Below, one piece after another: positions 1 to 64,000 of a stretch of 64,000 bases of DNA (positions are counted from its first letter, which is position 1; each line of letters begins with the position of its first letter). The DNA is from Zasmidium citrigriseum (lineage: Eukaryota; Ascomycota; Dothideomycetes; Mycosphaerellales; Mycosphaerellaceae). The position numbers and the translations under genes were made by a program. The notes under the pieces were generated by a model that saw nothing but the letters and a program-made list of their open reading frames with translations, did no database searches and was not told the origin of the DNA. The DNA is taken from NCBI GenBank assembly GCA_002786025.1, contig NHNW01000064.1, positions 155,027 through 219,026 on the forward strand, in the 5' to 3' direction.

Positions 1-198
1 AGAAGTTTAGCGCCTAGTAGTGCACGGCATGTCTTGCCTCAACGGCACCACGAAGAAGCCTGGAAGAGTAGACTCTTTCACACATGAGACGATTTCTCCG
101 AGTTCTTGTCGAAGCATCGATGCAGTCAGAACACGTTCATGACACTCTAAGTTTCGAGGAGAGAGATTGTGTGTTTGACCAGTTGGAGATTGCATTCA

Positions 199-585
199 TC
201 ACATAATCTTAAGCATCCTAACAAATTCCCACCCGCCATAAAGATCTCCCACATCGATCGAAGCATTCGATCTACCATGGGGTCTCTCGAAAGCCGGTGA
301 GAGATCGATGACTTCGTGTCCAAATTTCTGCCTCTTCTTCTTTACCTCTGAAAGCATCGGTCTCGATGACGCAGTGGCGATAGATGTTGCTGTGGTCGTC
401 ACGACGACTGTAGTCGTTGGTTCAGGCAACGCAAGGCAGCCGCAAGCTTTGCCCATCAATCCCGTCGTTGGACGCTCTTGATGCCTGATCCACTCAAAAT
501 CGGGGATTGTGACTGTTCTTCGTTTTCGTTTCGTCGAAGTCAATGTAAATTCGCTGTCGGTTACTGAAGGTGTTCTAGACTCTCG
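199..585 (-). other. In-frame open extension downstream of a single TGA
   Basis: This stretch continues the frame of the small secreted-type ORF at 586-876 after one TGA codon followed by CGA. It has no ATG near its start; the first near-cognate codon is TTG at 543. It encodes a basic KRKRR patch, then a Thr/Val/Ala-rich low-complexity segment typical of fungal extracellular proteins, and a C terminus ending RMLKIM. No splice pair that removes the TGA and keeps frame was found among the obvious GT/AG candidates. Possible readings are a nonsense mutation, stop-codon readthrough, or coincidence. Confidence 0.3.
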
Positions 586-876
586 TCAGACCTCGAAACA
601 TTCTCCTATCTGAACGGAAGGCACATACGGCGATGACACAGTGACCGTCGCAGTATGCGTCTGCCGCGGCATTTGCAGATACGCATTGCAAAACGCCGTT
701 GCGTGTAGGCCGGGGAGATATGCCGTCGCCATGAAATTCCCCGCTCCGCAGCCGACTTGTGCCGGAAGGGATTCTTTGACGGGGATCTTAGGCCGTAATC
801 TTTGATCGAAGGCAATGCAAGCTAAAAGAAAGCCCACAAAAAGCGACGCAGTGATGTTGATGGATGTTTTGGACAT
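586..876 (-). CDS. Small secreted-type hypothetical protein (96 aa)
   Basis: The start at 876 gives an N terminus with a hydrophobic stretch (about residues 6-22, ending LLACIAFD) that looks like a signal peptide or anchor. An upstream in-frame ATG at 915 would add 13 residues. After the signal region three Cys remain, in GCGAG, AFCNA and GECFE. No known domain is recognised. The frame ends at a TGA (586-588), but the same frame stays open immediately after it down to 199. The real gene may therefore be longer and broken, or use readthrough. It could also be a chance ORF, since nothing beyond the signal-like start and the long shared frame supports it. Confidence 0.4.
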   Translation of the reverse strand: MSKTSINITASLFVGFLLACIAFDQRLRPKIPVKESLPAQVGCGAGNFMATAYLPGLHATAFCNAYLQMPRQTHTATVTVSSPYVPSVQIGECFEV

Positions 877-2960
877 GATGATAATCTGTGCTCGAATAGC
901 ATGGTGGGACAACATCGACAATAAGAGATCCCTTTTCCCATCACTCTGTGGCCTTCCGATGCTTGGTGGTTGTGACTCTTGTGGTCATGCGAGCAGGGCT
1001 TTCGGGGCTGCCATAAGGCGCCGAGCTCGCTGGAGCTGGTATGCAGCCACAGAGAGTACGTACTTTGTATTTTGTATATTGGCACGTGGCGGTGGAGCTC
1101 ACTCAGCCAGCCGCGAGATGTCCAAGATCTCAGCCCTGTGGTGGCGCATAGCTCGCAGCTGGCAGCTGTGGCACTAGCGTGAAGCTTAATATGTGAATGT
1201 TTTGGGTCCTGGAGCCGACACATGCCAAGATGTGGTGTGATGCTGTATTTGCTCTCCGCCTGTCTGTCAATGAATCGAACACTTGGTAGTATACTTTCTT
1301 GGAATGTGTCTCGCCCACCACCTCGACACCGATGCCTAGGGAGTTGCCAGAGAGTCTCAGACAATGCCGACAGGCATCTTTTGTCATACCGAGAACAAGA
1401 CGTGGATGATTTTGAAGACTGTCGGGAGGCATAGCAGTCATCGACATGAGATCGAGAACGAGGGCGTGGCAGACGTTCGTCTGTCGCTCTCTCTGGACTG
1501 TCTTAGCCTGCTTCAGTACCCAAAGAACCGACCCGCTCGCACAGTCTCTGCCACTATACCTGCTCGTCGTTTCGTATACATAAATATCTTTTGCGCCTTT
1601 CATTTCTTCCGGAACACATCATTCGTACTGCATGCTCCTAAAGACGACCTCCGAATCATATTGCACGCAAAGGCCATGCAAGATGACTAAGAAAAAATGA
1701 TCAACGGTGCAATCTTTGGAGTCCCACCCTGCGCTGTATAGTACCGATCTGTGTGCACTAGAGACTCTCCGAGGACTTTGGAGTTACTAGACTATGTATC
1801 GGAGAGGAGCAGCGTACGGCAAAGGATTCAGGCTCAATTGCCGACGAAGAATTTCCTAGCTTTGCACCTAGCATCTTCCATTACTAGTCCGAACAGTCAC
1901 GCTTTAGAGGCTCCTCAGAGTTCCACTCGTAGTGATCCAACTGACCTTGACGCTTTTGTAACGGCGAAGAAGAAGGCGAGTCGGAATGAGGCTGAATCAA
2001 AGGAATTGACGTGAATCATGATAAGGTCCGCTCTTGTTGAGCACGACGATTTAAACAAGAAGTACCTCATCCAAGCATGATCCAAATCAACAATCCGCGG
2101 ATGATCTTACTAAGCCATTGTGGACGCAAAGCTTCTGAACGATCTGCGCCTGCAGAGGCTTGCATGAACATGTTGGTTGTTCCTAGCGGCAGGGATGTGG
2201 AGGAGCGCAACAACCTGCATATTGATGGACAACTGCGTCCGAAAGCAGCGTTTGACCAGTTTGGCATGTCGAAATGGTTGGATGTGATGGACATATCCCA
2301 AATGGGAGCGACGCTAATGCGGGAAGGCTGCCGAGCGCTAAGCGCAAGTACATCCTCTTCCAGGTACTGCTCGGGCCGGTCGATCCTGTTCATGACGGAA
2401 CTGCAGTTCTTATACGCTACTGTACTTGTTCATGAGCATGTGTGCTTGCCATGCAACTGCAGAATCTCAATAGTGCTGACTCAGTGGGGCGTTCCTGCAA
2501 TTCAGTGGTCCACATGGCTCTCATCCGTGCAAATGATCTCCAGGAAGGATGGGCTCTTCCGCTGTGCAGAGAACTTGCAACATCACCTGCCTGTTGGGTT
2601 ATATCGATGTGGACGGCCCTCGGTGCGTTGTGGAGCGTGGTCTGTGTGGAGGAGTCGGGTACAGTCTTCTTCCCGAGCAGTGTTCGAATGGATGTGCTTA
2701 CTTGCGAATTTGGTCACACAAATGGTCAAACTTTCTGTCGGAACACTCTTACGAAAGGCATATTCTGGGCATGAATCCTCTGTGACTGCATGGTGGCGAG
2801 TGTGCAATGGTTCGCTCAGTTGAGATGAGGACAAGATACCTCGGACGAGGAGCAAGCGCTGGATCCTTCTGCTGACTGAAACAATGCGAGGTGACTCTAT
2901 AAAGACGCACCAGTACTGCGAGCTGCAACCCCAACTCTCATCAACGGTGTGACTTCCATC
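877..2960. other. Stretch without a confident gene
   Basis: Several overlapping frames are open here on both strands, but none has a convincing start, composition or domain. The most protein-like piece is 1757-2014 (+), ending in a charged tail (DAFVTAKKKASRNEAESKEL), but it lacks an ATG and could be a gene remnant. A 248-codon frame at 2077-2823 (+) overlaps two other open frames and resembles no known family. The last 60 bp before 2961 hold the promoter of the arabinofuranosidase gene. Confidence 0.4.
2898..2903 (+). promoter_or_regulatory. TATA box candidate of the GH54 gene
   Basis: TATAAA lies 58 bp upstream of the chosen ATG at 2961, a normal spacing for a short 5' UTR in ascomycetes. 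It is the best core-promoter match in the 300 bp before the gene. Confidence 0.5.
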
Positions 2961-4563
2961 ATGGCCTCTCGCTTGAACTTCGTCGCCCAGCTCGCGCTGT
3001 CAGTCCTCCCCAGCCTCGCCCTTGCCGGACCCTGCGACATCTACAAGGATGGCAACACCCCTTGTGTGGCTGCTCACAGCCCTGTCCGAGCCCTTTATGA
3101 CTCCTTTGATGGATTCCTCTATGAAGTCAGGCGAGGCTCAGACAATCACACTATGCCAATCGCACCTTTGCACGCCGGCGGTGTTGCCAACTCAACCGCC
3201 CAGGACGACTTTTGCAGTGGAACGACCTGTGTGATTGTCACCATCTACGACCAGTCCGGCCACAACAATCATCTTAATCAAGCGCCGGGAGGTGGTGCTG
3301 CTCAAGGTGAGATGAGATCGAGAGAACTTGGGTGCTTTACCATGTACTGACCTCATTCCAGGACCAAACCCAGGCGGCTACGATGACCTTGTACTTGCAA
3401 CTGGAGCTCCAGTGACTGTCAACGGCAGCCGAGCATATGGCGTATTCATTCAGCCTGACTCGGGATACAGAGTCGACAATACCAGTGGTGTCGCTACTGG
3501 AGATCAACCAGAAGGGATGTACGCTATTTTTGACGGCACACACTATAATTCCCAGTGTTGCTTCGATTATGGCAATGCCGAAACCACCAACACCGATCCT
3601 GGATATCCAAATGGTAATGGTCACATGGAGGCGATCTACTTCGGCACCGGTGATGGCAGTGGACGGGGCACAGGATCGGGCTCTGGTCCTTGGATCATGG
3701 CAGATCTGGAGAACGGTCTCTTCTCTGGTGAAGACCCTGTCAAAAACCCTGCTGATCCAACTGTCACATATCGCTTCTTGACGGCAGTGATTAAGGGTGA
3801 ATCCAACCACTGGGCAATTCGTGGCGGAGACGCAACATCTGGACAGGTCACGACATACTACGACGGCCCACGTCCCAACGCAACACATTACAACCCAATG
3901 AGCAAAGAAGGTGCCATCCTCCTGGGAGTTGGCGGAGACAACAGTGACGGCGCACAAGGAACATTCTACGAAGGAGTCGTTACCTCCGGCTTCCCTTCCA
4001 ACGAGACTGAAGAGCTCGTGGCCATGAACATCAAGCAGGCAAATTACCAGGTGACTTCCATCACAAGCGGCCCACCCGTCAACGTCGGCTCCTCAATCTC
4101 TTTCCGTGTTACAACGCCCTACTTCAATACCCGCTACCTCACTCACAACGGCACTCTTGTCTACACCCAAATCGTCTCCAACTCCAGCGACTCCACCCTC
4201 AAGTCAGCCGCATCCTGGAATGTCAAAAGCGGCCTCGGCAACTCCGCCTGCGTCTCGTTCGAATCGAAAGACCAGCCCGGCAAATACCTCCGCCATGTCG
4301 AGGATCCGAACAACGAGTTTGGCATGTCCGTCGACTCGGACGATGGCACGAAGCTGATGCATGAGGATGCAACGTACTGTCCTCAAGTCGGATTGAACAG
4401 CCCGAGTAACAATTTGTTCCGCAGCTGGAATTTCCCAACCAGGGCCATTCGCCATTATTATAACTACTGCTACATTGCGCAGAATGGTGGACCGAAGAGT
4501 TTTGATGATCCGGCTACGTACAATGATGATGCTTCTTGGTTTGTTGGGAGTAGCTTCGTCTGA
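2961..4563 (+). CDS. Secreted alpha-L-arabinofuranosidase, GH54 with CBM42 (abfB type)
   Basis: Exons are 2961-3306 and 3362-4563, with a 55-nt phase-1 intron (GTGAGA..CCAG); the product is 515 aa, close to the usual size of the family. Residues 1-22 form a signal peptide ending LALA, so the protein is exported. The GH54 catalytic domain follows: the vicinal Cys-Cys pair (C181-C182 in SQCCFDYGN), the segment ADLENG with E232 as likely nucleophile, and GGDNSDG with D308 as likely acid/base. These three sites keep the spacing I recall for the Aspergillus kawachii AbfB structure (C176/C177, E221, D297). From about residue 350 the CBM42 arabinose-binding domain runs to the end. The enzyme would release arabinofuranose side chains from arabinan and arabinoxylan. 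A TGA closes the frame at 4561-4563. It lies next to another secreted glycan-related gene on the same strand. Confidence 0.95.
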
Positions 4564-5316
4564 TCCCGAGGAAGTCCTTCAAACGATGGGTCAATGGTTA
4601 TAAACAGCTGCTGATACTTTGGAAACGACGAGGTCTTACTGGGGTTTATATGAATTATGATTCTGATGTTGTATATAGAAAGGTCATTCGGCATATGTAT
4701 ATCGTCTCCCAGCCCGATCTTGTCCTTTCGCGTGCGAGACCATTTGTATCTTTTCAAGTTATACTGAGTTCAACTCGCTTCCTCTGGTCGTCGTTCGAAG
4801 ACAAACCAACCGGCAGCGGACAGCGAAGAGGGTCCCTCATGTCTGACACCACTGCAGATCTCTTCATTCACCGTGGCTTGATTACTCGGCGGGTGCTTAG
4901 GGAGGCGATCTTCAGCTTCATCAGTCAATTGTTCAGCTTCAACTGATGGAATTCCACGGCGGTAAGGTGCGCAAGAAGGATCGCTTTACAAAGGCGGAAC
5001 GGTGTTGGTAGTACGCAAAACTCAATGATTTCGTAGCTCATTCGCTGCGGCGATATGCAGCGATTGCCGTTTACAGGAAGTTCGCAAAGGCTTCAAGCAT
5101 GGTGCTGACCAAGGGATCCGCGCTAACGTCTTTAGCAGCGCAAGTATGGCCAAAGATGATGATCGTTCAGCTGAAGACGGAAGGCGAGTATGGAAAGGGT
5201 TGCAACTTGGATGTCAGACTTGCCACATTTGTGGGCTCGCAGGGCATCTGGTTGAATATGTACCCAGCACTGCGAGCATTCGCTTGATCTGCAATTCTTC
5301 AGCCATCCATTCCACC
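4564..5316. other. Intergenic region between the two secreted-enzyme genes
   Basis: This 750-bp stretch holds the 3' UTR of the GH54 gene and the promoter of the next gene. Open frames present (for example 5146-5697) run out of frame into the downstream gene and are not supported. No tRNA, repeat or clear TATA box was seen. Confidence 0.5.
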
Positions 5317-6660
5317 ATGGCAATGCTTTTTCACGCGGCCGTTCTAGCTGCAACACTTCTTCAATCGATTCAAGCTGCGCCTCGGAATCTGCCTCCCGCT
5401 ATCTCTGGGAATGTGCAAGTGTTCGGCCACACGACAGATCCAAACTTCTTCAAGGGAAATGCGTCAAATCCCAACGATCCAGGATATGTAAGGCTTGCCA
5501 GAACATGGGAGATGATTCACGAGCTGACGGAATGGAAAGTACACGGACGGTGGTGCCGGCGGCTTCGTCAATGGCTACCACATGCTGACGTTGAGCGATG
5601 CTCGTGTCCTCAACGGCTTTGGAGAAGTCCATACTGCGTATGCTTTCACAGATCCTGTACGTCAGAGCCCATGCCCAAGTGCGAGGAGCAGTGCTGAATG
5701 ATCCAGGATCACCCACTGAACATCACCATCATCGGGAACTACACCTCCAATCCGCATGGATTCTTCCAGGGGAATGGAAATGGGCAAGGCACCGTTCGCT
5801 CCGACGACACCGATGCTTGCGACCAAAATTCTGGTCAGCGAAATTTCGCCCCCGCGCCAAACACCATGATGGTCTCTCTCGATAACGGTACGACCGGGAT
5901 CAATGTTTGGAGCGTCTACTGTGGGGATGTTGTATACAATACATTGATTGAGTGGGAGGTCGAAGATCTCGAGGGATTGGTTGCCAGCAGCCAGAACATT
6001 CCGAATAAGAGGACGGTGGATAGGCTGTTCAACGTATGTACATTCATTATCAAGCATGGACAGGAGCTGACACATACTCAGGCAACTCAACCATTGTACG
6101 GAACAGACGGCGTCGCAGTCGACAGCGAATTCATCTACTTCGTCGCCCTCAACAATAATGGCTTCAAACTTGCCCGAGTCACCAAGTCCCAAAGAACAGA
6201 CATCACGCAGTACAACTACTGGTACTCAACCCCAGGCGTGTGGAACAACACCATCCCAAACATGAACGACACATCCGCCAACTTCCTCAACGGCACAAAT
6301 CCCGGCAACAACGTGCAGTTCGGCTCGGACCTCTTCTTCTCCCCGTACTTCAACACCTGGATGTTCTCATACTCCAGCTTCGGCGAAGCAGCGATCTACA
6401 ATCTGGCATACTCAAGCAGTGGAAGTATCGAAGGTCCCTGGATGGATCTCGGGCCAGTGTATACCCCGCCCTTGGATGATGGGTGTGATCCGAACAACCC
6501 GTACTTTGTCCCTGCAGCTCAAGGGGCAATTGACTTTGGGGCGGATCTGGTTTATCTTACACATTCGCATCCGGGATATGATGAGTCGGGCAAGACCTTG
6601 ACGATTGGATGGGTCAGCTGTGACACTTTTATCAACTTTGGGAAGATCACGTTCAAGTGA
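5317..6660 (+). CDS. Secreted DUF4185-like beta-propeller protein (putative glycan-active)
   Basis: Four exons were assembled from frame continuity: 5317-5487, 5540-5656, 5707-6033 and 6082-6660. The three phase-0 introns are 52, 50 and 48 nt. The product is 397 aa. It starts with a signal peptide (MAMLFHAAVLAATLLQSIQA). The segment after intron 1 (GGAGGFVNGYHMLTLSDA) and the closing blocks (LVYLTHS.. and LTIGWVSCD) resemble bacterial and fungal DUF4185 propellers, which sit among five-bladed glycan-binding or hydrolysing folds. Many N-x-S/T sites fit a secreted glycoprotein. Activity is unknown. Its position 750 bp after the arabinofuranosidase, on the same strand, suggests a role in plant cell-wall polysaccharide use. 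Intron 3 keeps the frame open if unspliced. Splice sites are inferred, so exon edges may shift by a few codons. Confidence 0.75.
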
Positions 6661-6923
6661 GAGAGTGAGAGCACATGAGGAGAAGGGTTACGGGCGCTGG
6701 TCCGTCGAACGAAAACATGCGTCTATAGATAAGATGAATGATCTTTGTGTACGTTACGCAAAGTTGAAAATAAAGTTCATTGGCGTCCTCCGTGTTTACA
6801 TCTTGCCGGCATGTGAACGCGGGGCGGCTGAACTTCCGATCCGACGTACCACCACCAGCCTCTCCCACCTTCGCCTCCGCCATCACATTACTGCATCTCG
6901 CGACCGAGTATCTCTCAGCGACG

Positions 6924-7808
6924 ATGGAGTTTTGGCAACTCATAGCCATGCACGGCCCCGTGGCCAACTTCCCCTACGGCGAGATGGCAGACTCGTCGAG
7001 AGTGGAAGACATCGAGCAAGAGACGGAACATCCTGCAGCACTCGCCGTATTCGAAACATACGAACTTCTTGAGCAGATCTTCCTCGGATTGCCTGTCTCG
7101 CGCCTCTACATCCTACAGCGTGTGAACAAAGCCTGGCGCAGCGTCATCAACGATTCCAAAGACCTCCAGAAGAAGATGTACCGGATCGCAAAAGACTCCC
7201 CGATCGATCCCATGCCACTCAGCAGCAGCCAGATGACACAACAACCCGTGCCGAAATACAGAGTCGCCGCCCTGAAGATGCTCCCGATGCTGGTCGTCAA
7301 TCCAAGACCACGTCATCGAGACCTTGATATCGCACCGGCGATAGCACGCCTCCAGGCCATCATTTGCTCAATCCAGTTCCGTGGCCACTTAAACCCTCCT
7401 TCTCCGCAGGTCTCTGCCACTACGACACTCCAGTTCACGCCCATCGACACGAATGATCACCAATCATGGATGGACGCCCCCATCAGCAACCCGCCAATCA
7501 CCGAAATCCGAATGTCCAACTCATCAGTACCGCGGCACGCGAAAGACATTTTCCGGAAGACGTATCGAAACGAGAAGGGTCTGAGCATGGGCGATGTCTA
7601 TCAGATGCATCGAGAGTTCAAGAAAGAGCATTTGGAGACGACTGGAATCGCGGTCAAGACGCCACACGTTGTGGCCCATTTCACGGTCCATCTGGAGCTG
7701 GGGTCTGATAAGTCCCCGGAAGAGCTACGCCGCGAGTGGGACAAGCAACGGATGTTTGAGGTCTTCATTGAAGAGGGGGACGGAGCTCGGGATTGGCCGA
7801 CTTGTTAA
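6924..7808 (+). CDS. F-box protein, family A copy 1 (294 aa)
   Basis: A single-exon gene. Residues 46-86 form a standard fungal F-box: YELLEQIFLGLP, then ILQRVNKAWRSVI, then DLQKKM. F-box proteins act as substrate adaptors of SCF ubiquitin ligases by binding Skp1. The C-terminal half carries the block shared with the next three genes: SWMDAP, NPPITE, then EKGLSMGDVYQMHREF. The start at 6924 is the first ATG in frame; ATG 6984 (MADSS) is an alternative. The substrate is unknown. It is the first of four same-strand paralogues within 5.2 kb. Confidence 0.85.
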   Translation: MEFWQLIAMHGPVANFPYGEMADSSRVEDIEQETEHPAALAVFETYELLEQIFLGLPVSRLYILQRVNKAWRSVINDSKDLQKKMYRIAKDSPIDPMPLSSSQMTQQPVPKYRVAALKMLPMLVVNPRPRHRDLDIAPAIARLQAIICSIQFRGHLNPPSPQVSATTTLQFTPIDTNDHQSWMDAPISNPPITEIRMSNSSVPRHAKDIFRKTYRNEKGLSMGDVYQMHREFKKEHLETTGIAVKTPHVVAHFTVHLELGSDKSPEELRREWDKQRMFEVFIEEGDGARDWPTC

Positions 7809-8225
7809 GGAGATCAAGAAGGGGCCGTTGAACCCAAGGACCTTGACCTTGAGCAAGACGACATGGAGAACGCATATGGTGGAAACTTAGTGACGTATTA
7901 GTTTTTGGGATGGTAGGGCGGGTTTGGAGCGATCGAGCATCGAGCACCTTAGCCAGCGAGGTCCCCGCAGTGTTGAACTGAAGTATTCCATTCTACGCAG
8001 TCACGCTGATTCATGACATTCTCTTTATCGATTGGCGAAGCTACTTTGAAACAGCTCAGTGAGAATTCAGATGTGGATTTGGGTCAAAATTCGTTTTGTG
8101 GCTGCCAGCAGTCAGGCAGCCAATTAACGAGGGCGGTCGGCATGTGATTGTGGCTGGTGCGTCGTTCGAATCTTCACCACGGACTCCACACAGACTACAA
8201 CTTCTCAGCACCGCAAATACCAACA

Positions 8226-9110
8226 ATGTCGCGTGTCGTGAACTCGCCCAACCCACCTGATTCCGGCAAGCTTCCATCGCCCAGCATGGCCTCCCTTCTC
8301 AAGAGCGTTGGCCCACAGGCCGACTCGCCCGCCAGTCCCGCCGACCCATCAACTTCAGCATCAAACATCCCAGACGATGCCGAGTCCGTTGCCGCTCAGA
8401 AAGTTCTCAGAACATACGAGCTTCTCGAACAAATTCTCCTCCGCCTACCGATCTCTCGAATCTACGTGCTGCAGCGCGTCAACAGCAGGTGGCGGGACGT
8501 CGTCAAAGACTCGAAGGCTCTGCAGAGCAAGACGTTTCTCATTCCCCGTGGTCCACCTGTGGAGCCAATGCAGCCTAGTGTCATCAACAACTCGCGCAAG
8601 ACCTACGAGTTCCGCGGCATGAAGCTCTCGCCTATGCTCAGGATCGGCTATGGTCTCGGACAGTACCACATTCTCAAGGCCATTGGAGGCGACTGTGAGG
8701 CAATCACCGCCGAGATCGTTCTTCGCGCCTACATCGATGTCCCATCAGGCGAGAACACTCTTTCCGCAGACGTCGAACTCCACTTCTCAGCCCTCAATCA
8801 CAGCAAGCACGAATCCTGGATGGCCGTACCCATCACCAACCCGCCGATCACTGAAGTCTACATGCAAAGCAAAGCTACACGCTTTGGGAAGATGTATCGT
8901 TGCGAGAAGGGCTTCACAATGGGCCACATCTATGAAACACACAAGCAGTTCATCGAGGAGGCTTTGCGCGAAAAAGGCATTTCCATCGGATGTCGGCAAG
9001 TCGTCGCTGGCTTCTCCATCATCGTGCCAACCAAACCTAAGGACTTGGCTATTGGATCTTACACGCCTCCGCTGACCTTCATCAAGCGAGTGATGGAAGA
9101 CGCGGAGTAA
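8226..9110 (+). CDS. F-box protein, family A copy 2 (294 aa)
   Basis: A single exon, exactly the same length as copy 1. A Ser/Pro-rich N terminus of about 60 residues precedes the F-box (residues 63-100: YELLEQILLRLP, VLQRVNSRWRDVV). The C-terminal block reads SWMAVP, NPPITEVYM, CEKGFTMGHIYETHKQF. The reading frame is open upstream to 8148 without an ATG, so 8226 is the first plausible start. It is the closest relative of copy 1 in the cluster, judging by these blocks. Confidence 0.85.
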   Translation: MSRVVNSPNPPDSGKLPSPSMASLLKSVGPQADSPASPADPSTSASNIPDDAESVAAQKVLRTYELLEQILLRLPISRIYVLQRVNSRWRDVVKDSKALQSKTFLIPRGPPVEPMQPSVINNSRKTYEFRGMKLSPMLRIGYGLGQYHILKAIGGDCEAITAEIVLRAYIDVPSGENTLSADVELHFSALNHSKHESWMAVPITNPPITEVYMQSKATRFGKMYRCEKGFTMGHIYETHKQFIEEALREKGISIGCRQVVAGFSIIVPTKPKDLAIGSYTPPLTFIKRVMEDAE

Positions 9111-9686
9111 GAGTGGAAAGCAAGAAGAGGTACAGGAAGATATGTAGGTTATCGAGGTGCTCGAGCGGTCTGACTCTGGCTGGGATTCAAGATTCAAGGA
9201 GGGCAGATGCATTCAAGGGCAAGAATTGGAGAGCGGCGTCACAGCTAAATCAACGGCTCTCCGACAGGTGGCATCTGATCAAGCCATCGTGATATCGCTC
9301 GGTGTTCTGTTTGTAGCCGGGGGCTGTGGGATACATCAAAAGGGGTCTCAAAAAATTCCTTGTGCATTAAATGTCCTTTCTCCTCCCTTGTGTACACATC
9401 GCTGTCGACACTGTTCAAAAATGTAATTACCCTGCCAGAATTGTACTTTAGTAGAGTTTAGAGGTCTCATGATGCTGTCTGCTGCAAATTCGATTGCTGA
9501 CCTTTGGGCGCATGTGAATGTGGGACCGTGCTTGAATTCGCGCCAAGCGAGCCGACAGCTTTCTCCGGCTTCGACTCTCAAACATCGGCCACCCACCATC
9601 TCGGCAGCTGGCATAGTCGCAAGTTCTCTCGTGGAGACATCAACCTTTTTCACATATCGTCGACTGCTCTGTCAAGACCGTCCGTC

Positions 9687-10595
9687 ATGGACCTCTCCAC
9701 CGCCAGCCTCAGCAAGGCCGAGCAGCGCCGCCAGAGGAAGCGCGCCACATCCGCGACCGCCGACATCAAGACATCCACCGACAAGAGAAAGAGCTATCGT
9801 CACAAGAACGATGACAAGGAGCGTTCCGCGGCGCAAGAGGTCGGTGGCATATTCGAGCTCATCGAGATGATCGCCCTCGAGCTTCCCGCGAAGCAGTTGT
9901 TTCCGCTTCAGCGCGTCAACAGTCAGTGGCGCGGGGTCATTCAGCAGTCGCTGGGGCTGAGGAAGAAGATGGGCATGATGCCCGCCGCCAACAAGGCCCA
10001 CGACGGATGCGACTGGGCGGCATGCAGCAGCAGGATCGGACCTCTGATTCCAGTGCATCAGCTTCCAGAGTCATGCCCCAAGCAGAGTGCGGTCATCGAC
10101 CTCGACGCCATCCAGATCTCCTTCACCCGCCTGCGTTACTCCCACCATCCCAACCGGCACAGCATGACTCGCCCGCCTCCTCCTAAACCGTACGTGATGG
10201 CTTCCTTCCAAATCGACTTCACACAAGCGAACACCCGCGACGGATCGTGGCGTTGCCCGCTTCCACTTACAGACCCACCAACTTTTCGCGTCAGCCTCAG
10301 CATCGGCGAATCAACATGGAAGAATCGCGGAGACCACCACAAATACGTGGAGAGCAGCACAGGTCTGACTCTGGGAGACATCTACCAAGGACAGAGGGAC
10401 TTCATCGAGGAGATTGGCCAGCAGCATGGCGTTTGCATCACGCCCGAGCAGGTAAAATGCAGTTTCCACATCATGCGCCCTGCAATGGGCTGCTGCTTGA
10501 CGCACTGCAAGCTCTACGACTCCTGCTCTCAGAGTGCCTGGCGGACTCACGACGAGGCCTGCAAGTGCTACGACTGGTTGCCGAAGGAGGACTGA
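9687..10595 (+). CDS. F-box protein, family A copy 3, divergent and Cys-rich at the C terminus (302 aa)
   Basis: A single exon. A strongly basic N terminus (QRRQRKR, KRKSYRHK) could act as a nuclear signal. The F-box lies at about residues 55-93 (FELIEMIALELP, PLQRVNSQWRGVI). The family C-terminal block is recognisable but diverged (SWRCPLPLTDPPTF, TGLTLGDIYQGQRDFIEE). Unlike its neighbours it ends with a Cys-rich tail (six Cys in the last 45 residues, starting MGCCLTHCKLYDSC). An upstream promoter motif shared with other F-box genes of the window lies at 9537. Confidence 0.82.
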   Translation: MDLSTASLSKAEQRRQRKRATSATADIKTSTDKRKSYRHKNDDKERSAAQEVGGIFELIEMIALELPAKQLFPLQRVNSQWRGVIQQSLGLRKKMGMMPAANKAHDGCDWAACSSRIGPLIPVHQLPESCPKQSAVIDLDAIQISFTRLRYSHHPNRHSMTRPPPPKPYVMASFQIDFTQANTRDGSWRCPLPLTDPPTFRVSLSIGESTWKNRGDHHKYVESSTGLTLGDIYQGQRDFIEEIGQQHGVCITPEQVKCSFHIMRPAMGCCLTHCKLYDSCSQSAWRTHDEACKCYDWLPKED

Positions 10596-10964
10596 GAAGT
10601 CGAGCAGTCACCGTCGAATTCAAGGGCAGAAAACAGGGCCAGTCACTTCCGGACTACCAGAAGAGATTAGGGCGCATCGCAGATTAGGGGTGAGATCGAG
10701 AGGGGATACAGGAGGGTTAGACACTCAAACAAAGAAGCACAATGAAGCTGAAGTGGACTCAGCGTACCGAGAGCCTTGTTTACGTACAAAGGGCGAGTAG
10801 GACACCGCGGCATTGAGGTCTTGTCTCGGCACGTTTAGCTAGCGTCGTTCCTTCGCAATATCATGCGCTTTAGACTATAGCAGAGATCCCTTGAGAGATG
10901 TGACGCACGCTGTGAAGTTCCAATGGCTCCTTCTTCTCACCAAGCTGGCGTCCTCGATCGATAG

Positions 10965-10981
10965 GAATTAAGCTTCGCTAG
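10965..10981 (+). promoter_or_regulatory. Shared upstream motif, family A copy 4
   Basis: GAATTAAGCTTCGCTAG, 114 bp before the ATG at 11095. Its first 14 bases are identical to the motif at 30477 upstream of a family B gene, although the two coding families differ. It may be a common regulatory site or the residue of a shared promoter duplication. Confidence 0.4.
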
Positions 10982-11094
10982 CGCGCCTGTGAAAGCCGGT
11001 CCGCGCTTCGCTTTGCGCCGCGCATCCCAGCTTCCACCTTCGAGGTCTCGTCAGTCCTGCATTTCATTCAACTTGCCACCACAGCATCCCCAGC

Positions 11095-12066
11095 ATGAAC
11101 ACCTCTGTTGCCGCTGGGATGGCTGCACCAGACGCCATCGACATTCCATCCGCGAACGAGCAATTCTCGACCGCTGCCGACGAATCGCCCCACGCCGCTG
11201 AGATGGCCGCACCCGACGGAATTGACATCCCAGCCGCCGAGAACTCATCATCGACCGACACAGACGACTCACCTCGCGCCGCCGTCGGCAGCACTTACGA
11301 GCTCGTCGAGCAGATTCTTCTGCATCTGCACATGAAGGACATCTATGTCGCCCAACGCGTCAACCAGGATTGGAAGAGCGTCATCAAGCGCTCTCATCCA
11401 CTGCAGAAGAAGTTGTGGCGCATGCCGCGGGCCCAGCCCGTGCATCCAAAGCCCGTCTTGATTTCGACCATGAATAGAGCCGATACACTCCCTGAGTATA
11501 GTGACATCGAAATCAAAGTGTCGCCATTTCTCAAGCTCGACGAGTCTGCAAAGCCGCACTACATGCGCACTGCTGGATTCAAGACACTCGGCATCACCAC
11601 ATCCTTCTGGGGACGGCATCATAACTGCAAGGACGATACCCGGTCGAGGCTGTGTGGCCAGCTGCGTTTCCACTTCTCAACCAACATCAACCAAGAGGAC
11701 TCTTGGCTTGACACCATGATTACCCAGCCGCCAACCTCCAAAGTCCAGTTTGCATGGGACGTCGGACTCCAACCCCAACCGTTCCATCACCTTCAAGGCT
11801 TCACATTTGGTCGGCTGCTCGAAGCTCACCAGGAGTATGTCAAGCGTCTGGAGGAGCAGTACATCGATTGGGAGTTTCCAGAGGACCGTTGGAAGCTGGA
11901 GGACGTGTACGCCGCGGTGCATATCGATGTTCCCGTAGCGAAGTGCAGTGCCGCACTCGCGGTTACATCGCATACTATCTACAAGCGGCCAGACAGTGTT
12001 CGTGTCGGACGCCCGACACACTCTGACTGTGACTGGCTGTCAGGCCTGAAAGAAGAGGAGCAATAA
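11095..12066 (+). CDS. F-box protein, family A copy 4 (323 aa)
   Basis: A single exon. The N terminus carries a two-copy internal repeat: MAAPDAIDIPSA at residues 9-20 and MAAPDGIDIPAA at 37-48, an 84-bp period. The F-box is at about 67-107 (YELVEQILLHLHMKDIYVAQRVN, then DWKSVI). The C-terminal family block is present but looser (SWLDTMITQPPTSKVQF, LQGFTFGRLLEAHQEYVK). An ATG with no in-frame upstream alternative sets the start. Probable SCF adaptor; substrate unknown. Confidence 0.85.
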   Translation: MNTSVAAGMAAPDAIDIPSANEQFSTAADESPHAAEMAAPDGIDIPAAENSSSTDTDDSPRAAVGSTYELVEQILLHLHMKDIYVAQRVNQDWKSVIKRSHPLQKKLWRMPRAQPVHPKPVLISTMNRADTLPEYSDIEIKVSPFLKLDESAKPHYMRTAGFKTLGITTSFWGRHHNCKDDTRSRLCGQLRFHFSTNINQEDSWLDTMITQPPTSKVQFAWDVGLQPQPFHHLQGFTFGRLLEAHQEYVKRLEEQYIDWEFPEDRWKLEDVYAAVHIDVPVAKCSAALAVTSHTIYKRPDSVRVGRPTHSDCDWLSGLKEEEQ

Positions 12067-12720
12067 GATCGATGAGATGGTATTGCTCGACGAAATTCGA
12101 ATGGCAAAGTACAGGGACCCAGCCGTCAGTACTCAGTACCAGAGTTGGGGGACAGCAAGAAGCTATCTGAACTTCAGACGAGGTCAAGAGAGACAAAACA
12201 GGTATTTTGACATTGTCCTCAAGAGAGAAGGGTGTGTGCGTTCGAAATCTTTTGAAACGAAAGGCGAAGAAGAAGCCGCCTGGACAGATAATAGATTGCG
12301 GCACATCAAGGCTGGACTTGCGTGCGCAGGCGGAAGAAACACTGGAGCGCCTGAGAAACTACACATCCTTCAGTACACCGTATCAGGTCATTGAACTCAA
12401 AGACTTCATCAACACCCAAACACGAAGTAGTAATGGCCTCTTCAAGAATATATTCTCTGCCTTATCTACCAGTTCTCTCAACATCGCTGACATAACCAAG
12501 CAGAACATCATCGCCCAGGTCATTTCAATATCAAGTCATATCCTTCGTCCCATCGTATTCCACTATTGCCTAGTCCAGGCCAATATCTCCATCAGACCCC
12601 CTCACCGCCAACCACACTCCCCATTCCCAACGGCTCTCCAACATTCCCCGCATACTCCCCCGCATAATTCCCTGCATCACACACATCAGCACCCACCCTT
12701 CCCCTCCAAAACCAACTAAA
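12067..12720. other. Convergent 3' region, no gene seen
   Basis: The region separates the last family A F-box gene from the CAP gene on the opposite strand. The open frame 12207-12719 (+) is rich in His/Pro/Ser from a C-rich tract and is not protein-like. It probably holds the two 3' UTRs. Confidence 0.5.
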
Positions 12721-13326
12721 TCACCCACCAGGCCCCCCATAATTACACACCGTAATCCACGGCGTGCTCGGCCAGCCCACCACCCCACTCGGACAATTCA
12801 CAGTCGCACAACCCACCCTCTCCGTCCCCTTCCACACGACCTGGGAAAAGTGGCCCCAGTGTTCGAAATCCGACATGTCGGGTTGCGCTTCGCCGTAGTA
12901 GGAGGAGTAGTAGGGGAGTTCGTTGTTGTACCATTGGTCGGAGATGGAGATGGAGATGCAGGTGTCGCTGTTGCCGAGGGCGATGTTTTGGCCGTAGCCA
13001 CCTCCTCCTATGCTCCTACGAACAGTAGCGTTAGTATGGGTTGTGTGGGAGATTGGGGGATGGGAGGAGTACGTGTTATGAGCGAAGGTGCAGACGTTCG
13101 CCCATTCTGTTGCTGAAGCGGCGAGGTTGTCGTCCCAGGCGAGATCGGAGGCGGAGTGGTTTGCTCGATGGGCGTTGTGTGCTCGGAGGGCTGAGGCGAT
13201 GTAGTCGAATTGGCGGAGCTGTAACGGCGCAGCGAGGGTTCGGGGCGTGAGCGTTAGGAGGAACGTTAGGAGGGCTGGGAGGAACATGGTGAGTTTGATG
13301 AGGGCGTTGGAATAGTGCGGTGTCAT
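12721..13326 (-). CDS. Secreted CAP/SCP (PR-1-like) protein
   Basis: Exons are 13326-13073 and 13015-12721. The 57-nt intron (13016-13072) has a perfect TACTAAC branch site and TAG end; it is frame-neutral, so the frame stays open if unspliced. The spliced product is 182 aa. The signal peptide covers LLTFLLTLTPRTLAA; an internal ATG at 13287 would start right at its core. The CAP domain is clear: ALRAHNAHRANH, LAASATEWANVCTF, GYGQNIALG, WGHFSQVVWKGTERVGCA and the closing C-NYGGPGG, with six Cys as in the family. CAP proteins of this kind bind sterols and lipids and are exported during plant or host interaction. Splicing restores a family-like spacing between the FAHN and GYGQN blocks. Confidence 0.9.
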   Translation of the reverse strand: MTPHYSNALIKLTMFLPALLTFLLTLTPRTLAAPLQLRQFDYIASALRAHNAHRANHSASDLAWDDNLAASATEWANVCTFAHNTYSSHPPISHTTHTNATVRRSIGGGGYGQNIALGNSDTCISISISDQWYNNELPYYSSYYGEAQPDMSDFEHWGHFSQVVWKGTERVGCATVNCPSGVVGWPSTPWITVCNYGGPGG

Positions 13327-14094
13327 GCTGCTGGTGGTGAGACATCTTATACTGGCATCTTCGGATTAATGGACGGTGATATTGTGTGGCAAGCCGACGT
13401 CGATGGTCGGGCGAAGTCGACGGAGTCCGTTGCAGGACGTTGTGAAAGAATTTGGGTCGGTCAACGGTTGAACCACAAGGCTGACCTGTAGTCAACAGTT
13501 GCAATTCGCAGTAACTTCAGGATCGTCGGGTCTACGAAACACACAAGAGGCAGCAATTGATCGATCGTAGCCGATAGTTGCGAAGAGACTGATCTGGGAC
13601 GTGACATGTTATGCAGTCGCTGCTTTCTTGGTTGGAAGAAGAGTTGTGAGACGAGGCTGGAAAGCCGAACTGTTCCGAAGCCGATACCCATGGAATGCTG
13701 GTACCGACAACGGCTTTCCAAACATTGACGAAGTCCCGAGATCAGCGCTCGCACTATTCGTTTGACTTATGACTGGTTCCATGAGGAGGCTAGGAGTAAT
13801 GCTGGAGAGGACCGATGCCAGCCTCGTACTGGATTTCCTGGAAACAATCACATGCGCGACCGCGACGTATGTCGTGAGAAGATGAGGTTACATTATTATC
13901 GACGACGAGGCTGGCAGGTAATGTGAAAATGAAAGGTAGCTTGGTCGAGTTGCAATTCCCAAAGTGCATCGTCGCTAATCTACGCCAGCACCAGTGCAAC
14001 CCTGTGTAATGCTGCAAGCCAGCTGAAGTCTTGACTTTCCATGCCATGCCAAACGCCTGCACACATTTGAATCATGAGAGTCCGCACTTTCGTC
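13327..14094. other. Intergenic region, nothing recognised
   Basis: The stretch contains the promoter of the CAP gene and the 3' flank of the acidic-protein gene. Short frames on the minus strand lack features. No repeat or RNA gene was seen. Confidence 0.4.
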
Positions 14095-14382
14095 CTACTT
14101 TACTTCCTCGGCTTCGCCATCACCGCGGCGATCGTCACCCTCTCTGTCGTCTTCTTCCTTGCCGTCTTGTTCTTCCTGCTCGACTTTTTCTGCAGCGTAC
14201 TCTTTACCCCAGCGCTCACGCGCCTCGGCTGAGGATACTGGCTTGGGAGTCATGTCACGCTCTTCCTGCTCGTCGTCGGACTCGTCGTCGTCGCACTCGA
14301 AAGCCGCAGCGACTGCCTCAAAGAGGATGTCGCCGAGCTCCTCGATCTCCAGTGCGTCGTCGTTGTTGGACGAGGAAGACAT
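14095..14382 (-). CDS. Small acidic hypothetical protein (95 aa)
   Basis: A single-exon frame from ATG 14382 to TAG 14095. Composition is strongly non-random: an acidic block (ECDDDESDDEQEERD) and an acidic, Glu/Asp/Gly-rich tail. A short central piece (KPVSSAEARERWGKEYAAEKVEQEE) looks helical. There is no signal peptide and no known domain; it is likely intracellular and partly disordered. Spliced 5' UTR sequence may lie just upstream. The opposite strand is also open, so coding status rests on composition. Confidence 0.5.
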   Translation of the reverse strand: MSSSSNNDDALEIEELGDILFEAVAAAFECDDDESDDEQEERDMTPKPVSSAEARERWGKEYAAEKVEQEEQDGKEEDDREGDDRRGDGEAEEVK

Positions 14383-17283
14383 GATTGGTCCCGAATTTCG
14401 AGTTGCTGATCTGCGAGCTGTTAGTCAGGCGGTGCGCCCTGGGCTTGAGCGGGAGACTTACTAGGTTCTGGATGTCTGTACGGTTTGGAGAGTACGGCAG
14501 CCAAGGTGTATGATGTAAGATTTGCAAAACTGCCCGTGTATAGTCCAGGTAGGACGGAATTCCAATCCTCATAGAAGAGGAGAATGCGAAGGCGTCGTGC
14601 ATTGTAGGTCGTGTGAAGGGCTGGCTCGAATCACTTGCGTTGGTGAACTTAGCACGGAGAGCAGCTGGCGACGGTAAATGCTGGAGCAACGTTGCAGGAC
14701 ATAGGTATGTCTCGCTCATCTAGGTATGCCTGAATCGTTGCCGCAATCTTGAGAAGGAAGCATATATGGAGCGAATATCGTTGTATACGTCGACTCGTGG
14801 GTTTCGTTGAACATGCCGAGGCGCTATCGAGACGAGAGACGAAGAAGAGGACCTGGATCAAATATGCTCGTGGACGTTGTGCCCAAGCATGCATCATCAA
14901 AGGTCAAATGAGACATCATCGGTATGCAAGTCATGTCGCCTCCAGATCCACATGCGAGACATGCGTCTTGCCAAAACAATGGGCATTCAAACGACGGGGC
15001 GGCGTGTCGAGAGTGTTCATGCGATTTCTGAGGTGGAGGATGGCCGAAGACTATCCTCGCTGGATCTCTTCTGGAGTCCTCCCCACCAGCACTATAGACA
15101 GCGTAACCAGAAGCGCTCATGCCACACAGCCGTGTGATGCACGCAAGGAAGAGGTGTTCCAGGAACGTATCCATCTAGACGAGCCTTCGAGCCATAGCAC
15201 CTTTCAAAGCAAGGCGCGAACGGTGGCAGCGGTGGGGCTTGAGCTGCAATATCATGGAGACTCTGCATGCATTCATCTCGGGCCATCGTCGAATCCGCAG
15301 GGTAGCGAGAGCCACCTTGGAACTGTACCTTACGCTCAGGCTCGGCTGGCTCTATGTGTAGCTCAGCTGCTGCATGGTCGCCGCCAGGTGTGTCCTGAAG
15401 GTCTGATAGGCTCGCAGGTCAAGCGCTGAGCTGAGCTGAGCGCCGTAAATGGGTATGCTGACCGTACCTGGTCACAATGAGGGATGACGGGACTTGGCGA
15501 TCGAGGAGTCCAGACCAGAGCCGCTTTCTGCGTCCCGGTGGTCGTGATGTCGATACTTCCAGCAGGCGAGGTCGAACTCGGTGGCCCGGGATTCTCGTGT
15601 GCTGGCCCTGAAATGCTCTTCACCTTTCCGTTAATCAGATGTACCTCCTTCGCTGCTCTTCCCTGCTCTTCCTTGCGCTTCTCTGCGGTTCTCGCTGCGT
15701 GGAAATGATTCTTCGAAATCTGGAAGCTCGTCAAGTGTGGTGCCGGAGATGCTGGACGTGGCGGCAACGTGAGAGTTGGTGATGTCGGCGAGGAGGTAGA
15801 CGGGATAGAGCGAGATCGTCAGAAAGACGTGAAAGGGTCGCGTGGGAACTTCACGATGGTCCTTGCGCGAGTGTTAGTATCTCAGCGTCGCGTCTGAAGT
15901 CCTGGCCGGTGATGGAGAAGTGTGGAGAGAAGATGACAATTTCGACGACGACCGCACAAAGAGAACATCTTCATTCAATTGCAATGTATGTACAGCTATC
16001 CTCTGTCCTCTCTTCTCAAAACATGTAACCCTCAGCAAACTCGGCTCGCCCTCGTACGATTTGCAGCAACCTCGAGACAAGCGCAGGCGGGACTCTTGGG
16101 ATCTCAAATGTTAGCTTAGGTGGGATCCACGGTCCAACATTCTTCTTAAACGAGTCAGACTTGCCCGCCGCTGTGGAGGTGGTGAAGCGGTGGGCGTGGG
16201 TGGTCGGCTCGTTTGGGGAGGGAACAGGAGGAAGTTGGGGTGAGGAGGGATTTTGATGTTGCTGTGGGCGACGCGGGAGGGGCCGTGGTCAGGGATTGAG
16301 TGGTGCGGAGGCGTTTAGATGGAAGGAGCGAACAGTATCAGGTATATACAGAATCTGCACGATCGTGATGGAGTACGAGCGATTGATGCGAGGCTGAGTT
16401 GAACACTGTATTGTGTTTCTATGTAAGAAATGTAGCCTCACCTCCCCAGCCCCGTCCACTTCGTCGAACGGCGCAAAAGAAAGCATCAGGCAGCGGCAAA
16501 AGGTAAGTGGCTCCAAGTGCACAGGACCAAGTATTCATCTGGCGCCGCGACATCAATCTTCAACAAGCAAGCCTGCACATCGCCATAGAGGTGGTGAGAC
16601 GACGCGCTTAACCCAACCGCAGTGCAGCTTTTGGTGGCTTGTTGTGTGCACTTGGACGATGTGGAAGGAAGACGGAGGAAGCTGGACGGTGAGGGCGGTT
16701 TTGATGCTGCCTGTCGGAGTGGGACGGGCCGGGATGGATGAGGAAGGTGCGGCGTGGCGATGGGTTTTGGCAGATGATGGTCAGGATCTTGGGTCACGAC
16801 GAGCACCAACGACGATCAGCATTCTCTGTCACCACCATCACGACTCTACCGACCATCAAGCCATGTATGTCCCACAAATGCGAAGAAGGAGCGGGTTGGA
16901 CTCCACCGGCTTCCACAAGACGATATTCTTTTGGAACGAGCAAACGATCCCAAATCGACGAAAGAAGATTCTTGTTTTTCAATATTCAATAGCAAGTCAT
17001 GCAACACGACCGTTGCACGCGCCTCGAAGAGCACTTGCCACTGCTTACGGTTTTGCGGAAGATGAAGCCAAAGCCGGAGTTGAAGAGACTGAAAAAGAGA
17101 TGGAGAACAGATTTGGGAAGAGACTGGAGAAGAGATTTTGAAAAAGTTGTTCTGGTGTCACATTTGGATTTAGATTCGGTCTACGAAACACTCTCTGCTT
17201 CGAGGGACGACGATTCCTGATCGCCTTCCCGCCCAAATCGAGACCTAGCCGCCCGCACGAACGCCGACATATCTCAACGACAT
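14383..17283. other. 2.9-kb stretch with only weak gene candidates
   Basis: The best candidate is a minus-strand frame at 15363-15767 containing KNHFHAARTAEKRKEEQGR and a Pro/Ser-rich tail. A clear intron 3' end (TACTAAC branch then GCAAG, near 15862-15880 on the minus strand) lies just upstream, so it may be the last exon of a gene whose 5' exon (perhaps within 15874-16107) I cannot fix. Two other frames are also open there. The 226-codon frame 14749-15429 (+) and those near 16.4-17.2 kb show no family resemblance. Confidence 0.3.
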
Positions 17284-17574
17284 CTACTGCTCATCATCAC
17301 CATCCGACGATGTTGCGATCACATACGATACCCAGGACCGCTTTTCTCCCGCCGATGTCTTTCCTGGCTTCGAATGTTTGGAGACTTGCAGATACCGCTT
17401 CGACACATGATGGAGCGTGCTCTTCTGGTAGATGGGCTGGGAGCTGTTGGTACGAGGCATCAGCGAAGCGGTGGAGGGGCTGGAGCAGTTGGTGGAACTG
17501 GAGGATTTGTTAAAGGGGGCGGCAGTGATCGTGGTGCCCGCAGCGAAGATCGTGAAGAGGGTGGTGAGATGCAT
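17284..17574 (-). CDS. Small secreted protein, effector-like (96 aa)
   Basis: An ATG at 17574 opens a typical signal peptide (MHLTTLFTIFAAGTTITAA). The mature part is Ser/Thr- and Lys-rich with one Cys (NCSSPS) and ends in an acidic tail (SSDGDDEQ). No domain is recognised. Size and secretion are typical of lineage-specific fungal secreted proteins. A single Cys argues against a disulfide-stabilised effector fold. The + strand is open across part of it, so the signal peptide is the main evidence. Confidence 0.55.
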   Translation of the reverse strand: MHLTTLFTIFAAGTTITAAPFNKSSSSTNCSSPSTASLMPRTNSSQPIYQKSTLHHVSKRYLQVSKHSKPGKTSAGEKRSWVSYVIATSSDGDDEQ

Positions 17575-18743
17575 GATGTTGGTTTGTTGCGTTGTGAGGT
17601 TTCACAGTTCAGGAAGCCGAACACAGTACCAGTCTGTGTTGAGATTCTTGCGACTGTGAAGGTTCAGGAGACTGCAATGGGTAAGTACGAGGAGCAGATT
17701 GAATCCAGAGCAGGATGTGTTGGATATATCTTGGCGGCCTGGCATGCCGGGCATGATGGTTGAGACAAAGAGCATTGTGTCGTGAAAGGAGTGAGGTATG
17801 CTGGTGCATTGTTCGAATAAAGCGAAGGGGGCGGGCGAGAGGGGGACAAAGAAGGATCGTGAAGCTGAGAGGTATAATTGAGCCTCCACCTTCGTCGTTC
17901 GATATCATCGCAGCATAACAGAAGGCGACAGCAAGAATGATGGAAAGGAGAACTAGGTTATTCTAGTATGGATCTTGTCCTTGAGAGGGAATGAAGACAT
18001 ATCAAACATCACCAACAGGCCTATTCTTAGGCCCATCAACTCTTTACTCCCCCCACAGCCCATATCCTATCTCCCATCCCAAGTCTCCCAACCGCATAAA
18101 CTCCCGCCTCGTCGCTTTCACCGCTATCACCCTTTACCACTGCAGCCCAACTTCACTTACATACCCCCGTCGCTAACTATCTCCATCATCAAATCAGAAC
18201 AGCGCTTCACTTCCACGTGAAACAAGCGCCTGTGGTCTATGCCACTCTCAGGTAACTGTCAACTCTCTTTCTTTCATTTTGGCGGCGGCGGTGGCACCGG
18301 CGAGCGGAGCAGCGAGTTCGATTCTCGCGCGAGGACTTCTTTTTTGGTCTTTCGTTTGATCTTTTGAAGATGGAGTGAGGTGAAGCGATTACTGGAGCTG
18401 GAGTTGCCTGGACGAGGAGACGATATCGTTTTGCAGTTCGGTGCAAATGCTTTGCGGCGGTTGGAACGTGGACGGCAACGTTCTGTCCTCTCGTTGAGTG
18501 AGAGCGCCACCAAGCTTACAGGCCTTTGCTTCGGTGCTGCGGGAATACATTCATACGTGAGATGGTCCGTTCTCAACGGACCAAGGTGCCATCCATCAGC
18601 GAGCGTCGGACGTCAAGGAGTTGTCAATGCGATTTATGTTACGATATGTATACCCAACTCCAGTGGAAACACGCTGTCTGATTTATCGCCATGCAACATA
18701 CGAAAAAAACCATCCAATTCCTCCTTCTGCCTCCCACCCTCAA
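17575..18743. other. Intergenic stretch, no gene seen
   Basis: Frames here are short or out of register. A C-rich pyrimidine tract covers roughly 18.0-18.2 kb. No RNA gene or repeat was identified. Confidence 0.4.
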
Positions 18744-19769
18744 TCAACCCGCAGTAGCAAACCTCCTCGCCCTCTCCTCCCTCCCCGTCTTCTCCACCTC
18801 CGGCCGATTCCACTCCTCCTGCTCCTTAACACTATTCTTCCCATGCTCCGTATGCCGCGCCACCCTCTTCAAAAAGTCAATCGCATAAAACCCCGTCATC
18901 GCCGCCTCCGCATACGGCATCTTCCCACTCGCCTGGTTCCGCCCATTCCTCAGAGCCCCAATCGCCACGCCCACAGTCGCTGCCAATGCTACGCGCTTGC
19001 CCTTTTGGCCTGTCCACGGCCCAGGTTCCATGCGGCACCGCACGACTTCGACGCCGCCGGCCCAGGCGGCGGATTTGAGCGCTTTGAGGGCGGTGTAGCC
19101 TTCGGAGGGGCGGTTGGGGTCGTCTTGGGGGCGGGTGTTGGGGTCGGGGCCGTTGTTTTTGCCGTTGCCGCCGCGGGTTGAGCGAGACCGCGACCGACTG
19201 TTGCTCTTGCTTCTACGGCGGTGGCGGCGGGAGTCTCTTGAGCGGGAGGAGCTGGCGCTGCGGCTTCTTCTATCGCTGCGACCTCGTCGATTGTCTTGTC
19301 GGGATCTGCGGTCGTCTTCTACACGGGACTTGCGGTCGTCGTAGCCGTTGGCTGGGGCAGGCGCTTCGTCGTCTTCGTAGCGTTGTTTGCCGTGGTATTC
19401 GGTGAGGGGCAGGCGGCTGGGCTCGTAGCGGTGGTCTTCCCAGTGGTCGTCAGTGCCGTTGCGACGGCGACGTCTCACTCGCTCGTAGACTTCAGAGTAT
19501 CGTCTCTCTCGCGGGTCTCGATCTGATCCATCTCTTGAGTCGTATGAATTGGAGTTGTCGTTGTTGTAGTACACAGCATCCTGATACGGGACGTAGTCGC
19601 TCTTCCTCGGCTTCCCATTCAACGCAGCGACATTCGAGCGAGGAGATGCATCATCCGGCGGCGGGCTTCGAAGTTGCGGCTGCTGCTGCTTGCCATAGTC
19701 GGGATAATTCCAATGATCATTCCCGCGGTGGTTCATCTCGTAGGCAATCTCGAAAAGCTCATCAACCAT
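18744..19769 (-). CDS. Arg/Ser-rich protein with C-terminal glycine-zipper-like segment (341 aa)
   Basis: ATG at 19769, TGA at 18744. The N-terminal half is disordered and rich in Asn, Gln, Tyr, Asp and Arg (RERRYSEVYERVRRRRR). Residues about 150-205 form an RS-type domain (RRSRSASSSRSRDSRR, then SKSNSRSRSRS). The C-terminal third is folded-looking and contains KRVALAATVGVAIGALRNGR, a small-residue segment like a glycine zipper, followed by the amphipathic piece YAIDFLKRVA. Related fungal proteins are annotated only as hypothetical, sometimes with DUF3824. The RS tract suggests nuclear or RNA-related function but could be a general disordered linker. An upstream exon cannot be excluded. Confidence 0.75.
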   Translation of the reverse strand: MVDELFEIAYEMNHRGNDHWNYPDYGKQQQPQLRSPPPDDASPRSNVAALNGKPRKSDYVPYQDAVYYNNDNSNSYDSRDGSDRDPRERRYSEVYERVRRRRRNGTDDHWEDHRYEPSRLPLTEYHGKQRYEDDEAPAPANGYDDRKSRVEDDRRSRQDNRRGRSDRRSRSASSSRSRDSRRHRRRSKSNSRSRSRSTRGGNGKNNGPDPNTRPQDDPNRPSEGYTALKALKSAAWAGGVEVVRCRMEPGPWTGQKGKRVALAATVGVAIGALRNGRNQASGKMPYAEAAMTGFYAIDFLKRVARHTEHGKNSVKEQEEWNRPEVEKTGREERARRFATAG

Positions 19770-21030
19770 CAAGGTCGGCGCAGTCGTGCAGAAGAGGTGA
19801 CGTTGAGAAAAGGAAAACTCTGCTGAGTCGAGCGTTGACTATAGCAGACGTCGTATAGCGCCTCATTTCCAAGTCCTTCATCGTGATCGGTCGGGATCAG
19901 GCTGGTCGTTCGTTTGAGCCGCGCATGGTTGTTTCCTTGGATGGGAACACGCCACGCCGGTGCGGTGAGCCTTCCCATCTCGTCACTTGGGCACGCGACT
20001 TATCGGCAGGTGGGCAGCCACTCGCTTCATCTGCCGGCGTGAAGAAGCAGCGGGCCGTGTGATGAGTCTGCGAGGCTGTGTTGCCCCGTGGGGAGAGCTG
20101 CCGGGGATTATGTTTGGAAGTGGGCTGTAAGGCTGGGATCATGTCTGCAGGAAGGAGCGATCGACAGGATCATGTTTGCAGGCTTGACACATCTCAAACC
20201 CGTCAAGCAGGTTTTGACACTCGGGTTCCTCGGCATCGACGGCCTGAGCGTTGGTATCGACTGGGATGGCTGGTCCGGCTTGGCGGGTTGGAGACGACAT
20301 CACGCGGCTTTTGTGGCTTGACCACCAAGTGTGAAGAAGTTAGTTGAGGATGGCAGGTTTGGTCTTGAGGCTGCGGATCGAAGGTCAGCGAGAACTCGGA
20401 CGATACGAGTGGGTGAGACGAGGTCGAAACTGGCCAAGATCGGTGACGTTGAGATTTGTGCCCAACGATGGCTGATGCGACAGTGACAGATGATCAAACC
20501 GGAAACGATGTTTCATCCCCGATTCATGTTGGCGAGATCTGAATCCAGGAGCATGTCAAGATATATCCACCTGACGAACAACGCATTCCGCCACTTTCTC
20601 TCCTGACTTTTAGTCAGACCGTCCGATGCTCCAGCAACGCAAGACATCAGGTGAAAGGTTCCAGTGGATGCAAGAAAGTTGCGACTGTGGGAGCCGGTAT
20701 GCAGAGGATTGTCTCGATTGTCGAGGCTCTGCAAGCACCGCTGTCAGGCAGCGACGGCCAAGTGTCGCAGAAACCCACCCGAGTTTCACAGCCTGTACAA
20801 GATCAAGTCGAATCGACTTCAGAGGATCATCCGATGACTTTCGACCGCTGTCAAACCCCAGGATTTGCATTCATGGAAGCATCGCATCGTCTCGTGCTTT
20901 GAGTCTCGACGCTCGCTGGCATTGATCCTCGGCATACAGTCGCAGCTGCGTTGTGAAAGAGCGGAACGCAAGAGCGACGGGGAGCTCCAGGCAAGTCAGA
21001 CCCTCTACCATTACCCAGACTCCGCCCACA
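19770..21030. other. Intergenic stretch, no confident gene
   Basis: Open frames at 20078-20347 and 20600-20925 on the + strand are short and overlap others. The frame 20651-20902 has fairly coding-like content (KKVATVGAGMQRIVSIVEAL) but no domain. The region flanks the 3' end of the UstYa-type gene. Confidence 0.35.
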
Positions 21031-21906
21031 TCAGGTGTCTTTCTTATCTTCCTCTTCGATTTCTTTCATAACCCTCCAATACTCCTCTCCCCACTCCCTT
21101 CCCTTGATCCCCTCCGGCTTCGTCCAATTCAAATACATCTCCAAATCCACAGCCTCCCGATCCCTCCACTCAACCAACTGCCTCCAATCTCGACACTCCC
21201 TCACAACCCCAAAGTCCGGAAACGGATGCTCATTATCCTCCACCCACTCATACGTGATCATCCCGCTATCCGCCGTGCAGAGGAGATGCTGCATCAGCAT
21301 GTCGGTGCAGTGCTGCAGGTGGATTGTTTCGAGCGCGGGCCGCCCAGCGAGGCCAGAGTTGCCGGCAAAGGCGGCTTTACGAAGCATGTTGAGGCAGTGG
21401 ACTTGGTGGAAGAAGTCGAGGGCGCCGACGTAGGCGTCTTCGCCCATGTGCCAGACGGCATCTTCGAATTTGGCCACGGTGGAGGGGTCTTTGCCCATCT
21501 TGCGAATCTGCGCTGCTGTGAGGGGAATGGTGCGGATGTGTTCGAAGGAGTCCCAGGCTGCTCCTGCAACTGGGTCGGAGGGGAGGCCGCGCCAGGGCGA
21601 GGGATCGGGGCCTGGGAGGAGGGTGCCGTTGAATTTTGTGGGTTGCAGGCGGATGGTTGTGTCTTCGAGGAAAGGGGAGTAGATCGAGGTGAGTCGGATT
21701 GCGTCTTGGATCGAGATTTTATGGGTGAAGGATATGGCGAGCATTGACAGGGAGACTAGGAAGAGGAAGATGTTCGCGATGATTGCGGCTGTCCATCCGC
21801 CCCAACGTCTTCTTGAGCGCTCGTCGATTGGTCTTGCTGGACCGCCGAGCAAGGCTTCTGTCGATTCGTTGTCAGCAGCGCATTGGTCGTTCTTCTCGTT
21901 GCCCAT
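21031..21906 (-). CDS. UstYa-type DUF3328 oxidase, partner of the adjacent repeat precursor (291 aa)
   Basis: The chosen start at 21906 gives MGNEKNDQCA; the frame is open to 22089. A cytosolic N terminus with a basic stop (DERSRRRWGG) precedes one membrane segment at about residues 39-60, as in the family. The two hallmark motifs are intact: HQVHC at 167-171 (in FFHQVHCLNMLRK) and HLQHC at 196-200, followed by the LLCTADSGMITYEW signature. UstYa-type proteins are membrane-anchored, probably copper-dependent oxidases that install oxidative cross-links in fungal ribosomal peptides such as ustiloxin and phomopsin. The gene stands head to head, 593 bp apart, with a Kex2-type repeat precursor. 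There is no premature stop, and length is near the family norm. The chemistry on this precursor is inference. Confidence 0.9.
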   Translation of the reverse strand: MGNEKNDQCAADNESTEALLGGPARPIDERSRRRWGGWTAAIIANIFLFLVSLSMLAISFTHKISIQDAIRLTSIYSPFLEDTTIRLQPTKFNGTLLPGPDPSPWRGLPSDPVAGAAWDSFEHIRTIPLTAAQIRKMGKDPSTVAKFEDAVWHMGEDAYVGALDFFHQVHCLNMLRKAAFAGNSGLAGRPALETIHLQHCTDMLMQHLLCTADSGMITYEWVEDNEHPFPDFGVVRECRDWRQLVEWRDREAVDLEMYLNWTKPEGIKGREWGEEYWRVMKEIEEEDKKDT

Positions 21907-22499
21907 TGCGAAGACCTCGAGAGAGTCGTTTTCTGCAGCGATGGTGAAGACGGCAGCCAGAGCAGACGACGATGCCAAAGCTGAAAACCAGAGAGCCCCG
22001 CTACACGATTGGTCTTCTTGCCCTGCAGATACTACCTCTTGGCAATGAACGGCTACTGAAGGCTTTTGTTGATATAAGGCCACCAGCAAGAGTTAATGTG
22101 ACCACTAAGCTTTATCCTAACCACAAGCAGCAGATATTTAAAGCTTCCACTGGATAAGGCCTCCAACTACAGCGCACTCGAAGCTTAAGGACCATCCACA
22201 GCTAGCTGCTTGCGGCAGGTGAGAGACACGGCATGCTGGATTCATCACGCCCAACATCAACCACTGGCCAGAGCGAGTTTCCATCCTTTGGACTACTCAT
22301 GTCATGTAACCCGGCTATCAACACGAAGCTCTCTAGAGTGTCGTGTGACAGCCGATACGATGCTGACCTTCCCAATGCGGATCGCGAATGGCAAGGTCGT
22401 TGGCGATTCAAATGGAGACCGCAGCTGTCGTGCGTGACAATCTCAGCATTTGACTTCTCCAAACCGCAACCTCTCTCTAAGTCAGACTCGTCGCTGAAG
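21907..22499. promoter_or_regulatory. Bidirectional promoter of the UstYa / repeat-precursor pair
   Basis: 593 bp separate the two divergent start codons and contain no supported gene. The arrangement allows co-regulation of the oxidase and the peptide precursor. No convincing TATA box or palindromic operator was picked out by eye. Confidence 0.5.
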
Positions 22500-23509
22500 A
22501 TGCAGCTCACTCAACTCACCGTTGCCGCCATTCTGGCCGCTGCTGCCAACGCAACTCCAGTCGCAAATCCAGGTATGACGAAAGCCGGCCCCTCTTGTCA
22601 AGGCTTTGATTGACAAACATCACAGGATGGTCATCGCCAGACGCATACACCATTCCTAAAGCCCGCGATGCTGAGCCGAAGTGGAATTCGCCAGACGCAT
22701 ACACGATCCCCAAAGCCCGCGATGCTGAGCCAAATTGGAATTCTCCAGACGCATACACGATCCCCAAGCGAGCGCCTGGCTGGTCGTCGCCCGACGCATA
22801 CACCATCCCCAAGCGTGAAGCGAAGTGGAACTCTCCAGATGCATACACCATCCCCAAGCGTGAGCCCGGCTGGTCGTCGCCTAACGCATATACCATTCCA
22901 AAGGCTCGCGATGCCAAGGCGGAGCCTCTTTGGTCATCCCCAGATGCCTATCAGATCAACAAGCGCGAGGCCAAGTGGAACTCGCCAGATGCATATACGA
23001 TCCCTAAAGCTAGAGATGCTGAGGCTGAAGCCGAGCCCAAGTGGAACTCTCCAGACGCCTACACAATCCCGAAGACCCGCGACGCCGACGCCCAGCCCCT
23101 TTGGTCTTCGCCTGATGCGTATCAGATCAACAAGCGCGAGGCCAAGTGGAATTCGCCAGATGCGTACACAATCCCGAAGACCCGCGACGCTGAAGCCGAA
23201 CCTCTCTGGTCCTCTCCCGACGCATATCAAATCAACAAGCGCGAGGCCAAGTGGAACTCCCCAGATGCCTATACCATTCCCAAAGCCCGCGATGCTGAAG
23301 CCGAGCCTCTGTGGTCCTCTCCGGACGCATATCAGATCAACAAGGACCGAGACGCTGAGGCCGAGCCAAAGTGGTCTTCGCCTGATGCGTACACCATTCC
23401 AAAGAGGGAGCCAGGCTGGTCTTCGCCGGATGCGTATACGATCCCAAAGGAGAAGCGGGAGCCGATGTTCTCTGGTGAGGGTGGGTTTGTTATTGAGGCG
23501 AAGGAGTAG
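22500..23509 (+). CDS. Secreted multi-core peptide precursor (Kex2-processed, dikaritin-like RiPP candidate)
   Basis: Exons are 22500-22572 and 22626-23509, with a 53-nt phase-1 intron; the product is 318 aa. Exon 1 encodes only the signal peptide (MQLTQLTVAAILAAAANA) and a few residues. Exon 2 encodes 16 tandem units with core W-[S/N]-S-P-[D/N]-A-Y-[T/Q]-I-[P/N]: seven WNSPDAYTIP, four WSSPDAYTIP, one WSSPNAYTIP, four WSSPDAYQIN. Units are separated by basic sites (KR in eight places counting KEKR; KAR, KTR or KDR in eight) followed by EA, DA, EP or AP dipeptides, the pattern cut by Kex2 and trimmed by a Ste13-like dipeptidyl peptidase. Each core contains Y-x-I, as in the ustiloxin (YAIG) and phomopsin (YVIP) cores that UstYa enzymes cyclise. 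The divergent neighbour is such an enzyme. The C terminus is FSGEGGFVIEAKE. An alternative role is a secreted signalling or pheromone peptide. Confidence 0.88.
22626..23452 (+). repeat. 16-unit coding tandem repeat of the peptide precursor
   Basis: Units of about 15-22 codons each hold one ten-residue core plus a processing spacer. Most of the length variation is in the spacer (for example KREAK versus KARDAEAEAEPK). From unit 7 to 14 the [T/Q]-type cores largely alternate (QIN, TIP, TIP, QIN, TIP, QIN, TIP, QIN), suggesting duplication of two-unit blocks. Codon third positions differ between units, so the array is not a very recent expansion and the cores are held by selection. Confidence 0.9.
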
Positions 23510-24165
23510 AGTCTGAATGATTGGGAGATGGTGGGATCGAGGCGCGAAGTTGAGTAGTAGGAAAGTGTTGATGGTTGTGAGCAGGCGTAAGGAGTATATC
23601 TGTCAAACGTATGGGAAATAGGTCAACAAAAGAAATCCACTCTTCAGCCTGTACACCAGTCCCTTGATCATGCCAGACCGAACACTGTTCAGAATCCACC
23701 CAGCTTCTTTGGAGCTTCTTGCGGTGTCCTTAAAAAAAATGAACGCCTGCACATATTAGCAGGTCGCACTTCTCACGCCAATCGCCTGACTTACCAATGC
23801 TCTTCACACAGACTTCCCCTTGCTGCTGATGCAGCCTTCGATGCCAATGCGTATAGGCCAACATGACAATGGCCTGAACACTTTTGAACCTGATGTTAGC
23901 CACGAGTCTTTCAGACAGGTAGACGATAATGACCAAGCCCGCTCCTCAGAGCCAGGTCAAAACTATAGTACGCAATGCACAAAACAACAAGAAGTCTTCG
24001 AATCTGTGATCTGTTAGCGCCGCACTCGTGAAGTCAACCGTACCCACTCACAAAACCACCACGCCCGCTAGCCTCATGGTCGGGCTGCCGTTTGGGTACG
24101 ACCGTCTCGCCGTCTCTTCTCTTCGTTGGGGTACCCTTGGTTGCTGATCATTCTGCTGAGCACTG
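23510..24165. other. Convergent intergenic region, no gene seen
   Basis: The region lies between the 3' ends of the peptide precursor (+) and the hypothetical gene at 24166-25188 (-). Only short unconvincing frames are present. Confidence 0.45.
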
Positions 24166-25188
24166 CTACCGGCCACGACTGAACTCTGCCCACTTTAGCG
24201 TCTGCTGCATGTCCTTGCCACACGCCAGGGCGATGGGCTGCCATTCCTGCCAATGAAGCCGGTTGACACTCGTATCCTCCATCAACTCTTCCAACTTCTC
24301 CGCCATGACTCGATGCAAAGGCGTATTCCACTCGGCATCAGACTCGCCGTAAGTCTTCCTCATGCGCACCAAGAAGCGGGGAATCTCTTGGCCTGGTGTG
24401 AAGACCCAGCGCCAGTCATTGACGGCATAGCCTGCGTTGATTTTCAACTGCTCCAGAATCTTGGCAGTACGGAGAATGTCCTCGGTCGCCGCATGGGTCG
24501 TGCACTCGCCCAGCGCTACATCAAAGGGGGTGACTTGTTCGATGTAGCTGCGCTCGTCAAAGCATCCGATACGCACGGCGCGAGGAGCCAAGTGGTAGTG
24601 AGCAAGACGTGCTGGCGCCAAGTCGAGCGTCTTCACGTTGGCCGTATTGGGACCACGCAGAGCGGCCTCAGCATCAGCCAGCCATTGCGAGACTTCGCCC
24701 AAGCCCTCGTCATCCGCCTTGTGGCCGTCGGTGATGCGCAGGACCACATGAAGCGCCTGCAGCTGAGGACAGACGGTGAAGATCTTGCCGATGATATTTC
24801 GCGTGTTGCCGCGAAGGTGCCAGGAAATGTTGATGTTCAGCGTGCGAACGAAGTCGAAGGCGCGCGTGGTCTGGAGGTGCGCAGCGGGTGGGGAGAACGG
24901 ATGTGAGTACCCAGCGCGGTGATGCTGGTACAGGGTGATGATGGCGGTCTTGTATGCGCGTGCGGTGAGGAAGGCGCTTCGGATGGTGTTGCCGTGGTCT
25001 GGAAATGCCTGCAGGAAGCGGTGTTTGAAGCGCAGGAAGTTGATTTGGTATCCGTCTGGCGTGGTGTCTTCGTCGAAGTCGGTCGCGTTGGCCTTGATTG
25101 CGGCGAATTCGAGTACGAGCTGGGCGACATTGACTGGTAGGATGGGCGGTGGAGATGTGTTGGAAGCGGCAGGGTTGGAGGAATCCAT
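24166..25188 (-). CDS. Hypothetical protein (340 aa), divergent from the family B array
   Basis: ATG at 25188 (MDSSNPAASN), TAG at 24166; a longer frame reaches 25392 but its extra N terminus looks untranslated. No signal peptide or membrane segment is present. The body contains helical and leucine-rich-like stretches (QLVLEFAAIKAN, FVRTLNINISWHL, CPQLQALHVVLRI) and ends with a Trp-rich part (RLHWQEWQPIALAC). The central FVRTLNINI strand recalls the RHLQLQ strand of the six genes next to it, so it could be a distant relative, but it lacks their IPDEL motif. Function unknown. It shares a 357-bp divergent promoter with the first family B gene. Confidence 0.7.
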   Translation of the reverse strand: MDSSNPAASNTSPPPILPVNVAQLVLEFAAIKANATDFDEDTTPDGYQINFLRFKHRFLQAFPDHGNTIRSAFLTARAYKTAIITLYQHHRAGYSHPFSPPAAHLQTTRAFDFVRTLNINISWHLRGNTRNIIGKIFTVCPQLQALHVVLRITDGHKADDEGLGEVSQWLADAEAALRGPNTANVKTLDLAPARLAHYHLAPRAVRIGCFDERSYIEQVTPFDVALGECTTHAATEDILRTAKILEQLKINAGYAVNDWRWVFTPGQEIPRFLVRMRKTYGESDAEWNTPLHRVMAEKLEELMEDTSVNRLHWQEWQPIALACGKDMQQTLKWAEFSRGR

Positions 25189-25545
25189 CTTGATCGTGCG
25201 GTGTTCGAACGGGAGAGGGTGTGTGCGGTCGATGTTATCGACGCTGGCGCTGCACGAGGAGGCACGACGCTTCGTGGGGTTATGATGGTTGTGCAGAAGG
25301 AGAGGAATGCGAGAATTTGGGACGAGTGCGACGAGCGACGCCGCCAGCATGTGAAAGCTCGCTAAGCGGTCCGCTAGCACGTTTCGGGTCACGCCAGCAG
25401 CTATCCTCGACTTCTTTTCAAGCTTCGCCCTTCAAGCGCGTCCTCCATCAACTCATTCTGCTCCAACCAAGCACCGCACACTCGATCACCGCCCGCACGC
25501 ATACGTCTCTGCTCGTCACACCACGTCCAACACGGCTCGCATCAA

Positions 25546-26584
25546 ATGCTTTCCGCTGTCAACCGCAACATCATGGCCGACATCGCTCTTGTGTCAGCTT
25601 CAGGCGCTGTGGAGGTGCAAGATGCTCCGGGGGTGTATGGCACTGATCCGAGTATGTCTTTGTCGCAACAAAGCACGAGTGTAGCATGTCGCTAACGAGT
25701 ATGCAGACACCGCCTTTGTCTTCTATGACGAGTCAAAGAAGCGCCTCGACTGTCTTCGAGCTCTCAAGAAGCTGAAGCGTCAGCGCCGTCGCAATCTTGC
25801 TCGTCTGGCAGGCATGGGTGGCGGCGAGAACATCCCAGACGAGCTGGTGGTGTCCATCCTTGAGTATGTTGCTCAAAGCGTCGGAGACATAGAGTGGCAG
25901 TTCCCGGCCGGCGATGGAGTCTTGCAAGCGTGCTCCGCCACGCTCGGTTCAAGCAAAGCGGCCGGACTTCTTGAAGGCCGCATGGAGCAAGTTTTGGTCA
26001 AGAACAAATTCCTGACCACAGACTGCATCGGTCTCACCATTCAAGTCTTGAACCCAACGGCTTGCAGCTTCCGTCAACACCTGTGCGAGATCCAGCACTT
26101 GCAGCTGGTCATTGACCTCCGCCGAAACTCCCTCCAGAGTTCCTCACCGTGGACGATGATCGAAGGCGGCGGTGACATTGAGCGAAGCCTCGCTGCCATT
26201 CGTAGCATCCCCAAAGCAGAGTTCGGTCACTTCGCAGAGCTCAAGGCCTTCAACCTCAAGCTTCGCTTCTCTTCAACACCTCATCAGCAATGGTGGAATG
26301 GCACGCTCCGCTACTGGTCCCGCAAGGGGAACGCTATGACTGGCCAATTTAGCACCATGTTTCCAGATCTCCTCGCGGCCTTGAAGAAGATGCAGGCCAA
26401 GGTACTGGAGAAGAAGGGCGTCAAGCTGCAGGTTACCGTACAGCAGAGTGCTCGCTGGATCAATCGCGGCGAATACGAGGCTAGCATTATCGATGGCGAC
26501 ATGGTCGACATTGAGGGCAAGGGTGCGGAGCAGGTCTTGCAGGAGAGCTGGACTGACTGCCTCCTTCCATCCACGAGCACTTGA
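25546..26584 (+). CDS. Family B paralogue 1 (F-box-like IPDEL protein, 327 aa)
   Basis: Exons 25546-25651 and 25707-26584; the 55-nt phase-1 intron has GTATGT, a GCTAACG branch and GCAG. A second in-frame ATG lies at 25573. The family core begins just after the intron: RLDCLRALKK, a basic run, LARLAGMGGGENIPDELV, then SILEYVAQ at about residues 78-92. IPDEL..ILEYV matches the first helix of F-boxes, but the rest of the domain is not obvious, so F-box membership is tentative. The middle carries HLQLVIDL, a leucine-rich-like strand shared with the array, and the C terminus has KKGVKLQVTVQQ and MVDIEGK..QVLQE blocks shared with copies 2 and 4. Probable intracellular adaptor or recognition protein; no known partner. 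Confidence 0.82.
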
Positions 26585-27035
26585 ATAGAATGACAAGAAA
26601 GGGAAGGAGCCAGCAATTACCACTGCATGAGCGATACATCGGACGCGCTTAGGGGCCGCAAAAGGTCATGGAGCACTTTGCGGATAACACGGCGTATACG
26701 GGGCTTGGACTTTTGATATAGAATGGGCCAAGAAGGGGACTGACGTGATGAGCTTTAAAAGCAAAACCAGCTCCGGCAGCAACACAGCAGGATCTTTGTG
26801 ATGAGTCTACTTTCGGGACGTCTTTGTATGCGAAACCTTTTTGTTGTGCAAACATCCCAGCTTTAACGAATATTGAATTCCTGCTGTTCCTAGTGCCATC
26901 TTCATGAGTACCATTGAAGAGGCCAGTAGTCTCTCTGGAACTCCAGTATCAATACTCTACACCCTCTCGAAATGCCGTTCGGTATGCAAGCCCCGTGATA
27001 TCCACGACAGCAATTTCACGGATCATGTGTTCTCG

Positions 27036-27054
27036 CGATTAAAGTTCGCGCTAA
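27036..27054 (+). promoter_or_regulatory. Shared upstream motif, family B copy 2
   Basis: CGATTAAAGTTCGCGCTAA, about 276 bp before the ATG at 27331. It matches the TTCGCGCTA core seen before copies 4, 5 and 6. Confidence 0.35.
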
Positions 27055-27330
27055 CGACCCGCGCAGGACGTGGAGGTCTGCCCTTCACTTCTGCTTGTGA
27101 CTTGCGCCGCCCATACTTGCAACTAACTTTCAAGCACATACTTTCTCGACGCTGAGCAGCTACATCTTCAACTACACCTGCGATCCATCACTACCCGCTC
27201 TTCAAAACCTTGTTCCACACCACCTCAGACCGTACCTGGACCCCCTATCGCTCGGGGCAACGGGAGGCCAGCTTCATCCGCTATCCATCATCGACAGCAC
27301 AGGTGGAATCCGCTCTCCCTTCTCGCCATC

Positions 27331-28370
27331 ATGAATACCGACCACCCTAGAGAGCTTATCTCTCGAGTTGCAGAGGCGGAGGAGCTCTTCGGCATTGACC
27401 TGGGTAAGTCTTCGTTAAATCACACAAAGCTCGAGTATAGCGCTCGCGGACAGAAGGGATAGCCATCGCTCTGGTCGTCCAAGGAAAGACAAAGAGGCGT
27501 CTTGACTGCCTCCGCGCTCTTAATATATCCGCGCAGCACCTTCTTCAGCGGCCGTATGTGCTCGATCGGCTTGCCGGTACCGCGGGCAGGGACCACATTC
27601 CCAATGAGCTCATCGACCGCATTTTCGAATACCTTTCGCAGCACATGAGACCGATTGTGCTGCGCTCAGGCCAGAACGACAGCGTCGCCGACGCCTGCAC
27701 TGCAATGCTTGGGTCGTCTGCCGCCGCAGAGATCCTCCAGTCGCACCTCGAAAACGCCGTCGTCGAGAACGTCTTCCTCTCTGTTACGCCCCGGCTTCTT
27801 CTCTCCATTCCCGCACGCCATGACGGACTGTGTCAAGTACGTCATCTTCAGCTTACTGTCACCGTCAACACCAAGTACCAGTACGGCCTTAGAGGCTTTT
27901 GCTACATTCCAGACAGCCAAGAGCAGACCGACTGGGCGGTCAAAGCTTTGCGCTCGATTGGAAAGGCAGCCGACGGCTGCTTCGCGCACCTCCAAGAGAT
28001 CAACCTGCAACTCGTCTTCGTGACCAAGCCCGATCAGACGAGATGGCGCGACTGGGTGGTGAGGTGCGCCATCGGCAACGACATCAATCAAGGACGGTTC
28101 GAGAAGATGTTCGACGAGATCTTGGCCGGCCTGCATAAGTTGCAAGCACAATTTTTGAAGAAGAGAGGCGTGAAGCTCCAGGTATTCATTCAGCAGAAGC
28201 TACACCTAACCAACTGGAAGGCAGTCGGGATTTACAATTACGGTACTGGCGTACTGTTGGATGTGCTAGAGGGAGCTATGGTTGACATCGACGGGAAGGA
28301 GAAGGAGCAGATTCTTCGAGAGGGTCTCAAGAAGGAGTCCGTTCAGTTTACGCTGGAGGATGAGGAGTAA
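27331..28370 (+). CDS. Family B paralogue 2 (F-box-like, 329 aa)
   Basis: Exons 27331-27403 and 27454-28370; 50-nt phase-1 intron starting GTAAGT. Exon 1 is acidic and variable (VAEAEELFGIDL). The core follows: RRLDCLRALN, VLDRLAG, HIPNELIDRIFEYLSQH. Next come RHLQLTV, INLQLVF and the C-terminal blocks RGVKLQVFIQQ and MVDIDGKEKEQILREG, the best match in the array to copy 1. No signal peptide. The 3' splice site was fixed by frame continuity into RRLDCL; other nearby AGs break the frame. Confidence 0.82.
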
Positions 28371-29056
28371 GGCATCGGAGGCGAAGGGTGTTGAAATGCA
28401 GCATGTAGGGGAGGCTTTCTCAATAGCTGAGAAAGCCGTCGGGTTACATCGTGTCATCGCCAACGATAGAGCATGCGGCGTGTACGGCCCTAAGGCCTCG
28501 GGTTACAAAATAGGGTGGGGGTAGTGCGAGCGCGATGAAGGCTAAGTATAATAGCCAGCAGCAGTCTTACATAGCTTCCAACAAGTAAAACGTATTGTTC
28601 TACTACTTACATGGCTGGGAATCGCGAACACTAGGTCTCGAAAGAAATCTAACCCTGCTTTGTGACTAAACGGTGCCTTGTCACTTTTAAAAGAAAGACC
28701 GGCGAACGTGAGTAGGGAGGCCTGGTATGAATTTACCTTTGCAGGAAAACCGCTGTACAGACATTTACTATCGATGGGAGGGGTCAGAGCGCGAGCATGT
28801 GATTTTGGGACAAGCTTTCGGCTGTTGCCGCTACGCACCCTTCCCGCCCTTCACCTCCGTTGCTTAATTCGCTCTCTATCTTTTCTGGAACATAGCCTTT
28901 CCCCGGCTTCGCACCTACAGATCCTCCACACACGGCCACCGTATTGAGTCTCTCCTCGATTTCATCCGCGACAGCAGCACCATCCGTACGTTGACATTAC
29001 CAGCTTCGCCACAATCCTCGAGTTCCCGATCTCTTCTCCACGACAACTCCAACACC

Positions 29057-30053
29057 ATGCCTGCTTACAACGACGCTACCGACTTTGTTTTCTACAGTAA
29101 GTATCGCGCTCCAGCCTCCCCCAGCGGTCAACCTTGAAGATGTGTTCTAATCAGTGACAGGCGAGGCAGACGTCCGCCTCGACTGCCTTCGTGCGCTCAA
29201 AGCGCAAGAGGAGGAGCAGAAAATCCTCGACCGGCTTGCCAGCTCCGGTGATGATAAGCTCCCCGGCGAGATGGTCACCGCCGTCCTCGAGTACGTCGCG
29301 CAAAAGACAGGCCTCATCCAGTGGGACATGGTCGATGGCAGCAGGTCTTGCACCCGAGCCGTTAGCGATGCGCTTGGTCAATCTCCATGCGCGCAGAGCC
29401 TCTACGCTAGCCTTGAGGATGTGATCCTCAAGAACAGCGCGCACGCCATACCTGCGGTCCAGCTCAACTCGCTTCTGCAGTTTCCCAGAGGAAACGCCTT
29501 GGACCAGCTTAGCCGAGTCCGTCATCTTCAGCTCCAGGAGTATGTGCAGCCCAAAGGTCATGCTGCGCAATTTTCCACCCGTAACGACAAGATGGCGAAT
29601 CTTCTGTACCTTCTTGGGGAGATCAGCAAGGGCAAGGAAGGCTGCTGTCCCAACCTCAAGTCTGTCGGCGTCCAAATCAACTTCCTCGAGCAACCGGAGC
29701 ATCCATCACTGGCGACAATATGCATCTACGCCACATCCAACGGCATCGGTACGCTGGAAGACCATGGTCCCATGATCGAGACGACTTTGGCTGGCTTGCA
29801 AAAGACGAAGGATCTCGTGCGGCAGAGTAGGAAGGTTGAGTTGGGCATTACCTTCCAGCTGAAGCTTCTGGAGTGTTGGCCACGATCCCTGGTTGGGAAG
29901 AAGCTTGAGGACGACGAGAAACCTCTCTTCGAGACCAAGACTGTCGACGCTACTGGCAAGAGCAAGGACGAGGTTCTGTCCGAGGCTGGCATCTTGAAGA
30001 GAGAGGACGGTCGCGCTATCGCTGCAATGGTCCGCCAAAGGGCTCGTCATTGA
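29057..30053 (+). CDS. Family B paralogue 3 (F-box-like, 310 aa)
   Basis: Exons 29057-29096 and 29161-30053; 64-nt phase-1 intron starting GTAAGT. Exon 1 encodes just 13 residues (MPAYNDATDFVFY), matching the FVFYDES segment that follows the intron in copy 1. The core is VRLDCLRALKAQ, ILDRLASS, LPGEMVTAVLEYVAQ; here the P-x-E triad is LPGEM instead of IPDEL. Then VRHLQLQEYV and a lysine-rich C terminus. I did not find the TTCGCGCTA motif in its upstream region, unlike several other copies. Confidence 0.8.
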
Positions 30054-30476
30054 TCTGATGTGGCTGGGCTCACGAGTCACTAACGAAGGCATGATCTACC
30101 CACGAGGATGTCCGCCCTCATGACGCATGCATTCACGAGCTCCGGGGCCTCATGCGAACGAGCGCTTCCAATCAATCGAGCAGCGTTCTCGAAGAGTAAA
30201 AGAAGGATCATGGCATTGAGGTTACCAAGACGCACCTCAAGATTAATGGCGGGCGGTTGAGATTATGACTGAAAGGAGGGCAGCTGATATTAACGCGATG
30301 AACGACGAAGAAGCCGATTGTTTTCATGGAGATCGGTGCATAGCGTCTCTGAATCGCGTTTGCGCGGACTTCAATACTTTATATACATGTTCTACCAACA
30401 CCGATCGTCTACCTCGAGACTAAGATCGTGATGTAGAAGCCTCATGTTCCCGAGTCTTGTGGAAGTGTTTAAGCCC

Positions 30477-30495
30477 GAATTAAGCTTCGCGCTAG
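30477..30495 (+). promoter_or_regulatory. Shared upstream motif, family B copy 4
   Basis: GAATTAAGCTTCGCGCTAG, 159 bp before the ATG at 30654. It is the fullest form of the motif and shares its first 14 bases with the site before family A copy 4 (10965). Confidence 0.45.
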
Positions 30496-30653
30496 TGTAC
30501 TGCGACGCTGCTGTGCTATTCAAATCATCTCTCCACCCTTCCAAGCTCACTAAACTTCTTTGTCCTCCAACTACAAGCCCACTCACTTGCTAGAAACTCC
30601 TGACGCCGGCTCCTCTACTTTCTACTCCTCGATATCCGCGCCGCTATCGCCTC

Positions 30654-31610
30654 ATGGCAGAAATCCGCCTGCTAGGGGCAACTGCAGGCGACTGGAATGT
30701 TGAAGAATGTGCGTCGCACTACCATGACTACACATGATCCTTACTAATGCCGTTACTAGCAATGGCGAAGAATCGACTCGACTGTCTCCGCAGTCTGAAG
30801 AAGCAAGAAATCGAGCAGCGCATCCTCGACCGTCTTGCCGGACTAACTGCCAGCGAGAACATCCCCGACGAGATTATACGCCTCATCTTCGAAGACCTTG
30901 CCGAACGCGTGCATACTGTCGAATGGGCGACGGGAGACTCTGACGAGACCGGCCTCACCAAGGCCTGCCTCGATGTACTCGGACACTCGCCAGTAGCTCG
31001 TATGCTCTGCCGCCGCCTAGAAGAGCTCGTTCTCGAGACGGCCGCCCTTCACTTCGTACCCAGCCACACGATCAGTGCTGGCATGTCGCCATACTTTCGA
31101 GAGGACCTCACTAAGATTCGGCACCTGCAGCTCCAAGTCTTCCTACATCCGACCGAGTCTGGCAACATCCCGGACTGGCAAGCCCAGGTAGATCATGTCT
31201 CAATGATCTTGAATCAGGCACAGAATCAGCAATATGGAATCTTCTTGGGCCCGATCAAAACCCTCGGAATTCAACTTGTGGTCTTGATGCCTCACACCTC
31301 GACTGGGACCATGGACGGCCTCATGGCAAGCGTACCCCAGATTGCAGGCCATCCAGATCTGAGCGGCATCTCAGGCGAGCTGATCTCTCTGCTGAGGGCA
31401 TTTAGGTACAGCACTAAGAAGCAGAATGGTGTCGACCTGAGCCCGACATTCCAGCTGCGCTTCGACTTGAGCAAGAACAGAGGCGTGATTGTGAAGGCAA
31501 TGAAAGACCCGACGAAATACTGCGACAAGTCGCACGTGTTCCAGGGATCGATGGTTGATGTCGAGGATAAGAGCACGGGTGAGATTCTGAGGGAGGCTTG
31601 CCCGCAGTAA
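30654..31610 (+). CDS. Family B paralogue 4 (F-box-like, 301 aa)
   Basis: Exons 30654-30708 and 30760-31610; 51-nt phase-1 intron with TTACTAA branch and CTAG end. The core reads NRLDCLRSLKKQ, RILDRLAGLT, NIPDEIIRLIFEDLAERV. Then IRHLQLQVFL, LGIQLVVLM, and a C terminus with GSMVDVEDKSTGEILREA, the same closing block as copies 1 and 2. A TAA ends the frame directly after CPQ. Confidence 0.82.
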
Positions 31611-32078
31611 GCAGGGAAGATGGTCGAGCAAGCTCAAGCTCAGATTGCTCCCGTGGCTGGAATCGTTACTTAATCAAATCAACAGACTACGCGCGGGCGA
31701 ATCATGCTACATGGTCCATCGCTGCCCTTTGGCATCATTGGTTCTCAGCCGCACCCTCAGACTCTTCGACGTCCAAAGGAGGGGTTCGGGAGGACAAGTC
31801 TGCATCGGAAGTAGATCAACCCATAGACGAGCTCTCGATATTCGCAGTGAAGATCTTACATTGATGCTAAGTGGAGGCTTCAGTCGGTACGAGAGCGCTT
31901 AGATGCAGGATGGTTTCCAGGCAGTGTATGTAGAGCAAAGAGTCATAGCTACCGATTAGCTGACGTTCGATGGGCAACACCTCTCAAGTAGATACAAGTC
32001 TTCCCATACTGAGCTCATGGCATATACTCTGCACTCGTCATCGGTATTACAGTCAAACATGCGGTATGTGAATGCTGA

Positions 32079-32096
32079 GAATAGACTTCGCGCTAG
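32079..32096 (+). promoter_or_regulatory. Shared upstream motif, family B copy 5
   Basis: GAATAGACTTCGCGCTAG, 144 bp before the ATG at 32240. Confidence 0.45.
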
Positions 32097-32239
32097 TACA
32101 TGATCCGGTGCGGGTAACTTGGCATGCGCCCTCGACTTCACGCCAGCATCCCTACGATCCATACATCCTACGCGAACCTCATCGAAACTTCCTCTTTTCG
32201 ATCAACAAGCCCACACTCGCTCGTCAACCACAGTTCATC

Positions 32240-33194
32240 ATGCCGAGACTCGCAGGCGCTGCAGTCGCTGTCCCGCGGCCACCACTGCCTCATGGTACCC
32301 CGACCTCGCCATTGTTCTATTAAAGCGTCGCTAATACAGCCAATAGCTACTCAAGCGGAGCGGCTCGACTGTCTTCGCCTCATTACAAAGCAGCGTATCC
32401 AGAAGCAGAACATCCTCGACCGACTTGCAGGCCTCTCTGGCGGCGCGCATATCCCAGACGAGCTGATCGCTCATATTTTTGGCTTCCTCGCCCGCCAAGT
32501 GGGAGCCGTTCCGGCTCAAATCGCGTCTGTCAGCTCTACGAAGATCAAGAGTCCCGGCGAACAAGTCCTGGGCACCTCTCCCGCCGCCCAGCTCCTAAAT
32601 GGCCGACTCGAGGAGCAGCTACTCCAACACGGACTCATCTCCATCGGCTCCGAAGAACTCTTCTATCAATACAAGTCCCCCGATCCAGTCCCAGAAACTC
32701 GACTACGCCAAGTCCGCCATCTCCAGCTACAGTTCGGTCTTCCCGTAATCTCGTCGACCTACAAGATCCGCGACACCGAAGAGATCAGATCCGAGATCTT
32801 CAACAGCTTTTGGGTCGTCTATGGAGAGCGCGATCGCTTCTTCCCTGAGCTTCAATCCATCGACATACAGCCTGTCCTTTACGAGTCCGAAGGAGACGGA
32901 AGCTTTAGCGCGGGAATTCTTGAAAAAGCAGGTCGAGGACGGGGTCACTTCTTTGTGCTCCTCCAGCAGATGTTGGATGTGGCGCGGTGGGCTGATGGCA
33001 AGTATGGAGCAGGATTGGAGATGTCGGTCCAGATCCGACGATCGTACGTCCAGCGCGCGTCGCCTTACTCTGGGATCGCAGCTGGAACACGTGTGGTCGT
33101 CGAGGGAGAGAAGACTCTGCTTCGTGATACCTTCGTGTCCGGGAAAGAGCTGCGTGCGCTGGCAAAGCCGACGAGAATGAGGGAGGTCTGGTAA
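32240..33194 (+). CDS. Family B paralogue 5 (F-box-like, 300 aa)
   Basis: Exons 32240-32294 and 32347-33194; 52-nt phase-1 intron (GTACCC..ATAG). The frame is open through the intron and upstream to 32124, so a longer unspliced product is possible, but the position and phase match the other copies. Core: ERLDCLRLITKQ, ILDRLAGLSG, HIPDELIAHIFGFLARQV; then LRQVRHLQLQFGLP. Most similar to copy 6 (shared LRLITK and AHIFGFLA), suggesting this end of the array duplicated last. The C-terminal MVD block of copies 1, 2 and 4 is replaced by VVVEGEKTLLRD. Confidence 0.82.
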
Positions 33195-33741
33195 GAAGAA
33201 GCTCGAGGATGAGAGACGGGATCAGTTGAGCGCCGGCGAAGAGAACAGGATTGATTAGAAGGCAGGAAGAGCGGCATTGGAGAAAGCGTCATCACAGGGA
33301 CTTCTTGCAGGTGGTGCATGTCCGTGCGACAGTCGTGTAGAGTATTGAGCAGGACCCCTGCGGTAGCCGTTAGTATGAAACTGTGGAGGATGGACTGGCC
33401 CTTGTGTACGCCCAGCAGGGATCTCGCAGGTGAAGCTTAACCCCGTCCATCGAAAACCTTTGCCTACCAGACCAGCTGTATTGTACTAGATCAATAATGT
33501 CAAACTTTCCACGAACGTGCCACCTTCGCAGCCAATTCTAGAATTTGGCGAGGTCTGTGGAGGGGGAAAGCCCGAGCAGTTTATAGAGAACAAAGAGTCA
33601 TAACCCGCTCGATTGACGGCACCTCTCAAGTGTAATGATGTCTTCTTTAACGAAAGCCTGTTGTAAGCTCTGCAGCCGATACCGATATCGCAGTAGCCAA
33701 AGAATGCAAAGTACCTGGGCAGGCGAACAGGGGCTTGCTCA

Positions 33742-33759
33742 GAATTGACTTTGCGCTAG
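33742..33759 (+). promoter_or_regulatory. Shared upstream motif, family B copy 6
   Basis: GAATTGACTTTGCGCTAG, 113 bp before the ATG at 33872; one core position differs (TTTGCGCTAG). Confidence 0.4.
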
Positions 33760-33871
33760 CAGACGGGTTAGTGTCGCTGCTTGTCACGCGCGCATGACTT
33801 CCTCCGACATTGTGCACTTGCCGCAAAGTCAACATCATTTCTCGTCGCATTCCTGCACTTTGCCTGCAGCT

Positions 33872-34338
33872 ATGGACTACCCTTATCACGACCGCTTTCC
33901 CACGGACCCATTCGCGAGCGACCTCCCAGCGACGATGAGGCCGCCGCCGCCGACAGGTAGAATCCAGACGGGTGCATCCAGCGAGCTTTACTAACAGTCC
34001 GCGTAGCCTCCCTGGCACAGCGACTTGACTCAATGGCGTATCCTTACCATGACCGCTTTTCCATCGAGCCAGTCGACGACGCGCCGGCAACCGTGTGGTC
34101 ATCGCCGCCGACAGGTAGAATTAAGACGCTGTCATTCAGAGGGTTTTGCTAAAATCCAGTGTAGCCTCCACCGGGCAGCGACTTGATTCAATGTCGTACC
34201 CTTATCATGACCGGTTTCCCGTCGACCCAGTCGCGACCGCCCTACCGGCGAACATGCCGGCGAACATGAGGCCGTCGCCGCCTACAGGTGGAATCACGAC
34301 CTCGCACATCCAGAGAGCTTTGCTGACAATCCTTATAG
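33872..34338 (+). repeat. Tandem triplication of an exon-intron unit, period about 160 bp
   Basis: The YPYHDRF codons begin at 33878, 34039 and 34197, giving periods of 161 and 158 bp. Similarity covers the exon (DNA identity highest over the YPYHDRF region), the donor (PP-T followed by GTAGAAT or GTGGAAT) and the intron 3' half (GCTTT or GTTTT, branch, TAGCCTCC). Each copy keeps phase 1, so extra units lengthen the protein without a frameshift. Confidence 0.88.
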
Positions 34339-35183
34339 CCTCCCCCGAACAGAGACTCGAGTGTCTGCGCCTCATCACGAAGCATCAGAAGATCCTCGAC
34401 AGACTCGCCGGCCTCACCGATCGCGAAAGCATTCCCGACGAGCTCGTTGCGCACATCTTCGGCTTTCTCGCCCAGGACATCAGCGCCGTCCAATCCCTCG
34501 TTATCGACCCAGCCACCGGCGAGCTCAACACGTTCTATCAGGAGATCTTCGGCACATCCACTGCCGCGCGGCTGCTCAGCGGGCGACTCGAGGAGCAGCT
34601 GATGAAGCACACAAAGCACACCATCATCTCCATCGACTCCAACGAGCTGATCAATCACAAGAACCTCCCGTCTCTCCAGGCTCGCTTGCGCCAAGTCCAC
34701 CACCTGCAGATAGAGTTCTACTTGACGCCAGACCCGACCTCTTGTTACATGACAGGACAAATCCGCATCAGGGAAGCTCTCCGGCTGATCACAGAGCAAG
34801 CTGATACATGCTTTCCAAAACTTGAGTCCATTACAGTTCAGCCGATCCTGTACGAGCCAAGCGGCAATGGCTCGCTCAGCGCCGCGATTATCTCGTCGAC
34901 TGCGAACTGCGGGCCGTTGAGGAGCGACTACCAGTTCTACCTGTCGGAGATGCTGAAGAGCATGTTGCTCGTGAATGGTCACAGGGTTTTGGACAAGAAG
35001 AGCAAACTGCTGCTCTACTTTCAAGCATGCTCTGTCCATGCACAGCAACCCTCCCCGTGCGCGATGAAGGCTGTCGGAGCGCCCGTGATGATGCAAGGGA
35101 AGAGAATGCAATTCAAGCCTGAATGCGGTTACGAGTGGTCGTCCGAGATCAAGCGGCTTCTGGGCGATGGAGTACTGCTCTAG
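33872..35183 (+). CDS. Family B paralogue 6 with triplicated first exon (386 aa)
   Basis: Four exons: 33872-33956, 34007-34114, 34165-34287 and 34339-35183. All three phase-1 introns (50, 50, 51 nt) start GTRGAAT and end TAG before CCTCC. Exons 1-3 are diverged copies of one unit, each encoding YPYHDRF..P and ending in PP-T; exons 2 and 3 begin with AS..QRLDSM, the equivalent of ASPEQRLECL at the start of exon 4. The spliced frame is open throughout. An in-frame ATG at 33794 would add 26 residues; 33872 has the better start context. The conserved core follows (LRLITKHQ, ILDRLAGLT, SIPDELVAHIFGFLAQ), then LRQVHHLQIEFYL and a Cys-containing tail. Role unknown. Confidence 0.8.
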
Positions 35184-38087
35184 CTGAAGACATCGAGGGG
35201 GACCAGGAGGCCGGAGCGCAGAGAATGCGCTCAATGAAGGTGATTCTCTTAGAGATGCTGGTCAGGTGGTGCAGCTTGGTGTGGACAATGGTGGAGCTAA
35301 TTGGGTGGACCATGCCTGCGACTAGTTGGTACGCGAGAGTCGCGAAACATGGCACGGCATTTACATACGCGCAATGACGTTCTCATACTTGAATGCATGC
35401 CCGTCCACTTTATATCAGTGTCTCGCCAATCATCCGTACCATCCAGATGTCGGCACAATGCTAAAGCGCGTCCTTCGACTTCACGTACCTAACCAAAAGT
35501 CCCGAAATACCGAAGGGAGACCGATACTACGACAAGCCTCCTCGCTGCCGGGTATGCGCGCGTGTTTGAAATCCAACCAGAGTTTGAGATCCTCTGTATC
35601 TCGGAAGATTCCAAAAGCATGTTGATTGGCGCGTGTATCGCGTAGTAAATGGATCTGTAGCGGCGTGAAAAGCGCATCAAGCGCTGGTGGAACGTGGTGG
35701 TTACACCAAAGATGCGGCCGAAGTTAGCATGAGGAGTCACTGAACGCGACAGCAGTACATGATGGCTTCGCACGCGATTGTGCGTAGGCGGGATGGCCCC
35801 AATGTGCGTCTCGCATTCTTCGCAGGCCTCTACTGACCATAACAAGATCCTGAATAACCTCTCTTCCACCTTCCACCTACGACCAATCTCTCACCCCACG
35901 TATCTCCCACTTGCATACCAGCACATCTCCACCCCACCGCCCTCGGCCCAAAGTCGGCTTTTCCGCGTGCAAAAAGCAAGCAATGTAAGTCCAAACAAAT
36001 CCCCACCCCTCACCACTCCACCAGCTGGACTGGTGGAGTGGTATATTCTTATTAGGTACGTAATGTTTATCTCTTCTGGCGTGGCACTGGCACTGGCACG
36101 GCACTGGCATTGGGATTGGCACTCCCATTTCGACAAAAAACCCTGTCCGGGGGGTTTCAAGGGCACCTGTCCGGGGGTGCAATTGTTTTGCTAAAATTTT
36201 GGGCTTTGGGTGGATGTGGGGCTCGAACTGGGGATGTGAGTGATGGGGTGTTGTCTTTTTGTTGATGCTCAACTCGTTTGAACTCCCAGCAACGGCTCTT
36301 CGATGCCGGAGGGTTTTCGTCCAGCTTCTTCCAGTTTTGATCACTTGATCGGTGTGCGTGTGGTACCACCATCTCGTGCGGATGTTGTTCGAATTTCTCG
36401 GGGAGCACGGCATCAGCCTTTCACATGCACACCTTCGTAGCCTCCCAAAATCGCAACATCAGAGTGCAGCACAATCAATGAATCGCCTGTGTTTCGCGCT
36501 CTCGATTTTGAAAGCCGACGCCTCTTTGATGTCGATTTCGATCCAAAATCGCTATTCGATATAGAACAAACGGCGCGTGCCTGCCCGCGCGATGCTTTGC
36601 GCGCAACGTCTCCTGCCCAGCTTCTATCCCGCCGAACAATTTGTCTCGCCACCTGCCAAAACTCCCATGACCAGACCATTTTCAGCACTCGTCTTTCCTC
36701 TTTGCGCCATTCCTCGCCATCAAAGACCTGAAGAATGCGACAGAGGGACAGCGTTGTCCAAGCAGCATCCGCCTTCGGACAGAGTCGCCAAACGCCTTCA
36801 CCGCCCATGCTGCCTGCGTGCTTGCCCGACCAACAATTCCTGCTTCAGTGCTCCACATAGCTCCAGGAGTCGCAACTCGACGGAAACGATATCTCGGCCG
36901 CGGACTAGACCCCACGCGATACGTTTGCCTCGCGCGTCGAGTGCTCATCGACACGGCCGCCATTGGAAGGAAGATGAGCAGAAACAGACATGAAGGCGTA
37001 AATTGGAGGCGAGAATAGCTGAGTCATAGCGAGTGCAACGGTAAGAGATGGGGATGTTGATGATGAGGCTCGAAGAAGATGCAGCTCAGCCTAGCCGGGC
37101 GCAGGATCCAGCCAAGGACAATCCAGGTCTGCAGCGCAGGAAGGCATGACCCACGATCTTGGGCAGCGACGATCGATAGCCTCGACATAGGTTTGGGATG
37201 GATCTGCCTGCTCACCCACACCGGGTTGTCAACCCTTCCACTGGCCGTCTCTCTAAGCGCAACGAGTTTGACGATACAGCAGTGCTTCAGGATCGAGCGC
37301 AAGCGCTGCGAAGAGAGGCAACATGTCATGAAGAAGGAAAGCGACCCAGCCGCTTGCGCCATCTATTCAGCACAGCACGATGCCATCAAGGAGCTAGTAG
37401 ATGAGCACGGCATGGGCGTCTCTATCGATGTGGCCCAATTTTGACCAAGGCCGCATACCAATGCACAGGACAGCACACGAGCACCACCGACGATTGCAGG
37501 TCGGTCATGGAGCACGTCTGCAACTCCTGACTTCCTTGGAGACGCTCATCTTCACCGTGGAGCTCTTGCGCTCTGAATGGAGGTATTCTCGAAAGCAGAA
37601 GACCACGATCAGTATGGAAGACGTTTGCGGTATTCAATCCTATCTCATCCAGCTGGAACTCACAAGTCCGGACTGCAATACTGCAGCCCTTCATCTCTAG
37701 CCTTGCAGTTCGACTCTTCTTGGGCACGAAAGCAACAACCATTGCAATAATGATTGAGAAGCCCCCTTGGGAGACCATCTCTGAGACCGACTTCTGAGCA
37801 CCATTCATTCACTTCGGCCGCGTGCCCTAGTTACACTGGTTGCCAGGGTGACCGCCGATTCTACCCTCAAATTGCTCCTACGTCGCTTTCTCTAACAGAC
37901 ACCGCATCGCAAATCTCAAGCAACTGCCACAGGCCTCCTACGCATTCTGCAGCACATTTCCTTTCAACGTCATTGCACCCACACAAGCCATACCCTTCTC
38001 GGCGACTATCAAGGTAAGCCGACCAACTCTCTAACGCGAGCCTTTCCGATACTGACACCACCTGCAGGGGGCATCATCACCGCAGTC
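35184..38087. other. 2.9-kb stretch with no confident gene
   Basis: Many short frames overlap on both strands. Frames at 36577-36993 (+), 37079-37444 (+) and 35877-36413 (-) show no domain or conserved composition. A plausible 5' UTR intron of the next gene lies at 38014-38067 (GTAAGC, CTCTAACG branch, CTGCAG). A GC-poor run with GGCACTGGCA repeats is at about 36.08-36.12 kb. Confidence 0.4.
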
Positions 38088-38680
38088 ATGGCCTCTTCCA
38101 ACGCTCTAAAGACCGACACAAAGAAACAACCCCGCGATGCCACGAACAAAGACACTCTATCCCCCGAGTACACCCAGGCCAGCACCGAATTCCAAAAAGC
38201 CTTGAAGATCTACATTAGCAAGCCCGTCAGTCCAGACCAGCGCGTTGAGCAGCGCAACACTACTGAACCACATACGCACCCAACGTGGAACCCAGCCGGT
38301 ATCTGGAGGTCCATCTCCTCCGAGCACGAGCCTGAGGGTGAGCGGCGCGCTGCCATGGATGTTATGCTGTCGTACTTCCCGCCTGGCGAGCGTCCGACTA
38401 ATTACTCGCCGCTAACGCCGCCGAGTAGGAAGGAGGGAGGAGGGGAGTTTCCGTTCCCGCGCGCGGAGGGCCAGGAGGGTCGCAAGGATGAGGGAGTCAA
38501 ATTCAAGGTGGATGACGACGAGAAAGAGGCGATCCAGGTGAAGAATGAAGGTAAAGGGGAGGCAGGAAGTTGTGACCGGTCCTAACCGCGCTCAAAGCGG
38601 TGGCTGAAACACGCGAGGCATATGAGGAAGCGCCAGCAACAGTTGAGCCAAGTCTACCAGATGGTGACAGGGAGACATGA
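38088..38680 (+). CDS. Hypothetical charged protein (181 aa spliced, 165 aa unspliced)
   Basis: ATG at 38088. Without splicing the frame ends at TAA 38583-38585. A 47-nt intron (38551-38597: GTAAAG, CCTAAC branch, AAAG) would remove that stop and give exons 38088-38550 and 38598-38680 ending in LPDGDRET. The N-terminal half is conserved-looking (SPEYTQASTEFQKALKIYI, THPTWNPAGIWRSI, MDVMLSYFPPGERP); the C-terminal half is Glu/Lys-rich and disordered. No signal peptide or known domain. Oddly the original frame is also open and protein-like after the TAA to 38768 (KHARHMRKRQQQLSQVY), so a recent stop mutation is another reading. Confidence 0.6.
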
Positions 38681-39569
38681 AACCCAGCAGATGCTTTCAA
38701 AGAAGACCTTTTTGCGGTCCTGGAGGGATCTCGCCAATGGTGTAGAGGATGACCAGCTCGCTAGCTGATGTTGCTCCACATCAACTTTGTCAAGTGGTTC
38801 AGCGTCGCAAAACGTCTTCACTCGAACAATGATCGCAGCAGTAGTCTGTGCGCGCTTCCAAGACTCCACAGCGCATCACATGGTCGACGATCATGGCCAT
38901 GGCCTTCACATATTCCACTACTCGCAGGCGGGGGTCTGGGAAGTGGCAGTGGAAGATTGTGTTCCAAAAGATTCTGCTGGAAATTGTCGTATATATACTG
39001 CTGCCGGTTGCGTGCTTTAGTCCCGACAGTCTTGCATATGGGGTCGTGACCGAGTGTATCAGTTCGACCATGTGAGCTACTGAAAGCTTTCACAGGCGAT
39101 CCAGCTGGTCATATCGTTGTCAAGAATGGCTCCTCGATTCAGAATCAGGTGCGCGTAGCCTTCCACTCCCAACTTTCTCGTGGATGAAGCTGGTGGTGAA
39201 GCCTCTTGTGTACGGAGGAGGTCTGCAGGTGTTAGGGAAGAGAGTTGAAATTGTATTGTGAAGCCTCATGAGCGTGTTGTATTCACTTGCATCCGGTCCC
39301 GAGATTCTTACGTCACTGGCATGTGAAGCGGTCTGTGCGTTGCGCGACGCACGACGCCGTGCCATATCTAGCTGCGGTTCTTCCTCTTCCACATTCAAAC
39401 TCGACCACTTCTCCTGGCACGACCCCTACTGCCAACAGGCGAACCAGACACCACCTTGCACCACCCCAAGCACAGCGATCCAAACTTGCAAACACAAAAC
39501 ACACCACACTCCTTCCGCAAGCTGCCCCATCCCCCGCGCCTTGACATCACTAACATCACTTAGACTGCA
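38681..39569. other. Intergenic stretch with one unresolved coding-like frame
   Basis: A + frame at about 38787-39020 (TMIAAVVCARFQ, then HIFHYSQAGVWEVAVEDCV and CRIYTAAGCVL) reads like a small Cys-containing protein but has no convincing upstream start or signal peptide. It could be the remains of a secreted-protein gene. The rest is promoter of the coiled-coil gene. Confidence 0.3.
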
Positions 39570-40496
39570 ATGGCCTCCTCCGCCTCCTACGATGAGATGA
39601 TCACCGCGCAGATGATCGCGCTCAAGAAAGCCCAATCCACCGTCAACGCCGGTTTCGAGGAAGCTTACGAGGTTTTGCGCGAGTACCAGAATAAGCACGC
39701 GATCATGAAGGTCGCTGAGGCTGAGGGGAAGGAGAAGGCGCTCGAGGCGATGAAGAAGCGCGAGGAGGAGGTGGAGGCGAGGGAGAAGAAGGCGGCGAAG
39801 AGGGAGGAGGCGATGGGTTTGGCTGGCAACTGTGGAGAGGAGAAGGTGACGAGCAAGGAGACGTGTGGAGAGTGGGGTCGGCCGGCGACGTATACGCAGA
39901 CGAGATACATCAGCAAGAAGAAGGCTGATGAGCTGATGACCATAATGGCTGCCCATGACGAGATTGTCTCGAACGCCTACAAGGCCGCCAACCGCCTCAA
40001 AGAAGCGACCACTTCCTCGAAGACCGCAACTCACACTATCACCCAGGGTGACTCTCCCGCGCCCAAGATCAACCTCCAAACCGCCATCAACGATACCGAG
40101 ACCATCGAAGATCTATCCATCTCTCCACTCACCCTCGATGAGCCGACCACGCAATCTTTCACGCTCACGCCAGAGATCCGCATTTCAACCTCCACCACCC
40201 AAGAAGCCACCGACACGACCGTCCACCCACCAGTCCCATCCGCCAACTTCACCAACCAGCCCCTTCTGTTTAACAGCACCCCATCGAACCAGCGCCAGAC
40301 CAACCTCGAGATCACCGGCATGCTCGCCCGCCGCCGCCTCCTCAACAGCAGCTCGTTCTTGCAAATCCCCAGCTACGAAGAAGACGAGGTCACCTCGCAG
40401 ATCTCCGACACGGGAGCTGAGTATGGCGGCTCTGACCTCAGCAGTGAGATCAGCGAGAAGGAGAAGGAGTATCTTGCGCGTGAGATGGAGGATTAG
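39570..40496 (+). CDS. Coiled-coil hypothetical protein (308 aa)
   Basis: A single exon from ATG 39570 to TAG 40494-40496. Residues about 15-85 form a strongly charged Lys/Glu helix (KVAEAEGKEKALEAMKKREE and onward) predicted by eye to be a coiled coil. Residues 105-150 are another helical stretch (YISKKKADELMTIMAAHDEI). The second half is Ser/Thr/Pro-rich and disordered, ending in an acidic segment (SSEISEKEKEYLAREMED). No catalytic motif. Probably a cytosolic or nuclear structural or regulatory protein; function unknown. Confidence 0.75.
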   Translation: MASSASYDEMITAQMIALKKAQSTVNAGFEEAYEVLREYQNKHAIMKVAEAEGKEKALEAMKKREEEVEAREKKAAKREEAMGLAGNCGEEKVTSKETCGEWGRPATYTQTRYISKKKADELMTIMAAHDEIVSNAYKAANRLKEATTSSKTATHTITQGDSPAPKINLQTAINDTETIEDLSISPLTLDEPTTQSFTLTPEIRISTSTTQEATDTTVHPPVPSANFTNQPLLFNSTPSNQRQTNLEITGMLARRRLLNSSSFLQIPSYEEDEVTSQISDTGAEYGGSDLSSEISEKEKEYLAREMED

Positions 40497-41000
40497 AGCA
40501 GGTGGCCCACACGCTGACCAGGAGACATTCGTGCGAACATCTCGTACGATACGTTCAAGAAGAACGGCGAGGTCCGGGTGTTCGGCCTGGGAACACGGAC
40601 GAGTCTTCACAGCAGGGGGCTCACCGCTCAGAGCTGAAGGAGAAGCTCATCACTGCATGACCCCAACGGAACTGGGCTTTGGAGTACTTCAACCAGCATC
40701 GTCTCCCGTGCAATATTTCGTACGACACATTCGAGAGGAACAGAAGGGCGATTTCACAGAGAAAAGTCGGGTCGAAAGCCTCCAGAGATTTGTGATGTTG
40801 AAACGCAAAACTTCAATAGTAGCTAGACGACGAAAGAATGCAGAGTGTACCAAGACTTGTCAACCTTCCGTCTATGGATTTCTATTCCGCCTTCCTTCAT
40901 CGAGCCGTGGAACCTCGCATCCCTTCCCCTCGCAATCTGTTGCAACTCAGAGGAGCGCTCGAAGCATGAATATCAAGCTTTCAATTGGCATGAGACACAC

Positions 41001-42827
41001 CTACAACTTTGCCTTCCCTCCCTCCATCTCCCTCTGCGCCAAAACCTTCAACTCCCTCCTCAAAATCTTGCCCGTGGCTGACGAAGGTATGATATCGATG
41101 AAGCGCACTCCTCCCCGGAGACGCTTATGCTTCGCCACCCTCTCTGCAAGCCAATCTTCAATCTCCTTCGCCGTCTTGACAGACTTCTCAACACCTACGT
41201 CGAGAACGATGTATGCTCGAGGAAGGTCGGTTTGCTGGGCGTGCGAGAAGACGCCGACGACGGCTGCGTCTTTGATGTGTGGGTGGGAGGTTAGGAGGCC
41301 TTCGAGTTCTGGGAGAGGTAATGTTAGTATGTTGGGTCTTTGGGAGAGTAAGGAGGGATGTACCAGCTGGAGCAACTTGGAAGCCATTGAACTTGATCAG
41401 CTCCTTGATCCGGTCCGTGATATAGCACAAACCATTCTCATCAACATATCCCACGTCTCCCGTGCGGAACCACCCGTCACTTGTCAGACTCTCCTTCGTA
41501 GCTTGCGGATTATTGAGATACCCTTTGAAAACATTCGGCCCCCTGACCCACAGCTCCCCGACTTCATTCTCCGGTAGCTCGGCCAGAGTGTCGATATCGA
41601 CGATTTTGGCCTCGAGGTTCGGCGCCGGACGACCGATTGACCCAATCCCCAAATCCCACTCCTCCCACTCCTGCTGATGCGTCGCTGGACTCGTCTCGCT
41701 GAGTCCGAAAGCCTGCTTGACAGGAATCTTCAGCCGGGCGTACATCATCTCGACGAGGTCTTTCGTCAGTGGTGCTGCGGCTGAGACGAGCATTTTCAGA
41801 CTGCTGAGGTCGTAGTTGGCGACGATGGGGTCTTTGGCCAGAGCAAGAATGATGCGGGGCACGACGTTGTTGTAGGTTATGCGGTGGGTTTGGATTAGGG
41901 CGAGGAAGGTTTGCAGGTCGAAAGCTGGCATGACGAAGACCTCAAGTCCGATGAAGAGCGAATAGTGCAGAATGCCCGTGAGACCTGCGAAATGTGAGCT
42001 CAGTCCCATGTGAGTCGGGCTTCAGACACGTACCATAAATGTGAAAGAAGGGCAGGAAACCAATCGTCCGGTCCCCGGATCCCGTCGTCCCATCGCCGCA
42101 GGTGAGGTATCCCTGGCTGGGCTTCGAAAACATCAAGACGTTGGAGACGATGTTTCGATGGGACAGCATGACGCCTTTTGGTTTGCCTGTTGTACCGCTG
42201 GAGTAGATGAGGAAGGACAGATCTTCGTCGGGGTCGATTTGGTAAGGCCGCTGGACGTGCGTGTTGATCGGGTAGACTTGGAACCCAGGGAGGCGAGTAA
42301 AGTGCGGCGCAGGCGAATCAATGGTATCCGGGCCCAGCAGAACAATCCGGTCTTCGCCAATTCCAGCACTCCTCGCAGCAGCCACAGCAGTCTTTAGCAA
42401 CGGTGCTTGGGTAATGATCGCCTTCGCTCGGGAGTCTCGCAGCTGGCGTGCCAGCTCATCGGCGGTGTATCCCGGATTCGCTGTCGTCACAATGCCCCCG
42501 GCCCAATGGCAGCCAAATACAGCGGTGGCGTAGTCGACATCATTCGGCGAGTAGATGGCCAGGACGTCGCCTTTCTGCCAATTCCATGTCTTTCGTAGCG
42601 CTTGACCAAAGCCGATGGCGGAGCCTCTGATGTGTGCGTAGGTGTATGCTCGCGGAGAGATGGTGTCGTGGAAGATGACTGAAATATGTCAGCTCTGATG
42701 CACACCAGGAAAAGCTGTTTTCCTGACTTTTGTCGCTTCGATAAGGTCGATGTGCGCTCTCGAAGAGCAATGTCCAGGTATCGACGTCGGGTATCTCGAC
42801 GTCTGGATACTTTGATCGGAGTGGCAT
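41001..42827 (-). CDS. Peroxisomal 4-coumarate-CoA-ligase-like acyl-CoA synthetase (557 aa)
   Basis: Four exons on the minus strand: 42827-42728, 42678-42034, 41984-41364 and 41308-41001. Introns are 49, 49 and 55 nt, all phase 1; the last has a perfect TACTAAC branch. The ANL superfamily motifs are in order: YSSGTTGKPKGVM (P-loop, about residue 190), the AFGLSETSP block, GWFRTGDVGYVDENG, ITDRIKELIKFNGFQVAPAELE and the C-terminal lysine motif SSATGKILRRELK. The length is normal. The protein ends in AKL, a PTS1 variant, so it is probably imported into peroxisomes. It would activate an aryl- or fatty-acid-type carboxylate to its CoA thioester. It is divergently paired with a hydratase that also carries a PTS1. 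The substrate is not predictable from motifs. Confidence 0.93.
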
Positions 42828-43386
42828 CGTCGCCTCCCTCTCGCCAGGTAACGCGAGCTGTCGCAAAAGCTCGAAGGAGGGTGGGCGTCGGCGGCTTGCT
42901 TTTGGTGTGTGCGAGAAAGTAATCACCGTCGTCGCATCCAACGTCAGCTGTCCTCCAGCATTGACAAGGATGGTGTTGTCGGGGGATCGTCGTCCATACC
43001 AATGCAGGTACCGGCCGCAGGGTTGACAGACCGCGGGTTGAGTGATCAAGCTGCGGGCTGGGAATAGCGAGAGCTGTTGGTGACGTCCCTGCGGAAGTTG
43101 GGTCCCAAAACTTCCACGGTTGATGCTACCCGATCCATTCGTTCATCCCATCACGACTATACCCGTGGCCGATATCTGAAAACGACAGTTCTTCGATGCT
43201 GCCATTGAAACGAAGAGTCTCGGTTCCTCCGCGATCAGCGTTTCAAGATGTATCCAAGTACCACCAACGCCGAGGCTACCGTGATTACTGATACAGCTGG
43301 CCAACTTCACCTCCTCATGAGCCCGACATGACGACCCGAACACCAGCATCTAATCTTCACCATTGCACCCCAGTACCATCATCACC
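42828..43386. promoter_or_regulatory. Divergent promoter of the peroxisomal enzyme pair
   Basis: 559 bp separate the two ATGs. The minus-strand frame is open well into this region (to 43049) but resembles no CoA-ligase N terminus. The layout suits joint control of the acyl-CoA synthetase and hydratase. Confidence 0.5.
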
Positions 43387-44527
43387 ATGAGCGGACCAGG
43401 AGCCGGCTTCGAGTACAAGCCCAAAGACGTGTCCTGGAACAAGCGAGACGCTCTGCTCTTTGCCATCAGCATTGGAGCCGACGTCGATGAGCTTCCGCTG
43501 GTCTTTGTAGGTTCCATCTTCGAAATATAGGAATTATATGGTTGACATTGCCGAAGGAGCAAGATCCCATCTTTCAGGCCTTCCCAACATATGCCAATAT
43601 TCTGCGTATGTTTGCAATCAAACCATTGCAACATCATTGGAGCTGACATCACCGTCAGCCTTCAAAGGCACCTCGCAAGATGTCATCGACTTCGGCAGCA
43701 CGGCTTTCTCGGAGCGCATCCCCGGCGTGCCAGAGCTGAGACCAGAGCGGGTCATCGACGCTCACCGTGCAATGACCTTCTTCAAGGCTCTTCCTGCCAC
43801 ATCTGAGGGCAAAAGTCTGAAGCTCCAGCGGAAAGTCATCGGTGTCTACGACAAAGGCAAGGCCGGGACGGTGTTGGAAACCGAGACTCTTCTTAGAGAC
43901 AAGAATACCAAGGAAGCGTATGTCAGTCTAGTGGGAAGCGCTTTCTTCATCGGACAGGGAAATTGGGGTGGTCCCAAAGGTTTGCCATCATCGCACTTGT
44001 ATGATAATGAGAACGAGTGCTGACTTCATTGCAGGCCCCAGTCCAGCTAGCTTCCCGCCTCCCAAGGACCGCCAGCCAGATGCGATTGAAACGCACCAGT
44101 CGACGACGCAGTCGCCTCTCCTCTACCGGTGAGACTATCCTATCCTCATCCCTCCGTCTGTGGCTGACTCCACCGCAGCCTCAACGGCGACTACAACAAC
44201 CTGCATGTCATCCCCGGACCTGGCAAGTCCATGGGTTTCGGCGGCGCCATCATGCATGGCCTCTTCACCTACAACGTCGCTGCACACAGTGTGCTAAAAG
44301 CCGTTGGCGGATCGAATCCAGCGAACTTGAAGCATTTCTCGGCGAGGTTTCAGGCACCTGTCAAGCCGGGCGATAAGCTTGTCACGGAGATCTGGAAGCT
44401 GGGAAAGTATGATGGGGAAGGATTTGAGGAGATCAGGTTCGTGACTAGGGGGGCTGGTGGAAAGATTGTATTGAGTAATGGGAGGGCGTTGATTAGGACT
44501 GATGGTGGAAGTTGGAGTAGGTTGTAG
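43387..44527 (+). CDS. Peroxisomal MaoC-type enoyl-CoA hydratase 2 (310 aa)
   Basis: Five exons: 43387-43506, 43557-43605, 43659-43979, 44035-44128 and 44179-44527; introns 50, 53, 55 and 50 nt. The N-terminal hot-dog half starts with WNKRDALLFAISIGADVDE and FQAFPTYANIL, as in the hydratase-2 part of peroxisomal multifunctional enzyme 2. The C-terminal half has the hydratase-2 motif YRLNGDYNNLH with the catalytic Asp (D199) and His (H204), followed by GFGGAIMHGLFTYNVA. The usual Pro after Asn in the motif is replaced by Asn. The C terminus is SRL, a canonical PTS1. It would hydrate trans-2-enoyl-CoA to (3R)-hydroxyacyl-CoA in peroxisomal beta-oxidation, downstream of acyl activation by the divergent ligase. 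All splice junctions were fixed by frame and motif continuity. Confidence 0.9.
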
Positions 44528-45730
44528 GGATAAGAGTAAATGAGGTACCATTGGGCCGATGATACAAAACCGCTCGCTATCATTATGGAAACGGTAGGTT
44601 GTGGAAGGTGGGTTCTAGGGAGAAATGGTCCCTCCTTGCCGGCGAAATGTATGATCTCTTTTTGACATTGGTGAGATCTGAGACCGCTCAAATACCGTTG
44701 CATCTGCTTCACGAAGGAGCGGGACCACGAGATTCCAAAAGAGATTAAGCGACGGCTAGCTACATGCAGTCAAAGTGACATTCTGAACTCTCAGCACGGA
44801 AGCTACGGGGGTAGCCTAAACGTTAGTTTGTGTCATCTCAAGTAATTACCTAACTTTTCGTCAAAACTGCTTAACTACTTAACTGCTCAAGTGAAATCTG
44901 CCTAAAGCGGCTTAGCGTCTCGGGACTTTCTATTCTCCAACCTTACCTCTCGACTTTAATAAACCTTCGTCCTATTGTAGTTTTACTATAAAGTAAGATT
45001 CGTACTTCGTAGAGAAATAGGCTAGGGTTATAATTAGGCTATTATTCTTAAGAGTAGGGATATATTAGACCTACGCCTAAGGAAGAGCGAAGGAGAGAGC
45101 CGTTAGAGACTATAATTAAAAGCTTACTATTATCGCTACTCGATTTACTCGCTTAGAATTACGCTATCCTATACTTAGTATAGGTTAGGTAGAGGATTCC
45201 CTATTTAGTTCTTCCGCGAAGTAAGGGCCCTACTTCGTAGAAGAATAATAATAGGGAGTAAAGTAAAGGAGCGTATATAAATAGGGATAATAGAAGCTAA
45301 GAAATTAAAAAGGCTACTCTTTACTTATAGACTTCTAATTTCCTTCTTCCTTCTATATACCCGCTTGTAATAACTATCTTAAATACTATCTATATTATAA
45401 TAGTTACTATAAATATACTACTACTACTACCTTACTACCGCCGCCTACCTACTATACGCGCTCGTCGTTTTGTCCTATCTATTATCGAGGACAACGAAGT
45501 TAGTCTTCTATCTCTTAAGTAGCGTCGAGCGAGTTTAGAGCTAACTAGTAGTATAGGGTATTACTATTAGCCGCGCTAATAGCCTCTTCTATAGCGAGCT
45601 TCGCTCGTAGTTTAATAAGAATAGCGATTATTATCCTAGCCTTAGTCCTCGCGAGCGTACTTTTACGCGCTAGGCCTTAGCCTTTACCTATACTCGCTCT
45701 ATTAGTATATCTTCTTCTAGCGAACGATTA

Positions 45731-46110
45731 AACTTTAGACGATAGTATACTAACTTTAATATAGGCTATCTCTTCCTCGCTCGCGCTTACGCCTATATTA
45801 CCGCCTATTATCTAGCTACTCGTACTACTCTACTTACTAGTACTCGCGCTTATCTCCTCGCCTACTCCTTTAGTACGTATTTAAATATTAGACTTTAGAC
45901 GGTAGCTTACTAATATTAATATAGGCCGTAATCTACTCGCTCGCGCCTATACCTATATCGCTACTCGTCGTTTAGCTACTACTCGTCGTTTTACTAGTAC
46001 TACTAGCGCTCTTCTCTTCGGTAAGTCTCTAACGACTACTTAAACTTTAAAGGATAGTAAGCTAATATTAAAGTAGTCCGTCGCTTATAGGTACGCGCTC
46101 GTAAGCGTAG
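45731..46110 (+). repeat. Degenerate tandem repeat, three units of about 155 bp
   Basis: Units begin at about 45733, 45891 and 46043, each opening with a form of AAACTTTAGACGATAG and running into TAATATAGGC-type sequence. In the + frame the opening translates as TL-D-S-L-L-I, read through RIP stops. It looks like an internally repeated domain of a decayed coding sequence. Confidence 0.5.
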
Positions 46111-46129
46111 AGCTACTACTACTACTACT

Positions 46130-46930
46130 CCTTCGCTATCTCTATCGGATTTCGATAATAAAATCGATAACTTATAAGTCTTCTAGTCCTCGCTCGATCT
46201 ATAGCTAGACTAGTAGCTAATATATAGATATAGCTTTATACCCGACGATAACGACTTTATAGGCCCTAAGCCTAACGATACTACTACTACTACTACTATT
46301 ACTAGCTAGCCTACCGTCGGCGATCCCTCTAGTTCTAGTCTAGTCGCTAGCCCTATCTCTACCTCCGCCGTCCCTATTATAGCCCTAGTAGCCTCTAAGT
46401 CTACTACCGCCGCTACCGCTATACTACGCCCTATTAGTTAGCTAAAGGGGTTAACGAAGGTTACTCTTCGTCGCCCCGAGTAGGAGAGTAAGTAGTAGTT
46501 AGTCCCTAAGTATAAGTAGGGTAAGCTAGAGGACTAGAAGAAGTCCGATAAGGATAGGCGCTACGCCTAGTCTAAGGTAAGTAATTTAGATCCTAAGCTA
46601 GCTATAAATCGATAGATCGCTAACGTTTCGTAGACTAGCCGCCTTATAGAGGGAGATAGTATTCCGCGGGCTACTAGGCCTTACGAGAACTACCGTCGTA
46701 ACGGTACGTAGTGCTTAGTACTACTAGAGGGTAGTAAATATATAAAGTACGTCTTCGACGTTAAGCTCTATAAGCTATAGATAGCTATTGTTTTAGGTTA
46801 CTATATAGCGTCTATCTACTATACTATATCTATATACTAGGAGCGTTTTACTATAGGCGTTTTACTATATTACGTCTATCTACTAGGTCCCTATACTTTA
46901 GGCTAGGCCTTAGAGCCCTATAAATAATAA
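46130..46930 (+). pseudogene. RIP-decayed ORF of unknown family
   Basis: A single + frame (codons in phase with 46301) reads as protein through many TAG stops: a Ser/Thr/Ala-rich linker, then LKGLTKVTLRRPE, KKSDKDRRYA, SNLDPKLAINR, TSRLIEGDSIPRATRPYENY and KYIKYVFDVKLYKL. Stops sit where Gln or Trp would be expected. The basic middle and ordered C terminus suggest a DNA- or RNA-binding protein of a mobile element, but no family was recognised. Confidence 0.5.
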
Positions 46931-47057
46931 AAGCTTACTTCGTCTATATCTTCTTAGTTTCCTACCGTCTTAACGTCGATATCTCGTCTTAATCGCCTAT
47001 CTTAGTTAATTAGTATTAACTCCTAAGTATAGCTTCGAGTATATATCTAATTACTAG

Positions 47058-47098
47058 AATTCTTCTACGAAGTAGCGTATATATATCGTAGAAGAATT
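47058..47098. repeat. Example hairpin copy
   Basis: Arms AATTCTTCTACGA and TCGTAGAAGAATT are perfect reverse complements over 13 bp with a 15-bp AT-rich loop. Confidence 0.85.
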
Positions 47099-47307
47099 AC
47101 TTATATTTAGAAGATATAGCTTACGTATACTACGAATCGATAGTAGTCGTACTCCTTATTCTTAACTTACGTATATATTTCTAAGTACTAGGATTTTTCT
47201 ACGAAGTAGCGTATATATATTATAGAAAAATTACTTAGCTTTAAAGCCCTTAAATTAAATCCTTATCCTACGTATACCGCGAGTCGACTAAGGGACGCTA
47301 TCTTCCT

Positions 47308-47480
47308 CTTTCTTAACCTCTAGCCTAGTAGTATACTTCTTCTTAACCTCTAGCCTAGTAGTATACTTCTTCTTAGCCTAATAGTATACTTCTTCTTAGC
47401 CTAGTAGTATACTTCTTCTTAACCTCTAGCCTAGTAGTATACTCCTTCTTAACCTCTAGCCTAGTAGTATACTCCTTCTT
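47308..47480. repeat. Tandem repeat, six units of 22-28 bp
   Basis: Units are variants of CTTCTTAACCTCTAGCCTAG plus TAGTATA. Some lack the AACCTCT segment, giving shorter units. Low-complexity coding relics or a minisatellite are both possible. Confidence 0.8.
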
Positions 47481-48808
47481 CTTAACCTACTTCGCTAGAA
47501 TAGTAACGCTAAGTAGTAGGAAGGTTTAGACGTCTAGTATAGCGATATAGATATAGGTATAAGACGCGGGCTAGTTAAGTCGTTATAAGTTAAGACGAGA
47601 TAGACGATTCGCGACAGCTAGAGTATCGAATCCTTCTACGAGATAATAGTATACTATACGTACTAATAGGGATCCTTATAGCTTAGTAGTATATAGAGTA
47701 TTAAATTCTCCTACGAAGTAATAGCCTAGCTTCGTAGAAGAATTAGTAACTTTACTAAAGAAACGGAACTTAGGTATCTCTCGTATTAAGTACTTCTATT
47801 AGTAATAGTACTATCTAATATACCTTTTACGGGCCCTACTACTTACGTCCGCGCGATTAGTAATATCGGAGAGATAACGTTAATTACTAGGTATTAGGCC
47901 GCTATATAGATACTCTTCTAGGGGTCCTGCCGTTAAGAGTTGTTATTCTAGCGTTATTAGGCGTTCTAGCTTTATTAGGCGTTCTAGCTTATTAGGCGTT
48001 CTAGCTTATTAGGAATACCTAGCGCTCGTAGATAGTTTCCCGCTCGAGTCTCTAATATATTAGAAGTTATTTTAAAGCGGACTAATAAGATATAGGGGTA
48101 TAGACGTAGTAGGTTAAAGATATAGAGGGTATAGAGGTACAGAAGTCCTAGATACGGTAATAAAGCTATAGTAGATAAATAAGCCGCTAACGCGTAGTAA
48201 AGCGTAAGTTACGCTATAGAGATCCGATATACGCTATATCTAGTACGACGTCTACGGTAATTCGGGAGATCTTAGCCTAAGGTACTAGGGTTACTTAGGG
48301 TAAACATATTTACTAGGGTTAGGGACTATAAGGTTAGTATACTATTAATATAGCTTAGAGGTAGCTCGCTTTTAAAAGATAGACTAATTAATCGATTTGA
48401 AAAATTACTATATAGTTAAGGAAGCTAGTATAAGAAGTAGAGTGTTTAGGGGGTAAGTCTTTAATTTTACTACGAAGTAGAATATATACTTCGTAGAGAA
48501 ATAGATAGCTAAGCTAGGTATTAAAGGACTTCTAGGGAAGAAACGTAAGGAGATAAGTTAGATAACGCTAAAAATAGTAGTAATCGACGAATCTCGTAGA
48601 TTTATATTAATATTAAGTAACTATAGTTAAAGACTAACGAAAAGGGGCAAGCTAGTTAAAGAAACGATTTAACGACGGCTATACTAGCGGTTAGGGAAGA
48701 TAGCTATACTCTAGCTACGAAGACGGCTCTCTTACTACTAAGATAGCTCTAAAGGCTTAATATAGCTACTATCTAGCGGTAGGGAGAGCTCTAGTACTTA
48801 AGATACTT

Positions 48809-48892
48809 AAGATCTACTACTATCTAGCCTTAGGGGCGGCGAGATACTCGAGATCTACTACTATCTAGCCTTAGGGGCGGCGAGATACTCGA
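48809..48892. repeat. Exact tandem duplication, about 41 bp
   Basis: Two copies of a unit starting AGATCTACTACTATCTAGCC and ending GGCGAGATACTCG, nearly identical. Identity in a heavily mutated block implies the duplication happened after, or late in, RIP. Confidence 0.75.
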
Positions 48893-49289
48893 TATACTAT
48901 AGTCGCTTTATAAAGAGCGGCTACTAAGACTCTAGCCTAGGAAACGACGACTATATACGAGCCTCTATAGGTTAAGGTATAGTATATTCGTATCGTATAT
49001 ATATATATATAGCTCGCCTAGCGTAAGACGCTAACCGCTAAGTATAGAGACTAGCTAGCGGCTAGCTCTAAAATTAAGAAATAAGTATAACTTTAAATAT
49101 TATTTAATTAGTACCTATACCTATACCTATACCTATACCTATATCCGTCTATACGCTACTATACTACCTATTATATTATATTAGTATTATTAGTATTAAA
49201 CGCCTACTTCTATCTCGCGATTATTACCTCTAGCCGCCTTACTAGAGTACGTAGACTAACTACTATAGGCGGTTACTATCTATACGCCT

Positions 49290-49560
49290 CTAAAGGAAAT
49301 ACGAAGTAGTAATTTAGTCTATCCTAGTACTACGCCTCTCTAGGTAGATCCGTCTCTATATAGTTATCCGTAATCGGTAGATATAAGTACCGCTATTCTA
49401 GCGAGAAGCGCCCCGTATTATCTAGTTAATAGTAATACTCGAGATTAGCGTCGTCCTTCGTACTAGCGACCTTAACGAATCGATAGTAGATAGTAACCTC
49501 GTAGACGGAGTCGTAGTAGTCTACGATACGATCCTTCGTATACTCGAGCTATATTAAATT
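49290..49560 (-). pseudogene. RIP-decayed ORF fragment of unknown family
   Basis: On the minus strand a frame reads LEYTKDRIVDYYDSVYEV, YYRFVKVASTKDDANLEYYY, then LYLPITDNYIETDLPREA and LNYYFVFPLEAYR, interrupted only by TAG codons. The content is clearly protein-like (aromatic-rich, ordered), but I do not recognise the family. Confidence 0.5.
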
Positions 49561-50627
49561 AAATTAGTATCCGCTAAAGTAAGACGATAGATAGGACAAC
49601 TAACCTAGTACTACGGATACTTATAGCGCTTATCGTCCTTATACTAGAGCTTAAGTATCTTAGGCTCTATTAGGAATAAGCTCTTTAAAGTACTAGCTAG
49701 AGTATTCGAGAACTTAATATCCCGCGAGAGTAACTTACGGTTAGTTATTATCTAGTATAAGTTAGTACGGTATCTAGTACGGTATCTACTATAGTAGCGA
49801 TTAGATATACTACTTCGAGGAGAGGGTTAGTATAGGAGTATAATTTAAAGTATAATTAAAGGGCTATATATTTAAAGGAGGTAGTTATTACTATTATCGT
49901 TAGTATCGTAGGGAAGAAGAGGAAGAGGTTAAGAGCCTATATATATAGCCGGCTCCTACCTCTATATATACCCGAATTAATATACCGCGTAATTAGGTAG
50001 TTACTAGTACTAAGGGTACTCGTAACACCTATTATAGGTTTAGGCTACTATTAAGGTAGCGTCCTTATAAAAGCTAAGCTATATATAATACCCGGGTATA
50101 GTATTACCGCTATTAGAATACTAGTAGCTATACGAATCGATCTAAGATATACTATCTATCGAGAGATATTAATAGCTCGAAGTAAGAAGGAGTATTAAAT
50201 TCTTCTACGAAGCGATAGCCTAGCTTCGTAGAAGAACTTAATCCTCTTCCTTACTTCTCTAACCCTATATTCGTCGGAGGGTACTATACTAATCTCTAAT
50301 ACGTAGCGTTACCTAACGAGTAATACTACTAGCCGTAATAGTAAACGATAATAGTAGATAAAGCTTAAATAATACCTAGGAATATAATACTCGAATTTCT
50401 CTACGAAGGTATCTCTACGACTTTATAGAAGAACTCGAGCGTTATAAGGTTAGGTAAAGTACTATAGAATAGGTCGAAGAGAATAAGATAAGATAGTAAT
50501 CGTATTTAGAGAAGTATATATATATTATGTCTAGTTCGGCTATTACTACTTCTTTATTAACCTCGTCTCGCGATTAGACTCTAGTACTTACTATACCCGC
50601 TATAACTTCTTCCCTTTCTATTACTCC

Positions 50628-50705
50628 TACTACCCGCCCTCCTACTACCCGCCCTCTTACTAACCGCCCTCCTACTAATCGCCCTCCTACTAAATACTAT
50701 ACTAC
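50628..50705. repeat. Tandem repeat of CCGCCCTCCTACTA-type units
   Basis: About four units of 17-18 bp built on ACCGCCCTCCTACTA with RIP-type C/T differences between them. Probably a proline/threonine-rich coding repeat before decay. Confidence 0.7.
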
Positions 50706-51035
50706 TAAATACCTTCTTATAGAACGTCCTCTATATCTATATCCGCTATTAAGGGGGTATAGCTCGATCTAGTACTAGAATCGAGAGCTATTAGGGGTAG
50801 TTACTACTTCTAGCGTAGTTCTTATTAGCGTCGATAGATATAAGATATCTAGTTTAACTAAGGTAATCGATACCCTATAGGCGGGAGTATAGCGGGGATA
50901 GGATCTTCGTTATAAGCGAACGAGATTTTAGTTTATTCGACGATAGTATCTATTATATTAAGTAGAGGCTTTAGCGGCGGCTACTTTATCTTCTTACTCT
51001 TCTTAAAGTTACCGCCTCGCTTAGTAGAGCTAGAG

Positions 51036-51275
51036 TCTTTAGATAGGGCTATCTTCGAGCCTATAGATAGGGCTATCTTCGAGCCTATAGATAGGGCTAT
51101 CTTCGAGCCTATAGATAGGGCTATCTTCGAGCTTATAGATAGGGCTATCTTTAAGCCTATAGATAGGGCTATCTTCGAGCCTATAGAGAGTATAGTCTTC
51201 GAGCCTATAGAGGGTATAGTCTTCGAGCCTATAGAGGGTATAGTCTTCGAGCCTTTAGAGAGCGTAGTATTAAAG
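51036..51275 (-). repeat. Ten-unit 24-bp tandem repeat (former 8-residue protein repeat)
   Basis: Units are variants of TATAGATAGGGCTATCTTCGAGCC. The last four are a subtype with GAGAG/GAGGG and TATAGTC. On the minus strand 24 bp equals eight codons reading GSKIALSI in phase over all units, so this was probably a repeated peptide in a coding sequence. Units vary mainly at single bases, with length strictly kept. Confidence 0.8.
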
Positions 51276-53649
51276 CTACCTAAGTCTTAAGCCTTTCTAG
51301 TAGGCGAGTCCTAAATATTATATAGCCTATTAGGAAGCGGCTTAAATATAGGCGGTAGCTACTTCTCTATCCTATTACTCGAGCCTCTACTAATAGTAGG
51401 CTCTTACTAGATATCCTTCTCCTACTTAATATTCTTCTCCTACTTAACTAGTAGTTTCGGATTTCTTATAAGAATTTCCTTTATATTAAGGAGTACCTCC
51501 TCTTTGTCTAAGTCGAGGTCGATCGGTTATACGGCGGAGCTACTACTATTAGCTTTATACGATTGTTAACGAGATTTCGAACGAGGGTAGTTATCGCCTT
51601 AGCTTACTAGGCGCGGTCTCTTCTTTTTATTAGTAGCTAAGGTCTCGACGCTATCTAGGATATTCTAATCGCTATTCGGTAGCTAGTTTAGTAGGGGCGG
51701 TATTAGTAATAGATAGTTTATACTAACGCTATTAGTAAAGAACCTAGAATCGTCGTTAATAAAGAGTATATTATCTACTAGCTTGTCGCTATTATAGTTT
51801 ATCCTAGGAATAGGGCTCGGTATCTAGAATTCTCGCGGAGGTAAAGAGGTAGTCTCGACTACTAGTAATATAGTATTTATAGGCTCGACTATCGACGATA
51901 TATTAGCTAGATAGGCGGTAACGGTAAATAATACTACCCTAATCTTATATTTAGAATACTTAACCCTACTTCCTAGAGCCGTCTCGAAAGGGAGAAGTAT
52001 CTTATTAAGGCTATAGGCCTCGCGGTTAGATCGCCTTAGGCGAAGGGGCTCTCTTATTACGCTATCGAAATCGGTAAAGATAGCGTGTCGTATATATCTA
52101 GGCTCTACTACCTAGCTATTAAAGTCCTCCTATACGTCCTTATAAAGAATATCGAGGAGTTTAGGCTCGCGCTATTCTAGTTTTACTATTATAATTTCGT
52201 TCTCTATATCGTCGAAGTAATCTATTACCTAGTAGGCCTTATCTTCTTTCTAGGGCTCGCTATACTACTCCTTTACGATACTAGTCTATATATCTAGAGT
52301 AGTCGTCGTCGGAACTTTCTAAACTTTAACTATTAAAGTTATTATCTTCCTCTTCGCCTTAGACTATAATAGAGCGGCTAGGGCGGAGGCCGTAGAAGGT
52401 ACTATCGACGAGCGATCTACTATAGAAGGTATAGAAGAACTACGATAGGTAGTACTTCTAGAGAGCGCTAAAGTAGTCTTCTTTTTTAGCTTCTTCTTCT
52501 ATAGTACTATAGGATTAACTCTAGTATAGGCGGTAGACTAGCTATAAGACACCTTATTTATATTAAGCTAGTTTTAGGCTCGCCCTCTATAGAAGGATTA
52601 AAAGCCTTTCTCTATACTTAAAGGAGTCCGAGATACTAGACTAGGTCTTAGGAGAGCTAGTAGATTAAACGGAGGTAGGGATAGGGATAGACTAGGGGAA
52701 GATAGGCTAGAAGGGGAGGATAGGCTAGTAGGAGAGAATAGGCTAGGAGGGCTAGGAGGGGAAGACGGGCTAGTAGAAGAGGATAGGGCCGTAGGAGAGG
52801 GTAGGACTCGAGAGGTCTTACTTAGGCTAAACTTTAGATTTATCGCTCTATATATTCTATATAAACGTTTCGTCTTATCGTAAGGAAGACTATCGTTAAT
52901 AGCTATCTCGTAGAAAGGCGTCTACTTAGCGACGGGTATAATACTAATAACTAAATTAATAGAGATCGAAAGATAGGGATCGAAAGATATTAATACGTAA
53001 GGGACGGAAGCTATAATTATAGTCTACGTTCGAACTTACGAGAGGGTATATATATATAGTAACTACGTTATTAGTTTAAGGGTTCCCTAGCTATAGCGAA
53101 TACTATAACCGTACAATTACGAGGTTATAAATAGTATCGATCCGGGAGGGCGAACTCTAGAAGGGTATTCCTACCGTAGGCGTTAAGTAAGTTAGTAGCT
53201 TTATTACGGAGGTAGTAGTAGGTACGAACGTAGAGCTTCTCTAGTCTAGGCTAGTCGCTAGGCTCGCCGCTATAAAATTATAGTAGTAGACCTATAGCCT
53301 CTAATCTCCTTTTATACTAGTTAAGTAACTTAGGCGGTAAGTAAGCGTCGAGATCTATCGATACGGATTAGCGGCTATAATATAAACGGAGCTAATTAGT
53401 AGTAGGGAGAGGCGATAGACTTAGATAGAGCGAAGTTAAGTGAAACGGTAAGGGTAATAAGCTTACTATCCGCCTTAGTACTAATAATAATTTAAAATTA
53501 TTAGGTAGTAGTCTATCGATAATAACTCGAGCTATCTAGTAATTCTAGTTATTTACCTAGTAGTATTAAGGGATATATACGATAATAGGTCGGAAGAATA
53601 TACTAAATTCTTCTATCCTTCCTAGCTATTACTAGATAACCGGATCTTT

Positions 53650-54710
53650 AACGTTAATTCTCTACCTATAGAACTAGGTATCTTCTAGCTATAGGTAGTC
53701 GTAGAGTATTTTAGGTATCCCTAACGGACCTCTAGCCTCCTCGTATTACTTACGGATAGTATATTTATTCTACTAGTCGATAAACTCGTATATAATATAT
53801 CGAAGGACTAGTATATAGATAGTTAGCTACGCGACTCGATAGGCCTTAAGAGCGCCGTTATATTTACTAGATTTAACTATAAAGTCCTAGTAGTCTCTCT
53901 ATCGGTTTATTATACCCTTTACTATCTCGCCCTACTAGTACTTAATTGTTTAATTGCCCTTACTCGAGGTATACTAGAAACAATCGTCGAAAGTTAGTTC
54001 TCTCCCCTCTATAAGCTCGCGTAGTTAAAGATAGGCGTCCGCTAGTATTAGTATTTCTACTCCTTAGTTAGATCTTATAATAAGAGGGATATATCTAGCC
54101 TTATAGGTAGTAATTATATAGTACGTAAAGGTAGAGAACTTCGTCTTAGCTAGGTAGCTAATATAGTACTAGAGAATCTTTCGTAAGAATATATCGATAT
54201 AGGTATAGACTATAATACTAAAGTACGGATAGATCTTATAGAAGGCGTCGATCGACCCTATATAGCCTAAACCTTTTACTCGCGGGCGTATACCTTAGGG
54301 ACGATAACGTTTTCCTAGGCGCCGCGATATAAACTCGTTTTATACCTTTACCTTTACTATTCGGTATATACGATCTCTTCTAATAAGGTACTATTTTCGT
54401 CGAAGTATCTTAGTAAGCTCGCGATATCTAACGTCTTACTTTGTACTATAGCTAAGTACGTAATTTAAGGCTTCGTTAATAGTATTATATACTTCGTCTA
54501 GGTCGTCTTAGTATATATATCGTCGATATAGCCCTATCTCGCGTCGAAGCTTAGCTAGCTAGTATTTTAATATCTCGAACCCGTTATACTAGAGTATCTT
54601 TAATATCTTTTCGTTAGTAATCTATATCTCCTAGAATAAATCTATTATCCTAGAACGTAGCTAATCTTCCCTATACTCCCTCTAACGAGGGTATATAGAA
54701 ACACCCTAAT
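53650..54710 (-). pseudogene. RIP-killed integrase-core (DDE) transposase
   Basis: One minus-strand frame is readable through TAG/TAA stops over about 1 kb without frameshift. The N-terminal part (EKILKI..NGFEILKY, LAKLRREIGLYRR) resembles the helix-turn-helix start of the integrase-core proteins abundant in fungi. The core follows: GYIGSIDAFYKIYPYF (first Asp), IPLIIRSN.GVEI where the second Asp should lie, LADAYL.LRELIEGR, then YTSSKGN.TIKY before GEIVKGIINR, matching the NQRIE-WW block. The second catalytic Asp is now Asn and the catalytic Glu is Lys; both are G-to-A changes after T, as RIP makes on the opposite strand. Family assignment is from motif memory, not a search. Confidence 0.7.
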
Positions 54711-57079
54711 ACCGTAATCGCTAGGTAAGCGTTAACTATAATATTAGAAGGCCCTCTATACGGAGGTCGCCTAGTACCTACTTAATAGTAGTACTAGCGT
54801 AAAGGCTAAGTTCGATTTCGATACGCTAGGTATCTAGTTCCTCTTATAGGCGAGGTATATTATCGTTCTTAAACTATTCGTATTAAAGAGAAAGGAGGCC
54901 TTCGAAAGTAGAGCTTAGTAATAGTTACTAACTCTTAGTAATCTAAAGGGCTAGAAATACGGAAACGCTAGTAGATATTTAAAACTTTTAGTTAATCTAC
55001 GAAGTGTACTAACTTCTAGTTCCGCGGCTACTTAGAAGGATCTTCGTCTTATATATAGACTAAGTTAGCTTATCGAGAGGTACTTACTCGCTCGCTTATT
55101 ATCGCCGTAGGTAGTAGATTAAGTTGTAATTATAGGCTATATTAGGCAGGCTAGTAGGTTTATTATTCTTCTACGAAGTACCGTAGCGTAACGCTACTAC
55201 GACGAGTCGCCTAGGCCGCTAAGGAGGTACGACGTCGCCTAGATAAGGATCTATATAGCTCGAGTTAGCCTATAAGAAGGGCGAGGCTTCGAATTTATCT
55301 ATAAAGTAAGAAACGTACTTCGTAGAAAAATTAAAGACTATAGCTACTTCTCTCTCCCTTTAATAGCTATTAGTAGTAGTAGCGAGTAGGCCGTCGATAT
55401 TCTCTAATATACTAGACTAGGAATATATATTACGAGGGCGATAGTAATACTAGCGTATATACGTTAATTAGCTAAAGAATAAACGACGCTAGTATATATA
55501 CAAAAAAATTATTCTTCTATAAAGCGATCCTATAGATATCTGTTAGCGCCTATTCTAACTACCTAATAAGTAGATTTAGTATATTTATATTATACTAAAA
55601 GGTGTTTAATTATAGGTATTATCTTCGACTTCGTAGAAAAATTAAAAAATCGGATATCTACTAGCGCCTAGGTAGATTATACAAGTTATTAGAAGAGTAC
55701 TTTTTCTACGAAGTAGCGCTCTTACTTCGTAGAAAAATAGCTTTCCCGAAAACTCTATATAATATCCTATCTTAGCTCTACTATTAATAAATATATTACT
55801 ACTACTACGTCTTTCTATTAGGGCGCTATTATTCTTCTACGAAGCGACACGTATACGTCTAAATCGAATTCGTAAGCCTTACTAACGAGTTTCCTCTCTA
55901 CCGCTATCCTCCTACTACTCTTACTACTAAGTCCCTCTATCGCCGCTAAGTCCCTCTATCGCCGTTTCTATTACTCTAAGTCCTTCCTACTAGCCTAGGT
56001 ATTATAGAAGAGGAGGATTACGCTTAAAGAGGAGGGTTATTTAGCTACTTAGTATAATAAGTACTTCGTAGAGGAAATACTTACCTCTACTACTATAATT
56101 ATATACTTATCGACTAGGCCTTAGCTAGGGAAATATATATAGTACTACTATCTAGTATTAATACCGAAGTAATAAGTAGATAGGCGGAACGGGAACCTTA
56201 TATATAGGCTATAAGGATATAGGGATCTAAGGTTTAGTATAAGATCCTCTTCTCTACTAGGTATCGTATCGACTAGCTAGAGCTAGGAAATAATACCCTT
56301 CGCTACGATAAGCTAGAGACCGAAGCTAGAGGCCGAGAAGGGTAGTATAGATTATTAGTATACTATAGAGGATAAGGTTTAGTAGTATTCTTATAAGTAA
56401 GTAAAGTACTAATCTTATTAACTACGAGCGTTAGTTCCGTAAGTAAACTAATACCCTATAGGGGACCTTCGAGCTATATAGTAATATAGAGGTATAAAAG
56501 GGCTAAGGGATATATAGCGCTAGTTATTAATAACTAGAAGTAACTTAAGACCGAAGTCTTAAGAGTCTAATCTTACGAGCCTTAGATATCTTAAAAGATA
56601 AGCCTAAGAGTTAGAACTCTATAACCGACGGTATTAGATAACGACTAATATATAACGCCTCTTTTATAGCCGAGTAAGACCGTATAGTAAATAGTGCCTC
56701 TCGTAATAATAGTACGGATAGTTTAACGCCTCGATACTAGAGTACTATTATAACGGGTAGAGCGTAGCTAGTAAGTATCGTAAGTAGTAACTAATATAGC
56801 TAAAGGTAGGTAACCTAAAGGCGACTCGTAGGTAGGTACTAGTACCCTATTAACGACTTAATAGACTCGGACAAACTAAGTAAGAAGGATAGTAATACTT
56901 TTATAGTTAGTAGCGCCTACTAATCTACTAGAATCTTATCGATTCTAGTACTAGGTAAGAGGATATATTACGCCGTAGCCGGCGGCTAACTAAATAAGAA
57001 GGATAAGGTATAAGGCCGACTAAGTAGAATCTTATCGATTCCGGATAGATAGTAATAGTACTAAGTAAAGGAAGCGAAG

Positions 57080-57330
57080 CGATCTAGCGATATCTACCTT
57101 TCCTAACCTTTATACTAAAGTATAAAGCGGTCTAGCGTCTACTACCTTTCTAGCCTTCGTAGAAGCTAATAACCTAATAGACGAAGCGGTCTAGTAGTCT
57201 TCGCCTTTCCTAACCTCTACTAAAGTAGAGTAGTCTAGCGTCTACTACCTTTCTAACCTTTACTAGGTGCCTAGTTTTACGTCGCGTAGCTCGATAGTAC
57301 CTAGTTTTACGTCGCGTAGCTCGACGAGAT
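57080..57330. repeat. Complex tandem repeats (about 45-bp and 34-bp units)
   Basis: Four loose units share CGGTCTAGCGTCTACTACC and CTTTCTAACCTTTACTA. They are followed by two nearly identical copies of a 33-bp unit with CCTAGTTTTACGTCGCGTAG, at 57270 and 57300. Confidence 0.65.
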
Positions 57331-58404
57331 AGGCTAAAGGTACTCGGTTATTTAATAAGGTAGATAGTAGCTAGCCTACCGCTCGGTTTAATATCGTAAA
57401 GCTAGACGAAAACTAATATCTATTAGCTATTACTACTACCGTTAATAAGGCGGGTAGTAACTAGGTTATCGCCCTACGCTAGTAGGTATTAGAGGTTAAT
57501 AAAAGGAAGAAGAAGGAAGAGCGCGAGCGACGAAGTTTTAAACTTCGCGTAGATAGCGACGAGATATAACGTTAGCGCTAGCGAGGTAAAGTAAGCTATT
57601 TAATAGTAATAGATATCTATATAAATAGCTAGAGTTTACGGAGTTTAGACTTAGGCGTTTTTAAGAAAGAGTTAGAGGTAGAGGTAGGAAAGGATAACTT
57701 AGCTATTTATCTACGAAGGGGTAGTATTACTTCGCGGAAGAATTCGAACGTAGGACTATCCTAGCGCTAGTAGGTAGGTTATTATTAGGCTTATCGCTCG
57801 TAATAGGGGTTTCTACTAGCCGCTAAAGTTCCCTATTCTTCTACAAAGTTAGGCTAGTACTTCGTAGAAGAATTCTAAGCTCTAACCGCTACTATAGACT
57901 CCCGCCTTCGACAATAGATAGTAATACGATCTATCCTTAACCTTTCTACGTTTAACTCTATAGCCGCCTAGGCCTACGTCGGTAGTCTTATACGAAGAGG
58001 AGGACTACGGTTATAATACGGAGGAGGATAATAATAGCTAGGTAGAGTAGGGTAAGGAGTAGGCTAGGGATACTAATATCTAGAGCTATACCTATTTAAT
58101 ATAAGTAATTCTCCTACGATATATATACGCCGCTTCGTAGAAGAACTATAGTAATTAGAGGTATACTTAGAGTTATAAGTTAAGAAAGATTTATACTAAT
58201 TAACTAAGATAAGCGACTAAGACGGGCTAGCGATTTATTTATATACCGAATTCTCTCCTTCTTCTCCCGCTTCTTCCTCGTCTTCTCGTCCTCGACCTTT
58301 ACCTAGATCTCCTTAATTATAGTATCTATACGTATATCGTCGCTAGGGTATAATTCTCCGTTAGTAATACTAGGGGCTATATTCCTAACTACGTCTTTAC
58401 TAAA

Positions 58405-58575
58405 TCTCTTAACGAGCTACTCCTTCGTCTCGACTAGTAGTAGATTACCTAGTAATAGAGCTAGTAGTACTACTTATCTCTTAACGAGCTACTCTTTCCT
58501 CTTAACCGTATCTCTTAACGAGCTACTCTTTCGTCTCGACTGTATCTCTTAACGAGCTACTCTTTCGTCTCGACT
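58405..58575. repeat. Interrupted tandem repeat of TCTCTTAACGAGCTACTC units
   Basis: Four to five copies of a 28-29 bp unit (TCTCTTAACGAGCTACTC, TTTCGTCTCGAC) with one interruption around 58440-58475. Confidence 0.7.
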
Positions 58576-58784
58576 AGTAGGGATTCTCTACGTAGTCTAG
58601 TCTTAATCTAGTAGAGGTAGTAGATTACCTAACTACTAGCTAGTCCTAGTATTATTAGGGAAAGAAGAGAGGAAGGGGAAGAGGTCGAAGAAGAGGCTAG
58701 GCCTTACGCCTTAACTAATAACCTTTACCGCGACCTCTAGCTAGAATCCTCTTCCTCCGGCTTCGTTAGTATACCGCCGTCTAC

Positions 58785-59130
58785 GTCGGTAGTCTTAGGT
58801 AGTAGATAGTATAGAATAGTATAAACGCTAGTCTCCTCCCCTAGTACTAGCCTAATATAACGGCCTAACGTAGCGGCCTAATATAGCGGCCTAGGACCGC
58901 GACTATATAGTACTCGAGGACGCGGACGGTAGTAGTCTTAGGTAGTAGATAGTATAGAACGGTATAAACGCCTATCTTAATAGTATTAACGCTCGTCTCC
59001 TCCCTAATCTCCTATTACCTCCTCTACTACTCGCCTAACTCTACTACTAGCCTAACTCTACTACTAGCCTAACTCTACTACTAGCCTAATATAGCGGCCT
59101 AGGACCGCGACTATATAGTACTCGAGGACG
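58785..59130. repeat. Two-copy direct repeat with short internal tandem units
   Basis: The segment GTAGTCTTAGGTAGTAGATAG recurs at about 58790 and 58930, and the segment GCGGCCTAGGACCGCGACTA at about 58880 and 59095, with TAGCCTAACTCTACTAC repeated three times between. This suggests nested duplications within an element. Confidence 0.65.
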
Positions 59131-59837
59131 TAGAGCTATATACTTTCTAGGAGGGCGGAGGAGTTAGTAAAGTTATCGATTTCTCTATAAAGAGCGACTA
59201 CTACTTCGTAGAGAAACTACCTACCTTTTCGATTCCTATCGCTCTCTACGATACCCCTAGTACTTAAACCCGTACGCTAGCGTCGATAGTCGTACTAATA
59301 GTAGCGTATATAGATAAGATATTAAGGAATCTAAAGATAGTATATACCTAACCTTCGTCTATTATAAGGCTTTAAGAAACTCTCCTTTAGTAATATAATA
59401 ATATACCTTAAACCTAGTACTACCTCCTATAATAGCTATATATCGATATATATAGTCGCCGTAATTACGCGACCTACTTATTATACTCTCTAGAAAGTAG
59501 CCTACGCGCCTAAGCCTATACCCGCCTAGCCGTTATAGCCTAAGGGGTAGCCTAGGGGATTATAAGGTCCCGCTCCGCTATATAGGCCCTCCGCGCCGCT
59601 ATCTAGGGGGGTAGGGGGTCCTCCTAAGGTTAGCGTCGTACCGCCGGCTCCTCCCCTCTATAGTAAAGATAAGCGGGTTAAGGATTATTAGAAGAAGAAA
59701 GGTTAAGGGACGGAAGACTAGTAAATATAGGCTAGCTAGTAGTCTATACGTCGTTAATATTACTAAGAATCGCTCGTAGTAATAGTAAACGCTAATTATA
59801 TATAGTAGTAGGTAGTCTAATACTCCTATAGAGTTAC

Positions 59838-59879
59838 TAATTCTCCTACGAAGCCGCGCTAGTACTTCGTAGAAGAATT
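59838..59879. repeat. Example hairpin copy
   Basis: Arms AATTCTCCTACGAAG and ACTTCGTAGAAGAATT pair except for one position; the loop is GC-rich (CCGCGCTAGT) and unrelated to the loop at 47071. Confidence 0.85.
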
Positions 59880-62399
59880 CGATACTCTAGTAACTAGTAA
59901 CGACGCCCGCTAGTACGTATATTATACTAATCTATAGAATTACGATTACGAGCTCTATATAATCTTCTTCCTTCTACCTTCTTCCTCCTTTATAATAAAC
60001 AGTTAGACCTAAGTATATCTAGGAAGCTTTCTAACACCTATAGAAGCTAGGCCTATATTAGTAGTCTTAGATTAATAAGAAGGACGAGAATATCGCCTAG
60101 GCGAAGTAGCTTAAGAAGAAAGATAGGTTAATTTAATCTTTAGCGAAGTATCGAATTTTTCTATAAGGTACTAGTCTAGCTTCGTAGAAAAATTTAATAC
60201 CTATATATTAGTAAGGATCCCCTAGTACTATTATTAGTACTTTAGCCTCGACTTCTTATCTTCGCCTACTTCCTATCGGAATCGGTTACTACGGGGCGGA
60301 CGAAGTTATAAGACGTTAAGACGAACGGACTAAGGTAGTTTCTAGGCTTAGTAATTATATTATAGTCCTTAGCGTTATTAGTAGAGACTTCGAATCGATC
60401 TACCTCTATACTAGTATTATATAGTAGAACCTCTACGACTAAACGGGACTTAATAGATAGTTTCTAGTAAGATAGGTACTAAAATTAATCTAGCCTATCC
60501 TACCCTACTCTAGTAATTACTCTTAGACACCGAATATTAGCCCTAGTACTATATACTAGCTACTATACGTAATTAATATTTACTATTACTACGAGCGCTT
60601 CTTAGTAACGTAGACGACGTATAGACTACTAGCTAGCCTATATCTACTACTCTTCTACTACTCTAATCTTCTTCCTTTAGTAATCGTCTATTATATATTC
60701 CTAACTTAGTAGGAGTAGGACCCCCTAGCCCCCCTAACGGCGAAGTAGATAGCGCGGTAGGCCTATACGGTAGAGCGGAACCTTATAACCCCTTAGGCTA
60801 TAATAGCTAGGCGGGTATAGGTACGGGTACGGCCGTAGGCGTATAGACTACTAGCTAGCCTATATTAGACTCCTTACGGCCGCTAGACTCTTCTTCCCTC
60901 GATAACCTTATCTACTTTAATCTAAATAATAGGTTAGAGGAGGACGCCGCTAGTACTACCTTCTATAATACTACCGCCGCTACTACGGATAGTAGAGCGG
61001 ACTAGATAGATAGTATTATTACGTACGACCGTCGATAGGCCTACCCTTAGGTATACCCCTAAGGGGGTAGAGTAGTAGTTTCCGCTTACTAAATAGTTAC
61101 TAGACGACGATAAGAGCGTAGCCGCTTAGCGACTATATTATAGTCCTTAGCGTTAGTAGAACCTAGGCTATACTAGTATAGGCTAGCTAGCTAGCTTCTA
61201 TAGTAAATACTAAGGCTACTAGCGCCTACCTTTAACCTCCGAGCTATAAGTACCTTTATTATTATTACGACACCTACTTTATATATATACGACTAGCTTC
61301 TTATATATTATACGATATAGATAGATATAGTAAAATCCTATATACTAAACTTCTTCTCTTCTTTTATAGCTTCCTCCGGAAGTACCTCTATATATACGAA
61401 TACCTCCGTATATCCGAACCTACTAATAGAGCTATGTTATACTCTCTATTAAGATCTATCGCCTATAACCCCTCTTTAGCTCTATTACCTACTTAGCGAC
61501 TATAGGTAGGTTAGTCTATAGGCGCCGGGTTATATTTTTAGTAGTTAGTACGAGGGTAGAAGATATACTCGTCTTCTACTAACTTCTAACCTTCGAGTAT
61601 TCGATAATACGCCTTCGCGAAACCGTACTCCGATAGATTCGATATAAGTAAGAGTATTTATAAGAGTAACGCTAGCGTAGCTATATTAAGGAAAGATATA
61701 AGAATATAAGAAATATAATATATACGACATTCGGTATATAGGAGCTTTAGTACGAATAACCTAGTAATACGGAATAATAGATATAATAGTTTAGCTATAG
61801 AAATAGGCTCGAGTCTATAGTTAGTTAAACGAAATAGGCATAAACGGAATACTAGAGATTATATTATTAGGTAGACGTATCTAATAGGCGAAGCTCGAAT
61901 ATACGAATATATAAATCCTAGGAACGACTAGAACTCGGAAGGGTAACATCGTGCTTTACTACTCGGCGGAAGTAGGTATAGTAGAAACCCTAATAGCTAC
62001 TTCTCGCGAATACGATAACTATCCTTAGTAATACGCTCTCCTTTATTAAAATTAGATACTATCTATAGATAGCCGAGATTACGCCCCGACTTAACTACCT
62101 TCGGACTATTAAGATTCGAAACCGCTATAGGATAAGGTATTTAGAAGAGTCGTTCTAGGTAGGAGCTTAGAAAGGGGTAACTACTCGCGAGGCTACGATC
62201 CCTAGAATAAGGTTTGTCTCTCTAGATCGAAGCTACTAACTAAATTGTAGCTACCTAACATAGTAACGGCTATTAGGCCTATATACTTAGGCGAGGAAGT
62301 ATTAATATATAGCCTTACCTCCAGACCTCGCTAAAAAGAATTACTATTAATTAGTACCTTATACTTCTAGTAATAGCGAACTCGTTACTAGTACTATAC

Positions 62400-62700
62400 C
62401 CGTACTATAACTAGCACTACCCTTATATATTACTTTATACTACATCTACCTATATCCTTGCTTTTCGTTATATATTTGCTATTTAAACTATTTAATTTAT
62501 ACCTATCTATCTATATCTACACCCTATTACTATACTTAGCTTAAGGCTATGTCTTATTATTACCTAAGTTATAAAACCCTTACAAAAACATTACTTCTGT
62601 CTGTTTTAATTAATAAGGACGCTTTCGTGTCTAACTTATACCCCTCGTGTTACTAAACTAGTAATAAACCTTTACCTCTTAATTTTATACCCTATAGGGT
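62400..62700. other. Short island with weaker RIP signature
   Basis: In these 300 bp CpA and TpG reappear (ATGTC, CTGTCTG, CGTGTC, TACACCC, ACAAAAACA) while flanks on both sides are nearly free of them. The sequence is AT-rich and non-coding. It may be a boundary between elements, for example an LTR end or unique DNA between two insertions. Confidence 0.5.
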
Positions 62701-62789
62701 ACGAAAAGGCTATACTAGGATTCCGGACTCTACGCCCTAGGATTACCTACTATCTACTATACACTTTACTCGAGGAAGTAGTTTAAGTA

Positions 62790-64000
62790 GATTAAAGTTA
62801 CCTCTTATAAGTAGCTCGCTACTATAAGAGTCTAGGTTAGGAGAAGAATCTCCTATTAATTAACCTTTAAGATAGGAAGATCCTAACGCTAACCCTAAGT
62901 TTCGTAACCTACTAGTAGACCTTAGCCCTTCTAAGCTAAAGATATCTACTACTAATAGATCTTCTAGCTCCGAAGAAGTTAAGACCCCTAGCTTAGAATA
63001 GTTACTAACTAGAGCGAGTATAAGTACTACTTCTAAAGTTCCCGGCCCTCGCCCTTTACTCCTTACCTATAGAAGATCTTATCGTTCCTAGATAGCTACT
63101 CCTACTACTAACGCTAATGCTAATAATAGTACTAGTAGAGGAAATAGCTAGGCTACTAGATCTTCTGCTACCCTAGCTTAGTAAGCTAACCCTTAGGCTA
63201 TTATTTAGTAACTAGCTTTAGTTCTTCCTAACTTACGGCCTAAGATACCTATACTAGGTTCTAGCGAGAATCCTCTCTTCGATAGGAAGAATATCTCTAC
63301 CTTTATTAATCGTTTTAATAACTTAATTACCGAGTATAACCCTAACTTAACCGATACTAAGAAGTTGTCTCGCTTCCGACTAAATACTAACCTACTAACT
63401 CGCCTACGTGTAACTCGAGTTCTAGAGTACGAAGATAGAGACTATAAGAAGTTTCGTATCGAGGTTACTCGTAAGTTCGCCTAGACTAATACCTTTATAC
63501 TCCTTAGAACCCGCTAGTATCTAGAATAACTTACTAGTACTAATCGCTCTATAGGGGATAACTTGTCTAGCTACTACCGCTAGTTTATTACTATAAGTAA
63601 GAAGATTAAGAAGGCGGATATAGAAGATAACTCCCGTACCCGACTATTCCTCTAAGGGCTCCCTAATTAGTTATAGCGAAAGCTATATTAGAAGTTTAAC
63701 CTATACCCTTTACGCGAGTATAGTTTCTAGGAATTCGATAAGATCTTTAACGAAGCTATATACCTAATCGAAGGGAACGAAGGGTATAACCTTGCCTAGA
63801 AGGAGACGACTATATAAATAAAGACTCTATAGAAGTCTATCGAAGATAGGTAACCTATATTAGATATTAGCTTGTCTTATATTTCGAATGTTACTCCGGC
63901 TTCTTATAATACTAAGATTAGCTTACTTACCGATCGACTTTATCGTATAGAAATCGCTATAATATAACGCTAGTACCTAAGTAGAGTAATACTACTTAAC
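62790..64000 (+). pseudogene. RIP-decayed retrotransposon Gag-like ORF, cut by the window end
   Basis: A + frame is stop-free over roughly 63.22-63.48 kb (FDRKNISTFINRFNNLITEY, SRFRLNTNLLTRLRV, LEYEDRDYKKFRIEVTRKFA). It then continues through TAG/TAA stops placed at likely Gln/Trp codons (DNLSSYYR, FITISKKIKKADIEDNSRTR, FL.GLPN, FNLYPLREYSF, EFDKIFNEAIYLIEGNEGYN). The helical pattern and the FL-GLP segment resemble Ty3/Gypsy-type capsid regions. No zinc knuckle or LTR is visible inside the window. The assignment is tentative. Confidence 0.5.

Follow-up and report, generated by a model that had tools for sequence, protein, structure and literature searches.

A sixteen-core peptide precursor beside a divergent UstYa gene in Zasmidium citrigriseum: a probable two-gene, dikaritin-like RiPP locus

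Introduction

The ether bridge of ustiloxin and phomopsin joins the oxygen of a Tyr residue to the beta carbon of an Ile. According to excerpts of PMC6514808, ustiloxin has the core YAIG and phomopsin carries a Tyr-Ile ether, UstQ, UstYa and UstYb are each essential for ustiloxin, and the four-gene cluster of asperipin-2a contains one UstYa homolog and lacks a tyrosinase. UstYa (DUF3328, PF11807) oxidases carry two HxxHC motifs (excerpts of PMC12048977), and the cores of the ustiloxin/phomopsin type have the published motif EDYXI in common (excerpts of PMC6339444). In the excerpted text of Umemura 2020 (PMC7329392), DUF3328 genes lie near 1758 of 7878 KEPs, i.e., precursors with a secretion signal and repeats between Kex2 sites, their frequency peaks at the position adjoining the KEP gene, and Tyr is present in 65.6% of the KEP repeats with DUF3328 vs. 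38.2% of those without. Alpha-pheromone precursors carry a STE13 signature, consisting of XA or XP dipeptides that follow a Kex2 site, which is reported as absent from the precursors of ustiloxin/phomopsin and epichloecyclin in the excerpts of PMC6339444; the same excerpts give the published dothideomycete alpha-pheromone types as Cys-containing and PYGxPxG.

Here we describe a locus of the fungus Zasmidium citrigriseum, found in a window of 64,000 nucleotides (the whole stretch of DNA that was analysed), in which a gene with a signal-peptide-like N-terminus and 16 tandem cores is transcribed divergently from an intact UstYa gene. We consider it likely that the two genes form a UstYa-type, dikaritin-like RiPP locus.

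The precursor gene and its predicted peptides

The precursor gene (22500..23509, forward strand) encodes 318 amino acids in two exons. Exon 1 (22500-22572) begins with the ATG at 22500 and exon 2 (22626-23509) includes the stop codon at 23507-23509; the 53-nt intron between them (22573-22625) was chosen by enumerating GT..AG introns of 40-120 nt near the precursor start, and among the enumerated choices it is the only one with which all 16 cores are retained. A putative signal peptide of 18 residues (22500..22553) was assigned from hydrophobicity (residues 6-15, LTVAAILAAA, have a mean KD of 2.46 and are followed by A-N-A), its cleavage site after ANA being judged by eye. The 16 cores W[SN]SP[DN]AY[TQ]I[PN] and 15 spacers, seen in the translation and also detected as a tandem array, occupy 22628..23446 (+), and the C-terminal tail KEKREPMFSGEGGFVIEAKE with the stop codon occupies 23447..23509 (+). 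The gene product thus has the features of a KEP, with a secretion signal that is read from hydrophobicity. The original prediction had proposed 16 tandem units as well as a signal peptide and basic sites, and the spliced translation agrees with all of these. KR or KxR follows every core.

The cores comprise seven WNSPDAYTIP, four WSSPDAYTIP, four WSSPDAYQIN and one WSSPNAYTIP, and six of the ten positions (W1, S3, P4, A6, Y7 and I9) are invariant throughout. The cores are followed by the terminators KR (seven), KAR (five), KTR (two), KDR (one) or KEKR (one), so that a dibasic KR ends eight terminators and the other eight are KxR. Differences among the cores are mostly silent: pS is 0.773 vs. 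a pN of 0.130 (a ratio of about six), and pairwise differences fall on codon positions 1, 2 and 3 in the numbers 174, 159 and 651, all of which are descriptive figures to which no probability is attached, as the repeats have a common ancestry. This bias indicates that the amino-acid sequence was preserved while the DNA drifted. Within the 44.4-Mb genome the core pattern occurs at seven places, all of them inside the precursor gene, and exon 2 matches itself at 100% with no other full-length match. Besides this gene, a protein search of the same genome recovered one paralog and a single weak match (E 0.54).

Each of the 15 spacers consists of a basic site (KR or K[ATD]R), XA or XP dipeptides (30 of 30) and one residue [KNGL] before the next Trp, and all therefore show the STE13 signature known from alpha-pheromones. 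When residues were shuffled within spacers 100,000 times, the best outcome was 10 of 15 spacers and 22 of 30 dipeptides, the control preserving the length of each spacer, all 15 of which are odd. Note that, being products of duplication, the spacers do not provide 15 independent observations of this grammar. By eye, the stretch TP-VA-NP-G between the signal peptide and core 1 fits the same rule. The dipeptide register restarts directly after the R of K-x-R, and the KxR sites are thus probably cut too; KER and KAR also separate the units of a UstYa-linked candidate precursor on another contig (C119, see below).

Read in this way, the spacers predict 11-mers of the form [K/G/L/N]W[SN]SP[DN]AY[TQ]I[PN], such as KWNSPDAYTIP. 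The calculated linear [M+H]+ values are 1291.632 for KWNSPDAYTIP, 1193.547 for GWSSPDAYTIP and 1293.611 for LWSSPDAYQIN, with a calculated shift of -2.016 for one cross-link and a shift of -4.031 also considered. As a C-terminal K-x may persist after KxR sites, both 11- and 13-mers could be formed, the predicted 13-mer KWNSPDAYTIPKA having a calculated [M+H]+ of 1490.764.

The UstYa neighbour and the rest of the locus

The UstYa gene lies at 21031..21906 on the reverse strand, is intact and intronless and encodes 291 amino acids (171.1 bits, E 4.2e-50), which is the strongest among the 43 UstYa matches listed for this genome, a number that is a lower bound and in which some matches are exons of one gene. 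It stands head to head with the precursor, and the start codons at 21906 (-) and 22500 (+) delimit a 593-bp intergenic region (21907..22499) common to both genes, likely a bidirectional promoter. From the 43 listed matches in 44.4 Mb, a randomly placed point would be expected to lie no more than about 1.2 kb from a UstYa gene about 0.2% of the time. The original prediction had named the lack of UstYa neighbours in related genomes as a finding that would speak against it; in the genome studied here such a neighbour is present.

The protein has one N-terminal transmembrane helix (residues 40-58) and two HxxHC motifs, HQVHC at residues 167-171 (21394..21408, -) and HLQHC at residues 196-200 (21307..21321, -), whose residues H167, H170, C171, H196, H199 and C200 are invariant in 17 aligned UstYa sequences (the query and 16 of 21 homologs). 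The closest of these 21 homologs, obtained by protein search, is 72% identical; two proteins of Zasmidium cellare (61% and 58%), two of Pseudocercospora fuligena (52% and 50%) and proteins of Xylariales-type fungi (42-50%) are also found. The top-scoring paralog among the UstYa loci examined shows 32% identity over 195 amino acids. Searches of the PDB by sequence, with a single sequence or an alignment, gave no solved relative, and the AlphaFold model is poor (mean pLDDT 56). In prokaryote contigs, none of 26 pattern matches was confirmed as UstYa.

A Pfam scan covered 40 open frames out of the 214 listed in the window that reach at least 90 amino acids, and intron-split exons could escape it. 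It gave matches above the cut-off for UstYa, an F-box protein (8148-9107), a secreted protein of the CAP family (12724-13365, -), an arabinofuranosidase B (3316-4560, +) and an AMP-binding enzyme in two frames, all further matches scoring lower than the cut-off. These 40 frames included nothing recognisable as a methyltransferase, P450, peptidase, transporter or reductase, and none of the 22 tyrosinase (PF00264) matches listed in the genome is on the contig that carries the precursor (C110). As other tailoring genes were not recognised and a tyrosinase match is lacking on the contig, the locus looks like a precursor and a UstYa gene only.

The paralog and other UstYa/precursor pairs

The paralogous precursor (C95:91879-92280, -), found by protein search of the own genome, has 116 amino acids in the chosen splice form and 97-113 in alternative ones. 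It resembles the 16-core precursor in its signal peptide, in the phase-1 intron that closely follows this peptide and in a C-terminal WNSPDA-x-TIP-KEKRE...VIEAKE, the elements KEKRE and VIEAKE being common to both tails. Differently from the 16-core precursor, it contains a single copy of the core, WNSPDAFTIP-KEKRE followed by VIEAKE, in which Phe replaces the core Tyr, and its dipeptide grammar is partial, with XA/XP after one of four dibasic sites. Its other units are Cys/Trp- and Gly-rich (GCNARCWNW once, AGGGGRGGNW twice), and it is possibly pheromone-like. None of the 43 listed UstYa matches lies on its 295-kb contig. In a comparison of about 30 kb of that contig with the window and 10 kb of contig upstream of it, the precursor was the sole match. 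A Pfam scan of both precursors recognised no family. Because an aryl ether requires the Tyr oxygen, Phe in a paralog that lacks a listed UstYa match fits a Tyr-directed UstYa, in this single case.

Four further UstYa loci have a repeat-precursor candidate within 1.5 kb: C57:663k (DDVYH..GGII), C110:39k (YRPLVNVALPP), C68:261k (HDETYYYLK) and C119:168k (TDLLNTSSLPV). Together with the main locus, all five pairs are arranged head to head, and the repeat contains Tyr in four of them; these five were chosen by eye from the output of a repeat detector over 30 UstYa loci (L008-L037), some of which overlap or carry exons of one gene. The repeats of L015, L030 and L037 have no more than two [KR]R sites and were left out of the count, and the candidate in L023 is truncated by the end of its locus. 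Among the four further candidates, a signal peptide is visible only in that on C57, and the rest begin in an upstream exon or lack a signal peptide. STE13-like XA/XP follows some basic sites in three of them (4/8 on C57, 3/6 at C110:38k and 1/2 on C68), and the C119 candidate has no dibasic site. In addition, 17 of 76 KEPs homologous to STE13-type putative basidiomycete pheromones adjoin DUF3328 genes (Umemura 2020, PMC7329392, excerpts). The pairing of a STE13 signature with UstYa is, in view of these two sets of cases, not unique.

Discussion

The new core sequences claimed by the original prediction have held up: five core strings that were tried do not occur in the main text (supplements aside) of the open-licence PMC papers searched, and no homologous precursor was found. 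A search of about 5.8 billion proteins with the complete precursor gave 3344 candidates and none at E <= 0.001, and an alignment search with a short form of precursor and paralog gave 1909 candidates and none at E <= 10. Since a protein comes into view in these searches only if its length is 0.55-1.75 times that of the query and it has exact words in common with it, and composition correction may mask repeats, a relative could be missed. The peptide thus looks new, and the type of system, a KEP next to a DUF3328 gene, is known; with 1758 such KEPs already counted, another pair is unsurprising.

The link to dikaritins drawn by the original prediction stands in its general part, a secreted multi-core Kex2-type precursor beside UstYa, a context by which the dikaritin class is defined. 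The label phomopsin/ustiloxin-like is too narrow, as it is the Y-x-I spacing that is shared. As in UstA, PhomA and AprA, a signal peptide is followed by numerous short cores that contain Tyr and are flanked by basic sites, and UstYa is adjacent; the core sequence differs from these and has a long W-S-P part before Tyr. In contrast to ustiloxin and phomopsin, the cores read PDAYxI or PNAYxI instead of EDYXI, the spacers are of the STE13 type that the excerpts of PMC6339444 report as absent there, some of the sites are KxR, and the contig has no match among the 22 listed for tyrosinase; placement in that subgroup is therefore unlikely. One UstYa and no tyrosinase match on the contig of the precursor is an arrangement like that of asperipin-2a, a precedent that supports a RiPP reading of a UstYa-only cluster (PMC6514808, excerpts), although the locus here appears simpler than the four genes described there. 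Accessory genes, as known from dikaritin clusters, were not recognised at this locus among the 40 frames scanned.

That the locus is a two-gene RiPP system, which we regard as probable, is argued by several lines of evidence: the adjacency of a UstYa gene that is intact and has invariant HxxHC motifs, the head-to-head arrangement in five of five pairs of this genome, the published position peak of DUF3328 and enrichment of Tyr (Umemura 2020, PMC7329392, excerpts), the invariance of Tyr and Ile in 16 of 16 cores in spite of codon changes that are mostly silent, the spacer grammar that exceeds shuffles in 15 of 15 spacers, and the Phe in the C95 paralog. Counting against it are the STE13 signature, which is reported for linear alpha-pheromones (PMC6339444, excerpts), the lack of a tyrosinase match on the contig, of another tailoring enzyme, a transporter or a peptidase recognised in the 40 frames scanned, and of a precursor homolog in the searches above. 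The argument is also weakened in that the replacement of Tyr by Phe is seen in one paralog and that the spacers are not independent.

By analogy with known families, the precursor would enter the ER, where the membrane-anchored UstYa would oxidise the invariant core Tyr. The simplest cross-link would be an ether between the phenol oxygen of Tyr and the beta carbon of the Ile at the second position after it, in the Y-x-I spacing of phomopsin and ustiloxin, and Trp1 or another residue could be an alternative partner. A Kex2-type protease would cleave C-terminal to KR or KxR, the basic residues left at the C-terminus would be stripped by a Kex1-type carboxypeptidase, and a STE13-type dipeptidyl aminopeptidase would remove XA/XP dipeptides and halt at the residue before Trp, so that 11-mers, possibly minus 2H, would be secreted. 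The peptide may act as a signal, an antimicrobial or an effector.

The main competing explanation is a linear, unmodified secreted hormone or mating-type alpha-pheromone, with UstYa acting on something else. As in ascomycete alpha-pheromone precursors, XA/XP runs follow a Kex2-type site, KR or KxR, in every spacer, KEPs with this signature are rated good hormone candidates (PMC6339444, excerpts), and a paralog of related architecture lacks a listed UstYa match on its contig. Moreover, among the matches inspected elsewhere in the genome, none was recognised as a canonical multi-copy precursor of the WCxxxGxxCW or CxxxGQxCW kind. Scans of the genome with alpha-pheromone patterns gave 5 matches vs. 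11 in the reversed control and, in another, 8 vs. 3. From the first scan, in-frame stretches at C13:718k, C60:136k, C83:803k and C94:214k contained no repeat precursor and the match on C111 had no open stretch of 25 amino acids; from the second, C60:136k, C85:260k and C104:84k (three of its eight places) contained none either. However, none of the 16 cores has a Cys, let alone the Cys pair, or the PYGxPxG (known in Pleosporales) of the dothideomycete pheromones published in the excerpts of PMC6339444, DUF3328 occurs within 15 genes of just 3 of 216 putative fungal pheromone KEPs (PMC7329392, excerpts), and UstYa is here the immediate divergent neighbour. We therefore hold a linear hormone to be unlikely.

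Less likely still is a short peptide of the phomopsin/ustiloxin type, cut back to a short stretch that starts at Tyr (YTIP, YQIN). The Y-x-I spacing and, in YTIP, the Pro after Ile as in phomopsin would suit it, but the cores have DAYxI or NAYxI where EDYXI would be expected, no tyrosinase match is on C110 while UstQ is essential for ustiloxin together with UstYa and UstYb (PMC6514808, excerpts), and W1, S3, P4 and A6 are as invariant as Tyr, which would be odd for discarded residues. Finally, a structural or surface-coating repeat protein that releases no modified core peptides, for which secreted tandem repeats and Rep1 of Ustilago maydis, a KEP that yields peptides forming amyloid-like fibrils (PMC9769878, excerpts), could be quoted, is hardly credible in view of the adjacent UstYa and of a protease grammar that all 15 spacers follow exactly.

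Within the RiPP reading, the Tyr/Phe pair could tentatively, and with rather low probability, be explained by a STE13-processed linear hormone of the pheromone type that gained Tyr and recruited UstYa, giving a cyclised signal in the style of alpha-factor; the reverse, with Tyr lost after the loss of UstYa, is possible. If true, such a transition from pheromone to RiPP would be a concrete case of the linear-to-cyclic hypothesis of Umemura. Should the product prove to be cross-linked, one precursor would undergo both trimming in the pheromone manner and RiPP cyclisation, and the STE13 signature would no longer mark a linear peptide. The locus is of value in that it is seemingly minimal (one precursor, one UstYa and no tyrosinase match on the contig), comes with a natural Tyr-to-Phe paralog and has a readable protease grammar that predicts the masses of its products.

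Elsewhere in the genome, several pieces of UstYa genes surround tyrosinase pieces at C129:44247-51320, a candidate ustiloxin-like cluster; open frames with at least three [ED]YxI were absent from the loci examined, including C129:42747-52820. Beside the precursor/UstYa locus, positions 44000-64000 of the window are a repeat-rich, RIP-like stretch, in which long open frames are few, short tandem repeats are many and GC drops from about 0.55 to about 0.37-0.41.
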